From an uncultured Eubacteriales bacterium (lineage in GTDB: Bacteria > Bacillota > Clostridia > Christensenellales > Aristaeellaceae), in NCBI GenBank assembly GCA_900315315.1, contig OMYT01000003.1:48958-112957 (forward strand): a DNA stretch of 64,000 bases, read 5' to 3'. The position numbers and the translations under genes were made by a program. Positions within the stretch are counted from its first letter, which is position 1, and every line of letters starts with the position of its first letter. The notes beneath the pieces were generated by a model. The model did not search any database, was not told the origin of the DNA, and saw only the letters and a program-made list of their open reading frames with translations. Of this stretch, positions 1-64,000 are shown piece by piece.

Positions 1-2
1 GG

Positions 3-1826
3 ATGGTGCTGAGCGTACGCGAAAAGACGAAGAACTATGACAAAATGTATATCGCCACGCGGACGACAAAGGCCCTGATCCAGAAGGGACCGAAAGGCGC
101 GGCGCAGCGGCACCGGGAGCTGCAGAAGACCTCCGACGCGCGGGTTATGCGGCAGATGGGCTACTACGTGACGGCGGGACAGGCGAGACGGGAGCGGCGG
201 CAGAAATTTGAAAAGGAGATCCTGTTCAGCATCTTGGTGCCGCTGTACAACACACCGGAGAAGTACCTGCGGGAAATGATCGAAAGCGTGGAGGCGCAGA
301 CGTACCCGAAGTGGGAACTGTGCCTGGCGGACGGCAGCGACAAGGACCACGGATATGTGGAGGACATCTGCCGGAAGTACGCGGCGACGGACGAACGGAT
401 CAGGTATAAACGGCTGGAGAAAAACGAGGGCATCTGCGGGAACAGCAACGCATGCCTGGAAATGGCAAAGGGCGAATATATCGCGCTGTTTGACCATGAC
501 GACCTGCTGCATCCTTTCGCGCTGAGCGAATACATGAAGGTGATCTGCGGGCAGGGAGCGGATTTCATCTATTCAGACGAGAATACCTTCCACGAGAGCC
601 CGAAGGATGCCTATTTTCCGCACTACAAGCCGGACTTCAGCCCGGACACGCTGCGGAGCTACAACTATATATGCCATTTCACAATGTTCAGCCGGGAACT
701 GATGGAGAAGGCCGGGGGCGGCTTCCGGGACCGGTTTGAGGGGAGTCAGGACTATGACCTGATACTGCGGCTGACGGAGAAGGCGCAGCACATCGTGCAC
801 GTGCCGATGATCCTGTACTACTGGCGGAGCCACGCGGAGAGCACGGCGGCGGACATCACAGCGAAACCGTATACGATGAAGGCGGCGAGGGCGGCACTGA
901 GAGAGCACCTGGAGCGGATCGGGCTGAAGGGAAAAGTGAACAACTCAGCATTGCCTTCCACCTATAAAATCCAGTACGATATCGAGGGGAAGCCGCTGAT
1001 CAGCATCGTGATCCCGAACATGGACCATGCGGGCGACCTGCGCAAGTGCATCGAGTCCATCCGGGACAGGAGCACATACGGCAACTGGGAGATTATCATC
1101 GTCGAAAACAACAGCCGGGAGCTGAAGACGTTCGAATACTACCGGGAGCTGGAGCGGGACAGGCGGATCCGGGTGGTGACATATGAGGCGGGGAAGGAAT
1201 TCAACTATCCCGCAATCAATAACTTTGGGGCGGCGGCGGCGAAGGGTGAATACCTGCTGCTGCTGAACAACGACATCGAGGTGATTACGCCGGACTGGAT
1301 GGAGCAGATGCTGATGTTTGCCCAGCGGAAGGATGTGGGCGCAGTCGGCGCGATGCTGTACTATCCGGACGACACGGTGCAGCATGCGGGAGTTATCATC
1401 GGCGTGGGCGGCGTGGCCGGGCACGCGCATAAGTACGCGCCCCGGGGAAGCAGCGGGTATGTGAGCCGGCTGTCGATCGCGCAGAACTTATCGGCGGTGA
1501 CGGCGGCGTGCATGCTGATGCGGAAAGACGTATGGGACCAGGTCGGCGGGCTGGATGTGAACTACGCGGTGGCGTTCAACGACGTGGATCTGTGCATGCG
1601 GATCCGGAAGGCAGGGTATCTGATCGTCTGGACGCCGTACGCGGAGATGTATCACTACGAGAGCAAGAGCCGGGGGGACGAGGACAGCATCGAGAAACAA
1701 ACCCGGTTCCAGGGGGAGATTGACCGGTTCCTGGACGAATGGCACGAGATTCTGGAGCAGGGGGATCCCTACTATAACCCCAATCTGACGCTGTCGAAGG
1801 AAGATTTTTCTCTGAGAGAAGAGTAA
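3..1826 (+). CDS. Tandem-domain family 2 glycosyltransferase (possibly 5'-truncated)
   Basis: This cytoplasmic, membrane-associated enzyme probably transfers sugars from nucleotide donors during surface polysaccharide synthesis. It carries two GT-A folds. The first begins near residue 75 (FSILVPLYNTPEKYL) and has the metal/donor motif FDHDD at 163-167. The second begins near residue 330 (ISIVIPNMDHAGD) and has LNNDIE at 421-426. Proteins of this double-GT2 layout are common in rhamnan and O-antigen clusters and usually make two successive linkages. The first in-frame ATG is at base 3, no ribosome-binding site is visible, and the window edge is immediately upstream, so the true N-terminus may lie outside. 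The gene is followed after 17 bases by the acyltransferase and appears to be in one operon with it. Family assignment is secure; the sugar specificity is unknown. Confidence 0.9.
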   Translation: MVLSVREKTKNYDKMYIATRTTKALIQKGPKGAAQRHRELQKTSDARVMRQMGYYVTAGQARRERRQKFEKEILFSILVPLYNTPEKYLREMIESVEAQTYPKWELCLADGSDKDHGYVEDICRKYAATDERIRYKRLEKNEGICGNSNACLEMAKGEYIALFDHDDLLHPFALSEYMKVICGQGADFIYSDENTFHESPKDAYFPHYKPDFSPDTLRSYNYICHFTMFSRELMEKAGGGFRDRFEGSQDYDLILRLTEKAQHIVHVPMILYYWRSHAESTAADITAKPYTMKAARAALREHLERIGLKGKVNNSALPSTYKIQYDIEGKPLISIVIPNMDHAGDLRKCIESIRDRSTYGNWEIIIVENNSRELKTFEYYRELERDRRIRVVTYEAGKEFNYPAINNFGAAAAKGEYLLLLNNDIEVITPDWMEQMLMFAQRKDVGAVGAMLYYPDDTVQHAGVIIGVGGVAGHAHKYAPRGSSGYVSRLSIAQNLSAVTAACMLMRKDVWDQVGGLDVNYAVAFNDVDLCMRIRKAGYLIVWTPYAEMYHYESKSRGDEDSIEKQTRFQGEIDRFLDEWHEILEQGDPYYNPNLTLSKEDFSLREE

Positions 1827-1843
1827 GGAAGGATCATCTGCCA

Positions 1844-3079
1844 ATGGGAAGACGTCAGCAAACGATCGCATTCATTGCACTGCTCGTTATGCTTCTTGCA
1901 GTCGGAACGGCGTATTTTATCCGTCTGAAAATGCCGGTTTTCTTTATCCTGCCTATCGTCCTGACGGGAATCATCGCTATTGTGATCCACGTACATGAGG
2001 CAAAGAGAAAAGAAACCTATATAGTCAACTGCTTTGGCGGAAGGCCCGAGCAGAGCAGAAAAAAAGAATACGACCTGATCAGAATTACAGCGACAATACT
2101 GGTGATTACGACCCACGCCATTGATGCGGGAACCTCAGGAACAAGCAATGAACTGTTCAAATACGTGCTGATTTCGCTGTCAATGGTCACAAAATGCTGC
2201 AACTATCTGTTTATTATGCTGTCTGGGGCACTGTTGCTGGAATACAAGGAAGAGAAGCTGAGTCATTTTTACTCCCGGAGGCTTACCAGGGTCATCATTC
2301 CGATGGTCGTATACTTTCTGTTCTACCTCTGGAAGAACCAGACCTTCTCAAGCTTCCCGGAGATATGCAACAGACTGCTGACAGGAAACATGAGCCCGGA
2401 AGCGCCGCATTTTCACCTGATGTACGCCATCCTGTCCCTGTACATTTCCTTCCCGTTCATGAGATACCTGTTCAAGGAAATACCATTTCGCCGGCTGACG
2501 ATGATGGTTATTGTCATCTTAGGTTTTCTCGGGTTGACGCTTTTTGTGCCGCAGCCGGGCATATCCACCTTCCTGACGGGGTGGATCGGAACGGCGATCC
2601 TCGGCTACTGGGTCACAAGGGAAGAAACGAGGAAATACGATACGGCGCTGATCATCCTGGGTGTGATTCATGTGGGCATCGTTTTTTACATCTGTGCCGC
2701 ATACGATGATTATGTCTCCATCATATACGACCGTTCACCGATCATGAGCTTTGTTTCCATGGGCATCATTGCAACCATATTCAAACTGAGGCGAACGACA
2801 AGGGAAATATCCAGAGCCGGGCGGTTCATCAGCCGGTACAGCTATTCCATCATGCTGATTCACTGGGGAATGCTGCACTGGATCTCCATCGGGCGTTTCC
2901 ATCTGTCAGCAACGGACTGGCACGGAGTGGGGATCATCACGACATCACTGGTTACGCTGATCGCTTCAGCAATTGCCGCGTTTGCCGCAGACAACCTGAT
3001 TGTCCTGCCCATACAGAAGGCTTTTGACACCTGCTTTCGGGCGATTGAGACCCGAAGAGGCCATAAAGCAACCGGATAG
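1844..3079 (+). CDS. Acyltransferase 3 family membrane protein
   Basis: This 411-residue polytopic membrane protein belongs to the acyltransferase-3 family, which O-acetylates or O-acylates surface polysaccharides with acyl-CoA. About ten hydrophobic segments can be seen, and two of them precede the catalytic-type start of the domain. That start is the segment [20 protein letters not shown] (near residues 75-95), which holds the Arg and His expected of the family. The N-terminal extension of about 70 residues, with two membrane segments, is longer than in minimal members. The ribosome-binding site AAGGAAGG lies ahead of the ATG. Its place between a glycosyltransferase and rfbB suggests that it modifies the glycan made by this operon. 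Confidence 0.85.
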
Positions 3080-3134
3080 TGACAAAGACCGTATAATCCA
3101 TTATAATGAAAGCACTAAAAGCAGGAGGAAAAAA

Positions 3135-4154
3135 ATGACCATTATCGTGACCGGCGGAGCCGGGTTTATCGGGAGCAATTTCGTGTTCCATATGCTGGGG
3201 AAGTATCCGGAGTACCGGATCGTATGCCTGGACAAACTGACCTACGCGGGAAACCTGAGCACGCTGAAGAGCGTGATGGATAATCCGCAGTTCCGGTTTG
3301 TGAAGGCGGACATCTGCGACCGGGAAGCAGTTTACCGGCTGTTTGAGGAAGAGAAGCCGGACATCGTGGTGAACTTTGCGGCGGAGAGCCATGTGGACCG
3401 GAGCATCGAGGATCCGGGGATCTTCCTGCAGACGAACATCATGGGCACGGCGACGCTGATGGACGCGTGCCGAAAGTACGGGATTACGCGGTATCACCAG
3501 GTATCGACGGACGAGGTTTACGGCGACCTGCCGCTGGACCGGCCAGACCTGCTGTTTACGGAGGAGACGCCGATCCATACCAGTTCTCCCTATTCGTCTT
3601 CCAAGGCGGGAGCGGACCTGCTGGTGATGGCGTATCACCGGACGTACGGGCTGCCGTGCACGATCAGCCGGTGCAGCAACAACTATGGGCCGTATCACTT
3701 TCCGGAGAAACTGATTCCCCTGATGATCGCCAACGCGCTGAACGACAAGCCCCTGCCGGTGTACGGCGAGGGAAAGAACGTGCGGGACTGGCTGTATGTG
3801 GAAGACCACTGCAAGGCGATTGACCTGATTATTCATAAGGGAAGGGTCGGGGAAGTTTATAATATCGGCGGGCACAACGAGATGGCGAACATCGATATCG
3901 TGAAGCTGATCTGCAAGGAACTGGGAAAACCGGAAAGCCTGATCACCTATGTGACGGACCGGAAGGGGCACGACATGCGGTATGCCATTGACCCGACGAA
4001 GATTCATAATGAACTGGGATGGCTGCCGGAGACGAAGTTTGAGGACGGGATTAAGAAGACGATTAAGTGGTATCTGGAGAATAAGGATTGGTGGGAAGAG
4101 ATTATTTCCGGGGAATATCAGAATTATTACGAGAAGATGTATGGGGATAGATAG
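3135..4154 (+). CDS. rfbB: dTDP-glucose 4,6-dehydratase
   Basis: This enzyme converts dTDP-glucose to dTDP-4-dehydro-6-deoxyglucose, the second step of dTDP-L-rhamnose synthesis. The 339-residue protein is full length for an extended short-chain dehydrogenase. It has the NAD-binding motif [10 protein letters not shown] at 7-16, the STDEVYG segment at 124-130 and the catalytic YSSSK at 153-157. The ATG at 3135 was chosen because it follows AGGAGG and begins the beta strand of the Rossmann fold; a longer in-frame reading upstream has no such signal. rfbA and rfbC are encoded at 34.5-36 kb on the opposite strand, and no rfbD is present in this window. Confidence 0.96.
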
Positions 4155-4160
4155 GTGCAA

Positions 4161-4853
4161 ATGCTGAAGCTGCTGATCGTTATTCCGGCTTATAATGAAG
4201 CGGAAAACATTGAGATGGTGATCCGCGAGCTGGAGGAGACGGTTCCGGAATACGACTATGTCGTGATCAACGACGGGTCGGCGGACAGGACGGCGGAGAT
4301 CTGCCGGGAGAAGGGATTTCCCATGCTGGACCTGCCGGTGAACCTGGGGCTGACGGGCGCGTTCCAGACCGGGATGCGGTACGCCTGCGAAAAGGGATAC
4401 GACGCGGCGATCCAGATCGACGCGGACGGGCAGCATGATCCGCGATACATTCCCGAAATGGTCCGGGTGATGGAGGAAGAAGAGGCCGACCTGGTGATCG
4501 GGAGCCGGTTCAAGACGGAGAAAAAGCCGCATACTGCGCGGATGGCCGGAAGCACGCTGATCGAAATTTGCATCAAAGTGACGACCGGAAAACGGCTGAC
4601 GGACCCGACCAGCGGGATGCGGCTGTACGGAAAACGGGTGCTGAAGCAGATGGCATACGGGGTTAACTTCCGGCCGGAGCCGGACACGATGGCCCACCTG
4701 ATCCGCAGCGGGAACAAGGTGGAGGAGATCCAGGTGACCATGCGGGAGCGGACGGCGGGAGACAGCTATCTGACCATCGGGAGAAGCGCCCGGTATATGC
4801 TGCAGATGTGCATGGACATCCTGTTTATCCAATGGGTGAGAAAGAAGGAGTGA
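4161..4853 (+). CDS. Family 2 glycosyltransferase, dolichol/polyprenyl-phosphate mannosyltransferase-like
   Basis: The 230-residue protein has a single GT-A domain (LLIVIPAYNEAENIEMV, then DYVVINDGSAD and the QIDADGQHDP metal-binding stretch). This resembles DPM1 and PglH/ArnC-type enzymes that load a sugar onto a lipid carrier or prime a glycan. No C-terminal membrane helices are present, so it would be peripheral. The start could be the GTG at 4155, directly after the rfbB stop, or the ATG at 4161. The ATG is used here because the domain begins at once. The adjacent DUF2304 membrane protein is a frequent partner of this glycosyltransferase type. The acceptor is unknown. Confidence 0.9.
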   Translation: MLKLLIVIPAYNEAENIEMVIRELEETVPEYDYVVINDGSADRTAEICREKGFPMLDLPVNLGLTGAFQTGMRYACEKGYDAAIQIDADGQHDPRYIPEMVRVMEEEEADLVIGSRFKTEKKPHTARMAGSTLIEICIKVTTGKRLTDPTSGMRLYGKRVLKQMAYGVNFRPEPDTMAHLIRSGNKVEEIQVTMRERTAGDSYLTIGRSARYMLQMCMDILFIQWVRKKE

Positions 4854-4860
4854 GGCTGCC

Positions 4861-5199
4861 GTGACAACCGCGATGAGGGTGATGCTGATCGCCGGATCCG
4901 TGCTGACGGCGCTGTATGTGCTGGTCCGGATCCGGAGAAACAGGATGCAGACCGAGAACTCCCTGTTCTGGATTTTTTTCTCGCTGATTCTGGTGATTCT
5001 GGGGATTTTTCCGCAGATCGCGCACTGGTGCGCGCGGGCGCTGGGATTTATCAGCACGGTGAACCTGGTTTATCTGGTGATCATATTCCTGTTGGTGGTG
5101 AAGGTGTTTCTGCAGGATCAGCGGCTGGCGAAGACAGAGGCACAGCTGACGAAGATGGCGCAGACATATGCGATAGATCATAAGGACAAGAGTGAGTGA
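4861..5199 (+). CDS. DUF2304 family small membrane protein
   Basis: This 112-residue protein has three predicted membrane segments, near 5-20, 36-55 and 66-84. The motif RIRRNRMQTENSLFWIFFS between the first two is typical of DUF2304. A charged cytoplasmic tail (DQRLAKTEAQLTKMAQ) follows the third segment. DUF2304 proteins are usually encoded next to DPM1-like glycosyltransferases, as here, and are thought to anchor or assist them; a biochemical role has not been established to my knowledge. Translation appears to begin at a GTG seven bases after the glycosyltransferase stop. It is the last gene of the polysaccharide operon on this strand. Confidence 0.82.
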   Translation: MTTAMRVMLIAGSVLTALYVLVRIRRNRMQTENSLFWIFFSLILVILGIFPQIAHWCARALGFISTVNLVYLVIIFLLVVKVFLQDQRLAKTEAQLTKMAQTYAIDHKDKSE

Positions 5200-5257
5200 G
5201 GACCCCCTTCGGCCGATGTGTGTATATGATAACAATTATTGAAAGAGGTATTTAAAG

Positions 5258-7660
5258 ATGAAACGGATCAGGTCGTTTTGCAGGATGATGTGTATCACGA
5301 TGATTGTCACGCTGCTGGTCAGCGGGGCGATGATCCCGACGGCGGCGCTGGCAGCGGCCAAGGGGGAATGCGACGCGTTCAAGATCCTGGACGCGGCCTG
5401 GTTCTATGTCCCTTCCACGGCAGCGTATTCGGCTGAAGTGATCGAATGGGCGGTTCAGCCTGCTATCAGTGCCCAAAACGGGAGCGAACCCGTAAAAACC
5501 TGCAGCATTGAGTTTGTCAGCGGCGACGAAGCACTGAAGAACGCGCTGAACTACAGAGTTATCACCCCTGAACAGGAAGAAGGCGCAACCGCTCAGGAGG
5601 ATACTCCCGTACTGGAACTGTATGTGGACAACGATCAGCTGAAAGCCCCGGGCGATGCGGTTTTCCACGTCAAAGCGGAAAGCGAGCACTGCGTCGATGA
5701 AAGGGATGTGGCTCTCCATGTAATTTCCTGGGACGACCAGCCCCTCTTCCTGACCCGGGGAGGGCCGTACATCCTGACCGCCAAGATCGGGGATACCATC
5801 GAAAACCGACAGATCGCCGAAAGCGCGATCGATCTGCGGGATCAGGATATCATCGCGGAATTTGAAAAGGAAGGTATCACGATCGGCCCGGATCTCCGGA
5901 GAAACCCGCTGACCATGGTGCCGAGAGGCACGACCATCCTCACGGCCTGGAGCAACATGTCGGAAAATCCGGAGGATTATCGGGAAGGATACCAGGTCCT
6001 GGATTACGGGGCTACCGACACGCTCTTCCGGTACGATAAGGGGAACGTCCGGTATGAGGATCAGGTGCGAATCGAGATTCCCGGCTACCGCATCGCCGGG
6101 CCGAAGACGGTTACCCCGGGAGAGACCGCGCAATACGCCATTATCGAAGAGCCGGAAGGAGAGGGAAGGACCTTTGCACTGAGCGCCGAGGGCGAAGGCA
6201 TCACGCTGGACGCTGACGCATGGACGCTTACTGCGGCGGAAGACACGCCGGAAGGAACGAAATTCACCCTGACCGCGACGCCTTCGGACGGCGGGGACCC
6301 CGCGACGCTGGAGGGAAAGGTCAGCTCCGGCGTGATTGCGCAGGAAACGTTTGAAACGACTGATTTTCGCGAGGGATTTTCCATCCCCCTGCTGATCAAC
6401 GAAGAAGCATACACCACGGGATATAACCGCTACAACGGGGCCCTGATCTGCGAGACAAAGGATGAGACGGCGCCGTACGTGACGACGCTTTCCTATGTCG
6501 TTCTCGGCCTGGGCCAGTTCATGGAGGATCCGGAAGCCGCGAAGCAGATTTACGAGCAGGCCAATACGGAAGGCCTGCAGATCACCACAGACGAGATCGT
6601 CGAGATCGACGGCCATCCGGCCCGAATGGTTGTCGGGAATGTGGATGCATTTTCGATCGGCCTGCTGTACTATGCCCGGAACAACCGGATCCTCATCGTA
6701 CAGCTCAATTCCTCCCCGGCGGAAGAGACGACGACGGGAGACCTGCCGATGGTCACGGCGGCGGACATGAAGACAATTGTGAAACAGACCGGCTACGATC
6801 CGGCCAAGGCATCCGTCACTGTGGATGACATTCCCATTACAATCTCGGCGAGGGGCACGGAAGACGAGGCAGTGCTTTCCGGCGGGCAAACGCTGTCGCT
6901 GACGGCTTCATTCGCCAATCCCGACAAGGTGAATGCAAGGGCGCGGAACAACACGATCCTGTGGGCCGTAACCGATACCGCGACGGGCGAAGCGCCGGAA
7001 GATGTGACTGTGGACGGAAAAGGTAATGTTTCCGCGAAAAAGACGCTGGCGGACATCCGGAAGGTGGAAGTCACGGCGTTTTCGCCGATTTTCGGTACCT
7101 CCGCGGTCTATCCCATTACAGTGATCCCCTCCATTACGAAAATCCGGACGGAGCCGGAAAGGGTGTACTTCTATGTCGGAACATATAAAGCTCAGACCGT
7201 GAAAGCCGTGGTGGAACCGGAAAAGGCGCCGACGACGGGCCTGACCTGGAAAGCCAAGCAGGAAGGCATTGTGGAAATCACGGACAACCAGGACGGCACC
7301 GCCACGCTCAAGCCGCTCGCGGTGGGCAAGACGTCGGTGGTCGTAACAGAACCCGGAGGGAAAAAAGCCAAATTCAAAGCTATTGTGACGGAACCGGTGA
7401 CGGAGGTGAAACTGAGCATCAGCGGGCGAAACAACCCGGGCTGCGCGGTGACCGTTCGGGAAGAACTGATCCCGAAAGGCGTCGGCAACAAGAACGTCGA
7501 ATGGTCCCTGGACGTGGGCGAGGAGATCGCAACCGTTTCCAACGGCATGGTCAGGATCAGCAAGGACGCACCGGTTGGCACGGTGATTACTGTAACCTGC
7601 ACCGCACTGGGCGCGCCGGAACCGGTGAAAGCCAGCGTGCAGATTAAAGTTGAAGAGTAA
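5258..7660 (+). CDS. Secreted multidomain protein with Ig-like (Big2-type) C-terminal domains
   Basis: This 800-residue exported protein starts with a signal peptide (basic MKRIRSFCR, a hydrophobic core, and a likely cleavage near residue 33 after AALA). The region from about 35 to 400 is beta-rich and I do not recognise it. The segment near 370-515 (FREGFSIPLLINEEAYTTGYN...) resembles a small lipoprotein-like fold. From about 520 onward there are three Ig-like segments. One contains the typical Big2 pattern VVEPEKAPTTGLTWKA...GTATLKPLAVGKTSVVV. No sorting signal or choline-binding repeats are present, so its attachment to the surface is unclear. It lies 58 bases upstream of the first large choline-binding paralogue with no terminator between, so the two may be co-transcribed. 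Confidence 0.75.
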   Translation: MKRIRSFCRMMCITMIVTLLVSGAMIPTAALAAAKGECDAFKILDAAWFYVPSTAAYSAEVIEWAVQPAISAQNGSEPVKTCSIEFVSGDEALKNALNYRVITPEQEEGATAQEDTPVLELYVDNDQLKAPGDAVFHVKAESEHCVDERDVALHVISWDDQPLFLTRGGPYILTAKIGDTIENRQIAESAIDLRDQDIIAEFEKEGITIGPDLRRNPLTMVPRGTTILTAWSNMSENPEDYREGYQVLDYGATDTLFRYDKGNVRYEDQVRIEIPGYRIAGPKTVTPGETAQYAIIEEPEGEGRTFALSAEGEGITLDADAWTLTAAEDTPEGTKFTLTATPSDGGDPATLEGKVSSGVIAQETFETTDFREGFSIPLLINEEAYTTGYNRYNGALICETKDETAPYVTTLSYVVLGLGQFMEDPEAAKQIYEQANTEGLQITTDEIVEIDGHPARMVVGNVDAFSIGLLYYARNNRILIVQLNSSPAEETTTGDLPMVTAADMKTIVKQTGYDPAKASVTVDDIPITISARGTEDEAVLSGGQTLSLTASFANPDKVNARARNNTILWAVTDTATGEAPEDVTVDGKGNVSAKKTLADIRKVEVTAFSPIFGTSAVYPITVIPSITKIRTEPERVYFYVGTYKAQTVKAVVEPEKAPTTGLTWKAKQEGIVEITDNQDGTATLKPLAVGKTSVVVTEPGGKKAKFKAIVTEPVTEVKLSISGRNNPGCAVTVREELIPKGVGNKNVEWSLDVGEEIATVSNGMVRISKDAPVGTVITVTCTALGAPEPVKASVQIKVEE

Positions 7661-7678
7661 GATACAATTGCTTCAGCA

Positions 7679-7694
7679 ATCGGAATATGCTGAT
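7679..7694 (+). promoter_or_regulatory. Leader hairpin of choline-binding paralogue 1
   Basis: ATCGG-AATATG-CTGAT forms a 5-bp stem (one G-T pair) 24 bases before the start codon, directly ahead of the ribosome-binding site GAAAGGGGAA. The same element in the same place occurs before the other two paralogues at 11918 and 16007, with a perfect stem. Its effect on translation or RNA stability is inferred only. Confidence 0.5.
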
Positions 7695-7718
7695 ACAACA
7701 GAAAGGGGAAATTCCATC

Positions 7719-10700
7719 ATGAAGAAACTGATCGCTATTCTGCTGACAATCGCACTGATGCTGGGCATGGCGGGAACGACCGCGATGGCGGCGGAGGAAG
7801 AAAGCCTTCCGGCGATTCCGGAAGCCAGCTGGACAGTGGACGCAAAGGGCAACGTGACCGTGAAACTGTCCGAAGGCATGGACCTTTTTGACACCGGAAC
7901 GGCCTATGTCTGTCCCAAGGGCAGCACAGACGGCCAGGAAGTGGAACTGACCTACGACAAGACGAAGAAAGCTTTTGTCGGAACGGATGCTGCCGTGGCC
8001 GACGGAACGATGGCCATGATCTTCCTCCAAAAAAACAAGAGCGAAACGAAGAGCGGTAAAACAACCACCATCGATAACCACTATGATATCGAGTACTATA
8101 CGACCGATAAGAGAGCAGGCAAAACGAGCGAGATCAAATATCAGAAACAGACCACGGTCAGCAAAGACGACAAAATCATCCAGGATGACAAATTATCTAT
8201 TGATCATGATTACTGGTATTCCTTCGAGGGGATTCTCTACAGGGACAAGTATTCCGCGGCAGTGACAACCGGCGACGAAAAAGGAAGCACAACGACGGAA
8301 AACTATGAAGTCAAGCGTTACGACAAGTCCAGCGGCAAGTATACCGAAAAGACGGTCGGAAAAACGATTTCTACCAGGGACGCGGACGACAATCTGCTGA
8401 GCGGGAAAGACAACTCCAAAACCTATAACGCCAAAGGCACCCTGGTGAGCACGGATGAATATGTTTCTGATGTGACTTATAACCAGGCCAAGGACGCCAG
8501 GACCATCAGGGAAAACGATAAGGAGACTACCCTTTCCGAAAAGGGGTACACAAAGTCTGTCAAGAAGACAGCGGAAGTCACCGAAGAGAAAAAGCCTGAC
8601 GACGTATTTGAGATCAGGGCCTACAAGAAAGAGACCAAGACAACCAACCGGGACGGGATCCTGGCGGAACATACGATCTACGACGCGACCTACGAAGCGG
8701 ATGAAATCCCGGTCAAGGTATCGGAGATCCGAAAAACCTACAGCACGTATACCAAAGCCCTGACCGAAGAAACCGTCATCAACGGCAGCGAAAAAGATGG
8801 CGAATGGGCCTATACGGCGACGTTCACGGAAAACAACGACGACGGATCGCTGCGCCGGAAGACGGTCAACACCTATGACGGCCATCCGGACGCCAAATCG
8901 AACCAGCCGATCACCGAAACCCACTACAACAAGGACGGCCAGGTCGTTGCGACGAAGGACAAGGACGGCACCTGGAAAAACGGCAGCGGCAGCGTCATCG
9001 GCAAGAACGTACAGAAGGACAGCACCAACTACGAGACTACTACGGTCAGTTTCAAATTACGTACAGGCGAAATCAGCGGTTATACCGTCCAGAAATCCGA
9101 AGAGGCAACGGACGGAACCGTGACGATGACCCGCGTGACCTATTCCAACGGCGAAAAGACGACCGACAGGAAGACCGTTTCCAAGGACGGCACCTATAAA
9201 CGGTACGAAAAGGGCGTTCTGAGAGAAAGCCAGGAAACAAAAGACGGCGTGACAGAAGTAAAATTCTACGATGTGAAGGGCAATCTTTCTTCTTCCATCA
9301 AAAAGGAAGGAGACACCACGACGACCTATGACTACCGCGGCAAAATGATCGAAAAGGAAGAAACGAAAGACGGCGTGACCACCGTGACCGAATATGATCC
9401 GGTCACCGAAAAAATGACCGGATTCACGAAGGAATACAACAAAGACGGAGACGTGACAGAATACTACGGGGCGGATTCCAAACTCCGCTGGTCAGAAAAA
9501 GCAACCTATGCAGACGGCAGAAAAACAACGGTATACTCCGACGCGGAGGGCAAGGAATTTGCAAAGACCGAGAGTCTGAAGCATGATTCCGAGAAAAATG
9601 AGAGCTCATGGACGGCACTGTATGACGGCCTGAGCAACATTACGGATCTGGACGCCGGCGTTGCCAGCCTCGAAAAGACCGTGGAAACGCAATCGGAAGA
9701 AGGAAACATTGCCAAAGACACCTATACCTATACCAAGTGGGACTCCGTGAAGGGCGAGAAGAAGAACGAAATGACCCGCAAGGTTGAATCTGTGACAACA
9801 ACAGAGGACGGCAGGAAAGAAACAAACGTATACAACAACGGCGTACTGATCAGAAACGACGTGACCGAATACAACGACTACGACGACGAAGTCAAATTTA
9901 CGAGGAAAGAATACGACTGGATCACGGGCAAAGCCACCGGCACAAGAAAGAACATTTACCGGGGCATCGTCGACGAAAACGAAGACGACCCGATGCGCTA
10001 TTACAAGCGGTATGACAAATACAGCAATCTGCAGGAATACAGCGCGACAGACAACACGGACGAGTGGGCCTGGAAGCATGCGTATTACGCAGACGGTACG
10101 CTGAAAGAAGAGTACTGGGACGACTACATGGACGGCGACAGCAGCTATACCGCGACCTACTGGCCGGAGGGAGGCCCGAGGACCGTATACAACATGTGGA
10201 GCAGGAACGAAAGCCGGTTTGTCAGCTACAACCCGGACGGAACCTATTCCAAATGGTCCGACACGAAAGACGGCGTGACGAACACGTGGCAGTACAACTG
10301 GAACGGTGAACTGACCGGATACAGATGGAACGAGCAGAACAAGGACGACGTATACAGCTATGACCAGTATGACGCGGCCGGGAACCTGAGATACAGCTAC
10401 AAGCTCGAGAGCGACCTGGCAGGCGGCAGCTTGACAAGCCGCACCGACCCGGAAGGCAACAAATGGTCATACAACCATGAAACCGAAGAAGCGACGCTGA
10501 CGCTGGCCAACAGGGGAAGCGGCTGGCAGGTGGCCGTCGGCCAGTGGTTCTATGTCGAGAACGGCAAGCCCGTTCAGGATGAATGGAGAAAGATTGACGG
10601 AGCCTGGTACTATTTCGAGAAGACGGGATTCCTGCGGACCGGTATCGTATACGAAGAGAACAAGCCCACCAAGACGGGCGAGAAAGTCACCTACAAAACC

Positions 10701-11609
10701 TACGCGATCGACATGAACACCGGCGCGCTGACACTGGGCGGATGGACGATGGTCAACGATCCCCGGGACGACGACGGGGATGAATACGGCTGGGCATTCA
10801 CCGATGACAACGGCGAAGTGCTGACCGGATGGCAGAACATCGGCGGACAATGGTATTACTTCAGCGACGGCTGGACCTACGGAGCCGACGCACAATACAA
10901 GGAAGAAGTCGACTGGGCCCAGGAAGGGTTCAGAGGCTTCATGGCCACCGGCGCGGCAAAGGTATGGAACAGCGACTGGACCGACAAGCACACCTATTTC
11001 TTCCATGATGACGGCACATGGGACAACAGTCCGGGATGGAAGATGGCTTATTTTGACGGGAATGTGGAATACCATTACTACGACCGGAAGGGCAACGAAG
11101 TAACAGGTTGGCAGAAGATCGACGGCGACTGGTACTTCTTCAATGCTGACGGCGTGATGAAGAACGGCTGGGTCAAGAGTGGCGCGAACTGGTACTTCAT
11201 GGATCCGAAACAGGGCGGCGCGATGGCGGCGAGCGGCTGGGCGGAAGACGTCTATGAAGGCTGGTACTACATGGATAAGAACGGCCAGTATCAGACCGGA
11301 TGGCTGAACGACGGCGGCGAATGGTACTATCTGAAGGGCAACGGCGCGATGGCCGAGAACGAGTGGACCAAGTACGGCGGTTGCTGGTACTACCTGGGCG
11401 GCGACGGCTCGATTGAGACCGGCTGGGTGCAGGATCACGGCAGCTGGTACTACCTGAAGCAGGACGGCGCGATGAAGACCGGATGGGTCGGCGAGGGCAG
11501 CACCTGGTATTACATGGGCGAAGACGGCGCGATGGTGGCCGACACCGATGTAACCGTGGACGGCAAAACCTACCACTTCGACGAGACGGGTCTGTGCACC
11601 AATCCCTGA
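7719..11609 (+). CDS. Large exported choline/cell-wall-binding repeat protein, paralogue 1
   Basis: The 1,296-residue protein begins with a signal peptide (MKKLIAILLTIALMLGMAG, cleavage near AMA-AEE). A small N-terminal domain, to about residue 110, has the pattern WTVDAKGNVTVKLSEG. A long stretch to about 935 is made of short beta-hairpin units with recurring 'YDxxGxL...T.YxDG' patterns that resemble YD/RHS or MORN repeats. The last 350 residues hold about ten choline-binding-type repeats of the form GWxxxxxxWYYxxxxGxM, and the protein ends in CTNP. The ATG at 7719 follows GAAAGGGGAA and starts the signal peptide. The repeats would hold the protein to phosphocholine-bearing glycans, for which the synthesis genes lie 10-20 kb downstream. 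The function of the central region is unknown. Confidence 0.88.
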   Translation: MKKLIAILLTIALMLGMAGTTAMAAEEESLPAIPEASWTVDAKGNVTVKLSEGMDLFDTGTAYVCPKGSTDGQEVELTYDKTKKAFVGTDAAVADGTMAMIFLQKNKSETKSGKTTTIDNHYDIEYYTTDKRAGKTSEIKYQKQTTVSKDDKIIQDDKLSIDHDYWYSFEGILYRDKYSAAVTTGDEKGSTTTENYEVKRYDKSSGKYTEKTVGKTISTRDADDNLLSGKDNSKTYNAKGTLVSTDEYVSDVTYNQAKDARTIRENDKETTLSEKGYTKSVKKTAEVTEEKKPDDVFEIRAYKKETKTTNRDGILAEHTIYDATYEADEIPVKVSEIRKTYSTYTKALTEETVINGSEKDGEWAYTATFTENNDDGSLRRKTVNTYDGHPDAKSNQPITETHYNKDGQVVATKDKDGTWKNGSGSVIGKNVQKDSTNYETTTVSFKLRTGEISGYTVQKSEEATDGTVTMTRVTYSNGEKTTDRKTVSKDGTYKRYEKGVLRESQETKDGVTEVKFYDVKGNLSSSIKKEGDTTTTYDYRGKMIEKEETKDGVTTVTEYDPVTEKMTGFTKEYNKDGDVTEYYGADSKLRWSEKATYADGRKTTVYSDAEGKEFAKTESLKHDSEKNESSWTALYDGLSNITDLDAGVASLEKTVETQSEEGNIAKDTYTYTKWDSVKGEKKNEMTRKVESVTTTEDGRKETNVYNNGVLIRNDVTEYNDYDDEVKFTRKEYDWITGKATGTRKNIYRGIVDENEDDPMRYYKRYDKYSNLQEYSATDNTDEWAWKHAYYADGTLKEEYWDDYMDGDSSYTATYWPEGGPRTVYNMWSRNESRFVSYNPDGTYSKWSDTKDGVTNTWQYNWNGELTGYRWNEQNKDDVYSYDQYDAAGNLRYSYKLESDLAGGSLTSRTDPEGNKWSYNHETEEATLTLANRGSGWQVAVGQWFYVENGKPVQDEWRKIDGAWYYFEKTGFLRTGIVYEENKPTKTGEKVTYKTYAIDMNTGALTLGGWTMVNDPRDDDGDEYGWAFTDDNGEVLTGWQNIGGQWYYFSDGWTYGADAQYKEEVDWAQEGFRGFMATGAAKVWNSDWTDKHTYFFHDDGTWDNSPGWKMAYFDGNVEYHYYDRKGNEVTGWQKIDGDWYFFNADGVMKNGWVKSGANWYFMDPKQGGAMAASGWAEDVYEGWYYMDKNGQYQTGWLNDGGEWYYLKGNGAMAENEWTKYGGCWYYLGGDGSIETGWVQDHGSWYYLKQDGAMKTGWVGEGSTWYYMGEDGAMVADTDVTVDGKTYHFDETGLCTNP

Positions 11610-11669
11610 GGAGCGATCAAACCGTGAAACGCTGTCCCCATAGCGTTACACCGGTATAATTGGTTGCCG

Positions 11670-11705
11670 GGACCTGACGGAGCAATCCGCCAGGTCCTGT
11701 TTTTT
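11670..11705 (+). terminator. Intrinsic terminator after paralogue 1
   Basis: GGACCTGACGG (11670-11680) pairs with CCGCCAGGTCC (11687-11697) across a 6-base loop and is followed by TTTTTT from 11700. A smaller hairpin (AACGCT/AGCGTT, about 11629-11651) precedes it. Both are shared with paralogue 2. Confidence 0.85.
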
Positions 11706-11877
11706 CGCAAAAACGAAATGAACGGACAAATTTCGTAAACGGTATCAGATGCTGCCATTCCGCCTTCGAATTCAGGAAAATGACAGCAGTTACATCACAT
11801 GTCCAGACAAATTTATAAAAATGACCCAAAGAGAGTACAAAAAATTATAAAAAAATTGAAAACATGTAATATTTTTC
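11706..11877. other. AT-rich intergenic spacer without a recognised gene
   Basis: Between the terminator of paralogue 1 and the promoter of paralogue 2 there are about 170 bases that are much richer in A and T than the flanking genes. The last 60 bases are A/T tracts that could act as an UP element for the promoter at 11878. I see no coding region, tRNA or recognised riboswitch here. Confidence 0.6.
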
Positions 11878-11907
11878 TTGACATGTGTAACCGAAAGTGG
11901 TTAAAAT
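11878..11907 (+). promoter_or_regulatory. Promoter of choline-binding paralogue 2
   Basis: TTGACA (11878-11883) and TAAAAT (11902-11907) are separated by 18 bases and lie downstream of A/T tracts. The arrangement is nearly identical to that at 15969 ahead of paralogue 3. Confidence 0.8.
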
Positions 11908-11917
11908 AGGCATAGCA

Positions 11918-11933
11918 ATCGGATTATACCGAT
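11918..11933 (+). promoter_or_regulatory. Leader hairpin of choline-binding paralogue 2
   Basis: ATCGG-ATTATA-CCGAT forms a perfect 5-bp stem close to the expected 5' end of the transcript and is followed by the AAGAAAGGGG ribosome-binding region. The sequence is identical in paralogue 3. Confidence 0.55.
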
Positions 11934-11958
11934 AAAAAAGAAAGGGGAAAATTACATC

Positions 11959-14900
11959 ATGAAAAAACTGGTAGCTTTATTGCTGACCCTTGCCCTGCTT
12001 CTGGGCATGGTCGGGACAACGGCTTTCGCAGCGGACGCAGCAGCGCTGACGATTCCGACAGCCACCTGGACAATAAGTAAGGACGGCGAACTGGCCGTCA
12101 CGCTGTCCGAAGGCACGACGGACTTCACGGATGGTTCGGCCGTAGTCGAGGTTGATTACGTTAGGCAAGAAGTTATGCTGGAATATGACGAGACGAAAAA
12201 GGCGTTTACCGTCACAGATCCGACCCTTGCCGGCGGAACGGTCATCTCTATTGAGCTTACAAAACAAACCGATGAAGAAAATAATCTTTTCTCGGTTGAT
12301 TACAACACCTATTATGAACATGAGGGAAAAGTTGAAGCAACAGAGATTAGGAAAGAGAAAATCTCCGAGACTCAATTGACCAGTGCTGTCCATTCGCTCG
12401 TATATGATCGGGGCTCGAGCAGACTGACTATGGATATGTCTGAGGCGGATAAATACGACTATAATGACAAGGGAATTCCAACAAGCTACACAAGCACAAC
12501 CGAAACCAAGAATTATGACAGCGAAACCGGAAAATATACTGGAAAGGCAATCGAAGAAACCAAGAAAACATATGATGATGACGGCAACGTGAAGACTAAT
12601 GAAAATAGCAGCAAGACTTATAACAAGAAGGATGTTCTGGTCGGCACCGGTGAATCAAAAGAGACTGTAACTTTGAACGCGGATAAGGACGCGAGAACAA
12701 CCAAGTATACTGAAGTTACAAAGACAAATTCTGACAAAGGATATCTGAAGACAACAGCAAAAACCGAAAGCACAAGGGAAGAAAAGAAAATCGGTGAAGA
12801 ATTCGAAAGCCAATCCTATAAATATGAAGAGAAAACAACCAACCGCGACGGTATTCTCTCCAAGCTGAATACTCAGACCTATACTTATGACAGCGACGGG
12901 AATCAGACCGGCGTAACCAACACCACCAAGAACTACAATACCTATACCAAGGCGATGACCAGTGAAACTGTCATCACCGGAAAGAAAACAGACGACGGAT
13001 GGGATTATACAAGGACCGTGACCAAAAATAATGATGACGGTTCCCTGCGCAGCAAGGTTGAAAGAGCGGGATACAGCATGTATCCGTACCAGGATTATTA
13101 TTCCTCATATAAGACTGAAACTCGTTACAACAGCAGCAACAAGGTCGTTGCCACGATGGACAAGGATGGCACCTGGAAAGACGCCGCCGGTAATGTCATC
13201 GGTAAGAACGAAGACAAAGACAAAAATAACTACGAGCATACCGGCGTATCTTTTAAAACCCGTACAGGCGAGATCAGCGGTTATTCTATCTCGAAATCCG
13301 AAGAGGCAGAGGACGGCACCGTAACCAGAACTTCTGTCAGCTATTCCAACGGCAAGAAGACGACCGACAGTAAAACTGTAATCACGGAAGACACCGAAAA
13401 ACGTTATAATAATGGCGTTCTGAAATATGCCAGCGAGACGAAGGACGGCGTCACCGAGAATAAGTACTACGACGCAAAGGGAAATCTTTCTGCTTCCAGC
13501 AAGGAGGAAGAGGATACCACGACCTATTACGATTATCGCGGCAAGAAGACCGAGACGTTTGAGGAGACGGATTCCGGATGGACTGATACTTACTACGACC
13601 CGGATACCGAAAAGATGACCAAGATGGTGAAGAGCTCCTATAAGGACGGAGTGACTACGGAAGAGCACTACGGCGCCGATTCCAAACTTCGCTGGTCAAC
13701 GAAGTATCTCTACGGTACCACCACGTACTATGACGCAAACGGATTCAAGTTCGCAGAGATCGGTAATGAAGCATACCTGTACGATGGTCCGAGCAGCAAA
13801 GCCTATAAAGATGGTAAATATTTAGAAGATAACTTTGCAGAAGGAACAACAAGCCTCGAAATGATGTTTGTACCCAAGACCACGGACGACGGAGAGACCT
13901 CTACAGAAACAAGGATCTATACCAAGTGGGATGTTATCAATGGGACTGAGAAGGATGTATGGACCCGCACGGAACAAACCGTCAAAACTGAGAATGAAGA
14001 CAAATACGAATACAAGACCTACACAGACGGTGTGCTGGATTACAGCTACGAGAAACTTTACAATGACTACGGTGATACAGTAAAGGCCACAAACAGATAC
14101 TATAACAAGTTCACCGGGAAACAAACCAGCGCCACGAAGACCATTTACAACGGCGTGGTAGACAACAACTCTGACGACCCGATCTGGTACACGAAGCGTT
14201 ACGACGGGAACGACAACCTGCAGAGCTATAAAGAAACAGACAATACGGATAAATGGAACTGGAGTTATACCTACTACGCAGACGGCCGTTTCGAGAGAGA
14301 ATACTGGATTGATGGTCTTGACTATGACAGTTCCTATGACGCAAGGTATTATCTGGATGGTACTCTCGCGTATAGGTCTTCCTGGAACAATGGTACGGGG
14401 ACCGTGGCTGAGTTTAACAGAGACGGATCCTACAAGTCCTGGAAAGACACCGCCGACGGCGTGACCAACGAATGGCAGTACAACGGCTACGGCGAACTGA
14501 CGGGTTACAAATGGAACCAGAAGAATGCCAACGGCATTGAGAGCTATGATTACTATGATGCTGCGGGAAGTCTGATCTACAGTTTTGAACGTGTCCAAGG
14601 ATACGTACCCAATGCCGATGACGAAGTGGGCACAGGAACTACCATTACCCTTACCGACCCGGCCGGCAACAAGTGGACGAAGCATGACGACGATGTGACG
14701 CTGACGCTCGCGAAGGGCGGCTCCGGATGGCAGAGCGCAGTCGGCAAGTGGTTCTACATCGAGAACGGCAAGCCTGTGCAGGATGCCTGGAAGGCCATCG
14801 ACGGACAATGGTATTACTTCGATGAAGACGGATTTATGGAAACAGGTATTTTTGCCGACGAGAATAAGACCACAGACGTGAACGCAAAAGCGACTTACAA

Positions 14901-15810
14901 GACCTACGCGCTTGACGGCGTCACCGGCGCGCTGGTGGTCGGCGGATGGGCTATGCTGGACGATGACGGCGAAGATTGGGCATTCACCAACGCCAACGGC
15001 GAAGTCGTGACCGGATGGCAGCAGATCGGCGGCAAGTGGTACTACTTCAAAGACGGCTGGGACAACGGAGAGGATATCGCAGAGTATAAGGAAGAAATCG
15101 AATGGACCCAGGACGGCGACAGAGGCCAGATGGTCACCGGAGCTGCCAAGGTCTGGAACGGCGACTGGACCGACAAGCACACCTACTTCTTTAATGAAGA
15201 CGGCACCTGGGACAATACGCCCGGATGGAAGGTAGCGCAGTTCAAGAATGGTTATGAATACGATATCGAATATCACTACTATGACAAGACCGGCAAAGAG
15301 GTCGTCGGCTGGAACCTGATCGACGGCGAGTGGTACTACTTCAACGAAGACGGCGTGATGAAGAACGGCTGGGTCAAGAGCGGCAACAACTGGTACTTCA
15401 TGGATCCGAAGGATGGCGCGATGGCGACGAGCGGCTGGGCGGAAGACGTCTATGAAGGCTGGTACTACATGGACAAGAACGGCCAGTATCAGACCGGATG
15501 GCTGAACGACGGCGGAAACTGGTACTACCTGAAGGACGACGGCGCGATGGCCAGCAAGGAATGGACCAAGTACGGCGGTTGCTGGTACTACCTGGGCGAA
15601 GACGGCGCGATTGAGACCGGCTGGGTACAGGATCACGGCAGCTGGTACTACATGAAGCAGGACGGCATCATGAAGACCTCCGGCTGGGTCGGCGAAGGCA
15701 GCACCTGGTACTACGTGGGAGCAGACGGCGCGATGGTGGCCGACACCGACGTGACCGTGGACGGAAAGGTCTATCACTTCGATGAGACCGGTCTGTGCAC
15801 CAATCCCTGA
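11959..15810 (+). CDS. Large exported choline/cell-wall-binding repeat protein, paralogue 2
   Basis: This 1,283-residue paralogue has the same layout as its neighbours. A signal peptide (MKKLVALLLTLALLLGMVGTTAFAA) comes first. A small N-terminal domain (ATWTISKDGELAVTLSEG) follows. Next is a long repetitive region rich in Thr, Lys, Asp and Tyr, and the last 350 residues are choline-binding-type repeats ending in CTNP. The N-terminal half has diverged strongly from paralogue 1, while the C-terminal repeats are almost identical, which suggests gene conversion or selection on the anchoring part. The DNA of its first 2 kb is visibly richer in A and T than that of paralogue 1. It has its own promoter and terminator. 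Surface anchoring on phosphocholine is inferred from the repeat type. Confidence 0.88.
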   Translation: MKKLVALLLTLALLLGMVGTTAFAADAAALTIPTATWTISKDGELAVTLSEGTTDFTDGSAVVEVDYVRQEVMLEYDETKKAFTVTDPTLAGGTVISIELTKQTDEENNLFSVDYNTYYEHEGKVEATEIRKEKISETQLTSAVHSLVYDRGSSRLTMDMSEADKYDYNDKGIPTSYTSTTETKNYDSETGKYTGKAIEETKKTYDDDGNVKTNENSSKTYNKKDVLVGTGESKETVTLNADKDARTTKYTEVTKTNSDKGYLKTTAKTESTREEKKIGEEFESQSYKYEEKTTNRDGILSKLNTQTYTYDSDGNQTGVTNTTKNYNTYTKAMTSETVITGKKTDDGWDYTRTVTKNNDDGSLRSKVERAGYSMYPYQDYYSSYKTETRYNSSNKVVATMDKDGTWKDAAGNVIGKNEDKDKNNYEHTGVSFKTRTGEISGYSISKSEEAEDGTVTRTSVSYSNGKKTTDSKTVITEDTEKRYNNGVLKYASETKDGVTENKYYDAKGNLSASSKEEEDTTTYYDYRGKKTETFEETDSGWTDTYYDPDTEKMTKMVKSSYKDGVTTEEHYGADSKLRWSTKYLYGTTTYYDANGFKFAEIGNEAYLYDGPSSKAYKDGKYLEDNFAEGTTSLEMMFVPKTTDDGETSTETRIYTKWDVINGTEKDVWTRTEQTVKTENEDKYEYKTYTDGVLDYSYEKLYNDYGDTVKATNRYYNKFTGKQTSATKTIYNGVVDNNSDDPIWYTKRYDGNDNLQSYKETDNTDKWNWSYTYYADGRFEREYWIDGLDYDSSYDARYYLDGTLAYRSSWNNGTGTVAEFNRDGSYKSWKDTADGVTNEWQYNGYGELTGYKWNQKNANGIESYDYYDAAGSLIYSFERVQGYVPNADDEVGTGTTITLTDPAGNKWTKHDDDVTLTLAKGGSGWQSAVGKWFYIENGKPVQDAWKAIDGQWYYFDEDGFMETGIFADENKTTDVNAKATYKTYALDGVTGALVVGGWAMLDDDGEDWAFTNANGEVVTGWQQIGGKWYYFKDGWDNGEDIAEYKEEIEWTQDGDRGQMVTGAAKVWNGDWTDKHTYFFNEDGTWDNTPGWKVAQFKNGYEYDIEYHYYDKTGKEVVGWNLIDGEWYYFNEDGVMKNGWVKSGNNWYFMDPKDGAMATSGWAEDVYEGWYYMDKNGQYQTGWLNDGGNWYYLKDDGAMASKEWTKYGGCWYYLGEDGAIETGWVQDHGSWYYMKQDGIMKTSGWVGEGSTWYYVGADGAMVADTDVTVDGKVYHFDETGLCTNP

Positions 15811-15869
15811 GGAGCGATGAAACCGTGAAGCGCTGTATGAGAAGCGTTCTCCCGGTATAATCGGTTGCC

Positions 15870-15905
15870 GAGGCCTGACAGAGCAATCTGTCAGGCCTCT
15901 TTTTT
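15870..15905 (+). terminator. Intrinsic terminator after paralogue 2
   Basis: GAGGCCTGACAG (15870-15881) pairs perfectly with CTGTCAGGCCTC (15888-15899) and is followed by a run of six T. Confidence 0.92.
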
Positions 15906-15968
15906 ACGTATTTTAAAATTTATGACATAATTTCGTAAAAATTCTCCTTTTTAAAGTATCAATTTGTC

Positions 15969-15997
15969 TTGACATATACAGGCGATATGATTAAAAT
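15969..15997 (+). promoter_or_regulatory. Promoter of choline-binding paralogue 3
   Basis: TTGACA (15969-15974) and TAAAAT (15992-15997) are separated by 17 bases. The shared leader hairpin of the three paralogues follows at 16007. Confidence 0.82.
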
Positions 15998-16006
15998 AAG
16001 TTAGCA

Positions 16007-16022
16007 ATCGGATTATACCGAT
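16007..16022 (+). promoter_or_regulatory. Leader hairpin of choline-binding paralogue 3
   Basis: ATCGG-ATTATA-CCGAT, identical to the element at 11918, lies just ahead of the GAAAGGGGAAA ribosome-binding site of paralogue 3. Confidence 0.55.
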
Positions 16023-16047
16023 TATGAAAGAAAGGGGAAAATATATC

Positions 16048-19000
16048 ATGAAGAAACTGGTAGCTTTATTGCTGACAGTTGCCCTGCTCCTGGGTATGGC
16101 AGGAACAGCGGCAGTTGCGGCGGAAGACACTTTCCCGACAGCTACTGTGAGTGTCGGCGCTGACGGTGCAGTCAGCGTGAAAGTCTCCTCCGGCGTGAAG
16201 GATTACAAAAACGGATATGCTGATGTTAATCTGAAGGACAACAAAGGTTCCAGGAGGGTGAACCTGAAGCTCAATGATGAAGGAACGGCCTTTGTCGGAA
16301 CCGATGCGGATGTTGCCGGCGGCACAATCGCTTCCTTCCGGCTTTATGCGGATTCCTGGTATGGGACTTATGCGGCTTTCTCCTATAACAAAGGTGCCGT
16401 TTCCAGTGCCGAAATCGGAACCTTGAAAGAGGAAAAAACCAGTACCGGGACAAAGATTACTGATAAAGTAGATTACAGGACCTACAAAACCACCGGTGCT
16501 GTGAAAACGAAGAAAAGTGAAGAAAGCGTTTCAAATTATGACAAGGACGGCTACTACCTGGGTGGCAAGACTACCACAAAGTCCTACAACGCTAACGATG
16601 TGCTGACCGGAAGCGGCGAAGGAACCACGACTGCTACCTATAATGCTGCTAAGGATGAAAGAACAGATACGTATGTTGGCAAGGACAAGTCTTATTCTGA
16701 CAAAGGTCTTCAGAAGAGCACTAAAAAATCAAATCAGACTACTGAATGGAAGAAGATAGACGGCGAATTTACTCTTCAGACTGTTAAGGGTGAAACGAAG
16801 AAAACCAATCGCGATGATATCCTTTCAGAGCTTAATGCTTATTCCAGTACATATGACAAAGACGGTATAATGACCGAGATGTCGGATACGACCAAGACTT
16901 ACAACACCTATACCAAGGCTCTGAAAAACGAAGAGGTTATCACCGGTAAAAAGAATACCGACAAGATCTGGGAGTATACTGTAACCAGTTCGACCAATAA
17001 TGATGACGGTTCCCTTCGTTATAAAACAGTCAATACCTATAAAGATTACTATGAAGGTCCCGGTGCCAAGACTATCACCGAGAGCCATTACAACAACGCG
17101 GGTAAAGTTGTTGCATCCAAGGATAAGGATGGCACCTGGACAGACGGCAATGGCACAGTCATCGGCAAGAACGTGCCCATGAAAGACGGCAACAGCCAGA
17201 CGACCAGCGTTTATTTCAAGAGACGTAACGGTGAAATTGACCGTTACGAGGTTGAGACCAACGAAAAAGCCACGGACGGAACCAGCACTTATACCAGAAT
17301 AATGGTTGAAGACGGCAAAAAGGTTATTGATGAAAAACGAATCCATAAGGCTGACGGTTCCTATGAAGAGTACTACAATGGTGTTCTGAAAGAGAGCCAT
17401 ACCACAAAAGAAGGAACCGAAGAAAAGAAATATTATGATGCTAAGGGCGGACTCTATCTGACCGCGAAGACGAAAGACGGTGTTACGACCTGTTACGACT
17501 ACCGCGGCAAGAAGGTTCAGGAAGAAAAAGACGGAACTACAACCTATTATGATCCGAACACCGAAAAGGTAACCGGATTTGATAAGAGCATTTCTGACGA
17601 AGAAGGCTGGGGTACCGAACACTATGACGCTGATTCCAAGCTCCGCTGGACTGAGAAGTACATAAGCAAGAGCAACGAAACAGTTTATACGGACGCGAAC
17701 GGTAAAGAGTTTGCCAAGACCTTCTACGACAAATACGACAGCGCAACCGAAGAAACAACAGGCCAGTTATTCTACGATAAAGATACATTCCATAATGAAG
17801 GATCGAGTTACTGGTATTACGGCGGCGTTGAACCCGAAAACCTGGACAATGCTACCGCGTCCCTGGTCAATCGCGTAACCAAGGCAACAACGGTCGATGA
17901 TACCACGACCAGCACAACCACCTACACCAAGTGGGACGTTGTTAACGGCGAAAAGAAGAACGAAATGACCCGTAAGGACGAAACCATTACGACTACTGAT
18001 TTTGACAAGACTGAGACGAAGACCTACAGAGACGGTACGCTGATCAAGAGCACTGAAGCTGTCAAGAACAGCTATGGCGACACCGTCAAGACGACCACAA
18101 AGGTTTACGACTGGTTTACCGGCAAACAGACCGGTACAACCAAGAAGTTCCAGGATGGCAAGGTAGACGGCAACACTGACGATCCGATGAGCTACTACAA
18201 GCGGTACGACAAGTACAGCAACCTGCAGGAAGTCACGGTAGTTGATAATACAGATCAGTGGCATTGGGATCATACGTATTATGCGGACGGCGGGCTGAAG
18301 AGCGAATCCTGGTACGATGGCCTGGACAGCAGCTACTATCAGAGCAATTATCACGGCAATACATTATACGATAGTTCTTATAACGCCACCTATTATCTGA
18401 ACGGCAATCTGGCATGGAGGAAGACCAACACACTCGGAACCGAAAATGAAGTCAGCTACAATAAAGACGGTTCCTATGCCTACTGGGGTGATACCGTTGA
18501 CGGCGTGACCAATTCCTGGCTGTACAACAAGTATGGCGAACTGACAGGATACCGGTGGAACGAAACGGACGGGGACGGCTTCTATAGCTTCGACTATTAC
18601 GATGCAGCCGGCAGCCTGGTATACAGCTTTACGAATGTATACGGTGGGAATGAATATAGCAACGAGAGCTTCAACAAGCTGACTTATACTGATCCCGCCG
18701 GCAACAAGTGGGAGAGAGTGGGCGACGACGTAACCCTGACGCTGAAGAACAACGGAACCGGCTGGCAGAAAGCAGTTGGCGAGTGGTTCTACATCGAGAA
18801 CGGCAAGCCCGTGCGGGATGCCTGGAAGAAGATCGATGGTTCCTGGTACTACTTCACTGATGACGGCTTCATGGATATCGGTCTGGTAGCGACCTATACG
18901 ACCACCGACGGCAAAACCACTTCCAAGACCTATGCGGTCGACGGACTTACCGGCGAACTGGTAACCGGCGGATGGGCCATGCTGAACGATGACGGCACTG

Positions 19001-19857
19001 CATGGGCCTTCACCGACAAAAACGGCGAAGTGTTGACCGGATGGCAGAGGATCGACGGACAGTGGTACTACTTCACGGACGGCTGGGACAACGGCCAGGA
19101 CAGCGCGAACTTCAAGGACGAAGCTGAATGGACTCAGAGCGGCTGGAGAGGAATCATGGCCACCGGCGCGACCAAGGTCTGGAACAGCGACTGGAAGACC
19201 AAGCATACCTACTTCTTCAACGAAGACGGTACATGGGACAACAGCCCCGGCTGGAAAGTTGCGGAAGATATTGAAGTCGGCGAGAACGAGAACGGCACCT
19301 TGTACGGCGTAGAGTATCACTACTACGACAAGAAGGGCAACGAAGTTACCGGCTGGCAGAAGATCGATGGCGAGTGGTACTACTTCAACGAAGACGGCGT
19401 GATGAAGAACGGCTGGGTCAAGAGCGGCGCAAACTGGTACTTTATGGATCCGCAGTACGGCGGTGCGATGGCGACCGACGGCTGGGCCGAGGATGTCTAT
19501 GAAGGCTGGTACTACATGGACAAGAACGGCAACTACAAGACCGGATGGCTGAACGACGGCGGCGAATGGTACTACCTGAAGAGCGACGGCGCGATGGCCA
19601 GCAACGAGTGGGCAAAGTACGGCAACAACTGGTACTACATGGGTACAAGCGGCGAGATCAAGACCGGCTGGGTGAAGGACGAAGGCAACTGGTATTACAT
19701 GAAGCAGGACGGCGCCATGAAGAGCTCCGGCTGGGTCGGCGAAGGCAGCACCTGGTACTATGTGGGAGCGGACGGCGCGATGGTGGCTGACACCGACGTG
19801 ACTGTGGATGGCAAGACCTATCACTTCGATGAGACCGGTCTGTGCACCAATCCCTGA
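16048..19857 (+). CDS. Large exported choline/cell-wall-binding repeat protein, paralogue 3
   Basis: The 1,269-residue third copy of the tandem family has a signal peptide (MKKLVALLLTVALLLGMAGTAAVAA). An N-terminal domain of about 85 residues (ATVSVGADGAVSVKVSSG) follows, then the Thr/Lys/Tyr-rich repeat region. The C-terminal anchor is made of choline-binding-type repeats. The ATG at 16048 was preferred to an ATG eight codons upstream because the ribosome-binding site GAAAGGGGAAA lies between them and the signal peptide begins at 16048. Conserved landmarks shared by all three copies include KTTNRDGIL-like, NNDDGSLR, GADSKLRW-like and TGWQxIxGxWYYF segments. No enzyme motif is visible. An adhesin or surface-coat role is plausible but not shown. 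Confidence 0.88.
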   Translation: MKKLVALLLTVALLLGMAGTAAVAAEDTFPTATVSVGADGAVSVKVSSGVKDYKNGYADVNLKDNKGSRRVNLKLNDEGTAFVGTDADVAGGTIASFRLYADSWYGTYAAFSYNKGAVSSAEIGTLKEEKTSTGTKITDKVDYRTYKTTGAVKTKKSEESVSNYDKDGYYLGGKTTTKSYNANDVLTGSGEGTTTATYNAAKDERTDTYVGKDKSYSDKGLQKSTKKSNQTTEWKKIDGEFTLQTVKGETKKTNRDDILSELNAYSSTYDKDGIMTEMSDTTKTYNTYTKALKNEEVITGKKNTDKIWEYTVTSSTNNDDGSLRYKTVNTYKDYYEGPGAKTITESHYNNAGKVVASKDKDGTWTDGNGTVIGKNVPMKDGNSQTTSVYFKRRNGEIDRYEVETNEKATDGTSTYTRIMVEDGKKVIDEKRIHKADGSYEEYYNGVLKESHTTKEGTEEKKYYDAKGGLYLTAKTKDGVTTCYDYRGKKVQEEKDGTTTYYDPNTEKVTGFDKSISDEEGWGTEHYDADSKLRWTEKYISKSNETVYTDANGKEFAKTFYDKYDSATEETTGQLFYDKDTFHNEGSSYWYYGGVEPENLDNATASLVNRVTKATTVDDTTTSTTTYTKWDVVNGEKKNEMTRKDETITTTDFDKTETKTYRDGTLIKSTEAVKNSYGDTVKTTTKVYDWFTGKQTGTTKKFQDGKVDGNTDDPMSYYKRYDKYSNLQEVTVVDNTDQWHWDHTYYADGGLKSESWYDGLDSSYYQSNYHGNTLYDSSYNATYYLNGNLAWRKTNTLGTENEVSYNKDGSYAYWGDTVDGVTNSWLYNKYGELTGYRWNETDGDGFYSFDYYDAAGSLVYSFTNVYGGNEYSNESFNKLTYTDPAGNKWERVGDDVTLTLKNNGTGWQKAVGEWFYIENGKPVRDAWKKIDGSWYYFTDDGFMDIGLVATYTTTDGKTTSKTYAVDGLTGELVTGGWAMLNDDGTAWAFTDKNGEVLTGWQRIDGQWYYFTDGWDNGQDSANFKDEAEWTQSGWRGIMATGATKVWNSDWKTKHTYFFNEDGTWDNSPGWKVAEDIEVGENENGTLYGVEYHYYDKKGNEVTGWQKIDGEWYYFNEDGVMKNGWVKSGANWYFMDPQYGGAMATDGWAEDVYEGWYYMDKNGNYKTGWLNDGGEWYYLKSDGAMASNEWAKYGNNWYYMGTSGEIKTGWVKDEGNWYYMKQDGAMKSSGWVGEGSTWYYVGADGAMVADTDVTVDGKTYHFDETGLCTNP

Positions 19858-19869
19858 TTAGAATCCTAG

Positions 19870-19907
19870 AAAAGAGACCTGACAGAGAGATCTGTCAGGT
19901 CTCTTTT
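19870..19907 (+). terminator. Intrinsic terminator after paralogue 3
   Basis: AAAAGAGACCTGACAG (19870-19885) pairs perfectly with CTGTCAGGTCTCTTTT (19892-19907) across a 6-base loop. The flanking A and T tracts make it able to work in both directions. Confidence 0.93.
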
Positions 19908-19955
19908 CCGTCAGGCAAAATCATGATATATTAGGGTCGAGAGGAGGTCACCGGC

Positions 19956-21212
19956 ATGGACAGGAAGCTCACCGTGGGGCAGAATACGGTTTACAACACC
20001 ATCGGCAGCTGCTTCTATCTGGCGTGCCAGTGGCTGATTACGGTGCTGGTGATCCGGCTGGGGTCGGTGGAATACGGCGGGATTCTGACGCTGGCGATGT
20101 CGGTGACGAACGTGCTGTTCACGCTGGGAACATTCGGAATCCGGAGCTACCAGGTGAGCGACTACGAGAAGAAATACACAACGGGCGAATATGTGACGAC
20201 GAGGCTGTTCCTGTGCGCATGCTCGCTGGTCATCTGCATCGGGTACAGCTTCCTGTTCTCCGGGCAGACGACATACGTGGCAGCGTGCATCAGCGCGTAT
20301 ATGCTGTTCCGGCTGGGAGAGGCGCTGAGCGACGAGAACCAGGCGATCCAGCAGGTCGGCGGGCGGATGGACTATGTATTCTGGTCCTTCGTGATGCGAG
20401 GGATCCTGCTGGTGGGGTCTTTTGCGGCGACGCTGGTGCTGACGAAGGACCTGCTGACGACGTTCGCGGTGATGGCGGCGGCGACGGGGGCGGTGGTACT
20501 GCTGTACGAGCTGCCGAAGAGCCGGAAGCTGGACCCGTTCAGCTGGAAATTCAACATTCAGCGGACGTGGAAGCTAATCACGGAAAACATCCCGCTGATG
20601 ACGAACTCCTTCCTGATGGCGTTCTGCATCACGATTCCGCGGACGGCGCTGGACAATCTGTGGGGCCACTACGAGATGGGGATCTACGGATCCATCGCGG
20701 CGCCGGCGGCGATCGTGCAGAGCGCGGTGCTGTGGCTGTACATGCCCTCGCTGACGCAGTTCGCGGAATACTACCACGAGCGGCAGGACGAGGCATTCCA
20801 CAGGCTGAACCGGAAGATGATCCTGCTGATTACCGGGGCGGCGGCGGTGATCCTGATCGGCGCGGCGGTGCTCGGGAAGTGGGGGCTGAACCTGCTGTTC
20901 GGGGCGGAAGTCGCGGCGAGAAGCGATCTGCTGATCCCGACGCTGGGGACGACGGTGCTGATCGCGGCGGAATACTACGTGAGCGCGCTGCTGACGGTGG
21001 TGCGGAACCTGAAGGCGATCCTGATTTCCAACGTCGCGGCGGTGGCGGTTACAATCGCGATATCAAATCTGCTGATCCGGCCGTACGGGGCGATGGGGGT
21101 CAACTATGTGATCTACATCTCGATGGCGGTGACGCTGGTGATCCAGGGAATCGCGCTGGGGAAGAATTTCCGGGAGCATTTCGGAAAGGGGAAAGAGGAT
21201 GCCGGAGTATAA
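19956..21212 (+). CDS. Polysaccharide/teichoic-acid flippase (MOP superfamily)
   Basis: This 418-residue integral membrane protein with about 12 hydrophobic segments belongs to the Wzx/MATE-like MOP exporter superfamily, which flips lipid-linked glycans across the membrane. The N-terminus (NTVYNTIGSCFYLACQWLITVLVIRLGSVEYGG) is typical. It overlaps licD by 14 bases and is therefore translationally coupled to it. The same pairing (tacF with licD1/licD2) is known in the pneumococcal lic2 locus, where TacF exports phosphocholine-bearing teichoic acid chains. A TacF-like role is an inference from this context; the sequence alone supports only the superfamily. Confidence 0.88.
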   Translation: MDRKLTVGQNTVYNTIGSCFYLACQWLITVLVIRLGSVEYGGILTLAMSVTNVLFTLGTFGIRSYQVSDYEKKYTTGEYVTTRLFLCACSLVICIGYSFLFSGQTTYVAACISAYMLFRLGEALSDENQAIQQVGGRMDYVFWSFVMRGILLVGSFAATLVLTKDLLTTFAVMAAATGAVVLLYELPKSRKLDPFSWKFNIQRTWKLITENIPLMTNSFLMAFCITIPRTALDNLWGHYEMGIYGSIAAPAAIVQSAVLWLYMPSLTQFAEYYHERQDEAFHRLNRKMILLITGAAAVILIGAAVLGKWGLNLLFGAEVAARSDLLIPTLGTTVLIAAEYYVSALLTVVRNLKAILISNVAAVAVTIAISNLLIRPYGAMGVNYVIYISMAVTLVIQGIALGKNFREHFGKGKEDAGV

Positions 21213-22047
21213 AGAGGAGGATCTGAAGCGGATCTGGAAGACGGAAATCGAGATCTACCAGGCGATCGCGAAGATCTGCGAGGATCACGGGCTGCGGTAC
21301 TACGCGGCATACGGCACGGTGATCGGGGCGCTGCGGCACAAGGGGTTCATCCCGTGGGACGACGACATGGACGTCTGCATGCCGCGGAGGGACTACGAGG
21401 CCTTTCTGGGATACGCGGAGAAGGAACTACCGGAGAAGATGGGGATCTACGGGATCGGGTACACGAAGGGGTTCGTGATGCCGATGGTGAAGATCGTGAA
21501 CAAGCGGACAGTATTCGTGGAGGAATCGGACCAGGACAAGAAATATGTATGCGGGATCTATGTGGATGTGTTCCCGATGGACGCGGCGCCGCCGACGGAG
21601 GAGCTGAAAAGAAAGCACCGGAAGCGGATTATGCGGCTGGGGCGGGCGATGGTGCTGGCGGAATATCCGCACGGGAAGCTGCCGGAGGGAATGAATCCGG
21701 TGGTGAAGGCCGGAGTTTCCGCCGGATGCGCGGTGATTCATGCAGGGCTGAGGATTTTCGGATTTACGGTTGAAAAGCTGAATAAGGCTTTTGAGAAGGA
21801 AGCACGGAAATATGAGACGGAAAATGTTGAGGAATATGAATTAACGGCTTATTTTTCCGAGTGGGAGACAGAGTATACGAAGGCGGAGGTTATATTTCCG
21901 ACGAAGGAGATGGCTTTTGAAGATATAACCATAAAGGTACCTAAAGAGGCAGATCGGTATATTCGGGATATGTATGGGGATTGGACAGTGATTCCGCCTC
22001 CGGAAAAGAGGCATAATCACTGTCCGGTAAAACTGAAATTTGAGTGA
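21199..22047 (+). CDS. licD: LicD-family phosphotransferase (phosphocholine transfer to glycan)
   Basis: LicD enzymes transfer phosphocholine from CDP-choline to sugars of teichoic acid or lipopolysaccharide. The 282-residue protein shows the family's nucleotidyltransferase-like core: YYAAYGTVIGALRHKGFIPWDDDMDVCMPRRDYEAF (about residues 34-69), including the GT-hG...HxGFIPWDDDxD signature and its catalytic acidic residues. It ends with a WTVIPPPEKRHNH segment common in the family. Translation is coupled to the upstream flippase. CDP-choline would be supplied by the LicC enzymes encoded at 27.4-31.6 kb. The acceptor sugar is unknown. Confidence 0.92.
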   Translation: MPEYKEEDLKRIWKTEIEIYQAIAKICEDHGLRYYAAYGTVIGALRHKGFIPWDDDMDVCMPRRDYEAFLGYAEKELPEKMGIYGIGYTKGFVMPMVKIVNKRTVFVEESDQDKKYVCGIYVDVFPMDAAPPTEELKRKHRKRIMRLGRAMVLAEYPHGKLPEGMNPVVKAGVSAGCAVIHAGLRIFGFTVEKLNKAFEKEARKYETENVEEYELTAYFSEWETEYTKAEVIFPTKEMAFEDITIKVPKEADRYIRDMYGDWTVIPPPEKRHNHCPVKLKFE

Positions 22048-22076
22048 TTGACTTTTCATAATTTGTTTGTTATTAT
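22048..22076 (+). promoter_or_regulatory. Promoter of the BCCT transporter operon
   Basis: TTGACT (22048-22053) and TATTAT (22071-22076) are separated by 17 bases. The hexamers begin right after the licD stop codon. Confidence 0.72.
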
Positions 22077-22082
22077 CTGTTT

Positions 22083-22116
22083 GTTCATGAAAATAAGAAA
22101 ACTGAGAAACGTGAAC
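22083..22116 (+). promoter_or_regulatory. Putative operator similar to that of the lic operon
   Basis: GTTCATGAAA (22083-22092) lies six bases after the -10 box. A second partial site, AAACGTGAAC, follows at 22107-22116. The licCA promoter has GTTCATGAAC seven bases after its -10 box and GTTCACGAAC 26 bases further on. The matched positions suggest one regulator acting at both promoters. No binding evidence exists. Confidence 0.5.
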
Positions 22117-22130
22117 GAGGAGGAATATCA

Positions 22131-23759
22131 ATGGCTAAGCGGTATGATATCGTAACCATTGTGACCAGCCTGGTTTTGATGGCCCTGCTGGTGGTGGGGA
22201 CGATCTTTGCCGGGGACAGCGTGATCACGGGACTGAACGAGGCGAAAAACTGGACGATCTACAACTTCGGATGGGTATTCATCCTGGTGGTTGCGGGGAT
22301 CCTGTTCTATGTGCTGTGGCTGGCTTTCTCGAAATACGGGAGCATCCGGATGGGGCGGACGAAGCCGCAGTTCGGATGGTTCGGGTACGCGGCAATGATT
22401 TTCTGCGCGGCGATGGGCAGCTGCATGATCTACTGGCCTTCGGTGGAATGGGCGGAGTACATCTGCTGGACGGATGTATGGCCCTTCGGGTGGGGCGTGA
22501 AGGAGATGGCGGACAACGCGCTGAGCTACAGCTTTTTCCACTGGGGAATTCCGGCATGGGCGGTATACGCGGCAGGGATCGTGCCGATCGGATACCGGTA
22601 CTTCGTGCGGAAAAAGCCGGGGCTGACCATCCAGGGCGGATGCGAAGGTGTTTTCGGAGAGAAGGCGGTGCAGGGGCCGCTGGGTACGATCATCAACATT
22701 ATCTTCATCGTTGGGATCCTGGGCGGGCTGACGATCACCTACGGGACGGGGATCCCGATGCTGGCGAACTTCCTGCACGCGGTGATCGGGACGCCGGAGA
22801 ACTTCACGGTGAACGTGATCCTGATTGCGGTGCTGACAGGGGCGTTTACGTGGAGCGCGCTGAGCGGCATCGAAAAGGGCATCCTGAACCTGAGCCGGCT
22901 GTGCATTATCTTCTGCGGGGTGATGCTGGCACTGATCCTGGTGCTGGGCAACACAGGGTACATCATCAACAGCACGACCCAGGCGCTGGGCGGGCAATTC
23001 CAGAACTTCTTCGCGATGCTTTTCAACGTCGGGCCGGGGCAGACCGAGTACGGCACGAACTTTGCGATGGAATGGACGGTGTTCTACTGGGCCTGGTGGC
23101 TGGGGCTGGCGCCGGTAATGTGGATCTTTATCGCAAAATGCTCGAAGGGGCGGACGATCCGCAGCATCATCCTGACGGTGATCGGCGCCGGATTCGTGGC
23201 GGATGTGCTGTTCTTCGGGGTGATCTCCGGAAACGGGCTGAGCCAGTACGCGGGATTCGACTGGAGCAGGCTGGGGAGCGGGAACACGCCGCTGGACGCG
23301 TTCTACAATACATGGAACGAATTCGCGTTTATCAGCGACACGCTGACGGCGACGGTGAGCCTGCCGAAGGTTGTGATCGGGGTGTGGTTCATCGGGTGCT
23401 TTATCCTGCTGATCACGACGATGGACTCCTCGGCGTATACGATGGCCGCGGCGACGGAGCGGAAAGTCGGCGTGAACAGCGACCCAAAGAAGCGGCTGCG
23501 GTTCTTCTGGGCGCTGCTGCTGAGCGTGGCGCCGCTGTGCATCCTGGGGAGCGGGGCCGGGACGAAGAGCTGCACAGCGGTGGTGGTGCTGACGGCGGTG
23601 CCGGTGATGATCCTGGTAATCTGCGCGATTATCGGATCCACAAGATGGATCCTGCAGGACTTCAGCAAGATGACGAGGCAGCAGATCGAAAACTACTTTG
23701 AGACGGACGAGGAGCGGGAAGAGCGCCTGGCCGCGGTGAAAGCGATACCGGAGGAATAA
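22131..23759 (+). CDS. BCCT-family transporter (choline/betaine/carnitine type)
   Basis: This 542-residue integral membrane protein has about 12 membrane segments. It is a member of the betaine/choline/carnitine transporter family, whose members import quaternary ammonium compounds with Na+ or H+, or by exchange. The family signature with aromatic residues near the substrate path is visible: FYWAWWLGLAPVMWIF followed by KCSKGRTIRS (about residues 322-345). A glycine-rich segment (TYGTGIPMLANF) corresponds to the unwound helix of this fold. The position between licD and the choline kinase/cytidylyltransferase operon makes choline a likely substrate, but it heads an operon of 2-oxoacid oxidoreductase genes, so a betaine or carnitine-like nutrient is also possible. 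Confidence 0.9.
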   Translation: MAKRYDIVTIVTSLVLMALLVVGTIFAGDSVITGLNEAKNWTIYNFGWVFILVVAGILFYVLWLAFSKYGSIRMGRTKPQFGWFGYAAMIFCAAMGSCMIYWPSVEWAEYICWTDVWPFGWGVKEMADNALSYSFFHWGIPAWAVYAAGIVPIGYRYFVRKKPGLTIQGGCEGVFGEKAVQGPLGTIINIIFIVGILGGLTITYGTGIPMLANFLHAVIGTPENFTVNVILIAVLTGAFTWSALSGIEKGILNLSRLCIIFCGVMLALILVLGNTGYIINSTTQALGGQFQNFFAMLFNVGPGQTEYGTNFAMEWTVFYWAWWLGLAPVMWIFIAKCSKGRTIRSIILTVIGAGFVADVLFFGVISGNGLSQYAGFDWSRLGSGNTPLDAFYNTWNEFAFISDTLTATVSLPKVVIGVWFIGCFILLITTMDSSAYTMAAATERKVGVNSDPKKRLRFFWALLLSVAPLCILGSGAGTKSCTAVVVLTAVPVMILVICAIIGSTRWILQDFSKMTRQQIENYFETDEEREERLAAVKAIPEE

Positions 23760-23763
23760 AAAA

Positions 23764-24798
23764 ATGTCCAGGAAGTTCATCAACGGAAACGAAGCCTTTG
23801 CCTATGGGGCGCTGGCGGCCGGCCTGAGCTTTTACGCCGGATACCCGATCACGCCGTCGACGGACGTATACGAGCTGCTGGAGCGGGAGCATGAGCAATA
23901 CGGCGTGGAGTTTGTGCACGCGAGCTCGGAAATCTCCGCGATCAACATGGTGATGGGCGCGAGCATCGCCGGCGCCCGGGCGCTGACGGTGACCTCCGGG
24001 TGCGGATTTTCCCTGATGCAGGAAGGGATCAGCTATATGGCGGCAGACTTCGTGCCGTGTGTGATCCTGAATGTGATGCGGGAAGGCGCCGGGCTGGGAG
24101 ACATCCCGAGAAGCCAGGCGGATTACGACCAGATGACCAAAGGCGGGGGGAACGGAGACTACCACGCGATTGTGCTGGCGTGCAGCTCCATCCGGGACTG
24201 CATGGAGATGCCGAGAATAGCCTACGGACTGGCGGAGAAATACCGGAACCCGGTGATCGTGACCTACGACAGCGACATCGCGCACACAAGGGAGAACGTC
24301 GATATTCCGCTGCAGGGGAAGGCAGATATCGACCGGCTGCCCTATACGCTGCGCGGAAACAGCAGCGGAACACCCAAGCTGGTCCAGAATGTCAATTATC
24401 ACGATCCGGACTTCACGCGGACTCTGAGCCGGAAGTATGAAGAGATCGAACGGGAGGAACAGCGCTGGGAAGCGTATGAAACGGAAGACGCAGAGATCGT
24501 ACTGGTGGCGTACTCCATCTGCGCATGTGTGTGCAGGGATGCGGTGCGGCGGGCCCGGGAGGCGGGGATGAAGGTCGGCCTGATTGTGCCGGTGACGCTA
24601 TACCCCTTTCCGGAGAAAGCGTTTGGGGAGCTCAGAAACTGCCGGAAGATCATTACGGTGGAGCTGAGCATCCTGAAGCAGATGCGCAGGGACGTAGAAT
24701 ATGCGACGCGGTTCCGCTACGAATACGGATCCGTGAACAGCCTGTCCGCCTGCCCGACGGTTGCCGATATTCTGGAAATCGTGAGGGAGGAGGAGTGA
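23764..24798 (+). CDS. korA: 2-oxoacid:ferredoxin oxidoreductase, alpha subunit
   Basis: The 344-residue subunit carries the pyrimidine-binding domain of thiamine-diphosphate-dependent 2-oxoacid:ferredoxin oxidoreductases, which turn a 2-oxoacid plus CoA into acyl-CoA, CO2 and reduced ferredoxin. The N-terminal GNEAFAYGALAAGLSFYAGYPITPST is diagnostic of the KorA/VorA branch. HASSEISAINMVMGASIAGARALTVTSG follows, and a C-terminal transketolase-like domain begins near residue 235. It starts four bases after the transporter stop codon. The beta and gamma subunits follow directly; the small ferredoxin-like delta subunit found in some relatives is absent. The symbol reflects family resemblance; branched-chain or aromatic 2-oxoacids are equally possible substrates. 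Confidence 0.9.
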   Translation: MSRKFINGNEAFAYGALAAGLSFYAGYPITPSTDVYELLEREHEQYGVEFVHASSEISAINMVMGASIAGARALTVTSGCGFSLMQEGISYMAADFVPCVILNVMREGAGLGDIPRSQADYDQMTKGGGNGDYHAIVLACSSIRDCMEMPRIAYGLAEKYRNPVIVTYDSDIAHTRENVDIPLQGKADIDRLPYTLRGNSSGTPKLVQNVNYHDPDFTRTLSRKYEEIEREEQRWEAYETEDAEIVLVAYSICACVCRDAVRRAREAGMKVGLIVPVTLYPFPEKAFGELRNCRKIITVELSILKQMRRDVEYATRFRYEYGSVNSLSACPTVADILEIVREEE

Positions 24799-24802
24799 GC
24801 CG

Positions 24803-25486
24803 ATGTACACGATGCTTTGTGCCGGATGCGGACACCGGACGGCGATGACACTGCTGGACGAGCTGATCGGGAAAAAGAGGCTGAAGGAAAAGACGATCCT
24901 GGCGCTGGACGTGGCCTGCTGCTCCCTGCTGATCGACGAAGTGGAGTACGACGCGGTGATGTGCGCCCACGGACGGGTGCTGGACGTGGCGAAGGGATAC
25001 CAGAGCGTACGGAAAGACAAATGCGTGATCTCCTACATGGGAGACGGGGCGGCGTACTCCATCGGGATTGAGGAAATGATCCACGCGGCTCGGCGGAACG
25101 ACCACGCGTTCGTGGTGGTGATCAACAACGGGCTGTACTCCATGACCGGGGGGCAGATTGCCCCGACGTACGTGGGGGACGCGGCGGAGGACGACCAGGA
25201 CGCGGGATTCCGGGCGGAAAAGGTGCTGAGCGGGTTCCCGATCCGATATCTGGCGCGGGCGGCGCTGACCGACGGGCCGAACATCGAGCGGGCCAGGAAA
25301 TATCTGGAGACCGCGATGGACGGGTATCTGAGCGGGAGCGGGTTTCACATGGTGGAGCTGCTGAGCCCGTGCCCGACAAACTACAAGCTGAACCCGAAGG
25401 ACATGGGGGAGATGATCAACGGGCAGATGACCCGGCATTATCCCCTGGGAGAATTCGTGAAAGAAGGAGAGCGGAACCCATGCTGA
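24803..25486 (+). CDS. korB: 2-oxoacid:ferredoxin oxidoreductase, beta subunit
   Basis: This 227-residue subunit binds the thiamine diphosphate cofactor and the iron-sulfur cluster. It shows MLCAGCGHRTAMTLLDELI at the N-terminus (Cys pair and Gly-His). The cofactor-binding stretch SYMGDGAAYSIGIEEMIHAARRN...VVINNGLYSMTGGQ lies at about 75-115. Family members often have a further acidic residue directly after GDG; here it is Ala. The length is slightly short for the family (usually 240-290). The gene is preceded by GGGAGGAGGAG and followed, with a 7-base overlap, by the gamma subunit gene. Confidence 0.9.
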   Translation: MYTMLCAGCGHRTAMTLLDELIGKKRLKEKTILALDVACCSLLIDEVEYDAVMCAHGRVLDVAKGYQSVRKDKCVISYMGDGAAYSIGIEEMIHAARRNDHAFVVVINNGLYSMTGGQIAPTYVGDAAEDDQDAGFRAEKVLSGFPIRYLARAALTDGPNIERARKYLETAMDGYLSGSGFHMVELLSPCPTNYKLNPKDMGEMINGQMTRHYPLGEFVKEGERNPC

Positions 25487-25950
25487 AGGAGATCTTTATC
25501 ATCGGGATCGGCGGGCAGGGCGCGCTGACGCTGGGGGAACTGCTTTGCCACGCCGGGAACCGGAAGGGTTATACCGTTTCCCTGTATCCCTTCTACGGAT
25601 CACAGATACGGGGCGGGGAAGCCGGATGCGTGGTGAAGATGGAGACGGAAGGCGGGGAGATCGCCAACCCGACGATCAACGAACCGGATGATTTCCTGAT
25701 CCTGAGCGGGAAGTTTTTTGAGAAGTATAAGCGATTCAGCAGGGAAGGGGCGGGGGTTTATACGGCCGCGGAGGGGAGTAAAGATAAGAATCTGAACCTG
25801 ATGCTGCTGAAAGAGTATGTTCAGGAGACAGGAGTTTTCAGCGATGAAGAGATTGTGGAAGCGATAAAGACCAAATTCCGCAGGGAAGAGATTTATCAGA
25901 AGAAAATTGAAGCTTATCTGAGTGCTGAGCAGAAGGAGCAGGGTTGTTGA
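25480..25950 (+). CDS. korC: 2-oxoacid:ferredoxin oxidoreductase, gamma subunit
   Basis: The 156-residue subunit has the hallmark IIGIGGQGALTLGELLCHAG at the N-terminus and the YGSQIRGGEAGCVVK motif near 39-53. Both are typical of the CoA-handling gamma domain. The ATG at 25480 overlaps the end of korB and starts at the conserved beta strand; longer upstream in-frame readings fall inside korB. The base composition shifts to a higher A+T content in the last third of the gene, as it also does near the ends of licD and rfbB. Confidence 0.9.
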   Translation: MLKEIFIIGIGGQGALTLGELLCHAGNRKGYTVSLYPFYGSQIRGGEAGCVVKMETEGGEIANPTINEPDDFLILSGKFFEKYKRFSREGAGVYTAAEGSKDKNLNLMLLKEYVQETGVFSDEEIVEAIKTKFRREEIYQKKIEAYLSAEQKEQGC

Positions 25951-25952
25951 AG

Positions 25953-27329
25953 ATGAATTATCAGGCTTTGTTTATTCCGAAGACGATTGCCGTGATCGGG
26001 GCGAATGAATCCGAGGGGTTCGGGGGAGCGGCGTGCAGGAACCTTCTGGAGTATATTGACGATCCGGAACGGATTTATTTCGTGAACCCGAAGCGGGACA
26101 TGCTGCACGGAAAAAAGTGCTACCACAGCATTTCCGAGGTGCCGGCGGACGTCGAGATGGCCGTGATTGCCACCAACAAAAAGACCGTGATCCCGATCCT
26201 GAAGGAAGGAAGCGGGAAGGGACTGAAGGCGGCGGTGATCTTCGCCAGCGGATTCAGCGAGACGGGCCGGGAAGAAGATATCGAACTGGAAAAGGAACTG
26301 GTTCGGACGGCGGAGGAACTGGATATCACGATTCTCGGGCCGAACTGCGCCGGCTTTTCCAACTTCCGGGACGGAATCAATCCGTTTGCCTTCCTGAGCG
26401 AGAAACGGGACCGGAAGGGATGCATCGGAATCATTTCCCAGAGCGGGATGATCAGCCTGTCCCTGAACGACAACCAGTATACACGGTTTTCCTACAACAT
26501 CAGCTGCGGCAACAGCAGCCTGCTGACAATGCCGGACCTGATCCCGTTTATGGCGGACGACGAGGAAACGCGGGTTATCGGCCTGTATATTGACGGGGTG
26601 AAGGATCTGGACGCGTTTGAGCAGGCGGTGGCCTACGCCAAAGAAAAGGGCATGCGCATCGCGCTGATCAAATCCGGGTCCAACGAGATGACGCGGCTGC
26701 TGACGAAAAACCATACAGGCAGCGTGGAAAGCTTCTCCGACGAAAGGTTCAACGCGCTGCTGAAGCAATACGGCATTACCCGGTGCCGGGATCTGGAGGA
26801 ACTGATCTACACGCTGTGCATCTTTGCCTACTGCGAACGGCTGCCGAAGAGCAACCGGGTGGCGGCGATCACGCTGTCCGGCGGCGAGGCGGCGCTGATG
26901 GGCGAAACGGCGGAAGGATTTGACATGGCGTTTCCGCCGTTCGACGAAGGGCTGACGAAATACCTGGAGGAGCGGCTGCCGGCGTATGCCCATGTCTCGA
27001 ACCCGCTGGACATGACGGCTGTGCTGTCCTACGACGCGGAGATCCTGGCGGACGCGCTGATCCATGTGATGCAGCAAAAGAAGATCGACGCGATCCTGTT
27101 TGGGTACACGCTGCTGTACCATATTGACGACCCGTGCATCTACTACCTGATTGAAGCGCTGAAAATCGTACAAAAAAAGCTGGGGGAGGAAACCAAGCCT
27201 TTGTTCCTTGTTTCCTTCATGTCCAACACCCGGAACCAGGACGCCATTGACCGGCTGCGGGAGCTCGGCGTGATCTGCCTTCCCACGCCGTACTACGCGT
27301 ACAGGGTTCTTACAGGGATCCTGGGCTGA
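25953..27329 (+). CDS. ADP-forming acyl-CoA synthetase, alpha (CoA-binding, phosphohistidine) subunit
   Basis: The 458-residue protein resembles the alpha subunit of ADP-forming acetyl-CoA synthetases, which convert acyl-CoA, ADP and phosphate to acid, CoA and ATP. The CoA-binding Rossmann domain (TIAVIGANESEGFGG, 11-25) is followed by succinyl-CoA-ligase-like domains with GPNCAGF (129-135) and ISQSGM (161-166). The KNHTGS motif places the phospho-acceptor His at 254. The ATP-grasp beta subunit is not encoded here, so a partner elsewhere is needed. The start may instead be a TTG at 25944 or 25947, which lies closer to the AGGAG. In the operon it would use the acyl-CoA made by KorABC for ATP synthesis. 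Confidence 0.85.
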   Translation: MNYQALFIPKTIAVIGANESEGFGGAACRNLLEYIDDPERIYFVNPKRDMLHGKKCYHSISEVPADVEMAVIATNKKTVIPILKEGSGKGLKAAVIFASGFSETGREEDIELEKELVRTAEELDITILGPNCAGFSNFRDGINPFAFLSEKRDRKGCIGIISQSGMISLSLNDNQYTRFSYNISCGNSSLLTMPDLIPFMADDEETRVIGLYIDGVKDLDAFEQAVAYAKEKGMRIALIKSGSNEMTRLLTKNHTGSVESFSDERFNALLKQYGITRCRDLEELIYTLCIFAYCERLPKSNRVAAITLSGGEAALMGETAEGFDMAFPPFDEGLTKYLEERLPAYAHVSNPLDMTAVLSYDAEILADALIHVMQQKKIDAILFGYTLLYHIDDPCIYYLIEALKIVQKKLGEETKPLFLVSFMSNTRNQDAIDRLRELGVICLPTPYYAYRVLTGILG

Positions 27330-27346
27330 GGGACGGCGAAAAACCA

Positions 27347-27376
27347 TTGACAAGTCTGCAAACAAAATGATATGAT
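27347..27376 (+). promoter_or_regulatory. Promoter of the licCA operon
   Basis: TTGACA (27347-27352) and TATGAT (27371-27376) are separated by 18 bases. The tandem palindromes at 27384-27419 follow directly. Confidence 0.78.
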
Positions 27377-27379
27377 GCC

Positions 27380-27423
27380 CGCGTGTTCATGAACGATAAA
27401 AAATCCATGTTCACGAACACGCG
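27380..27423 (+). promoter_or_regulatory. Putative operator: two GTTC-NN-GAAC palindromes inside a long inverted repeat
   Basis: GTTCATGAAC (27384-27393) is a perfect 10-bp palindrome over the expected transcription start. GTTCACGAAC (27410-27419) is a near-copy, with centres 26 bases apart. Together with flanking bases they form a larger inverted repeat (CGCGTGTTCATGAA against TTCACGAACACGCG) with one mismatch. This is a good candidate site for a repressor, possibly the winged-helix domain of the protein encoded immediately downstream. Confidence 0.6.
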
Positions 27424-27446
27424 TATTATTAATCAGGAGAGACTCC

Positions 27447-29240
27447 ATGACCATTCAGGAGCAGGATATTCTGCAGTATCTGCTGGAACACAATATCAAC
27501 CAGCAGCGGGATGTTGCCGCAGGGCTTGACATATCCCTGGGCATCGCGAACAAAGCGTTGCGGACACTGATGAAAGACGGCTGGATCGACGAAAACTATT
27601 TCCCGACAGAAAAGGCGCGGGCACTGGAGCGAAAGTGCCGGCCGAAGCGGGCGATCATCCTCGCCGCGGGCTATGGCATGCGGATGATCCCGATCAACCG
27701 GGAAATGCCCAAGGGCCTGATCGAGATCAACGGGGAACCGATTATTGAACATACGATCCGGCAGATCCAAGAGGCCGGCATCCGGGAGATTATCCTGGTG
27801 ACCGGGTTTATGAAGGAACGGTATGAATACCTGACGGACCGGTACGGCGTGACGCCGGTATACTGCCGGGACTATCCGACGAAAAACAACCTCTACACCC
27901 TGGCCTGCGCGGCGGAATATCTGGAGGACGCATACATCGTTCCCTGCGACGTGTATTTTTATAACTCCCCTTTCCGGAGTACGGAGCTGTATTCCTGGTA
28001 CATGCTGAGCACGGAGCAGATCGACGAGGGAGAGATCCGGGCAACGAGAAGCCGGGAGATTGTGGAAGTGGAAGCCGGAGAGGCGGGGAACCGGATCCTC
28101 GGGCTGAGCTACCTGACAGCGGAAGACGCCCGCAGCGCCAGGGCGAGGCTGGCTGAGCTGACCGCGGAACGGAAGAACAGCGGTGCATTCTGGGAAGCGA
28201 TCATCACGGAGAAAAAGCATATGCTGATTCCCGCGAGGATGATTCCGCCCACGGATGCGGTGGAGATCAACACATATGAGCAGCTGCGGGAGATCGAATA
28301 CTACAATCCACAGCTCCAGAACGACGTGATCGACGTGATCCGGAAGGTATTCCAGGTCCGGTTTGAGGAAATCAGGGATATCACGGTGGTCAAGAAGGGA
28401 CTGACCAACCGGTCCTTTATTTTCACGGTCCACGGGACACGGTACGTGATGCGCATCCCCGGGGAAGGAACGGAGAACCTGGTGGACCGGGCCGCAGAGG
28501 GACAGGTGTATGAGCTGCTGAAGGGGAAGAACATCTGCGACGACAATATCTATTTCGACAGCGAGAGCGGATACAAGATCGCGAAGTTTCTGGAGAACTC
28601 GCGGGAGAGCAATTACCAGGATCCGGAAGACGTGAAACGCTGCATGCAGCTGATTCGAAAGGTGCATGAAGCAAAACTGCAGACGCCGGCGAAGCTGGAC
28701 CTGTGGGAGATCATTGACTACTACGAGAGCCTGTGGAACGGAGAGGCGTCCATATACCGGGACTATGAACAGGTGAAGCAGGCCGCGATGAACATGCGCC
28801 CCTTTGTGGAGACCCACGCACTGGAAGCGGTGCTGACCCACGGGGACTGCAACCCCGGGAACTTCCTGTTTTCTCCGGCGGACGACGGCGGGGAGCGGGT
28901 GAGCCTGATTGACTGGGAATACGCCGCAATGCACGATCCGCTGGTGGACCTTTCCGGCTATACGATTTATTATCCGAACGACAACCCGAAAGCGTATGCT
29001 GACCAGGTCATCGACGCGTACTATCCGGAGGGATGCACGAAGGAGATCCGGCTGCTGGTATACTGCTACTGTGCGCTGTGGGCTCTGTACACGAGCAACT
29101 GGTGCGAATACAAGATGCGGCTGGGCGTGGAGCTGGGCGACTTTGCCATCACCCAATACCGGTATGTGAAAACCTTTGTACGGATTTTTGAGGAAGAATA
29201 CGCCGCGTATACGGCTGAAGGAGAGAAGGGAAACCGATGA
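27447..29240 (+). CDS. Winged-helix / phosphocholine cytidylyltransferase / choline kinase fusion (LicC-LicA type)
   Basis: The 597-residue protein joins three parts. Residues 1-63 form a winged-helix DNA-binding-like domain (MTIQEQDILQYLLEHNINQQ...GLDISLGIANKALRTLMKDGWI). Residues 66-290 form a nucleotidyltransferase like LicC (RAIILAAGYGMRMIPINREMPKGLIEINGEP), which would make CDP-choline from CTP and phosphocholine. Residues 300-597 form a choline-kinase-like domain with the phosphotransferase motif HGDCNPGN (465-472) and IDWEYA (488-493). One polypeptide would therefore phosphorylate choline and activate it. The winged helix suggests an additional regulatory role or a structural relic. 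The gene has its own promoter and operator-like palindromes and overlaps the next gene by four bases. Confidence 0.88.
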   Translation: MTIQEQDILQYLLEHNINQQRDVAAGLDISLGIANKALRTLMKDGWIDENYFPTEKARALERKCRPKRAIILAAGYGMRMIPINREMPKGLIEINGEPIIEHTIRQIQEAGIREIILVTGFMKERYEYLTDRYGVTPVYCRDYPTKNNLYTLACAAEYLEDAYIVPCDVYFYNSPFRSTELYSWYMLSTEQIDEGEIRATRSREIVEVEAGEAGNRILGLSYLTAEDARSARARLAELTAERKNSGAFWEAIITEKKHMLIPARMIPPTDAVEINTYEQLREIEYYNPQLQNDVIDVIRKVFQVRFEEIRDITVVKKGLTNRSFIFTVHGTRYVMRIPGEGTENLVDRAAEGQVYELLKGKNICDDNIYFDSESGYKIAKFLENSRESNYQDPEDVKRCMQLIRKVHEAKLQTPAKLDLWEIIDYYESLWNGEASIYRDYEQVKQAAMNMRPFVETHALEAVLTHGDCNPGNFLFSPADDGGERVSLIDWEYAAMHDPLVDLSGYTIYYPNDNPKAYADQVIDAYYPEGCTKEIRLLVYCYCALWALYTSNWCEYKMRLGVELGDFAITQYRYVKTFVRIFEEEYAAYTAEGEKGNR

Positions 29241-29407
29241 GCGAACAGGAAAAGAGCCTGGAAGAAAAAGTGGAGGACGCCATCAGCGAAATGGAAGCGC
29301 CGGACTATGTGTTTCCGAAGCGTTTTACGCGGACGGACTACATTATTGTGGCGGTGTGCGCTGTGATCTGCGCCGCGGCGCTGATCGCAGGCGCCTATAT
29401 CGCATAA
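29237..29407 (+). CDS. 56-residue single-span membrane protein of the lic operon
   Basis: This short gene overlaps the stop of the upstream fusion gene as ATGA and ends 14 bases before the permease gene, so it is clearly placed for translation in the operon. The peptide has an acidic cytoplasmic-looking N-terminus (MSEQEKSLEEKVEDAISEME), a short basic stretch (FPKRFTR) and one C-terminal membrane helix (YIIVAVCAVICAAALIAGAYIA). Small one-helix proteins often accompany transporters as accessory subunits; that is my inference here. I do not recognise a family. Confidence 0.72.
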   Translation: MSEQEKSLEEKVEDAISEMEAPDYVFPKRFTRTDYIIVAVCAVICAAALIAGAYIA

Positions 29408-29421
29408 GGGGGGTTACCGAT

Positions 29422-30861
29422 ATGAGCAAAAATTCCGCGAAAGAACGGGCCATCGACCAGGAGGCCGAGTTCGGCATTGTGCCGGTGACGACGAAGTCAA
29501 AGCAATACCGGTTTTCCGACGCGTTCCTGTTTATGAGCAGCTACGCCATTGCGACCTGGAACTATTCCCAGGGGGCGTACATTTCCGGACTGGTCGGATT
29601 CAAACAGATGCTGATTACCACCTTCTTCGGCACAATGCTTGCCCTGCTGATCATCGAACTGCCAGTGATCCTGGCGACCCGCTACGGGATTGACATCTGG
29701 ATCTGGTTCAAGAGCATTCTGGGACATACCGGTGTGAAGATCGCTACGATCGCAATCGTGATTCTGAATTTTACCTGGCACGGGGTGGTGGCAGAGCTGT
29801 TCGCCTCCTCGTTTGAGAACCTGCTTGGGCTTGCGAATATTCATCTGCCTCCGTTCTGCCACATCATTCTGGCCCTGATCTGCATTTTCGGCGGCGGATA
29901 TATCGCGATGAAGGGGATTGCGGTACTGAATATCACGACTAAAGTGCTGACGCCCCTGCTGATCCTGGTGGGCTGCGTGGTCATCTATGTCGGGTTTTCC
30001 TCCGCTCCGATTGAAGCTATCTGGAACTATGTTCCCGAAGGCGTCAAAGCCAGCGATGCGGACGCGGCTATCGGCTATATTCTGGCGACAGACGCGATGA
30101 TCGCCTACAGTCTGGCCTGGTTCGGCGGAATGGCGGGCGTGCCGCGGCTGACCTACACCGAGCGCTCCGGTTTCTGGTGCGGCCCGGTGGGGTCCGGCAT
30201 TGTCGGGACATTCTTTGTGATTATCGGCGCGGTGATGGCGATCGCGATGCAATATGTGACGGGGGAAATGGTGACGGATCCCACGATCATGATGGCGACG
30301 CTGTCCGTGCCGCCGATGGCACTATGTTCGCTGCTGCTGGTCGGCTTTGCCAACATCGGCACCCAGGCGACCGGTTCCTACCTCTATGCGCTGATGCTGA
30401 AAGCTTCCTTCAAGAAAGCAAAGTTCTCCGTGCTGGTGTTGGCGCTGTGCCTGTACGTGAGCGTGCTGGCAATCTGGGGACAGATCCTGGACTACATCGG
30501 CGCGATCCTTTCCCTGGCGGCGTGTATGTTCGCACCGCTGGCGGCGCTGCTGTTCACGGACTTCTTCTTTGTCCGGAAGCAAAAAATCTCCCTGCGCGCG
30601 GCCTTTGAGATCAAAGGAAACAAGACTTACCGGTATTTCCACGGGTTTAACCCGGTCGGCATCGGCAGCCTGGCGATCGGATTCGTGACGCTGCTGCTGG
30701 TGATGGATCCCGTGACCCAGGAAGTGCGGATTCCCTTCCTGTTCCAGTTTACCCCGTGCGTGTGCTCCTTTGTGGCGACCATGGCCGCCTACCTGCTGCT
30801 GAACTGTATTCCGGCCGTGCGGAGGTACAACCTGCGCGACCGGAAAGAGGTTACGATCTGA
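29422..30861 (+). CDS. NCS1-family (cytosine/purine permease-like) transporter
   Basis: The 479-residue protein has about 12 membrane helices and the overall pattern of the nucleobase:cation symporter-1 family. The N-terminal cytoplasmic stretch EAEFGIVPVTTKSKQYRFSDAF leads into FMSSYAIATWNYSQGAYISGLVGF. The ATG at 29422 follows AAGGGGGG at a suitable distance. Characterised NCS1 members carry nucleobases, hydantoins or thiamine. Inside a choline-kinase/cytidylyltransferase operon, where LicB-type choline permeases usually sit, this one may carry choline or a related amine. The substrate is not readable from the sequence. Confidence 0.85.
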   Translation: MSKNSAKERAIDQEAEFGIVPVTTKSKQYRFSDAFLFMSSYAIATWNYSQGAYISGLVGFKQMLITTFFGTMLALLIIELPVILATRYGIDIWIWFKSILGHTGVKIATIAIVILNFTWHGVVAELFASSFENLLGLANIHLPPFCHIILALICIFGGGYIAMKGIAVLNITTKVLTPLLILVGCVVIYVGFSSAPIEAIWNYVPEGVKASDADAAIGYILATDAMIAYSLAWFGGMAGVPRLTYTERSGFWCGPVGSGIVGTFFVIIGAVMAIAMQYVTGEMVTDPTIMMATLSVPPMALCSLLLVGFANIGTQATGSYLYALMLKASFKKAKFSVLVLALCLYVSVLAIWGQILDYIGAILSLAACMFAPLAALLFTDFFFVRKQKISLRAAFEIKGNKTYRYFHGFNPVGIGSLAIGFVTLLLVMDPVTQEVRIPFLFQFTPCVCSFVATMAAYLLLNCIPAVRRYNLRDRKEVTI

Positions 30862-30884
30862 ACAGAGTGAACGGAGGGATTCCC

Positions 30885-31604
30885 GTGTACCGGATTGAAA
30901 GAGCAATCATCATGGCGGCCGGAAAGGGCAGCCGCATGAGCGAACTGACAGAAACCACGCCGAAACCCATGGTACGGGTGAACGGAAAACGGATGATCGA
31001 CACGACAATTGAGGCGCTGCTGAGCCTGGGGGTCAAAGAGATTTACATCGTGGTTGGGTATCTGAAGGAGCGGTTTTCGGAAGTGAAGGCGGACTATCCG
31101 ACAGTGCAGCTGGTGGAGAATCCCTGCTATGAGACGGAGGAGAATATCAGCTCTATTTACCGGGTACGGGACCTGTTGGAGAACGCGATGATCATCGAAG
31201 GGGACCAGTACTTCTTCAGCCCGGAGCCGCTGAACCCGGAATATGAACATACGGAATACAACTGCTTCCGGGTTGACAGCCCGACAAGGGACTGGATTGT
31301 GGACGCGGACGAGACCGGCAGGATTACCGGATATCACGACAGAGGCGGGGAGAAAGGCTGGCTGTGCTACGGGGTCAGCCGATGGACGCCGGAAGACGGG
31401 CGAAAGCTGAAACAGTATATCGAACTGGAGTACGAGGAAAAGCAGAACCGCCATATCCACTGGGATTATGTTCCCTTTGACATCCACAAAGACCAGTTTT
31501 CACTGTATGTCCGGGAAACGCCGGCGGATCAGCGGGTGGAACTGGACAGCGTGGCGGAACTCGCCCGGATTGACCCATCGTACAAAAAATTATTAAATGT
31601 GTGA
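30885..31604 (+). CDS. licC: Phosphocholine cytidylyltransferase, stand-alone LicC
   Basis: This 239-residue nucleotidyltransferase makes CDP-choline from CTP and phosphocholine. The N-terminal motif AAGKGSRMSELTETTPKPMVRVNGK is the sugar-phosphate-type nucleotidyltransferase signature. The C-terminal ending (SLYVRETPADQRVELDSVAELARID) closely follows the pattern of pneumococcal LicC (VYVEEL...YEIDSVQDYRKL). Translation begins at a GTG (30885) with GGAGGG six bases upstream; reading further upstream runs into the permease gene. The operon thus encodes two LicC domains, one fused and one separate. They may differ in substrate, for instance ethanolamine phosphate against choline phosphate. Confidence 0.9.
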   Translation: MYRIERAIIMAAGKGSRMSELTETTPKPMVRVNGKRMIDTTIEALLSLGVKEIYIVVGYLKERFSEVKADYPTVQLVENPCYETEENISSIYRVRDLLENAMIIEGDQYFFSPEPLNPEYEHTEYNCFRVDSPTRDWIVDADETGRITGYHDRGGEKGWLCYGVSRWTPEDGRKLKQYIELEYEEKQNRHIHWDYVPFDIHKDQFSLYVRETPADQRVELDSVAELARIDPSYKKLLNV

Positions 31605-31630
31605 GAAAAAAATATTAAATCTGTGAGAAA
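31591..31630 (+). repeat. Two 18-bp direct repeats 22 bp apart upstream of a promoter
   Basis: TATTAAATGTGTGAGAAA (31591-31608) and TATTAAATCTGTGAGAAA (31613-31630) differ at one base and are spaced by 22 bp, two turns of the helix. The second copy ends five bases before the -35 box at 31636. The first overlaps the end of licC. The layout is typical of a binding site for a dimeric activator, such as LytTR-type response regulators. Confidence 0.65.
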
Positions 31631-31635
31631 CGATA

Positions 31636-31664
31636 TTGCATTCCAGAAGCACTTCATTTATAAT
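31636..31664 (+). promoter_or_regulatory. Promoter of the LRR/choline-binding protein gene
   Basis: TTGCAT (31636-31641) and TATAAT (31659-31664) are separated by 17 bases. The perfect -10 box with a weak -35 box fits activation from the direct repeats just upstream. Confidence 0.82.
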
Positions 31665-31720
31665 AGTAGGACACCGTTAGTTTCGGACGCAGAAACGACA
31701 ATTTTATGGGAGGAATACAA

Positions 31721-33373
31721 ATGAGAATTCAGAAAAGACTGATCGGCCTGCTGCTGGTGCTGGCGATTGCCTTCGGCCTCGTTGGCATGACTGCTGCATC
31801 CGCTGAAGCGTTTGCAGGCGAGATTAAGGACGGTATCCTGGTCAAGTATACGGGTGACAAATACGCACTTACCGCTGACGATTTCCCGGAATCGGTTACG
31901 GTGATTGGTTCATCCGCGTTCAAAGGCCTTCCGATGACTTCGATTGTGCTCCCGAACCGGGTGACTTCAATCGGCGCATCGGCGTTCGAGGACTGTGATA
32001 AGCTGACAGCGATCACGCTGCCGAACCAACTGAAGACGATTCAGGAAAGAACCTTCAACAACTGCGTGGAACTGCTGAATATCGTGATTCCGGACACGGT
32101 TACATCGATCGAAGCGAAAGCCTTCTCCAACTGCGTCAAGCTGCAGACGGTCAAAGGCCCGGCCAAGAAAGTGGACAGCATTAACCATCCTGTGAATCCC
32201 ACTGACAACAACTATGAAGCTGTGACCGGATACCTGACCAACGTCGGGACCGACGCCTTCTATAACTGCTCCCGCGTGCATATCTGGTGCGTGAAGGGCG
32301 GCGCGCTGGAGACCTACTGCACGACCAACAACATCAACCACACTTCCCTGGCGCCTATCGTCGACGTGGTCACGATCGCGAAAGCCCAGTACACCATGGT
32401 AAAGGGCGGAGAGAAGACCATTACCGTGACGATCAAGCCTGAAGTTTCCGCCAAGGAAGCACTGGCCTGGACCAGCACGAGCGAGCTGATCATGGCCGTA
32501 AACCAGGAGGGCGTGATCAAAGGCGTGGCTCCCGGGGTCGTGACAATCACCGTCCGCGGCGATGCCTACATCGTCGGCAAGGATGGCGCCATGGACGCCA
32601 CGGTAGGCGTGGTGCTGGATCCGACGAAGAGCTGGCAGGAGTGGGGCGGCAGATGGTACTACTGCACCGGTACCAGTGTTGACTCCTTCGCGGTAGGCTG
32701 GACGCAGATCGGCGGAGTATGGTACTACTTCGACGAGTTCGGCCGGATGGCGTCCGGATGGCAGCTGATTGACAAAAAATGGTATTACTTCAATGCTCAG
32801 GGTATCATGCAGACCAGCTGGCAGAAAATTGACGGCAACTGGTATTACTTCGGAACTGACGGCGCGATGCGCGTTGACTGGCAGAAGATTAGCAAGAAGT
32901 GGTATTACTTCGGAACCAACGGTGTGATGCAGACCGGATGGGTCATGCCTGTGGGCGACACCCATTGGTACTACCTGCACGAGCCGGAAGGCTACATGAT
33001 GACCAACTGGCAGCTGATCGGCGGCGTATGGTACTACTTCAACCCGAAGAACGGCGCAATGGCCACTGGCTTTACCCCGATCGGCAAGGAGACCTACTTT
33101 ATGAACGCCCTGGGCATCTATCAGCTCGGCTGGCAGTATCTGCAGAACAGCTGGTACTTCTTCGGACCCGACGGTGTCATGCGGACCGGATGGCAGCAGA
33201 TCGGCGGCGTATGGTACTACTTCAACGCGGACGGCCGGATGATCGCTGCTGACTGGCTGAAGTATGGCAATAACTGGTACTACTTCGACGGGAACGGCGC
33301 CATGGTGACCGGTACGCGCGTGATCCTGGGCGTGACCTACACGTTCGATGCCAATGGTGTGTGGATCAAGTAA
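31721..33373 (+). CDS. Exported leucine-rich-repeat protein with Ig-like domain and choline-binding repeats
   Basis: The 550-residue protein has a signal peptide (MRIQKRLIGLLLVLAIAFGLVGMTAASAEA). BspA-type leucine-rich repeats follow, from about 45 to 200 (SVTVIGSSAFKGLPMTSIVLPNRVTSIGASAFEDC and onward). A Big2-type Ig-like domain lies near 215-305 (QYTMVKGGEKTITVTIKPEV). About eleven choline-binding-type repeats run from 310 to the end, with the regular GWQxIxxxWYYFxxxGxM pattern. The ATG at 31721 follows GGGAGGAA. Such proteins are usually adhesins or surface receptors anchored on phosphocholine. Transcription from the strong promoter at 31636 is separate from the lic operon. Confidence 0.9.
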   Translation: MRIQKRLIGLLLVLAIAFGLVGMTAASAEAFAGEIKDGILVKYTGDKYALTADDFPESVTVIGSSAFKGLPMTSIVLPNRVTSIGASAFEDCDKLTAITLPNQLKTIQERTFNNCVELLNIVIPDTVTSIEAKAFSNCVKLQTVKGPAKKVDSINHPVNPTDNNYEAVTGYLTNVGTDAFYNCSRVHIWCVKGGALETYCTTNNINHTSLAPIVDVVTIAKAQYTMVKGGEKTITVTIKPEVSAKEALAWTSTSELIMAVNQEGVIKGVAPGVVTITVRGDAYIVGKDGAMDATVGVVLDPTKSWQEWGGRWYYCTGTSVDSFAVGWTQIGGVWYYFDEFGRMASGWQLIDKKWYYFNAQGIMQTSWQKIDGNWYYFGTDGAMRVDWQKISKKWYYFGTNGVMQTGWVMPVGDTHWYYLHEPEGYMMTNWQLIGGVWYYFNPKNGAMATGFTPIGKETYFMNALGIYQLGWQYLQNSWYFFGPDGVMRTGWQQIGGVWYYFNADGRMIAADWLKYGNNWYYFDGNGAMVTGTRVILGVTYTFDANGVWIK

Positions 33374-33404
33374 AAAGACCAGAGATTCACAAACAAAGAA
33401 ATAA

Positions 33405-33441
33405 GGAAATCCCGGCAACCGGAAAGGCTGCCGGGAATTCC
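33405..33441 (+). terminator. Terminator-like hairpin after the LRR protein gene
   Basis: GGAAATCCCGGCA (33405-33417) pairs with TGCCGGGAATTCC (33429-33441), with one mismatch, and is followed by a T-rich stretch (TGTCTTT). The T run is weak, so read-through to the next gene is possible. Confidence 0.6.
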
Positions 33442-33478
33442 TGTCTTTGCTGCGTCTGTAATCGAAAGGAGATTCAAG

Positions 33479-34396
33479 ATGAAAGCGAAAAAGCTATTGA
33501 TACGACTGGTTTCCATGATGCTGCTTTTTGTGCTTCTATGTGGGATCGGGACGGCTGAGGCCGGCTGGCAGAATGACCGTGGCAGATGGTGGTATTCATT
33601 TGCCGACGGTAGCTATGCGAAAGACAAGTGGATCCAAGACAATGATGCCTGGTATTATTTTGATCATGAAGGGTACATGGTCATCGGATGGAAGCGGATC
33701 GGCGGCGCCTGGTATTATTTTGAAGACAGCGGGAGGATGGCAACCGGTTGGGTCAGAGACGGAAGCAACTGGTATCATTTTGACAGCGCGGGCAGCGTGA
33801 CAACCGGCTGGTATCAGGAGAGCGGAAAGTGGTACTTTTTCGCCAAATCCGGGAAAATGCAGACTGGATGGGTTCAGGACGGGAAAGCGTTGTATTACAT
33901 GGATGCTACCGGTGCGATGTGCATGGGCTGGCAAAAGATCGGAGGTTCGTGGTTTTACTTCAGAAATGGCGTGATGTGCAAAGGCGGAGAAACGATTGAC
34001 GGGAAGAACTATGTCTTTGACGCAAACGGAAGGTTGGTTGAAGGTAGTTATCCAACTATCTTCTCTATTGATCTGGTCAACGATGCTATGGGGTTCCCCT
34101 GTGCCTATATCCAGATCCTGAACCAGACCAAAGTGGCCATAGACAGGGTTGATTTCACGATTGCCTGTTACGATGCCTACGGAAGGAAAATGAAGGGCTT
34201 CGGGATGTATAAACAGGATAAGCTTTGGTATGACTATATTATTCTGCCGGGAGACAAATCACCCGCCAATGTCTTCTGGTATCTTTACGGATTTGCAGGT
34301 GTTCGGACAATGACCGTGACCATCACAAAGTATCACACAACAGACGGCAGGACTGTCAACATCCCGAAGAGCCAGCAGATTACCTTCAGAAACTGA
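33479..34396 (+). CDS. Exported choline-binding-repeat protein with an unrecognised C-terminal domain
   Basis: The 305-residue protein has a signal peptide ending near TAEA-GW (residue 29). Seven choline-binding-type repeats run from 30 to about 185 (GWKRIGGAWYYFEDSGRMATGWV and similar). A separate C-terminal domain of about 110 residues (FSIDLVNDAMGFPCAYIQILNQTKVAIDRVDFTIACYDAYG) follows. The pattern of that domain, with residues for two beta sheets and an YxxxDxxxxPG turn, suggests a beta-sandwich of the kind found in other small surface proteins. I do not recognise an enzyme. The anchor is N-terminal here, the reverse of the other five choline-binding proteins in the window. GAAAGGAG precedes the ATG. 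Confidence 0.85.
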   Translation: MKAKKLLIRLVSMMLLFVLLCGIGTAEAGWQNDRGRWWYSFADGSYAKDKWIQDNDAWYYFDHEGYMVIGWKRIGGAWYYFEDSGRMATGWVRDGSNWYHFDSAGSVTTGWYQESGKWYFFAKSGKMQTGWVQDGKALYYMDATGAMCMGWQKIGGSWFYFRNGVMCKGGETIDGKNYVFDANGRLVEGSYPTIFSIDLVNDAMGFPCAYIQILNQTKVAIDRVDFTIACYDAYGRKMKGFGMYKQDKLWYDYIILPGDKSPANVFWYLYGFAGVRTMTVTITKYHTTDGRTVNIPKSQQITFRN

Positions 34397-34432
34397 GAAA
34401 AAAAGAACTGAACGTAATTCCGACTCATAAGT

Positions 34433-34489
34433 CAGGGGACGGTTTTCGGTTTCACAATTGTGAAACGATGAAAACCGTCCCCTGTTTTT
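34433..34489. terminator. Strong terminator between convergent genes
   Basis: CAGGGGACGGTTTTC (34433-34447) pairs perfectly with GAAAACCGTCCCCTG (34470-34484), followed by TTTTT. The loop itself contains a second palindrome (GTTTCACAATTGTGAAAC). It lies between the 305-residue protein gene and rfbC, which converge, and could stop both. Confidence 0.88.
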
Positions 34490-34535
34490 ATAAGAATCGG
34501 AAATATAATCTGTCAGGAATTTTAAACTGTTACTG

Positions 34536-35102
34536 TCAGATCTGACCGAAAACGAAATTGCAGTCACTGTCATCCAGGAGCGGGGAGGTCGTGTCTTTCT
34601 GACTCAGGAGGCTGTCCTCCACTTCACCCCAATTGACGCCGATGGAGGGATCGTTATAACGGATGCCACGATCGCATTCCTTACTGTAGAGATTATCCAC
34701 CTTGTAGCAGAACTCCACATCATCAGTGAGGGTTTTGAAACCATGTCCAAAGCCGCGGGGAATCATGAGCATGCGCTTGTTTTCCGCACTGAGTTCCACG
34801 GCGACCCACTGCTTATAGGTGGGACTGCCTTTCCGCAGATCCACAGCCACATCCAGGACAGCACCCCGGGTTACGCGGACCAGCTTGGCCTGCGCCATGG
34901 GGGCATTCTGGAAATGAATGCCGCGGAGGATGCCTTTCTGGGCGCTGTAGCTCTGGTTATCCTGCACAAAATTGTACTGCAGGCCCATTTCCTCAAAGTT
35001 TCGGGTGCTCCATGTTTCCATGAAATAACCCCGCTGGTCTCCAAAGACCTGCGGCTCGATGATATATACTCCGGGCAATTTGGTTTCGATCTTTTTCATC
35101 AA
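34536..35102 (-). CDS. rfbC: dTDP-4-dehydrorhamnose 3,5-epimerase
   Basis: This cupin enzyme epimerises dTDP-4-dehydro-6-deoxyglucose at C3 and C5 in dTDP-L-rhamnose synthesis. The 188-residue protein is full length. It shows [21 protein letters not shown], the catalytic-region segment GILRGIHFQ, and [11 protein letters not shown] with its conserved His residues. Its start overlaps the rfbA stop by four bases (ATGA), so the two genes are translated together. The first enzyme of the branch after RfbA, RfbB, is encoded at 3.1 kb on the other strand, and RfbD is not in the window. Confidence 0.96.
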
Positions 35103-35983
35103 TACATGACCTTCCCTTCCGCGACAGCTTTGAGATGGGCGCCATAAGGGCTTTTCCCGTAACGATCAGCACTGAGCATTAATTCATCCTTATTGATCCA
35201 GCCATTCACAAAGGCGATTTCTTCCGGAGCAGAGATTACGATACTCTGACGCTTCTGAATCATCTGCACAAAGTCAGCCGCTTCCACCAGACTGTCCATG
35301 GTGCCCGTATCCAGCCAGGCGAAGCCGCGGCCCAGCCGCTGGACATCCAACCGTTCCTGCTTCAGATACATATCGTTCAGGGTAGTGATTTCCAGCTCAC
35401 CCCGGGCGCTGGGTTTTACCTCATGCGCCATGGCGGAAACACCCTTCGGATAGAAATACAGGCCGGTGATACAGTAATTGCTTTTGGGGTTCTTTGGTTT
35501 CTCTTCCACGGAGAGAACTTTGCCGTTCTTATCGAACTCCACGATGCCGAAACGCTCCGGGTCATGGACATAGTAGCCGAAGATTGTCGCCCGGCCGGCT
35601 TCCGCATCCGCCGCGGCCTCCTTCAGGACCTTCCGGAAGCCGTTGCCATAGAAGATATTATCCCCAAGCACCATGGCGCAGGAATCGTCCCCGATGAATT
35701 CCTCGCCCAGAAGGAAGGCCTGAGCCAGTCCGTCCGGACTGGGCTGCACCTTGTATTGCAGGCGAATGCCGAACTGGCTCCCATCTCCGAGAAGATGTTC
35801 AAAGCGGGGAGTGTCATCCGGTGTGGAGATAATCAGGATATCGCGGATGCCGGCGAGCATCAGAGTGCTCAACGGATAATAGATCATCGGCTTGTCATAC
35901 ACCGGCAGCAGCTGCTTGGACGTGACCATGGTCAGGGGATACAGGCGTGTGCCGGCACCACCGGCCAGAACGATACCCTTCAT
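35099..35983 (-). CDS. rfbA: Glucose-1-phosphate thymidylyltransferase
   Basis: RfbA joins dTTP and glucose-1-phosphate to make dTDP-glucose, the entry step to rhamnose donors. The 294-residue protein is of normal length and begins with [18 protein letters not shown]. It also shows [20 protein letters not shown] and LGDNIFYG. The start was placed at the ATG before KGIVLAGG, eight codons inside the longest reading, because AAGGAG precedes it at a suitable distance. Transcription probably begins at the promoter at 36017-36045. Confidence 0.96.
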
Positions 35984-36016
35984 GATATACAACTCCTTCC
36001 GCTTCACAGCAGATCA

Positions 36017-36045
36017 ATTATACTATTTCAAAGCAGGAATAACAA
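36017..36045 (-). promoter_or_regulatory. Promoter of rfbA-rfbC
   Basis: Read on the minus strand, TTGTTA (36045-36040) and TATAAT (36022-36017) are separated by 17 bases. The promoter starts five bases beyond the end of the upstream transglutaminase-like gene. Confidence 0.8.
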
Positions 36046-36049
36046 GGAT

Positions 36050-39000
36050 TTATCTGGTATAGAGCCAGCAGCCGTAGGAATCGAACACTTCGCGCTTACC
36101 GTCAATCAGGTGCTCACCGGTTACCATGACGCCATTCCGATCCAGCCAGTACCAGATGCCGTTATCCACAATCCAGCCGGTCTGCATTGCACCAGAGGAT
36201 GACAAATAATACCAGTTTCCGCCCCGGTTTTGCCACCCGGTGACCAGGCGGCCGGTCTCATTAGTGAGATACCACAGATTTTCATAACGGATCCATCCGG
36301 TTTGCATGACACCGGTATCCGAGAAGAAGTACCAGCCGTCATCCGTTGCTGTCATGCCGGTTGCCATGGTTCCATCACCATTAAAGTAATACCAGATGCC
36401 GCCGCTGTTGACCCAGCCGGTATACATGACGCCGTCCGGACTGAGCAGATACCAGTGGCGGCCATCGTTGATCCAGCCGGTTTTCATGGCGCCGGAAGAC
36501 CCGAAGTAATACCAGAGACCGCGAATCTGAACCCAACCGGTGGAGAGGGTGCCGTCAGACTTCATGTAGTAATAGGTTCCCCCGTCATTGACCCAGCCGG
36601 TTGCCATTTCGCCGGAAGGGCGGAAGTAATACCAGGTGTTTCCATCCTTCATCCAGCCGCTGTGATAGAGCGCACCGGAATCAGAAGCATAATACCATTT
36701 GCCGTTTGCCTGGCCCCAGCCGGTGATCATATCTCCCTGATCATCAAAAGCGTAGAGCGTGCCGTCAATGGTCTTCACGCCGACGGTGGCATACTTATCG
36801 TCGGTTCCGTAGGACCAGGTGTTATCCTCATTCGAAACCCAACCCTGATTGCTTACAGGAATGCGGATATCGATAACCTCTTCGCGGGTTTTGCCGCAAC
36901 GGGAGCAGGTGAAGAGACGAATGCCGGTTTCGGACTGGGTAGCCTCGCGGGTTACGACGCCGTCATTCCACTGATGTTCCAAAGCGGGACGGACTGATTG
37001 CGGGGAAAGCACTGCACCGCAGACAGAACAATGGGAACCTTCTGTTTTTCCAGGTGATTCACAGGTTGGCTCCACGGCGGCATCGGTGACGGGTGTGTGG
37101 CCCTTTGCGGGGATCGTTGTCTGCGCGACAAGGATCTGGCCGCAGACGGAGCAGTGAGAGCCCTCAGTCCGGCCGGCGGTTTCACAGGTCGGCGCCATGG
37201 CGGCATCGGTGATGGGCTGATGCCCTTTAGCCGGGATTGATATCTGCGCGACAAGAATCTGGCCACAGACGGAGCAGTGAGAGCCCTCAGTCCAGCCGAC
37301 GGCTTCACAGGCCGGAGCTATGGCGGCATCGGTGGTGGGCGTGTGCCCGAGGGCAGGACGCTCATCATAACGGATATAATCTCCGCAGGCTTTGCAATAC
37401 CAGACATGATCGTAGCCGGGTTCCGTGCATGTCGGCGCGGCGGCACTCAGCTCCACCTCATCGTCATGATCCATGGTGTAGTTGATATAATTCTCCCGAG
37501 CCCATCGGCGCAGATAGGATGCGGTGCAGGTGGGGAGGATGATATGACCGTTTCCGTTTATCGTTAACTGAGGACAGCCGGAGAAGGCGCCTGCACCGAT
37601 GGCAGTGACGGAAGAACGGAAGTCAACAATGGTCAGACTGGTACAGTTCTTGAAGGCTTCGCTGCCGATGCCTGTGATGCCTTTGTCCAGCACAACTTTA
37701 GTGATGGAACTCTTATATGCCTTCCATGGCGGCTCTGAACCGGCATATGAGTCCATACTGCCCGAGCCATATATCATCATGATTCCAGTTGTTTTATTTA
37801 TTGCCCAGGAGACGCCGTTACCGCAGGTTCCCCGTTCAATAAGAGATTCATCCGGCCCGAGCGGGTCATCATCGAGCCTGATATCTTCATCCTTATAGGT
37901 GTCGGAGGTCATTTCGTCATACTGATAGTGAACTGTGGTGCCGCCAATCTGATATTCGTAGTTTCCGTAGGCGGTCCGGGAGAAACCTTTCATGAACAAA
38001 TTATCAGGGTGGCCGATGGCACCGGCATCGCAGTTGGTGACATCCACAAGATATCTGGTGCCGTTGTAGGTGACAACATTCCACATATGCCCGCCGCCGT
38101 TTGAATTGCTGGTCCACATGTATCCGGTGACGGTGGAACATGTGACCGAATCAGACCATGCGGTCAGATCGCAGAGATACTGAAACCCTTTTGAATAACC
38201 TTCGCAGACGACGAGGGTGTTCGGATCATTGTCAAAGATCCAGACAAGCTGCCAGGGGTTGCCGTAAGGCGTACTCGTGTTTGTAACGGCGGCGTAGTTA
38301 TAATCCACCAGCTCGCAAATCTTATCTTTATAGGCAGTCAGCTTTGCCAGATCGGTATTAGAACTGTTTGAACTGATGATGGAAGCAATCGTTTGCCCGG
38401 CGGTGGTGATGGCTGCGCCCAGGGAGGTATTAATGTTGAAGGTACCTACTTTATTCTCTCTTGAATATTCTTTGGCTACATAAAAGCGCATTCGAAAATA
38501 TCCGGTATCATAGTCCGGAATTCTCAGTGTATTATTCATGAGAACGCAGGGTATGCTGCCGCCGGAGGAACCGCCCGCATACCAGCCCCAGGTGACGCCA
38601 CAGGTTTTATCGTGCCAGTAGAGATCATAGGGACAGTCGAAAAGGAGAGCGTGCCAGACCCGGGTAATGTCAATATTCATATAATCCAGAAAAGCCCGGT
38701 AAGCCTCCAGGGTCAAACCGTAATCATCTGTAAGGGATTTCAAGCCAAGATCCTTTGCGGTCAGCGAGACATTATCACAAAAGCTTTTGATCGGAATATC
38801 AAAAACCGCGGTGGCTACTTCACCCCTGGCGGCACTGGCAATTTTCTGCTTCAGGGCGTTAAAAAGCTTCATTTCGGAAATATTCAGCTTTGCGGTTGCA
38901 TCTGAGTTTGAACGTTTCTGTGCAGAACGACCTGCCCCGGGACGGAGAACCTGAAGGATATATCCCTCCGCGGCTGAATCATTGGAAAGCCCCTCACTTG

Positions 39001-39151
39001 TGCTGCAGTTGGCGGCAGTATCGGAACCGAACATTACTTGCTCACCCAGAGAGAAAATGGGAACAAGTAACAAAAGGAATACACTGAGGAGGATTCCAAT
39101 GCAGACGGACAGCGGCGAGACGGGGCGCATTTTTCTGCCGGAATTCATCAT
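36050..39151 (-). CDS. Exported transglutaminase-like protein with LRR, zinc-ribbon-like and choline-binding repeats
   Basis: This 1,033-residue protein has an N-terminal signal/anchor (VCIGILLSVFLLLLVPIFSLG). A transglutaminase-like cysteine-protease-fold domain follows, in which the Cys (VVCEGYSKGFQYLC), His (GGGHMWNVV) and Asp (YLVDVTNCD) of the triad can be seen. A short LRR section is next (ITGIGSEAFKNCTSLTIVDF). Four repeats with CxxC pairs (GSHCSVCGQIL and similar) come after it. About eleven choline-binding-type repeats run to the C-terminus. The ATG at 39151 follows GGAAGGGAG; an ATG 11 codons upstream lacks such a signal. It could cross-link or trim surface peptides, but the substrate is unknown. 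It has its own promoter at 39217-39245. Confidence 0.88.
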   Translation of the reverse strand: MMNSGRKMRPVSPLSVCIGILLSVFLLLLVPIFSLGEQVMFGSDTAANCSTSEGLSNDSAAEGYILQVLRPGAGRSAQKRSNSDATAKLNISEMKLFNALKQKIASAARGEVATAVFDIPIKSFCDNVSLTAKDLGLKSLTDDYGLTLEAYRAFLDYMNIDITRVWHALLFDCPYDLYWHDKTCGVTWGWYAGGSSGGSIPCVLMNNTLRIPDYDTGYFRMRFYVAKEYSRENKVGTFNINTSLGAAITTAGQTIASIISSNSSNTDLAKLTAYKDKICELVDYNYAAVTNTSTPYGNPWQLVWIFDNDPNTLVVCEGYSKGFQYLCDLTAWSDSVTCSTVTGYMWTSNSNGGGHMWNVVTYNGTRYLVDVTNCDAGAIGHPDNLFMKGFSRTAYGNYEYQIGGTTVHYQYDEMTSDTYKDEDIRLDDDPLGPDESLIERGTCGNGVSWAINKTTGIMMIYGSGSMDSYAGSEPPWKAYKSSITKVVLDKGITGIGSEAFKNCTSLTIVDFRSSVTAIGAGAFSGCPQLTINGNGHIILPTCTASYLRRWARENYINYTMDHDDEVELSAAAPTCTEPGYDHVWYCKACGDYIRYDERPALGHTPTTDAAIAPACEAVGWTEGSHCSVCGQILVAQISIPAKGHQPITDAAMAPTCETAGRTEGSHCSVCGQILVAQTTIPAKGHTPVTDAAVEPTCESPGKTEGSHCSVCGAVLSPQSVRPALEHQWNDGVVTREATQSETGIRLFTCSRCGKTREEVIDIRIPVSNQGWVSNEDNTWSYGTDDKYATVGVKTIDGTLYAFDDQGDMITGWGQANGKWYYASDSGALYHSGWMKDGNTWYYFRPSGEMATGWVNDGGTYYYMKSDGTLSTGWVQIRGLWYYFGSSGAMKTGWINDGRHWYLLSPDGVMYTGWVNSGGIWYYFNGDGTMATGMTATDDGWYFFSDTGVMQTGWIRYENLWYLTNETGRLVTGWQNRGGNWYYLSSSGAMQTGWIVDNGIWYWLDRNGVMVTGEHLIDGKREVFDSYGCWLYTR

Positions 39152-39216
39152 TCTACTCCCTTCCGGAAGACCCGTGATTAACAATTACATACAAAAAGAA
39201 ACCATTCCAAGAGAAA

Positions 39217-39245
39217 TTATACTTCATGTTTTGCTTTTTTTCAAT
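39217..39245 (-). promoter_or_regulatory. Promoter of the transglutaminase-like protein gene
   Basis: On the minus strand, TTGAAA (39245-39240) and TATAAT (39222-39217) are separated by 17 bases, in an A/T-rich spacer. Confidence 0.82.
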
Positions 39246-39282
39246 TCTTCAGAGATGTTTTGATTGTTAGTTGGCCGGCAAA

Positions 39283-41031
39283 TTACGGGAAAGGCTCATC
39301 ACTGATTGGCTGGACGGAATAGAGGACATCCCACCATCTCCCTGTGAGATGGTAGCTCTTTATATCCCCGGCATCCCCGTCGATCAGGTATTCCCTGACG
39401 GCGATTTCCCCGGCCATCCTGTCATGATAGGCAATAAAATCATAATACCGTTCGCGCGCTTCCCCTTCGGTGAAGTCCTTAAACGTCTTCCCGCTTCCGA
39501 GGCCGGAGGGAGAAACGCCCAGCGACTGCTCCACGGTGGCGATGAACTCATCCTGGGAAAGAGGCGCGCGGTCGATCTGCAGGGGCTGCGAAAGATCTGC
39601 CCCGGGATACTTGACCATCAGCAGCGGGCAGGCGGTAGTGGTGCGCTCCAGGGGCTGGCCTTCGGGAATGCCGAAGTTGGTGCCGTGGTCCGCGGTGACG
39701 ATGATGGTCGCGCTGTCATAAAGCCCCAGGTCCTTCAGCTGCTGGATATAATCCTCGATATTCCGGAAGGATCCGCGGAGGACAGCGGGATAATCCTCCT
39801 CCGCGTCTGCGGCGGCGCGGGGGGCCAGGTTCTCATCCCAGTCGGCGCCGATATGGGGGCCGTAAAGATGATAGAAGCGGAAGGCCCTGTCATACGCGTC
39901 GGTGGCGGTGAGGGCGCCGCGCAGGTCGGCGGCGAAGGCGTTGTCCTTGTCATTGAAATGCAGCGAGGGATCGTTGAAGATCTTGAAGGCGGCCGTGTTG
40001 GCGTAATCCATGTCGTACCGGAAGGGGAACTTGAACTGATAGGGCATGCACTTGTAAAGGGCGACGCGGAGGAGGACCTTTTCCAGGCGGGGGAGATACA
40101 GATTGCCGAAGTCCGAATAATTGTAGGGGACGGCGTTAGCAATATAGGGATCGGCCAGGTCGGAGATGAGCTCCGGATCCGGCGTGAGGACGCGGACATC
40201 CGTCCCGGCGTCGGCCAGGCCTTTGACAAACCCTATGCCTGCGGTCCAGGCCTCGTCCACATAAACGGGGACGGGCTTGTCCATATGGCACTCCTGCGCG
40301 GTGAAGAGATAGGGCAGGGAGGGATAGGTGCGGTTATAGCGGCTGGTGGTGTTGGGATACCAGACCCAGCCGGAGAGGGTGTCCTTCAGCTCCGGCCAGC
40401 GCTGCAGCATCTCCTCGGCATACACGGCGTCCGCCGTGTCGAGGATGAAGACGACGGTGTTCTGTTTATTTGAAAGCTCGAACTGCCCGGCGGTGGTGAG
40501 GACGTGTTCCTGCTTGCGGACGGAGGGATTGAGGTCCGTGGTGAAGACCGAAGAAACGAAGCCGACGAGCTGCATGACGGTGAGCGCCGCCGCAACGGCG
40601 CGCATGGCAAGCTCGGTGGGCTTGCGGTGCGTTTTCGTCAAGAGGAAGACGAGGACGGTGACCAGCAGCAGGATCACGATCCAGATGATGAGGTTATTCC
40701 GGATGCCGGCGGGGGTGATATCGAAACGCTCGCCGGTGAGGGAGACCATATGGCCATTCATGAAAAGAACCTGCAGATAAGAGGCAAGGCCGAAGGCCAG
40801 GGAAAGCCCGGCCACGGTCAGGCCCGCCCGCGCGGGAAGAAGCATCAGGATGCCCGAGAAGAGCAGGGCGGCCAGAAGGGCCAGGAGAAGCTGCAGCCAC
40901 CAGACATTCCCGAAGGGAACGAAGAATTCCCCGGCATTCGCCAAAAGAACCTCCAAAGGCGCAAAGAAGAGCACCGTCAAAGCGGTAAACAAATTGCAAA
41001 GAAAAATCGTAACAAAAGGTTTCTTCTTCAT
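39283..41031 (-). CDS. Membrane sulfatase-fold enzyme, LTA-synthase/phosphoglycerol-transferase-like
   Basis: The 582-residue protein has about five membrane helices in its first 170 residues and then an extracellular alkaline-phosphatase-superfamily domain. This is the layout of lipoteichoic acid synthases and polysaccharide phosphoethanolamine/phosphoglycerol transferases. Metal-site residues are visible in VVFILDTADAVYAEEML and IIVTADHGTNFG. The probable Thr nucleophile lies in RYNRTYPSLPYLF. In this region, rich in surface-glycan genes, it may add a phospho-group to a teichoic-like polymer. Which group and polymer cannot be told. A single-base reading of substrate class from the motif is not reliable. 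Confidence 0.82.
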   Translation of the reverse strand: MKKKPFVTIFLCNLFTALTVLFFAPLEVLLANAGEFFVPFGNVWWLQLLLALLAALLFSGILMLLPARAGLTVAGLSLAFGLASYLQVLFMNGHMVSLTGERFDITPAGIRNNLIIWIVILLLVTVLVFLLTKTHRKPTELAMRAVAAALTVMQLVGFVSSVFTTDLNPSVRKQEHVLTTAGQFELSNKQNTVVFILDTADAVYAEEMLQRWPELKDTLSGWVWYPNTTSRYNRTYPSLPYLFTAQECHMDKPVPVYVDEAWTAGIGFVKGLADAGTDVRVLTPDPELISDLADPYIANAVPYNYSDFGNLYLPRLEKVLLRVALYKCMPYQFKFPFRYDMDYANTAAFKIFNDPSLHFNDKDNAFAADLRGALTATDAYDRAFRFYHLYGPHIGADWDENLAPRAAADAEEDYPAVLRGSFRNIEDYIQQLKDLGLYDSATIIVTADHGTNFGIPEGQPLERTTTACPLLMVKYPGADLSQPLQIDRAPLSQDEFIATVEQSLGVSPSGLGSGKTFKDFTEGEARERYYDFIAYHDRMAGEIAVREYLIDGDAGDIKSYHLTGRWWDVLYSVQPISDEPFP

Positions 41032-41034
41032 GTT

Positions 41035-41796
41035 CTACTCCTTTTGGGGGCTTTCCGATCGCCCCCAAACCCCTTCGGCTGAAAACTTGTAGATCGCTAT
41101 CCCCGCGGCAATCGCCAGGTTCAGGGAATCGACTTTGTCATTGCTCTCAATCCGGACGGGCTGCCCGAAGGATGCGAATTCAGCCGGGAGGCCGCTGCCT
41201 TCATTGCCGAAAATCAGCGCATACGGCATCTGAACCGGCTTCCTCAGCACCTCCCGCAGGGGCAGGGAAGCGTCCAGCATAAAGGGAAACAGCTGATGCC
41301 CCGGAAAATCCCCGCGGTACGCCTCGAAGGAATCATACACCCGGACGCGGAGGGAGAAGAGGCTGCCCATGCTGGCGCGGACGGTTTTCGGATCGAAAAG
41401 ATCCACGCAGGGGCGGATGAGGGCCAGGTCCTCCACGCCGAAGCCCAGGGCCGTGCGCAGGATGGTGCCGACATTGCCGGAATCGCCCGGATGATGGAGC
41501 ACGACGTGGGGCTTCGCGGGATCCAGGTCATCCTGAAACTTGGCGAAGACGGCGGCGGCGAAGCAGTTCTCCTTGCCGCTGACGCGGGAAAGCGCCCGGT
41601 CCGCCTCCTCCACGCGGACGCCGAGGGATTCCGCCAGGGCGCGGAGCTTATCCGCCCCTTCCCGGCCGGCGGCGGAGGAATGCACAAGGACGCGGCGCAC
41701 CAGGGCCGGCCGGTGCTTCAGGCACTCCATCGAGGGGAAGATGCCGGGGGCGTAGGAGTAGTCCAGACGCGCGCTGTAAGCTTCAAGTGAGGGCAT
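41035..41796 (-). CDS. SpoU/TrmH-family RNA 2'-O-methyltransferase
   Basis: The 253-residue protein methylates a ribose of tRNA or rRNA using S-adenosylmethionine. The three SPOUT motifs are clear: HHPGDSGNVGTILRTALGFG, LIFGNEGSGLP and SLNLAIAAGIAIYKF. The N-terminal 100 residues form the usual L30e-like substrate-binding domain. The last 14 residues (SAEGVWGRSESPQKE) come from a dispersed hairpin repeat (41043-41080) that runs into the 3' end of the gene, so the natural C-terminus may once have been near YKF. It ends three bases before the sulfatase-fold gene start and is probably co-transcribed with it. Confidence 0.9.
   Translation of the reverse strand: MPSLEAYSARLDYSYAPGIFPSMECLKHRPALVRRVLVHSSAAGREGADKLRALAESLGVRVEEADRALSRVSGKENCFAAAVFAKFQDDLDPAKPHVVLHHPGDSGNVGTILRTALGFGVEDLALIRPCVDLFDPKTVRASMGSLFSLRVRVYDSFEAYRGDFPGHQLFPFMLDASLPLREVLRKPVQMPYALIFGNEGSGLPAEFASFGQPVRIESNDKVDSLNLAIAAGIAIYKFSAEGVWGRSESPQKE
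41043..41080. repeat. TTTCCGATC-loop hairpin repeat, copy 1
   Basis: TTTGGGGGC (41043-41051), loop TTTCCGATC and GCCCCCAAA (41061-41069) form a perfect 9-bp stem, followed by CCCCTTCGGCT. The element overlaps the 3' end of the SpoU methyltransferase gene. Copies with the same loop but other stems are at 41847, 44692 and 50933. Confidence 0.75.
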
Positions 41797-41826
41797 AGAC
41801 TGTATGAATCCTTTCAGGAATAGAGA

Positions 41827-41880
41827 TTTCGCTCCTGCGGGAGCGACCAGGGCTTTCCGATCGCCCTGGACCTTCGGCTA
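41827..41880. repeat. TTTCCGATC-loop hairpin repeat, copy 2 (two hairpins)
   Basis: Hairpin one is GCTCC-TGCG-GGAGC (41831-41844). Hairpin two is CCAGGGC-TTTCCGATC-GCCCTGG (41847-41869), followed by ACCTTCGGCT. It fills most of the space between the LoaP-like gene and the SpoU gene on the minus strand. Confidence 0.78.
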
Positions 41881-41915
41881 GAATGTGTTTATAAGGAGCT
41901 TTACTGTATCAGGAA

Positions 41916-42437
41916 TTATACTAAAGAATCAGGATCCTTCTTCTGGGATTTGACGCCGTCGATGGAAATCCAGGTATGGCAGGCCATATTATCGAAGGTG
42001 AAGTCCACCCGGGCCCGCTCCTTGCGCCAGTCGATCCGGGTGATTTTCCCCCGGCAGCCGTTGAAGAGCGGATCCTCGAGGGTCACCTGATCCCCGATGA
42101 CGCAGGTCTTCATGGAGCCGACGAGGCCGTCCTTCTCGAAAAGCCTCATGGCGAAATCCAGGTCGGAGCCGGCGAGCTCATACCCGGTTTCCTGCTTGCC
42201 CACGCGGCGGATGACGCCGTCCATGCCGAAGAACTGGGTATAGTCCACCATGCGCTCTTCGCTGAACACGAACACATAGCCGGGCAGAAGGTCGAACTGC
42301 TTTTCGAGGTTCTGGCCCTTTTTGCGCTGGCGGCGGACGATCTGCGGAGAGAAGGAGCGCATGGCGCCGCGGATTTCCATGAGTTTTGCGATGACCTTGC
42401 AGCGCTGGGTCTCGCAAAACATGCAGTAGACGTACAT
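41916..42437 (-). CDS. loaP: NusG paralogue, LoaP-type transcription antiterminator
   Basis: The 173-residue protein has the NusG N-terminal domain (MYVYCMFCETQRCKVIAKLMEI...KQFDLLPGYVFVFSEE) and a C-terminal KOW domain (VIGDQVTLEDPLFNGCRGKITRIDWRKERARVDF). LoaP proteins are specialised NusG paralogues of Firmicutes that help RNA polymerase read through terminators in long polysaccharide or secondary-metabolite operons after recognising a leader RNA hairpin. The surrounding polysaccharide and surface genes make that role plausible. The target operon is not evident. It is read from a promoter at 42469-42497, divergent from the AraR-type regulator gene. Confidence 0.82.
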   Translation of the reverse strand: MYVYCMFCETQRCKVIAKLMEIRGAMRSFSPQIVRRQRKKGQNLEKQFDLLPGYVFVFSEERMVDYTQFFGMDGVIRRVGKQETGYELAGSDLDFAMRLFEKDGLVGSMKTCVIGDQVTLEDPLFNGCRGKITRIDWRKERARVDFTFDNMACHTWISIDGVKSQKKDPDSLV

Positions 42438-42468
42438 AAGGCAGTTCCTTCCTTATTAATCCGCGACC

Positions 42469-42497
42469 ATTATGTCATTAATAACAATTCCAGTCAA
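42469..42497 (-). promoter_or_regulatory. Promoter of the LoaP-like gene
   Basis: On the minus strand, TTGACT (42497-42492) and CATAAT (42474-42469) are separated by 17 bases. Confidence 0.78.
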
Positions 42498-42510
42498 TAA
42501 GGGCAAAAAT

Positions 42511-42532
42511 GTTCGTACTTTTTACGTACAAC
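42511..42532. promoter_or_regulatory. Putative operator between divergent promoters
   Basis: GTTCGTAC and GTACAAC half-sites flank TTTTTAC in a 22-bp imperfect inverted repeat, placed between the LoaP promoter and the regulator promoter. The half-site ACGTACAA resembles sites bound by AraR-type regulators, so autoregulation by the adjacent gene product is likely but unproven. Confidence 0.5.
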
Positions 42533-42535
42533 TTA

Positions 42536-42564
42536 TTGTATTTGAACATCTTGTCTGATACAAT
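42536..42564 (+). promoter_or_regulatory. Promoter of the AraR-type regulator gene
   Basis: TTGTAT (42536-42541) and TACAAT (42559-42564) are separated by 17 bases and lie directly beside the palindrome at 42511-42532. Confidence 0.7.
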
Positions 42565-42575
42565 ATAAACAACAT

Positions 42576-43688
42576 ATGGGGAAGGATGTGTTTGCTGTGG
42601 CGGAACAGCCCAAGTACCTGCAGGTGGCGGATGTATTGCGCAAGGAAATCGCGGAAGGCGTTTTCCGGGACGGACAGACCCTGATGACGGAAGAGGAACT
42701 GCGCGTCCGCTTTAACGTGAGCCGTCAGACGGTGCGGCAGGCGATCGCGCTGCTGGAGGACGACGGGCTGGTGGACCGGCGCCGGGGCAGCGGCACCTAC
42801 GTGCGCCACGGGCCGAGAAAGCGGCAGGGGCCGATCCACGTGGGCGTGGTGACGACCTACATCACGGACTACATCTTCCCGAGCATCGTGCAGGGGATGG
42901 AGAGCGTCCTGAACGCCAACGGCGCCATTATGAACCTGAGCGCGACATACAATGACGCGAAGACGGAGCGGAACATCCTCGAGCGGATGCTGGACGGGCA
43001 GGTGGACGGCCTGATCGTCGAGGGAACGCGCACGGCGATGCAGGCGGAAAACCTCGACCTGTACCGGCGGCTGGAGGAGCGGAACATCCCGCTGCTGTTT
43101 ATGAACGGATACAACCCGGAGCTGTCGCAGATCCCCCACGTGGTGATGGACGACTACGGCGGCGGGCGGATCGCGGCGCAGGAAGTGCTCAGCCGGGGAT
43201 ACCGGAAGCCGGGCGGCATGTTCAAGACGGACGACCGGCAGGGCCAGGAGCGGCTGAAGGGTTACCTGGACGAGCTGGCCAGCCACGGCGTTGAGGTGCC
43301 GGAGAGCCGCCTGCTGAAATTCGGGACGGAAGAGCGGATGACCCTGCTGTATACGGAAAAGGGCCAGGACTTTGTGAAGAAACTGCTGGCAGGCGAAGCG
43401 GACTGCATGGTGTGCTACAATGACGTCTTCGCGGTGAGCCTGATGGCGATGCTGCAGCAGGCGGGCATGAAGCTGCCCGAGGGCATGGGGTTCATCGGTT
43501 TTGACAACGCGACCTTCGCGGAGATGGCGAATCCGAAGCTGACTACCCTGGGGCACCCGAAGGAGGCCTTCGGGGCGCTGTGCGCGGAGAAGCTGCTGCG
43601 GATGATCGCCGGGGAGCGGGAAAAGAGCGTGAGCATGGCCTGGACGCTGATCGAGCGGGACAGCCTGCCGCGGGTGGACACGCTGTGA
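42576..43688 (+). CDS. GntR/LacI-hybrid transcriptional regulator, AraR-type
   Basis: The 370-residue protein joins an N-terminal GntR-type winged helix (PKYLQVADVLRKEIAEGVFRDGQTLMTEEELRVRFNVSRQTVRQAI, residues 12-60) to a LacI/periplasmic-binding-protein-like effector domain from about residue 85 (IHVGVVTTYITDYIFPSIVQGM). This is the AraR architecture, which usually senses arabinose or another pentose and represses sugar-use genes. No sugar catabolic gene is nearby, so its targets lie elsewhere. The start is uncertain: the ATG at 42576 lacks a good ribosome-binding site, while a GTG at 42597 lies ten bases after AAGGA and leaves the DNA-binding domain intact. Confidence 0.88.
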   Translation: MGKDVFAVAEQPKYLQVADVLRKEIAEGVFRDGQTLMTEEELRVRFNVSRQTVRQAIALLEDDGLVDRRRGSGTYVRHGPRKRQGPIHVGVVTTYITDYIFPSIVQGMESVLNANGAIMNLSATYNDAKTERNILERMLDGQVDGLIVEGTRTAMQAENLDLYRRLEERNIPLLFMNGYNPELSQIPHVVMDDYGGGRIAAQEVLSRGYRKPGGMFKTDDRQGQERLKGYLDELASHGVEVPESRLLKFGTEERMTLLYTEKGQDFVKKLLAGEADCMVCYNDVFAVSLMAMLQQAGMKLPEGMGFIGFDNATFAEMANPKLTTLGHPKEAFGALCAEKLLRMIAGEREKSVSMAWTLIERDSLPRVDTL

Positions 43689-44164
43689 GCACGGCGGTCC
43701 TGTGCGTCGGGAAGATGAAGGAAAAGGCGTACAGGGAGCTGGCGGATGAATATCTGAAGCGCCTGGGGCGCTACGGGAAGATCGAGGAGATCGAGATTCC
43801 GGACCTGCCGGAGCCGGCGGGGAACTCGCCCGCGCTGGAAGAGCAGGTGAAAACCCGGGAAGGGGAAGCGTTGCTTGCGAAGATCCGGCCCGGGGACCGG
43901 GTGATCGCCCTGACGATCCGCGGGAAACAGCGCAGTTCGGAGGAGCTGGCGGAGCATGTCCGGGAGATGCGGACAAACGGCATCAGCCGGATGGTGTTTG
44001 TGATCGGCGGGAGCCTGGGGCTGGGAGAGAACGTGCTCGCCCGGGCGGATGAAGAGATGAGCATGAGCCGGATGACGTTCCCGCACCGCCTGGCGCGGGT
44101 CATGCTGCTGGAGCAGCTCTACCGGGCGGAGAAGATTATCGCGGGGGAAAGGTATCATAAATGA
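43685..44164 (+). CDS. rlmH: 23S rRNA (pseudouridine-1915-N3)-methyltransferase
   Basis: RlmH is a small SPOUT methyltransferase acting on 70S ribosomes at helix 69 of 23S rRNA. The 159-residue protein has exactly the usual length. It shows VLCVGKMKEKAYRELADEYLKRL at the start, MVFVIGGSLGLGENVL with the cofactor knot, and the C-terminal MTFPHRLARVMLLEQLYRAEKIIAGERYHK motif. Translation begins with a GTG that overlaps the regulator's stop (GTGA). Reading further upstream only repeats the regulator's coding sequence in another frame. Confidence 0.96.
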   Translation: MSTAVLCVGKMKEKAYRELADEYLKRLGRYGKIEEIEIPDLPEPAGNSPALEEQVKTREGEALLAKIRPGDRVIALTIRGKQRSSEELAEHVREMRTNGISRMVFVIGGSLGLGENVLARADEEMSMSRMTFPHRLARVMLLEQLYRAEKIIAGERYHK

Positions 44165-44691
44165 AAAGATCAAAGATTGCGGCGTTAATCGCATTGCTGC
44201 TGGCCCTGGTGCTGGTGCTCGGCAGCTGCGGGGCGGCGGACACGACGGCAAAAAAGAAAAAGCAGGAAAACGCTCAGCCGACGGCGGTCGTGACGGAAGC
44301 GCCTGCCGCGACGGAAGCACCTGAGGCGACGGAGGCCCCGGAGGAAACGGGCCCCATCATCGAGCCGCAGGCGATCGCGGACTACATTTTCGAGCACGGG
44401 GAACTGCCGCCGAACTTCATCACGAAGAAGGAAGCCCAGGCTCTGGGCTGGGACAGCAGCTGGAACTATGTCAGCGACGTGGCGCCGGGCATGAGCATCG
44501 GCGGGGACAAATTCGGGAATTACGAAGGGAATCTGCCGCAGGTGCAAGGGCGGAAGTACTACGAGTGCGACTGCTGGTACACCGGCGGTAAGCGGAACGC
44601 GTACCGGATCATCTATTCAAACGACGGGCATGTGTGGTATACGGAAGACCACTACAATACGTTTACGGAAATGGAGCCGAGTAATAAATAG
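44161..44691 (+). CDS. Barnase-like ribonuclease, predicted lipoprotein
   Basis: The 176-residue protein has a signal peptide with lipobox LGSC (lipidated Cys23), a Thr/Glu/Ala/Pro linker (about 38-62) and a C-terminal guanyl-preferring ribonuclease domain like barnase. The match to barnase is clear: ITKKEAQALGW, DVAPGMSIGGDKFGN and the last 45 residues. All catalytic positions are kept: Glu135 (barnase Glu73), Arg145 (Arg83), Arg149 (Arg87) and His164 (His102). Tyr165 matches Tyr103. A barstar-like inhibitor gene is not visible in this window. Surface tethering suggests a role in RNA degradation outside the cell or in competition. The gene overlaps rlmH by four bases. Confidence 0.93.
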   Translation: MKRSKIAALIALLLALVLVLGSCGAADTTAKKKKQENAQPTAVVTEAPAATEAPEATEAPEETGPIIEPQAIADYIFEHGELPPNFITKKEAQALGWDSSWNYVSDVAPGMSIGGDKFGNYEGNLPQVQGRKYYECDCWYTGGKRNAYRIIYSNDGHVWYTEDHYNTFTEMEPSNK

Positions 44692-44720
44692 GGGACTTTC
44701 CGATCGCCTGAAAAGCGTGT
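44692..44720. repeat. TTTCCGATC-loop repeat, degenerate copy 3
   Basis: GGGGAC-TTTCCGATC-GCCTGA keeps the loop of the family, but the stem pairs only at AGG/CCT. It fills the gap between the ribonuclease and the peptidoglycan-binding lipoprotein genes. Confidence 0.5.
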
Positions 44721-44734
44721 GAGGAGGAGACGGG

Positions 44735-47032
44735 ATGAAGAGGATCCTGAAGATTGCGGGACTGGCGGCGATGCTGGCACTGTGCCTCATCCTGACAGGC
44801 TGCTACAACGCGCCGGACGACGTGAACACCGGATCGACCACCGACCCGGGGAACGCGCTGCCTTTCCAGACGCTGGCCCCGACGGCCACGGTGGAGGTGA
44901 CGCCGGACACGATCGTGATCGAGACGCAGAATATCTTCGGCGGCGAGACATTGGGCATCCAGACGGAGACGCCCACCCCGCCCGGCGGCGGAGCGAGCGG
45001 ATGGAACGACTGGGGCACGGTGCAGGACGGGACAACGCCGACCCCGAACCCGACCAGCAGCGTGATTGTCTTTGACAACGTGACGGTGACGCCGCCGGAC
45101 GGCGCGACGATCGAGGTCGTGACGACGGCGCCGGAAACGCCGGAACCGACGGCGGCGCCGGTCACCCCGACGCCGACCCCGCCGAGCCTGCAGCGCGGCT
45201 TCACGGGCAGCGAGGCGGTGCGCGCGGTGCAGAAGCGGCTGAAGGAACTGGGCTACTACAAGGGAAGCGCGGACGGCGACTTTGGCCCGGCGACGGAGGC
45301 GGCCGTGAAAGCCTTCCAGAAGGCGAACGGCCTGACCGCAGACGGCAAGGTCGGGAAGCAGACGCTGGCGAAGATGAACGCGAAGACGGCGATCAGCAAC
45401 AAATCAGGCCACGCCGTGACGGAGAAACCGAAGACGACGACGGCCCCGAAGAAGACCCAGAAACCCACCCAGAAGCCCACCGCGACCCCGAACCTGAGCA
45501 AGGATTACTACCTGGACATCGGGGCGAAGGGCAAGAAGGTCGAAACGCTGCAGCGCCGGCTGATCGAGCTGGGCTGGCTGAGCGGCCGGGTGACGGGCAA
45601 ATATGACGAGGACACCGCGGCGGCGGTCATGGCCTTCCAGCGGAAGACGAAGGGCCTGTGGGAGGACGGCATCGCCGGTCCGGACACGCTGCAGGCGCTG
45701 TATTCCTCGAACGCCGCCAGGAACGGCTCCTCCAAATCGAACGGATCGGGCAGCTCGGGCAGCAGTGGCAGCTCCTCTAGCAGTTCGTCAGGCTCGTCCA
45801 GCAGCAAACCGGACACCCTCGAAAGGGGCAGCACCGGGAGCGAAGTGCGCAGGCTGCAACAGAAGCTGAAGGACCTGGGCTATCTGAGCGGGAGCGTGGA
45901 CGGCAGTTTCGGTGTGGCGACGGAGGCGGCGGTGATCGCCTTCCAGAAAAACAACAACCTGACGGCGGACGGCAAGGCCGGCACCGCCACCCAGAGCAAG
46001 CTCTACAGCGGAACTGCGCGGAAGGCCACGGGCAACGCGGCGAAGATCGACACAGGCAGCAGCTCCGGAAGCAGCTCAAGCAGCAGTTCGAACAGTTCGG
46101 GAAAGAGCTCTTCGGGCAGCAGTTCGAGCAGCTCCAGCAGCTCGAGCAGTTCAAACAACTCCGGCAGCAGTTCGGGAAAGAGTTCATCCGGCAGCAGCTC
46201 CGGAAGCAGTTCAGGCAGTTCAAGCAGCTCAAACAATTCGAGCAGCTCAAGTAACTTCACCAGCTCCAGCAGCTCAAGCAGTTCAAACAGCTCCGGCAGC
46301 AGTTCGAGCAGCGAGCCCGCGACGGTGAACAACAGCGGGCGGGACACGAAGGACATCGCCTCCACCGGCTATGTGACCCTGGAAAACGGCACGGAGAGCG
46401 AGCAGGTGAGGACGCTGCAGAAGCGCCTGAAGGACCTGGGATACTACAACGGCACCGTGGACGGCCGCTACGGCGAGGGAACGCAGGCGGCGGTCATGGC
46501 CTTCCAGCTGCGGAACAACCTGACGGTGGACGGCAAGGCCGGCCCGGCGACGCAGCGCGTGCTGTACGGCTCAAGGTCGAACATCACTTACGCCTCGATG
46601 TATGAGGGAGAGGAAGGCACCTCGGTCAAGAACCTGCAGTACACCCTCTACGAGCTGGGATACTACGACGGGGCCATCGACGGAAAGTACGGCCAGACGA
46701 CGGCGGACGCGGTGCGGGCCTTCCAGATGGAGAACCATCTGGACCAGGTGGACGGCATCGCGGGAAGCAAGACGCTGAGCAAGCTCTATTCCGCCGACGC
46801 GATCGCAGCGACGGCCTCGAACATGGACTACGACACGGCGAAGGCCGGCGACAAGAACGACCTGGTGGTGCAGATCCAGGACTGCCTGGTGCAGCTGGGA
46901 TTTCTGGACGCGATCACGGGAGAGTATGACGACGCAACCGTGGCGGCCGTGAAATCCTTCCAGTCCGCCAACGGCCTGACCCCCGACGGCAAATGCGGCA
47001 ACCTGACTCTGCAAGTTCTGTTTGGATATTAA
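44735..47032 (+). CDS. Lipoprotein with six peptidoglycan-binding repeats and a Ser/Gly linker
   Basis: The 765-residue protein has a lipoprotein signal (lipobox LTGC, Cys23) and a Thr/Pro-rich linker to about residue 150. Six PG_binding_1 domains follow, each with the xxLQxxLxxLGYYxGxxDGxxGxxT...AVxAFQ pattern, near 152, 253, 360, 545, 617 and 695. Between domains three and four lies a Ser/Gly/Asn stretch of about 110 residues, encoded by degenerate AGC/TCx codons and prone to slippage. No catalytic domain is present, so it is probably a structural wall-binding protein that tethers membrane to peptidoglycan. AGGAGGAG precedes the ATG. Confidence 0.9.
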   Translation: MKRILKIAGLAAMLALCLILTGCYNAPDDVNTGSTTDPGNALPFQTLAPTATVEVTPDTIVIETQNIFGGETLGIQTETPTPPGGGASGWNDWGTVQDGTTPTPNPTSSVIVFDNVTVTPPDGATIEVVTTAPETPEPTAAPVTPTPTPPSLQRGFTGSEAVRAVQKRLKELGYYKGSADGDFGPATEAAVKAFQKANGLTADGKVGKQTLAKMNAKTAISNKSGHAVTEKPKTTTAPKKTQKPTQKPTATPNLSKDYYLDIGAKGKKVETLQRRLIELGWLSGRVTGKYDEDTAAAVMAFQRKTKGLWEDGIAGPDTLQALYSSNAARNGSSKSNGSGSSGSSGSSSSSSSGSSSSKPDTLERGSTGSEVRRLQQKLKDLGYLSGSVDGSFGVATEAAVIAFQKNNNLTADGKAGTATQSKLYSGTARKATGNAAKIDTGSSSGSSSSSSSNSSGKSSSGSSSSSSSSSSSSNNSGSSSGKSSSGSSSGSSSGSSSSSNNSSSSSNFTSSSSSSSSNSSGSSSSSEPATVNNSGRDTKDIASTGYVTLENGTESEQVRTLQKRLKDLGYYNGTVDGRYGEGTQAAVMAFQLRNNLTVDGKAGPATQRVLYGSRSNITYASMYEGEEGTSVKNLQYTLYELGYYDGAIDGKYGQTTADAVRAFQMENHLDQVDGIAGSKTLSKLYSADAIAATASNMDYDTAKAGDKNDLVVQIQDCLVQLGFLDAITGEYDDATVAAVKSFQSANGLTPDGKCGNLTLQVLFGY

Positions 47033-47061
47033 TCCCCGTAACAGCCGAGAGACCCCGCCCC

Positions 47062-47180
47062 GGTGTCATCCCGAGCGAGTGGGGGTTCGTAGCGCCCGGA
47101 AAACGAGCCAGTGTGCTCGTTTTCAGCGGAGAACGGGCGGCAGCCCAGGGCAAATCTCCCTCGCAAACAGATTAAACCCC
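47062..47180. repeat. TCATCCCGAGC dispersed repeat, copy 1, with inserted hairpin
   Basis: GTGTCATCCCGAGCGA at the left and ATCTCCCTCGCAAACAGATT at the right enclose an insert. The insert has stem GAAAACGAGC (47099-47108) with GCTCGTTTTC (47115-47124), inside an outer stem CGCCCG/CGGGCG (47093-47098, 47134-47139). Copy 7 at 58451 has the same design with a different inner stem. Confidence 0.75.
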
Positions 47181-47192
47181 TAAACTACATTT

Positions 47193-48371
47193 ATGAGAGT
47201 AACAAAAACCCCCCTCGCCATCCTCCTCCTATGCATCTCCCTCGCCCTCCCCGCCCTGACCTCCTCAACCCCCGACTCCGGAATCACCCGCTGCCTGATA
47301 CTTGGCTTTGACCGCTTTGTGACGATGCCCTCCACGGGCCACGCCTCGGCCAACAACACCGAAACCATGGCGGCGCTGCTGGAGGACTTCCTGCCGGGCG
47401 AAAAGCAGATCACGATTCACGTGGACGGCCCGGGAAGCATCAACGGCTTTGAGGAACTGATCCGGGAAACCTTCGCGGGCGCCCGGGAGGAAGACACGGC
47501 GCTGATCTACCTGAGCACCCACGGGATAAGCGCGCCGGGGGTGCCGGGCGGCATGGCCCTGCTGGTCTCCGACGGGGAAGCGGAAGAAAGGCTGACGCCG
47601 GAGAAACTGCGCGAACTGCTCGACGGAATCCCGGGAAAGAAGATCCTGATGGCGGACGCGTGCCGGAGCGGCGCGCTGATCGGCCGGGGAAAAACAGCCG
47701 GCAGGGACTTTTTCGATGACGACCACTACCGGGCCCTGGTCTCCGCGGGAGCGGAGGAGGACAGCTGGTTCTGGAGCGCGGAGGAGGACGAATACACCGG
47801 CACGGGATACTTTACGGAAGCGCTGGACAGCGCCCTGCGGGCCAGCGACCCGCAGCAGATCGACCCGGACGGGGACGGGATGGTGAGCCTGAAGGAACTG
47901 ACGGGGCGCCTGCGGGAGATCCACGGGGCCTCGACGGTCTACAGCCGGCCGGAGGAGGACGATGAATCGCTCTTCATCCTGCCGCAGGACCGGAAAGCCG
48001 GCGGGAAACTGCGGGGTGTGCAGTTTGACCCGGTGGAAAGGGACGGCGACAGCCTGACGCTGAAGTTCCGCTTCCGGGCGGAAGAACAGGTGCGGCTGAC
48101 CTACCAGCTGGTGCCGAGCCGGAACGGAAAATGGGACTTTGAACACGCGGTCAAAATGCCGGACCGCGAGCGGACAGGCCTGATCCGCGGGCTGGTGAGC
48201 CCGGGGGAAAAGGAACGGACGATCCGCCTGAGCCCGGAGAGCCTGGGCGAGGACGGAAAGGCGCTGCTGCAGATCATTTCCCTGCGGGGAGAGGAGCAGC
48301 GCCCCGCCGCCGAAGCCGGCTGCGTAATTGAAATTGTCCCCCCCGGGCAGGAAAATTTGGAAGGCAAATAG
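47193..48371 (+). CDS. Secreted caspase-like cysteine protease (C14 family)
   Basis: The 392-residue protein has a signal peptide (TPLAILLLCISLALPALTSS). A caspase-fold domain lies at about 32-265. The catalytic pair is visible as His110 in LIYLSTHGIS and Cys157 in ILMADACRSGA. An acidic loop and an EF-hand-like DPDGDGMVSLKEL stretch (near 227-239) may bind calcium, which many metacaspases need. The C-terminal region (about 270-392) looks beta-rich and is not recognised. Secreted bacterial C14 proteases such as clostripain relatives act outside the cell. It is flanked by dispersed repeats on both sides. Confidence 0.85.
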   Translation: MRVTKTPLAILLLCISLALPALTSSTPDSGITRCLILGFDRFVTMPSTGHASANNTETMAALLEDFLPGEKQITIHVDGPGSINGFEELIRETFAGAREEDTALIYLSTHGISAPGVPGGMALLVSDGEAEERLTPEKLRELLDGIPGKKILMADACRSGALIGRGKTAGRDFFDDDHYRALVSAGAEEDSWFWSAEEDEYTGTGYFTEALDSALRASDPQQIDPDGDGMVSLKELTGRLREIHGASTVYSRPEEDDESLFILPQDRKAGGKLRGVQFDPVERDGDSLTLKFRFRAEEQVRLTYQLVPSRNGKWDFEHAVKMPDRERTGLIRGLVSPGEKERTIRLSPESLGEDGKALLQIISLRGEEQRPAAEAGCVIEIVPPGQENLEGK

Positions 48372-48440
48372 AAAATTTTAAGGTACGGGATTTTGAAGGA
48401 ATTCAGAATTCTGGATTGTCAGACGAAGGGAATGCCTCCC

Positions 48441-48575
48441 GTTGTCATCTCGAGCGAAGTCGAGAGATCTCCCTCGCAATCAGATAATCCCCCTAACAGT
48501 AGCGCATCCCCCCTTCGTGTCATCCCGACCGAAGTGGAGGGATCTCCCTCGCAATCAGATTAAACCCCGTAACAT
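48441..48575. repeat. TCATCCCGAGC dispersed repeats, copies 2 and 3
   Basis: Two copies (about 48441-48485 and 48516-48575) share the core GTCATCYCGASCGAAGTSGAG-GATCTCCCTCGCAATCAGAT. The centre GAGGGATCTCCCTC is palindromic. They fill the 240-base gap between the caspase-like gene and the Mrp ATPase gene, where I see no other feature except a small palindrome GAATTCAGAATTC near 48400. Confidence 0.8.
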
Positions 48576-48614
48576 GAGATAACCCCCCAAAAACTAAACC
48601 AAGAGGTGAATCCA

Positions 48615-49457
48615 ATGTCAGAATGTACACATGATTGCTCTACCTGCGGAGCGGACTGCGCAAGCCGCAACCAGCCGGAAAGCCTGCTGGAGCCCCAGAA
48701 CGCCCAGAGCAACGTAAAGAAAGTCATCGCCGTCATGAGCGGCAAGGGCGGCGTCGGCAAGAGCCTGGTAACGAGCCTGCTGGCCGTGCTGACGAGGCGG
48801 AACGGCTTCCAGACCGCGGTGCTGGACGCGGACATCACGGGCCCCTCGATCCCGAAGATCTTCGGCGTGAAGGACAAGGCGATGGGCACGGTGGACGGGA
48901 TCCTGCCGGCAGAAACGAAGACGGGCATCAAGCTGATGAGCGTAAACCTCCTGCTGGAGAACGACACCGACCCGGTGATCTGGCGCGGGGCGCTGATCGC
49001 GGGAACGGTGAAGCAGTTCTGGACGGACGTGGTCTGGGGCGACGTGGACTATATGTTCGTGGATATGCCTCCGGGAACGGGCGACGTGCCGCTGACGGTG
49101 TTCCAGAGCCTGCCGGTGGACGGGATCATCATCGTGACGAGCCCGCAGGAGCTGGTGGGGATGATCGTCGAGAAGGCCGTGAACATGGCGAGGATGATGA
49201 ACATCCCGGTGATCGGCATCGTGGAGAACATGAGCTGGGTTTCCTGCCCGGACTGCGGCAAGAAGATTTATCCCTTCGGCGAAAGCCAGACGGCCAAGGT
49301 CGCCATGAGCCAGGGGCTCCCGCTGCTGGCGCAGCTGCCGATCGCCCCGGACCTCGCGAAGGAATGCGACACGGGAGTCATTGAGCTCTTCAACGAAGAC
49401 TGGCTTGACGCAACAGTAAGAGCCGTCGAAGACTGCCCGAAGAAAATCCAGAAATAA
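48615..49457 (+). CDS. mrp: Mrp/NBP35-family ATPase, iron-sulfur cluster carrier
   Basis: The 280-residue ATPase binds and delivers iron-sulfur clusters. The deviant Walker A motif MSGKGGVGKSLVTSLLAV starts near residue 40. An N-terminal Cys cluster (ECTHDCSTCGADC) and a CxxC in SCPDCGKKIYPFG are the likely cluster ligands. The switch segment VDMPPGTGDVPLTVFQSLPVDG is typical. AAGAGGTG precedes the ATG at 48615; a GTG nine bases upstream is less likely. Repeats lie on both sides, and it appears to be a single-gene unit. Confidence 0.93.
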   Translation: MSECTHDCSTCGADCASRNQPESLLEPQNAQSNVKKVIAVMSGKGGVGKSLVTSLLAVLTRRNGFQTAVLDADITGPSIPKIFGVKDKAMGTVDGILPAETKTGIKLMSVNLLLENDTDPVIWRGALIAGTVKQFWTDVVWGDVDYMFVDMPPGTGDVPLTVFQSLPVDGIIIVTSPQELVGMIVEKAVNMARMMNIPVIGIVENMSWVSCPDCGKKIYPFGESQTAKVAMSQGLPLLAQLPIAPDLAKECDTGVIELFNEDWLDATVRAVEDCPKKIQK

Positions 49458-49466
49458 GACCGCCCC

Positions 49467-49680
49467 CGTGTCATCCCGAGCGAAGTCGAGGGATCTCCCT
49501 CGCAATCAGATTAAACCCCGTAACATGCGAAAATCCCCCTCCCGTGTCACCCCGACCGAAGTGGAGGGATCTCCCTCGCAATCAGATTAAACTCCGCATC
49601 AGTAGTGCATCCCCCCTTCGTGTCATCCCGAGCGAAGTCGAGGGATCTCCCTCGCAATCAGATTAAACCCCGTAACATCC
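49467..49680. repeat. TCATCCCGAGC dispersed repeats, copies 4, 5 and 6 in tandem
   Basis: Three copies (49467-49526, 49542-49592, 49619-49680) form an array with a period of about 75 bases. Each has GTCAYCCCGASCGAAGTSGAG followed by GGATCTCCCTCGCAATCAGA and a TTAAACYCCG tail. Copies 4 and 6 are almost identical. The array occupies nearly the whole 256-base gap. Confidence 0.82.
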
Positions 49681-49713
49681 ATAAATCCTAATTCTTCGAA
49701 AGGGGGCCGGAGG

Positions 49714-50907
49714 TTGGCCAGGGGAAACCAAAACATCAACGACCAGCTGTACCGGCCCAGAAGCCGGAACGCGGCCGAAAACCCGCGGGAGAGCGCGGAA
49801 CAGAGCCGGAAGCGGCAGATCCGAAGCTGGATCATCCTGGTGGCGGTGGTGCTGGCCGTGCTGCTGGGATTCCACTTCCTGCGGCGGTACGGCAAGGGCA
49901 AGGAAATCGGCATGAACCAGCTGCCATGCTACGCAAGCCAGAACGTGACGCCGTTCCGGGACGGCATGGTCTACTATGACGGGGCGTCAATCCACCACCT
50001 GAGCAGCACGGGCACGATCCGCTGGAGCTTTCCGGCGGGGGAGGGCATGAAGTTCTGCGTGGGCCCGGCGCACCTGGCCGTGTGGGGCGGGACGCAGCTG
50101 TATCTGGTGGACCAGGACGGGAAAGCCACGTACAACGAGAGCCTGGAGGCGCAGGTGCAGTTTGCCCGGGTGGGCGAGCGGTACGCGGCGGTCGTCATCG
50201 GCGACGATACGGACCCGAAGCTGATCGTGAAGGACATGAAGGGCGCGCAGGTGGACGCGGAAGCGGACGCCTTCAGCGGCCTGATGATGCTGGACACGGG
50301 CTTCTACGGCGAGCAGGGCGAGTATCTGTGGACGCTTTCGCTGGACATCTACGGCACGGCGCCGAACACGATCCTGAACACCTTCCAGGTCGGGAAGATG
50401 AATACGGGCGAGGTTTCGCTGGGCGAGGCGCTGACCTACAAGGTGCTGTACGAGAACGCGAAGCTGCGCGTGTTCACCACAAGGCAGGTGTACACGTACG
50501 ACTACAAGTGCGTGCAGGACACGAACGCGACGATGCTGGTCTACGGATGGAAGCTGATCGACGCGGATATCCCGGAGCGGGGGCGAGCCAAGATGCTCCT
50601 GGCCCCGACGAGCCAGACCTCCAGCGCGCAGATGATTACGGAGCTGCGGGTGCTCGAAGGGATGGACGACAAGCGGTACACGCTGCCGACCACCTGCGTG
50701 GGCGCCAACATCTGGCACGGAAACATCTACGCGGTGTCGGCGGACTATGTCTACAGGGCCGACGTGAACAGCCAGCGGTTCTTCGGCTACAAGATTCCCG
50801 CACCCGAGGGGGCCAGCATCACGGCCTTCTACGGGATTACGGATGACGGGAGAATGCTGCTGGCGTCAGGCGAGACAATGTATTCAATGTCTCTGCCTGA
50901 AAGGTAA
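49714..50907 (+). CDS. DUF5711-like single-span membrane protein
   Basis: The 397-residue protein has a charged N-terminus, one membrane helix (IRSWIILVAVVLAVLLGFHFLRRY, about 35-58) and a large extracellular domain. That domain is made of beta-rich repeats, like the pyrrolo-quinoline-type propeller found in DUF5711 proteins (IRWSFPAGEGMKFCVGPAHLAVW and similar). Translation seems to start at a TTG seven bases after AGGGGG. The function of the family is not known. It is followed by the TTTCCGATC repeat and proS. Confidence 0.72.
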   Translation: MARGNQNINDQLYRPRSRNAAENPRESAEQSRKRQIRSWIILVAVVLAVLLGFHFLRRYGKGKEIGMNQLPCYASQNVTPFRDGMVYYDGASIHHLSSTGTIRWSFPAGEGMKFCVGPAHLAVWGGTQLYLVDQDGKATYNESLEAQVQFARVGERYAAVVIGDDTDPKLIVKDMKGAQVDAEADAFSGLMMLDTGFYGEQGEYLWTLSLDIYGTAPNTILNTFQVGKMNTGEVSLGEALTYKVLYENAKLRVFTTRQVYTYDYKCVQDTNATMLVYGWKLIDADIPERGRAKMLLAPTSQTSSAQMITELRVLEGMDDKRYTLPTTCVGANIWHGNIYAVSADYVYRADVNSQRFFGYKIPAPEGASITAFYGITDDGRMLLASGETMYSMSLPER

Positions 50908-50911
50908 GGGG

Positions 50912-50965
50912 ATTTCGCGTCTGCGGACGCGACCAGGACTTTCCGATCGCCCTGGACCTTCGGTC
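50912..50965. repeat. TTTCCGATC-loop hairpin repeat, copy 4 (two hairpins)
   Basis: Hairpin one is GCGTC-TGCG-GACGC (50917-50930). Hairpin two is CCAGGAC-TTTCCGATC-GCCCTGG (50933-50955), with one mismatch, followed by ACCTTCGG. Relative to copy 2 the first stem has two paired base changes that keep the pairing. Confidence 0.78.
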
Positions 50966-50998
50966 AATAAAGTTTTTTGGATGAGAGGAAGTAGCACA

Positions 50999-52447
50999 AT
51001 GGCAAAGGACCAGAAACAGGAATTTGTAACCCACATCACTCCGCGGAGTGAGGACTTTTCCCAGTGGTACACGGATGTGATCAAGCAGACGGAGCTGTGC
51101 GACTACGCGCCGGTGCGCGGCTGCATGATCATCCGGCCCTACGGCTACGCGATCTGGGAGCGGATCCAGGCGGAGATGGACAAGCGGTTCAAGGAGACGG
51201 GAGCGGAGAACGTGTACTTCCCGATGCTGATCCCGGAGAGCCTGCTGCTGAAGGAGGCGGAGCACGTGGAAGGCTTCGCGCCGGAGGTGGCCTGGGTGAC
51301 CCAGGGAGGCACGGAGAAGCTGCAGGAGCGCCTGGCGGTGCGGCCGACGAGCGAGACGATCTTCTGCTCGATGTATTCGAAGTGGGTGCAGACCTGGCGG
51401 GACCTGCCGATGATGTACAACCAGTGGTGCTCCGTCATGCGCTGGGAGAAGGCGACGCGCCCCTTCCTTCGGACAAGCGAGTTCCTGTGGCAGGAAGGCC
51501 ACACGATCCACGCCACGGCGGAGGAAGCCGAGGAAGAGACCCTCAAAATGCTGGAGGTCTACCGCGAGGTGGCTGAGGACGTGCTGGCGCTGCCGGTCTA
51601 CGTCGGCCGCAAGAGCGACAAGGAAAAGTTTGCCGGCGCCCGGGCGACCTACTCCATGGAAGCGATGATGCAGGACGGCAAGGCGCTGCAGGCGGGCACG
51701 AGCCACAACTTCGGCACGAACTTCGCCGAGGCCTTCGACATCCAGTACCAGAGCAAGGAAGGCAAGCTCGAATACGTGCATGAGACCAGCTGGGGCGTGA
51801 GCACGCGGCTGATCGGCGCGCTGATCATGACCCACGGGGATGAGCGGGGCCTGCGGCTGCCGCCGAAGGTCGCCCCGATCCAGGCGGTGATCCTGCCCAT
51901 CGCGGCGCACAAGGGCGGCGTGATGGAGGCGTGCGAAAGCCTGTTCGCGGAGCTGAAGAAGGCCGGCTACCGGGTGAAGCTGGACGACCGCGACACGGTG
52001 AGCCCGGGATTCAAGTTCAACGACTGGGAACTGAAGGGCGTGCCGGTGCGGCTGGAGATCGGGCCGAGAGACCTCGAGAACGGCGTGGTCACGGTGTTCC
52101 GGCGGGATACGCTGGAGAAGTTCACGATGCCCCTCGAAGGTCTGAGCGAAAAGCTGGGCGGCCTGCTGGATGAAATCCAGAAGGGCCTGTATGAGCAGGC
52201 GAAGGCCTTCCGGGATGAGCGGACGGTGCAGGTCACGAACATGGACGAACTGAGCAAGGCCGTCGAAAACGGATTCGCGAAGGCCATGTGGTGCGGGGAC
52301 AGAGCCTGCGAGGACGAGATCAAGGAAAAGTTCAACGCCTCCAGCCGGAATATGCCCTTTGACCAGGCCGGAGCCCGCTTCGGCGACAAATGCGTCTGCT
52401 GCGGCAAACCCGCCGACAAGGTCATGTACTTTGCAAAGGCATACTAA
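50999..52447 (+). CDS. proS: Prolyl-tRNA synthetase, short (ProS type 3) form
   Basis: This class II enzyme charges tRNA-Pro in the cytoplasm. The 482-residue protein is of the archaeal/eukaryotic-like type without the editing insert of the long bacterial form. It starts with MAKDQKQEFVTHITPRSEDFSQWY. It shows motif 2 (SVMRWEKATRPFLRTSEFLWQEGHT) and a C-terminal zinc-type Cys set (MWCGDRACEDEIKEKF...CVCCGKPA). The ATG at 50999 follows GAGGAA and begins at the family N-terminus. A longer reading upstream spans the hairpin repeat and is not used. Confidence 0.96.
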   Translation: MAKDQKQEFVTHITPRSEDFSQWYTDVIKQTELCDYAPVRGCMIIRPYGYAIWERIQAEMDKRFKETGAENVYFPMLIPESLLLKEAEHVEGFAPEVAWVTQGGTEKLQERLAVRPTSETIFCSMYSKWVQTWRDLPMMYNQWCSVMRWEKATRPFLRTSEFLWQEGHTIHATAEEAEEETLKMLEVYREVAEDVLALPVYVGRKSDKEKFAGARATYSMEAMMQDGKALQAGTSHNFGTNFAEAFDIQYQSKEGKLEYVHETSWGVSTRLIGALIMTHGDERGLRLPPKVAPIQAVILPIAAHKGGVMEACESLFAELKKAGYRVKLDDRDTVSPGFKFNDWELKGVPVRLEIGPRDLENGVVTVFRRDTLEKFTMPLEGLSEKLGGLLDEIQKGLYEQAKAFRDERTVQVTNMDELSKAVENGFAKAMWCGDRACEDEIKEKFNASSRNMPFDQAGARFGDKCVCCGKPADKVMYFAKAY

Positions 52448-52470
52448 AAATATTTATCGGAGTGAAGCGA

Positions 52471-53472
52471 ATGAAGATCTACGTTGACGCGATGGGAGGA
52501 GACCTGGCGCCGGAGGCGCCGGTCAAAGGCACACTGCGGGCCCTGCGTCAGTATCCCCACCTGGAAATCATCCTGGCCGGGAAACTGGACGAGGTCAAAC
52601 CCTTCCTGGGCGAGTATGACGACGTGAAGGACCGCCTGACGCTGGAAGAGGCGCCGGAGGTCATCACGAACCACGAAAGCCCCGTGATGGGCGTACGCAA
52701 AAAGGTGAACAGCGCGACGGTGCAGGGCATGCTGAAGGTGCGCAGCGGCGAGGCGGACGGCTTCGTCTCCGCGGGCTCCACGGGCGCAACGCTGGCCGGC
52801 GGCATGTTCCGTTTGGGGCGCATCCCCGGGATCGAGCGCCCGGCGCTGGCCCCCCTGATGCCCAACGGAAAGGGCCACTTCCTGCTGATCGACTGCGGGG
52901 CGAACGTGGACTGCAAGCCGGAATACCTGGTGCAGTTCGGCATCATGGGCGACGCGTACATGCGCGGCGTGATGGGAATGGAAAACCCGCGGATCGGCCT
53001 GGTGAACATCGGGGCGGAAGCCGAGAAGGGCAACCAGCTGGTGAAGGAGACCTACCCGCTGATGGAAAAGGCGCCGTACAACTTCATCGGCAACGTGGAG
53101 GCGCGGGACATTCCGCTGGACCAGGCGGACGTGTGCGTGACGGACGGCTTCGGCGGGAACCTGATTCTGAAATATACGGAAGGCCTGGCCAGCGCGCTGC
53201 TGGGGCTGATCAAGAGCGAACTGATGGCGGATTCGCGGGGCAAGGTGGCAGGGCTGATCGCGAAGCCGGCCTTCAAGCGCGTGAAGAAGGCGATGAGCTC
53301 CGACGAGATCGGCGGGGCGCCGCTGCTGGGCGTGCAGGGCGCGGTGATCAAGGCCCACGGCAGCAGCAACGATTACGCCTTCTGCAGCGCTATCGGGCAG
53401 TGCATCAGGATGATCGACGGGAAGGTCGTGCAGGCCATCGAGGAAGGCGTCGCGAAGATGCTGCAGGAATAA
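52471..53472 (+). CDS. plsX: Phosphate acyltransferase PlsX
   Basis: PlsX makes acyl-phosphate from acyl-ACP for phospholipid synthesis. The 333-residue protein has the typical start MKIYVDAMGGDLAPEAPVKG, SAGSTGATLAGGMFRLGRIPGIERPAL in the active-site region, and DGFGGNLILKYTEGLA. It lies 80 bases upstream of acpP and is followed by rnc, the common Firmicutes order plsX-acpP-rnc (without the fab genes found elsewhere). AGTGAAGCG precedes the ATG; the ribosome-binding site is weak. Confidence 0.96.
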   Translation: MKIYVDAMGGDLAPEAPVKGTLRALRQYPHLEIILAGKLDEVKPFLGEYDDVKDRLTLEEAPEVITNHESPVMGVRKKVNSATVQGMLKVRSGEADGFVSAGSTGATLAGGMFRLGRIPGIERPALAPLMPNGKGHFLLIDCGANVDCKPEYLVQFGIMGDAYMRGVMGMENPRIGLVNIGAEAEKGNQLVKETYPLMEKAPYNFIGNVEARDIPLDQADVCVTDGFGGNLILKYTEGLASALLGLIKSELMADSRGKVAGLIAKPAFKRVKKAMSSDEIGGAPLLGVQGAVIKAHGSSNDYAFCSAIGQCIRMIDGKVVQAIEEGVAKMLQE

Positions 53473-53552
53473 AAACAATTCGGAAGTCAGAAGTCGGAAT
53501 TCAGAATTCCGGGTTCATGATTCATAAATTGAAACACGAGGAGGAAGTTACC

Positions 53553-53783
53553 ATGGATTTTGAAACCGTCAAAAACATGATCGCGGAGCAGCTGAAGGTG
53601 AATCCCGCTGAGATCAAGCCCGAGAGCCGCCTGATGGAAGACCTGAAGGCTGACAGCGCCAACATCATGGTGCTGATCATGGACATGGAAGACAAGTTCG
53701 GCATCACGGTCGAGGACGACCAGATCATGAAGCTGAAGACCGTGGGCGACGTGGTGAACTACATCGCGAAGGTGAAGGGCTGA
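53553..53783 (+). CDS. acpP: Acyl carrier protein
   Basis: The 76-residue acidic protein carries acyl chains on a phosphopantetheine arm attached at Ser35, in LKADSANIMVLIMDMEDKFGI. The usual motif is DSL; this copy has DSAN, which is uncommon but keeps the modified Ser. The gene follows plsX, has a strong GAGGAGGAAG ribosome-binding site, and is 13 bases upstream of rnc. The intergenic stretch ahead of it contains a palindrome (GGAATTCAGAATTCC). Confidence 0.93.
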   Translation: MDFETVKNMIAEQLKVNPAEIKPESRLMEDLKADSANIMVLIMDMEDKFGITVEDDQIMKLKTVGDVVNYIAKVKG

Positions 53784-53796
53784 GATCCGCAGAATC

Positions 53797-54462
53797 ATGC
53801 CTGACAAAGCGACGGACAGGGTCATGCGGGCCCTGGGATATACATTCCGCGACGAGGCGCTGCTTCGCCGCGCTTTGACGCACCCTTCCGCCGGGAAGGA
53901 GGACAACCAGCGGCTGGAGTTCCTGGGGGACGCGGTGCTGCAGTTCATCATGAGCGAAAAGCTGTACGCCGCGCATCCGGAGGACAGGGAAGGCGCGCTG
54001 ACCCACCGGCGGGCGCTGCTGGTGTGCGAGGCGGCCCAGAGCCCGATCGCCCGGGAGGCGGGAATCGGCGAAGCGCTGCGGATGGACCGGGGCGAGGAGC
54101 TGACCGGCGGACGGGAGAAGCCGAGCGTCCTGTGCGACGCGATGGAAGCGGTGCTGGCGGCGGTGTATCTCGACGGCGGGATGGAAGCGGCAAAGGCCGT
54201 GGTGGAGCGCTGCTGGCCGGATGAGGACGAGGTGAGCCGCCCGCTGCAGGACGCGAAGGGCGCGCTGCAGGAGGAACTGCAGAAGCACGGAGGCGAGACG
54301 CCGACCTACGAAATCGTCGGGCAGAGCGGGCCGCCCCACGCGCCGGTGTTCCGCGCCGCGGTGTACCGCGGCGGCAGGCTGCTCGCCGAAGGCGAAGGAA
54401 AGACCAAGAAAGCCGCGGAGCAGGCAGCAGCGCTGGCTGCGTTAAAGAAGGTAAAACCTTGA
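53797..54462 (+). CDS. rnc: Ribonuclease III
   Basis: RNase III cuts double-stranded RNA, processing rRNA precursors and regulating transcripts. The 221-residue protein has the signature NQRLEFLGDAVLQ (about 42-54) and the second metal-binding helix CDAMEAVLAAVYLDGG. A C-terminal double-stranded-RNA-binding domain follows (DAKGALQEELQKHGGETPTYEIVG...GKTKKAAEQAAALAAL). The length is in the normal range. It ends next to a strong promoter for yebC that overlaps its stop codon. Confidence 0.96.
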   Translation: MPDKATDRVMRALGYTFRDEALLRRALTHPSAGKEDNQRLEFLGDAVLQFIMSEKLYAAHPEDREGALTHRRALLVCEAAQSPIAREAGIGEALRMDRGEELTGGREKPSVLCDAMEAVLAAVYLDGGMEAAKAVVERCWPDEDEVSRPLQDAKGALQEELQKHGGETPTYEIVGQSGPPHAPVFRAAVYRGGRLLAEGEGKTKKAAEQAAALAALKKVKP

Positions 54463-54488
54463 CGATGTTGATTTGTCAATGATATAAT
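54459..54488 (+). promoter_or_regulatory. Promoter of yebC
   Basis: TTGACG (54459-54464) and TATAAT (54483-54488) are separated by 18 bases. The -35 box overlaps the rnc stop codon. Confidence 0.8.
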
Positions 54489-54530
54489 GCACTGTATTTT
54501 TTGATTCAGAATCCTAACGGGAGGGATACG

Positions 54531-55277
54531 ATGTCCGGTCATTCCAAGTGGCATAATATTCAGGCGAAGAAGGGCAAGGCGGACGCGCAGCGCGGCGCCG
54601 TGTTCACCAAGATCGGCCGCGAGATTGCGATCGCGGTGCGCGAGGGCGGGGCCAACCCCGAGTCCAACGGCAAGCTGCGCGATATCATCGCGAAGGCGAA
54701 GGCCAATAACATGCCCAATGACAATATCCAGCGGAGCATCAAGAAGGCCAGCGGCGAGCTGAGCAACGTGGTGTACGAAGAGATCACCTACGAAGGCTAC
54801 GCGCCCGGCGGCGTGGCGGTCATCGTGGACTGCATCAGCGACAACCGGAACCGCACGGCCAGCGACGTGCGCCACTGCTTCGCCAAGTACGGCGGAAACC
54901 TGGGGACCACGGGAAGCGTGGGCTTCATGTTTGACGAGCGCGGCGTGCTGGTGGTCGAGAGAGCGCCCGGCAGCGACGAGGACGAGATGATGATGACTGC
55001 GCTGGACGCCGGCGCCGAAGACGTGAACGTGGAAGAGGACGTGTACGAGATCCTGACCGCGCCGAACGAGTTCAGCGCGGTGCGCGAGAAGCTCGAGCAG
55101 CAGGGCATCACCTTCCTGAGCGCGGAAGTGCAGAAGATCCCGCAGAACACGGTAGCCGTGACCGATCCGGACACGATCGTGAAGATCCAGAAGATGCTGG
55201 ATCTGCTCGAAGAGAACGACGACGTGCAGAATGTGTTCCACAACGCGGATCTGCCGGAAGAGGAAGAAGAGGAATAA
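54531..55277 (+). CDS. yebC: YebC/PmpR-family DNA-binding regulator
   Basis: The 248-residue protein belongs to the YebC family, whose members bind DNA as regulators and, as recently reported, can relieve ribosome stalling at proline-rich stretches. The start [32 protein letters not shown] is nearly invariant in the family. The ATG follows GGGAGGG. It has its own promoter and is followed by a hairpin terminator-like element, so it is likely a single-gene unit. Confidence 0.96.
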
Positions 55278-55293
55278 GGCAATTTTGAACGGC

Positions 55294-55320
55294 AGGGACG
55301 GTTCTTGGAACCGTCCCTTT
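55294..55320 (+). terminator. Terminator-like hairpin after yebC
   Basis: AGGGACGGTTC (55294-55304) pairs with GAACCGTCCCT (55308-55318) with a 3-base loop, followed by only TTTGTT. The stem sequence resembles that of the terminator at 34433 (GGGGACGGTT), which suggests a shared dispersed element. Confidence 0.65.
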
Positions 55321-55349
55321 GTTCCTTACGGAAAGGAGTGTGTCACACC

Positions 55350-56687
55350 ATGACGATGCTGGAGATCATTGAGAAGAAAAAGCTGGGGAAAGAACTGACG
55401 AAGGAGGAGATCACCTTCTTCGCGAAGGCGGCGGCGGAGAAAACCGTGCCGGACTACCAGCTGAGCGCCCTGCTGATGGCGATCCGGCTGAACGGGATGA
55501 GCTATCAGGAGACGACGGACCTGACCCTGGCGATGCGGGACAGCGGAGACATCGCGGATCTGAGCGGGATCCCCGGCATCAAGGTGGACAAGCACTCCAC
55601 CGGCGGCGTGGGCGACACGACGACGCTGGTGCTGGCGCCGCTGGTGGCGGCGTGCGGCGCGCCGGTGGCGAAGATGAGCGGCCGCGGCCTGGGCCATACC
55701 GGCGGAACGCTGGACAAGCTCGAGTCCATCCCGGGGATGAAAGTGACGCTGAGTGAGGAAGACTTCATCCGGCAGGTGAAGGAGATCGGCGTGGCCGTCA
55801 TCGGCCAGACGGGGCACCTGGCTCCGGCGGACAAGACCCTGTACGCCCTGCGGGACGTGACCAGCACGGTCGACTCGCTGCCGCTGATCGTCAGTTCAAT
55901 CCTGAGCAAGAAGCTGGCGGCGGGGTCGGACGCGATCGTGCTGGACGTCAAAAACGGGAGCGGCGCCATCATGCATACGGAAGAGGAAAGCATCATGCTC
56001 GCCAGGACGATGGTGGAGGTCGGCACCCTGGCCGGGAAGCCGGTCGTGGCGGTCGTGACGGGCATGGACCAGCCGCTGGGCACCCACGTGGGCAACGCAC
56101 TGGAGGTCAAGGAAGCGATCGACATCCTGAGCGGACGGGCCGGCGGGGACCTGCTGGAGGTATCGCTGACGCTGGGCGGATATATGCTGAAGCTGGCGGG
56201 AAAGGCAGAGAGCCCCGAGGCGGGCAAGGCCATGATGGCGGAGGCGGTCCGCAGCGGCGCGGGCCTGAAGAAACTGAAGGAGATGATCGCGGCGCAGGGC
56301 GGGGATTCCGCCGTGTGCGACGACGTGACGCGGCTGCCCCAGGCGAAGGTGCAGCGGAGCGTGACCTGCGGCAAAGCCGGCTATGTGCAGAAGATGGACA
56401 CGATGGCCCTGGGCCTGGCGGCGCAGGCCATGGGCGCCGGGCGGCTGAAGGTCGATGACGAGCTGGACTACAGCGTGGGGTTCGTGCTGAACGTGCGGAT
56501 CGGCGACCGGGTTGAGGAAGATACGCCCCTGTGCACGCTGCATGCCCGGAGCGAAGAAGACGCAGTGAAGGCGGAGGCGGCCGTGCGCGCGGCAATCACC
56601 ATCGGGGAGGAAGCCTGCGGCCGTGCGCCGGACTTCTATGCGATTGTGACAAAAGACGGAATCTGGAAATTGGGAGCGACTGAATGA
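55350..56687 (+). CDS. pdp: Pyrimidine-nucleoside phosphorylase
   Basis: This enzyme splits thymidine, deoxyuridine or uridine with phosphate for nucleoside salvage. The 445-residue protein has the family signature KHSTGGVGDTTTLVLAPLVAACGAPVAKMSGRGLGHTGGTLDKLESI (about 84-130). The start MLEIIEKKKLGKELTKEEI... is typical. The ATG at 55350 lies 11 bases after GAAAGGAG; the ATG two codons later is also possible. It overlaps azlC by four bases and probably forms one operon with azlCD. Thymidine-only specificity (deoA) cannot be excluded. Confidence 0.93.
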   Translation: MTMLEIIEKKKLGKELTKEEITFFAKAAAEKTVPDYQLSALLMAIRLNGMSYQETTDLTLAMRDSGDIADLSGIPGIKVDKHSTGGVGDTTTLVLAPLVAACGAPVAKMSGRGLGHTGGTLDKLESIPGMKVTLSEEDFIRQVKEIGVAVIGQTGHLAPADKTLYALRDVTSTVDSLPLIVSSILSKKLAAGSDAIVLDVKNGSGAIMHTEEESIMLARTMVEVGTLAGKPVVAVVTGMDQPLGTHVGNALEVKEAIDILSGRAGGDLLEVSLTLGGYMLKLAGKAESPEAGKAMMAEAVRSGAGLKKLKEMIAAQGGDSAVCDDVTRLPQAKVQRSVTCGKAGYVQKMDTMALGLAAQAMGAGRLKVDDELDYSVGFVLNVRIGDRVEEDTPLCTLHARSEEDAVKAEAAVRAAITIGEEACGRAPDFYAIVTKDGIWKLGATE

Positions 56688-57385
56688 GCGCAGAATTTCG
56701 GCAGGGGATCCGCCACGGGATCCCCATCGCGCTGGGATATTTGAGTGTGAGCTTCGCCTTCGGGATGAAGGCGGCCGGGGTCGGGCTGACGGTGCTGCAG
56801 GCAGTGCTGATCTCGATGACGAACCTGACCAGCGCCGGGCAGATTGCCGCGCTGCCGCTGATGGTCGGCGGGGCGTCGCTGGCGGAGATGGCGCTGACGC
56901 AGCTGACGATTAACCTGCGCTACGCGCTGATGAGCCTTTCCCTGAGCCGGAAGCTGGACGGGAGCATGGGCACGCTCCAGCGGATGATCTTCGCCTTCGC
57001 GAACACAGACGAGATTTTCGCGGTGGCCAGCGCCCAGCCGGGGAAGGTCGGAAAGAAGTACCTCTACGGGCTGATGATCACGCCGTGGATCGGCTGGAGC
57101 CTGGGGACGCTGCTGGGCAGCGCCGCGGGCACGCTGCTGCCGGAGTTTGTGCGGACGGCGCTGGGCATCGCGATCTACGGGATGTTCCTGGCGATCATCC
57201 TGCCGCCGGCGAGAAAGCTGGGGCCGGTGCGGTTTGTGGTGATGATCGCGGTGGCGCTGAGCCTCTGCTTCCGCTACATTCCGGGGCTGAACACGGTATC
57301 ATCCGGCTTTGTGATTATTATCTGCGGGGTGGTGGCGGCGGTCGCCGGGGCGCTGCTCTTCCCGATCAGGGAGGACGCCGCATGA
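56684..57385 (+). CDS. azlC: AzlC-family branched-chain amino acid exporter, large subunit
   Basis: The 233-residue membrane protein with about seven to eight helices belongs to the AzlC family. Together with AzlD it exports branched-chain amino acids. The start FRQGIRHGIPIALGYLSVSFAFGMKAAGVGLT is typical, as is TSAGQIAALPLMVGGASLAEMALTQLTINLRYALM. It overlaps the preceding phosphorylase stop (ATGA) and the following azlD start, so the three genes are translated together. The substrate is inferred from the family only. Confidence 0.92.
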   Translation: MSAEFRQGIRHGIPIALGYLSVSFAFGMKAAGVGLTVLQAVLISMTNLTSAGQIAALPLMVGGASLAEMALTQLTINLRYALMSLSLSRKLDGSMGTLQRMIFAFANTDEIFAVASAQPGKVGKKYLYGLMITPWIGWSLGTLLGSAAGTLLPEFVRTALGIAIYGMFLAIILPPARKLGPVRFVVMIAVALSLCFRYIPGLNTVSSGFVIIICGVVAAVAGALLFPIREDAA

Positions 57386-57699
57386 AATGGAGTGTGTTTC
57401 TGCCGTACCTGGCGGTGACGGCGGGGGTGACCTACCTGATCCGGATGCTGCCGCTGACGGTGTTCCGGAAGGAGATCAAGAGCCGGTTTGTCCGGTCGTT
57501 CCTGGCCTATATCCCGTACGCGGTGCTGGGCGCGATGACGTTCCCGGACGTGTTTTACTCGACGGGCGACGTGCGGACGGCGGTGTGCGGCGTCGCGGTG
57601 GCGGTGCTGCTGGCCTGGAGAGGGCGGAGCCTGCTGACGGTCGCGGTGGCCGCCTGCTGCGCGGTGGCGCTGGCGCAGGGGTTCCTGCTGCTGGTGTGA
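57382..57699 (+). CDS. azlD: AzlD-family transporter small subunit
   Basis: The 105-residue hydrophobic protein has four predicted helices and the family segment YLIRMLPLTVFRKEIKSRFVRSFLAYIPYAVLGAMTFPDVFYSTG. It starts inside the azlC stop (ATGA) and forms the usual AzlC-AzlD pair. A new promoter follows its stop codon. Confidence 0.9.
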   Translation: MKWSVFLPYLAVTAGVTYLIRMLPLTVFRKEIKSRFVRSFLAYIPYAVLGAMTFPDVFYSTGDVRTAVCGVAVAVLLAWRGRSLLTVAVAACCAVALAQGFLLLV

Positions 57700-57704
57700 T
57701 TTGC

Positions 57705-57732
57705 TTTACTTTCACCGGTTTTCGGGTATAAT
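57705..57732 (+). promoter_or_regulatory. Promoter of the ECF S-component gene
   Basis: TTTACT (57705-57710) and TATAAT (57727-57732) are separated by 16 bases. The -10 box is perfect. Confidence 0.75.
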
Positions 57733-57738
57733 AGGAGC

Positions 57739-57805
57739 ATCTGCAAAGGGCCTGTGCCGGGAGCTTCGGCCCCGGACACGAAAAGGCCGCAGAAATATCA
57801 TTTTC
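57739..57805 (+). ncRNA. Structured leader RNA candidate upstream of the ECF S component
   Basis: Between the promoter and the start codon lies a leader of about 100 bases with nested pairing. TCTGC near 57740 pairs with GCAGA near 57791. GGCCT pairs with AGGCC. An inner GC-rich stem, GTGCCGGG with CCCCGGACAC, has an AGCTTCGG loop. This could be a metabolite-sensing leader or an attenuator for a vitamin transporter. I do not match it to a known riboswitch class. Confidence 0.35.
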
Positions 57806-57839
57806 GACGGGTATCCTTTGGAACCTGAACGGAGGGAAC

Positions 57840-58448
57840 ATGACAAACAAAGCGACAAGGCGCACACGGATTGCGCGGATGACGCTGCTGGCAATGCTGG
57901 TGGCGGTTTTGGTCATTCTGGCCTTTGTGAACATCCCGATGCCGATGGGGCTCTCGATCACCTTCAACATGATCCCGGTGGCGATCGCGGCGATGGCGAT
58001 GGGCTTTCCGGGCGGGATTATCATCGGCGGGGCCTTCGGCCTGATCAGCTTCCTGCAGTGCTTCGGCATCTTCGGGACGAGCGCGCTGGGCGCGGCGCTG
58101 GTGACCTACAGCCCGGTGCTGATGTTCGTCCAGCGGGTGCTTTCCCGGGTGCTGGTGGGCGTGCTGGCGGCGCTGGTGTACAAGGCGATGTGCAGGACCA
58201 AGGCGCCGCTGTACGTCCGCGGGGCGGTGACGGGATTCGCCGCTGCGTTCTTCAATACGCTGTTTTTCATGACGCTGCTGGTGCTCCTCTTCGGGAACAC
58301 GCCGGAGCTGGCGGACAAGATCGCGGCGAAAGGCGTGATCATTTATATCATTACGAGCGTGGGCATCAACGCCGTAGTCGAAATGGTCGTGGCAGCCCTC
58401 GTAACCGGCGCCGCCGGCGTAGCCCTGAACAAAGCAAAGCTTCTGTAA
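57840..58448 (+). CDS. ECF transporter S component, probably for pantothenate
   Basis: The 202-residue membrane protein has about six helices and the pattern of ECF-type substrate-binding subunits (RIARMTLLAMLVAVLVILAFVNIPMPMGLSITFNMIPVAIAAMAMGFPGGIIIGGAFGLISF). S components bind a vitamin and share an energy-coupling module encoded elsewhere. The next gene is pantothenate kinase coaX, so pantothenate is a reasonable guess, but a dispersed repeat separates the two genes. Translation begins after GGAGGG. Confidence 0.85.
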   Translation: MTNKATRRTRIARMTLLAMLVAVLVILAFVNIPMPMGLSITFNMIPVAIAAMAMGFPGGIIIGGAFGLISFLQCFGIFGTSALGAALVTYSPVLMFVQRVLSRVLVGVLAALVYKAMCRTKAPLYVRGAVTGFAAAFFNTLFFMTLLVLLFGNTPELADKIAAKGVIIYIITSVGINAVVEMVVAALVTGAAGVALNKAKLL

Positions 58449-58450
58449 CT

Positions 58451-58570
58451 CCCGTGTCATCCCGAGGTTCGTAGCGCCCGGAAAACTGTCCAGTGGACAG
58501 TTTTCAGCGGAGAACGGGCGGCAGCCCAGTGCACGGAGTGAGTCGAGGGATCTCCCTCGCAATCAGATTC
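58451..58570. repeat. TCATCCCGAGC dispersed repeat, copy 7, with inserted hairpin
   Basis: The left part CCCGTGTCATCCCGAG and right part GAGGGATCTCCCTCGCAATC enclose an insert. Its stem is GAAAACTGTCC (58481-58491) with GGACAGTTTTC (58495-58505), inside an outer stem CGCCCG/CGGGCG. The insert flanks match those of copy 1 at 47062, but the inner stem has different bases that still pair. Confidence 0.78.
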
Positions 58571-58609
58571 AAATTACTTCCTAAATTATTTCCTAAAGGA
58601 GCCTCCACC

Positions 58610-59392
58610 ATGATCCTGACCATGGACATAGGGAACACGAACATCAAGACCGCCCTCTTCGACGGGACGGAGATGTTCAAGTACTGGCGGATGTCGACGA
58701 ACATCACCTCGACCTCGGACGAATACGGCGTCCGCCTGGCGTCGATGTTCGTCCACGAGGGCGTGCAGACGGACGTGGTGGAAGGCATCATCGTCTCGAG
58801 CGTGGTGCCGACGATCAACTACACGATCGAGCACATGTTCCTGAACTATTTCAGGAAGACGCCGCTGTTCGTGGCGCCGGGGGTGAAGACGGGGATCAAC
58901 ATCCGCTACGAAAACCCACGGGAGCTGGGCAGCGACCGGATCGCCAACGCGGTGGCTGCCTACGACGAATACGGCGGGCCGTGCATCTTCATCGACTTCG
59001 GCACGGCGACGACCTTCGGCGTGGTGGACCGGGAAGGCTCCTTCCTGGGCGGGACGATCTGCCCGGGCATCAAGCTGAGCAGCGAGGCGCTGGTGACCGG
59101 CACGGCAAAGCTGCCGCGGTTCGAGCTGGCGCGGCCGGACAACGTGATCGGCCGGACGACGCTGAGCAACCTGCAGAGCGGGATGTACTACGGGTACGTC
59201 GGCCTGGTGCGGAACATCGTGCGGAAGATCCGGCAGGAGCTGGGGGAGGACGCGCTGGTGGTCGCGACGGGCGGCATGGCCCTGATGATCGCGGAGGAGA
59301 GCAAGGTCATCGACAAGCTGGACGGCCTGCTGACGCTGAAAGGCCTGAGGCTGATCTACGAAAGAAATCGGACGGAGGATAAAGGACAATGA
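58610..59392 (+). CDS. coaX: Type III pantothenate kinase
   Basis: CoaX phosphorylates pantothenate at the start of coenzyme A synthesis. The 260-residue protein has the ATP-binding motif MDIGNTNIKTALFDG at 5-19. It also shows FIDFGTATTFGVVDREGSFLGGTICPGIKLSSEAL, which covers the phosphate-binding and substrate segments. GGAG precedes the ATG at 58610. It overlaps hom by four bases. The S component upstream probably brings in its substrate. Confidence 0.95.
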   Translation: MILTMDIGNTNIKTALFDGTEMFKYWRMSTNITSTSDEYGVRLASMFVHEGVQTDVVEGIIVSSVVPTINYTIEHMFLNYFRKTPLFVAPGVKTGINIRYENPRELGSDRIANAVAAYDEYGGPCIFIDFGTATTFGVVDREGSFLGGTICPGIKLSSEALVTGTAKLPRFELARPDNVIGRTTLSNLQSGMYYGYVGLVRNIVRKIRQELGEDALVVATGGMALMIAEESKVIDKLDGLLTLKGLRLIYERNRTEDKGQ

Positions 59393-60651
59393 AAGAAGTA
59401 GTACTGGGACTGCTGGGGCTGGGAAACATCGGAGGCGGCGTGTGGGATCTGGTCCGCGAATTCGGCGGTGAGGTCGAAAAGCGCACGGGCGTGAAACTGC
59501 GGATCAAGAAGGCGCTGGTGCTGGACGTGAAGATCCACGGAGGCAAGGAAGTGCCCGATGAGGTGCTGACGACCGAGAAAAACGACATCCTGGAAGACCC
59601 GGAAATTCAGATCGTGTGCGAATTCCTGGGCGGGGAGCAGCCGGCGGCCTCAATGATGCTGCGGGCGCTGGAAAACGGGAAGAGCGTGGTGACGGCGAAC
59701 AAGATGGCGCTTTCGCTGCACTTTGACGAACTGCGCGCGATGGCGCGGAAGACCGGCGCGGGCCTGTACTACGAGGCCAGCGTGGGCGGCGCGATCCCGA
59801 TCATCAACGCGATCCAGAGTCCGCTGATCGCGAACCACATCGAGCAGATGATGGGCATCGTGAACGGAACGACGAACTACATCCTGACGCGGATGGCGGC
59901 GGAAGGCGCCGAGTATGAAACGGTGCTGAAGGACGCGCAGCGCCTGGGTCTGGCGGAGCCGGACCCGACGGCGGACGTGGAGGGATACGACGCGGCGTAC
60001 AAGCTGAGCATCGCGGGATCGCTGGCGTTCCACAGCCGGGTGAAGGTGGAAAACGTCTACCGCGAGGGCATCACGAAGGTGAGCGCCGAGGATATCGCCT
60101 TCGGCCGGGAAATGGGCTATGTGCTGAAGCTGCTGGCCATCGGCAAGGACAACGGGGACAGCATTGAGGCGCGGGTGCATCCGGTCTTCCTGCCGGCGGA
60201 CCATCCGCTGGCGCGGGTGGACGGATCGCTGAACGCGGTCTATCTCTACGGGCACAGCTTCAAGGACATGATGCTGGAAGGCCGGGGCGCGGGGGACGCG
60301 CCGACGGCCAGCGCCATCGTGGGCGACATCATCCAGGCGGCGCAGAACGCGGTGCATCCCATGCCCTACCTGCGGGAGGATCCGCTGCCCGTGGCCGACG
60401 ACTGGCAGAGCAAGTACTTCATCCGCGTGAAGGCGAAGGACGCCCCCGGCGTGCTGGCCGAGGTGGCGGGCCTGCTGGCCGCGGAAGGAATCTCCATCAG
60501 CACGATGATGCAGAAGGGCGCCGAGCCCGGCGGAAAGGCGACGCTGATCCTGATCACCCACGTGGCGCCGGAAAAGGCCGTGCAGCGGGCGATCAAAGCG
60601 TTCAACCCCGAGATCTGCCAGGTGGAGAACATGATCCGGGTGGAAGGATAA
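59389..60651 (+). CDS. hom: Homoserine dehydrogenase with ACT domain
   Basis: This enzyme reduces aspartate semialdehyde to homoserine on the way to threonine and methionine. The 420-residue protein has the Rossmann motif LGLLGLGNIGGGVWDL. It also shows the catalytic region ANKMALSLHFDELR and GGAIPIINAIQSPLIANHIEQMMGIVNGTTNYILTRM. A C-terminal ACT domain (KYFIRVKAKDAPGVLAEVAGLLAAEGISISTM, about 343-420) probably senses threonine. It is translated together with coaX (overlap ATGA) and followed after one base by the HAD-thymidylate kinase fusion. Confidence 0.96.
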   Translation: MKEVVLGLLGLGNIGGGVWDLVREFGGEVEKRTGVKLRIKKALVLDVKIHGGKEVPDEVLTTEKNDILEDPEIQIVCEFLGGEQPAASMMLRALENGKSVVTANKMALSLHFDELRAMARKTGAGLYYEASVGGAIPIINAIQSPLIANHIEQMMGIVNGTTNYILTRMAAEGAEYETVLKDAQRLGLAEPDPTADVEGYDAAYKLSIAGSLAFHSRVKVENVYREGITKVSAEDIAFGREMGYVLKLLAIGKDNGDSIEARVHPVFLPADHPLARVDGSLNAVYLYGHSFKDMMLEGRGAGDAPTASAIVGDIIQAAQNAVHPMPYLREDPLPVADDWQSKYFIRVKAKDAPGVLAEVAGLLAAEGISISTMMQKGAEPGGKATLILITHVAPEKAVQRAIKAFNPEICQVENMIRVEG

Positions 60652-60652
60652 T

Positions 60653-63036
<2,384 letters not shown>

Positions 63037-63072
63037 ATTTGGATATTGATTCTTGATAAGGAGGAAACGGAC

Positions 63073-63678
63073 ATGAGATCGGACGTAATCGAGGTATCCA
63101 GCAGAGGGGAAAAGATGGAAGCGGCGCTGAAGCAGGCGGACAAGGTGGCGGCCTACAAGGAGATGAGCCCGAAGAACGCCGTGCATCTCCATCTGCTGAC
63201 GGAGGAGATGATGGGCTTGATGCGCTCCATCACCGGGGACGTGACGGGCAAATTCTGGATCGAGGATGAGAACGAGGAATATCAGCTGCATCTGCAGGTC
63301 GAGAAATGGCTGACCAGCGAAACGCGGGAGAAGCTGCTCGCCGCGTCCACCACGGGGAAGAATTCGGCCGCGAAGGGCCTGATGGGCCGGCTGCGGAACT
63401 TCTTCGAGGTCGGTGCGGACGAGGACGTCGTGGCCTACACGAATCCGCTGGTCCTGCCCGGGATGTATGAGACGGCGGCCGCGCCGAAGATGGACTGGGA
63501 GTGGTCCATGGTGCAGTACGAGGAGGCGCTTGCTTCCACCCGGCAGGAAAACAGGGAGACCGTGCAGGAGGCCCGGGACGAACTGGAGAAATCCGTCGTT
63601 GCCCATGTGGCGGACGACGTAAAGGTCAGCATCAAGGGCCGGGTCGTCGAGATGATTATCTACAAGAAGATGGCATGA
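63073..63678 (+). CDS. Conserved hypothetical protein, possible histidine-kinase-like ATPase fold
   Basis: The 201-residue protein begins MRSDVIEVSSRGEKMEAALKQADKVAAYKEMSPKNAVHLHLLTEEMMGLMRSITGD and is preceded by AAGGAGG at the right distance from 63073. The helix HLHLLTEEMMGL, with its acidic pair, resembles the N-box helix of small GHKL/anti-sigma-type ATPases, but the G1 and G2 glycine motifs are not obvious, so nucleotide binding is doubtful. A charged helical stretch (EEALASTRQENRETVQEARDELEKS) lies near 155-180. I do not recognise a named function. Confidence 0.75.
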   Translation: MRSDVIEVSSRGEKMEAALKQADKVAAYKEMSPKNAVHLHLLTEEMMGLMRSITGDVTGKFWIEDENEEYQLHLQVEKWLTSETREKLLAASTTGKNSAAKGLMGRLRNFFEVGADEDVVAYTNPLVLPGMYETAAAPKMDWEWSMVQYEEALASTRQENRETVQEARDELEKSVVAHVADDVKVSIKGRVVEMIIYKKMA

Positions 63679-63770
63679 GGCCGGCGGCTGCGACCGGAAG
63701 GTTTCACGGTACTTGAACATTCGACACCGTACAGTCACGGATTTCCCGCCAAAAGGCGAACATTCTTTCA

Positions 63771-63817
63771 GGGCAGATCAGGCATCGTGCGGATGCGTTG
63801 AGCTGCCTTGATTTTTT
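63771..63817 (+). terminator. Intrinsic terminator after the 201-residue protein gene
   Basis: GGCAG (63772-63776) with CTGCC (63802-63807 region) and an inner stem GCATC/GATGC form a two-part hairpin, followed by TTGATTTTTT. Confidence 0.7.
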
Positions 63818-63840
63818 ATCAAAAAAGCTCCAAAAAAAGC

Positions 63841-63869
63841 TTGACAAAGCTTTTGCCGTTTGGTATTCT
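63841..63869 (+). promoter_or_regulatory. Strong promoter near the window end, possibly of an rRNA operon
   Basis: TTGACA (63841-63846) and TATTCT (63864-63869) are separated by 17 bases, with A-rich tracts directly upstream like an UP element. A hairpin CGTACGG-GAAA-CCGTACG (63881-63898) and a CCTTGAAAACGATACAGAG stretch follow; the latter resembles leaders ahead of 16S rRNA genes in Firmicutes. The rRNA itself would begin beyond the window. Confidence 0.55.
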
Positions 63870-64000
63870 ATGCAAGCTCGCGTACGGGAAACCGTACGAA
63901 AAACGGGCAGGCGAACCTTGAAAACGATACAGAGAGAAACGCGCAAGAAATTCAGCGAAGATTCCAAAGAGTTTAAACACGGAAGTGTTTGAAGGATTAA
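63870..64000. other. Untranslated leader at the end of the window
   Basis: The last 130 bases hold a GNRA-loop hairpin at 63881-63898 and an A-rich, purine-rich sequence with no convincing ribosome-binding site and gene start. A short reading frame here overlaps the promoter and is not counted as a gene. Confidence 0.5.

What the first reader, a model, noticed from the sequence alone, without database searches (positions are those of the whole stretch)
19956..31604. A complete phosphocholine decoration island with six choline-binding surface proteins
The sequence shows a flippase and LicD, a BCCT transporter, a choline kinase domain, two LicC cytidylyltransferases and a second permease, bracketed by six exported proteins with choline-binding-type repeats. 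In pneumococcus the lic1/lic2 genes do this with teichoic acids. Here the genes are arranged differently, with fused enzymes, unusual permeases and metabolic genes. I infer that this organism decorates a surface glycan with phosphocholine and uses it as a docking site for its own large surface proteins.
Basis: partly seen in the sequence, partly recalled or inferred. Interest (0 to 1): 0.75.

Follow-up and report, generated by a model that had tools for sequence, protein, structure and literature searches.

The report
Surface-decoration island with anchored proteins
A probable gut Clostridia bacterium carries an intact gene set for loading a choline-like group onto its surface sugars, flanked by six surface proteins with repeats that normally grip that group; the design is known, but this copy has an altered substrate pocket, an unusual permease and an unexplained metabolic insert.

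Summary
In detail: flippase, LicD, BCCT, a 2-oxoacid oxidoreductase/CoA-ligase-alpha block, an HTH-LicC-LicA fusion, a 56-aa membrane ORF, an NCS1-like permease and a second LicC, flanked by six proteins with choline-binding-type repeats. LicCA-LicC2-BCCT is a common cassette in gut Firmicutes: of 80 named LicCA loci (the best 80 of a capped scan) 68 hold a second LicC, 61 a BCCT, and 17 repeat proteins with paired tryptophans. The same genome has a second, canonical cassette beside such proteins. A phosphocholine-type decoration with docking proteins is well supported and known in kind.

New here: the kinase has lost choline-cage residues (W251T, Y268F) kept in 79 of 79 comparable named relatives; LicC2 has His at position 190 (0 of 66 relatives); the BCCT is of another type. 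The NCS1 permease recurs beside LicCA in two other families. The oxidoreductase/ACD-alpha block occurs in none of the 80 loci, and no ATP-grasp partner was found in the 89%-complete genome. Choline as the substrate of this particular cassette is therefore unproven; a related amino-alcohol is possible.

The parts
7719..11609 (+). CBP1: secreted 1296-aa protein, long N-terminal region plus C-terminal choline-binding-type repeats
   Evidence: Pfam Choline_bind_1 1.3e-39, Choline_bind_3 2.7e-28; 10 of 20 hairpin matches with both Trp
11959..15810 (+). CBP2: paralogue of CBP1 (54% identity), 1283 aa
16048..19857 (+). CBP3: paralogue, 1269 aa; N-terminal region modelled as all-beta hairpin array
   Evidence: model pLDDT 79; first Foldseek hits Rhs/teneurin shells, local similarity only
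19956..21212 (+). Flippase of the polysaccharide-export (MOP) type, possible TacF counterpart
   Evidence: PF01943 28.3 bits against cut-off 28.2; no solved relative at E<=0.01
21199..22047 (+). LicD-type phosphotransferase
   Evidence: PF04991 3.7e-43; one of 8 LicD matches in the genome
22131..23759 (+). BCCT transporter, not of the type usual in LicCA cassettes
   Evidence: PF02028 3.7e-106; TM8 motif WAWWLGL against WAYWMVW-type in relatives; 0 of 355 other class genomes at E<=1e-90
23764..24798 (+). VorB-like 2-oxoacid:ferredoxin oxidoreductase alpha subunit
   Evidence: PRK07119 354.6 bits, below cut-off 399
24803..25486 (+). PorB-like beta subunit; conserved cysteines and thiamine-diphosphate motif kept
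25480..25950 (+). PorC-like gamma subunit, about 25 aa internally shorter than two relatives
25953..27329 (+). Acyl-CoA synthetase (NDP-forming) alpha part, catalytic His kept, no beta/ATP-grasp part (a TTG start at 25944 is also possible)
   Evidence: TIGR02717 2.4e-84, below cut-off; no ATP-grasp_5 over cut-off and no ATP-grasp_2 in the genome
27447..29240 (+). HTH-LicC-LicA fusion with changed choline pocket (residues 469 N, 549 T, 566 F)
29237..29407 (+). 56-aa single-pass membrane ORF, likely partner of the NCS1-like permease
   Evidence: overlaps the LicCA stop by 4 bases; homologue (49%) before NCS1 in L144, and small ORFs of 51-70 aa in the same place in L142, L143, L145, L147; none listed in L146 and L148
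29422..30861 (+). NCS1-like permease, likely substrate importer of the cassette
   Evidence: PF02133 1.1e-6; directly beside LicCA in L147 and L148
30867..31604 (+). LicC2, stand-alone cytidylyltransferase, with E and H at LicC positions 105 and 190 (GTG start inferred)
31721..33373 (+). CBP4: LRR_5, Big_2 and choline-binding-type repeats, 550 aa
33479..34396 (+). CBP5: 305 aa, choline-binding-type repeats
36050..39151 (-). CBP6: LRR_5 plus choline-binding-type repeats, about 1033 aa (start inferred)
22048..22076 (+). Promoter-like site before BCCT (10 of 12, TG before second hexamer)
   Evidence: overall count not above shuffles (12 against 8.5, sd 2.7)
27347..27376 (+). Promoter-like site before LicCA (11 of 12, TG before second hexamer)

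Best explanation
This is a lic-type surface-decoration locus. NCS1 with its small partner (and perhaps BCCT) imports an amino-alcohol; the LicA domain phosphorylates it; LicC2 (and/or the LicC domain) makes the CDP-activated form; LicD transfers the phospho-amino-alcohol to a lipid-linked surface glycan; the flippase exports it. The flanking proteins are secreted and held on the decorated glycan by their repeats. By spacing the island reads as three units: flippase-LicD; BCCT-VorB-PorB-PorC-ACDalpha; LicCA-small protein-NCS1-LicC2. The gene families and the repeat type are shown; import, activation, transfer and docking are inferred from the families. That the group is exactly choline is likely for the genome's second, canonical cassette and uncertain for this one, whose pocket is altered.
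For: Family and solved-structure matches. The LicCA model (pLDDT 91) has LicA with choline (TM on target 0.85) and LicC (0.87) among its first three Foldseek hits. Residues equivalent to T29, D176, N181, D194, E196 are kept. Of 80 named loci found with LicCA, 68 hold LicC2 and 61 a BCCT. Repeat proteins with paired Trp occur in 17 of 80 of these loci and in 0 of 9 loci without LicCA (about 172 kb, not matched for taxon). In 150 family genomes LicCA and PF19127 co-occur: 3 of 6 LicCA genomes against 3 of 144 others over cut-off, Fisher p 6.9e-4; own genome left out, p 0.0087 (the two calls are taken to have drawn the same genomes). Neighbouring genes are sugar-nucleotide, glycosyltransferase and sulfatase-type genes.
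Against: Kinase positions 178, 251 and 268 are N, T, F instead of V, W, Y, and LicC2 position 190 is H. LicCA here has the longest terminal branch of 88 sequences, which could mean drift. G108 has paired-Trp repeats (9 of 12 hairpin matches) but no LicCA and no choline kinase over cut-off; G036 has LicCA without repeat matches. Four loci with divergent LicCA (L044, L045 partial, L147, L148) hold no paired-Trp repeat protein. No surface chemistry can be tested here.
Confidence: 0.72

Rival explanations
1. The window cassette is a diverged copy that activates a group other than choline (for example ethanolamine or a partly methylated form), so the genome writes two different groups on its surface: choline from the cassette on contig C130 and another from this one.
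For: W251 and Y268 of the choline cage are kept in 79 of 79 comparable named relatives but are T and F here; TGG to ACG needs two substitutions. LicC2 has H190 (0 of 66) and E105 (2 of 66); Glu at the position matching LicC D105 is what the smaller-substrate enzyme PntC of Treponema denticola has (PMC6697681, passages), and the NCS1-linked LicC2 of L148 also has E105. Transporters differ from canonical cassettes. The other own cassette keeps the usual residues.
Against: Pocket changes alone do not show a new substrate. N at 178 also occurs in 9 of 80 named relatives and in G120; Ser at 268 occurs in three divergent fusions (G002, L147, L148); Glu213, the charge partner of choline in LicA, is absent from nearly all relatives too (Tyr in 78 of 80), so the pneumococcal map is not strict. 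W254, Y197, W136 and W191 are kept. The BCCT keeps the TM4 motif W-x4-W-x2-Y.
Confidence: 0.33
2. The window copy is decaying: relaxed selection after a second cassette arrived.
For: Longest terminal branch; gamma subunit about 25 aa short; no ferredoxin subunit in the block and no ATP-grasp partner found.
Against: The genes of 19956-31604 are uninterrupted frames with tight spacing or overlaps inside each unit; catalytic residues are kept; promoter-like sites stand in the two larger gaps.
Confidence: 0.15
3. The repeats bind another ligand (glucan or peptidoglycan sugars) and the linkage to lic genes is incidental.
For: The repeat family also holds glucan-binding members (PMC4929436, passages); weak TIGR04035 hits; the G108 exception.
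Against: Paired Trp in 52 of 100 hairpin matches of the six proteins, against 0 of 71 in one stretch each of three LicCA-less family genomes (G018, G089, G128). For the three proteins tested (CBP1, CBP4, CBP5) the best NCBIfam matches are PspA/PspC models, below their cut-offs.
Confidence: 0.12

Closest known systems
Pneumococcal lic1/lic2 with TacF and choline-binding proteins
   Same: Kinase, cytidylyltransferase, LicD, flippase, and surface proteins held by choline-binding repeats
   Different: Kinase and cytidylyltransferase fused with an HTH; second LicC; BCCT and NCS1 permeases in place of LicB; metabolic block; altered pocket
LicCA-LicC2-BCCT cassette of gut Firmicutes (named loci, such as Faecalibacterium prausnitzii, Blautia caecimuris, Dorea, Streptococcus porci)
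   Same: HTH-LicC-LicA fusion, LicC2, nearby repeat proteins in some
   Different: Best identity 47%; NCS1 and the small ORF sit between LicCA and LicC2; none of 80 loci has a match to the Vor/ACD block or NCS1 at 1e-5
Treponema denticola LicCA fusion (recalled; of PMC8590670 only the listing was seen)
   Same: Kinase and cytidylyltransferase in one protein
   Different: Not compared by sequence here
Clostridium saccharoperbutylacetonicum choline teichoic acid and 66 choline-binding proteins (PMC3593318, passages)
   Same: Choline in a clostridial cell wall with many choline-binding proteins
   Different: No gene-level comparison made here
Amino-acid fermentation-type operon with ferredoxin, VorB, PorB, PorC, ACD (L152, L153)
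   Same: Gene order VorB-PorB-PorC-ACD, 27-46% identity
   Different: Window block lacks the ferredoxin, a neighbouring aminotransferase and the ACD beta part
PntC phosphonate cytidylyltransferase (6pd1/6pd2)
   Same: LicC-like; Glu at the LicC-105 position as in window LicC2
   Different: Weaker match than LicC (1.5e-10 against 6.7e-31); phosphonate genes were not searched for

Membership tests
Lic-type phosphocholine decoration pathway | Choline-kinase fold with catalytic residues | tested here: met
Lic-type phosphocholine decoration pathway | Choline cage of LicA (V178, Y197, W251, W254, Y268 per PMC4364537, passages) | tested here: not met
   Window N, Y, T, W, F; own second copy V, Y, W, W, Y
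Lic-type phosphocholine decoration pathway | LicC cytidylyltransferase with choline-site residues | tested here: inconclusive
   LicC2 keeps D107, W136, W191, D192, E216; position 105 is E and 190 is H. Assignment of W136 and Y190 to the choline site is recalled; the passages seen name D192, D105, E216, R129 and an unnumbered aromatic box
Lic-type phosphocholine decoration pathway | LicD transferase | tested here: met
   PF04991 3.7e-43
Lic-type phosphocholine decoration pathway | Choline permease | tested here: inconclusive
   BCCT and NCS1-like present; substrate not derivable, both own BCCTs are nearest to solved DddT
Lic-type phosphocholine decoration pathway | Phosphocholine on the surface | not testable with these tools
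   needs chemistry
Canonical LicCA-LicC2-BCCT cassette | LicC2 directly after LicCA, then cassette-type BCCT | tested here: not met
   NCS1 and small ORF intervene; BCCT upstream and of other type
Choline-binding proteins | Repeats over Pfam cut-off with two Trp per repeat | tested here: met
Choline-binding proteins | Export signal | tested here: inconclusive
   N-terminal hydrophobic signal-like stretches seen by eye; no predictor run
Choline-binding proteins | Binding to choline | not testable with these tools
   needs resin binding
Vor-ACD fermentation-type operon | alpha, beta, gamma subunits with cofactor motifs | tested here: met
Vor-ACD fermentation-type operon | Ferredoxin subunit and ACD beta (ATP-grasp) | tested here: not met
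   absent in the block; ATP-grasp_5 none over cut-off, ATP-grasp_2 none in the 89%-complete genome
TacF-type flippase | Specific relationship to TacF | tested here: inconclusive
   only PF01943 at cut-off; no solved relative at E<=0.01

The most novel reading that the evidence does not exclude
One bacterium runs two parallel lic codes: a canonical phosphocholine cassette and this re-engineered one, which activates a different (smaller or less methylated) amino-alcohol taken up by an NCS1-type permease with a one-helix partner, with a ferredoxin-linked oxoacid/CoA block tied to the supply or disposal of the substrate; its surface proteins may read one code or both.
Probability: 0.28. Interest if true: 0.7.

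Novelty: new variant of a known kind. Interest (0 to 1): 0.5.

Why it matters
Phosphocholine decoration is mostly discussed for pathogens; here its genes are frequent, and in part linked to docking proteins, in gut Firmicutes. In the listings of my searches (titles and abstract starts) I saw no paper on this cassette, and the main text of the survey PMC10434233 has no occurrence of 'Firmicutes', 'Lachnospir' or 'fusion'. A paralogue with a changed pocket beside a canonical copy makes it testable whether bacteria diversify the lic group beyond choline. It also points to an NCS1-type permease as a LicB substitute.

Tried and rejected
DMSP import as the role of the BCCT: the window BCCT is nearest to solved DddT (3.4e-74), but so is the canonical cassette's BCCT (4.2e-76), so this is uninformative.

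Phosphonate decoration (PntC): PntC is a weaker match than LicC; phosphonate genes were not searched for.

The LicC domain of the fusion as evidence for an altered substrate: rejected, because it departs from pneumococcal LicC in nearly all relatives too (P105 in 76 of 80, E192 in 77 of 80).

Contamination or chimera: no sign seen. The island lies inside a 113-kb contig with surface-polysaccharide genes on both sides, but reads were not available.

Closer orthologues of the window cassette: none found.

A first count of controls for the repeat linkage listed 11 loci; two of them (L044 and L045) hold divergent or partial LicCA and were therefore taken out, leaving 9.
Full report
What is there. 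The window lies in contig C111 of a 4.26-Mb draft genome (197 contigs, 89.24% complete, 3.81% contaminated). Between 19956 and 31604 the plus strand carries a flippase, LicD, BCCT, VorB-, PorB- and PorC-like subunits, an ACD-alpha protein, a 597-aa HTH-LicC-LicA fusion, a 56-aa membrane ORF, an NCS1-like permease and LicC2. Three repeat proteins lie left and three right. Flanking genes are glycosyltransferases, an acyltransferase and (by eye) rmlB on the left, and an rmlC- and an rmlA-type gene and a sulfatase-type protein on the right. The expected target is therefore a surface glycan (inference).

Units. Gaps between genes are -14 (flippase/LicD), 83 (LicD/BCCT), then 4, 4, -7, -7 through ACD-alpha, 117 to LicCA, then -4, 14, 5 to LicC2. 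The two strongest plus-strand promoter-like matches (10 and 11 of 12) lie in the two large gaps. The total number of promoter-like sites is not above shuffles (12 against 8.5, sd 2.7), so the three-unit reading is an inference. It places BCCT with the metabolic block and NCS1 with LicCA.

The enzymes are of the lic type. The nearest solved relatives of the fusion are pneumococcal LicC and LicA, and of LicC2 pneumococcal LicC. A model of the fusion (30-sequence alignment, pLDDT 91) has LicA with choline (4r7b), LicA (4r78) and LicC (1jyk) as its first three Foldseek hits.

The common cassette. Of the 80, 68 contain a LicC2 match, 61 a BCCT and 14 a LicD (some loci are cut by contig ends); none contains a match to VorB, PorB, PorC, ACD-alpha or NCS1 at 1e-5. 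The N-terminal HTH region aligns in 75 of 80. The own genome has a second cassette of this form on C130 (LicCA 43%, LicC2 44%, BCCT 24%), between repeat proteins and near three LicD genes, a flippase and two IspD-type cytidylyltransferases. The two cassettes hold its only choline-kinase-family matches over cut-off.

The changed pocket. LicA binds choline with Tyr197, Trp251, Trp254, Tyr268 and Val178; Glu213 meets the charge; Thr29 and Asp176 hold the hydroxyl (PMC4364537, passages). In an alignment of 88 fusions the window protein has Y, T, W, F, N at 197, 251, 254, 268, 178. The 80 named relatives have W251 in 79 and Y268 in 79 (one gapped at both), and V178 in 68 (N 9, I 2, A 1). The C130 copy has Y, W, W, Y, V. 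The divergent fusions G002, L147 and L148 have W251 but S268 and Y178. T29, D176, N181, D194 and E196 are kept in the window protein; Glu213 is Tyr there and in 78 of 80, so the pneumococcal map is not strict. Codon 549 is ACG, two changes from TGG. LicC2 has E at LicC position 105 (relatives: D 52, S 11, E 2, C 1 of 66) and H at 190 (Y 55, L 11 of 66); two short LicC2 fragments of the 68 were dropped. In PMC6697681 (passages) LicC D105 and D192 correspond to larger Glu residues in the smaller-substrate enzyme Tde-PntC. The window fusion has the longest terminal branch of 88 sequences, 1.127 against 0.574 for C130. So its substrate may differ from choline, or it drifts; sequence alone cannot tell.

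Permeases. The window BCCT differs from the 64 of 65 other aligned cassette BCCTs that have letters there in the TM8 motif, and has no close homologue in 355 other class genomes at E<=1e-90. The NCS1-like protein has none in 296 other order genomes at 1e-30 and 7 in 390 other class genomes at 1e-25. Of these 7, two (L147, L148) sit directly beside a LicCA (28% identity), one of them also near rmlB- and rmlA-like genes. In four (L142, L143, L145, L146) NCS1 is part of an 886-909-aa protein; of these L142 and L143 were scanned and show a C-terminal Acyltransferase match (L143 below cut-off). In L144 a separate gene with a sub-cut-off Acyltransferase match follows. A small ORF is listed just before NCS1 in 5 of the 7. 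NCS1 is thus a recurrent lic companion and the best candidate importer (inference).

The metabolic block. ACD-alpha has 4 matches in 247 other order genomes at 1e-30 (29-35% identity) and 3 in 390 other class genomes at 1e-60. The closest (46%, G540) lies beside a HisC-like aminotransferase (by eye), a small ferredoxin-like ORF (by eye), VorB, PorB and PorC, with a 698-aa ACD that holds both parts; G711 is similar. The window block keeps this order and its catalytic motifs but lacks the ferredoxin, about 25 aa of PorC and the ACD beta part. The genome has no ATP-grasp_5 match over cut-off and no ATP-grasp_2 match, with about 11% of it missing. Its purpose here is unknown; my guess is handling of a product or precursor of the imported compound.

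The repeat proteins. Choline sites use two aromatic residues, usually Trp, of one repeat and often a Tyr of the next (PMC4929436, passages). By a simple motif count the six proteins have 10 of 20, 10 of 24, 10 of 23, 10 of 12, 5 of 10 and 7 of 11 hairpin matches with both Trp; C130 proteins 14 of 27, 3 of 14 and 8 of 22; the own protein on C110 7 of 10; two G120 proteins 2 of 4 and 2 of 6; one G076 protein 3 of 6; LicCA-less G018 0 of 28, G089 0 of 35, G128 0 of 8; but LicCA-less G108 9 of 12. Of 80 LicCA loci 17 carry at least one frame with three or more such repeats (31 frames; 16 of the 48 loci of 18 kb or more); 9 loci without LicCA (about 172 kb) carry none, and neither do four loci with divergent or partial LicCA. 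PF19127 is found in 7 of 150 family genomes, 6 of them over cut-off, with 44 stretches in the own genome, all on C111, C130 and C110 (43 of 98 candidates scored there). Co-occurrence with LicCA: 3 of 6 against 3 of 144 over cut-off, p 6.9e-4 (p 0.0087 without the own genome); of the six LicCA genomes G002 and G068 are divergent, and G068 is a partial match at a contig end. None of the six other same-genus genomes has a PF19127 match or a full-length LicCA. CBP1-3 (51-54% identical) have long N-terminal regions without a Pfam match over cut-off, modelled (for CBP3, on an alignment of the three) as beta-hairpin arrays; Foldseek ranks Rhs and teneurin shells first (2.1e-20), with TM about 0.1, so the likeness is local.

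Verdict.

Noticed in passing
L039/L040 (own genome, contig C130): A second, canonical LicCA-LicC2-BCCT cassette with repeat proteins, three LicD genes, a flippase and two IspD-type cytidylyltransferases.
   Followed up: yes
L142:7916-10576, L143:9524-12193, L145:9639-12299, L146:9706-12435, L144:9524-12307: NCS1-like permease in an 886-909-aa protein whose C-terminal part looks like an acyltransferase (Pfam over cut-off in L142, below it in L143; L145 and L146 not scanned), or, in L144, followed by a similar separate gene; possibly import and acylation of a glycerophosphodiester such as glycerophosphocholine (speculation).
   Followed up: partly
window 7719-19857: Three tandem paralogous ~1280-aa surface proteins with beta-hairpin (locally Rhs/YD-like) regions and a choline-binding-type tail.
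   Followed up: partly
window 36050-39151 (minus): CBP6 shows, by eye, a transglutaminase-like Cys/His/Asp pattern and repeated Cys-x2-Cys motifs that Pfam did not report at its cut-offs.
   Followed up: no
LicCA loci, for example L063, L066, L095, L112, L115: Some loci have a LicC2 of lower identity (31-34%) followed by a further LicA-like hit (26-28%); a LicC2 subgroup has Leu at position 190 (11 of 66): another cassette variant.
   Followed up: no
LicC domain of the fusion in the 80 named loci: The fused LicC domain has a gap at W136 in 78 of 80 and has P105 (76 of 80) and E192 (77 of 80), while stand-alone LicC2 mostly keeps the pneumococcal pattern; the two cytidylyltransferases may have different jobs.
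   Followed up: partly
window 3135-4154 and 34536-35983; L147: An rmlB-like gene and rmlA/rmlC-type genes flank the island on opposite sides; the NCS1-LicCA pair of L147 also sits near rmlB- and rmlA-like genes (78% and 70% identical to the window's).
   Followed up: no
L156 (G108): A 626-aa frame with paired-Trp repeats in a genome without LicCA or a choline kinase over cut-off: an exception to the linkage.
   Followed up: partly
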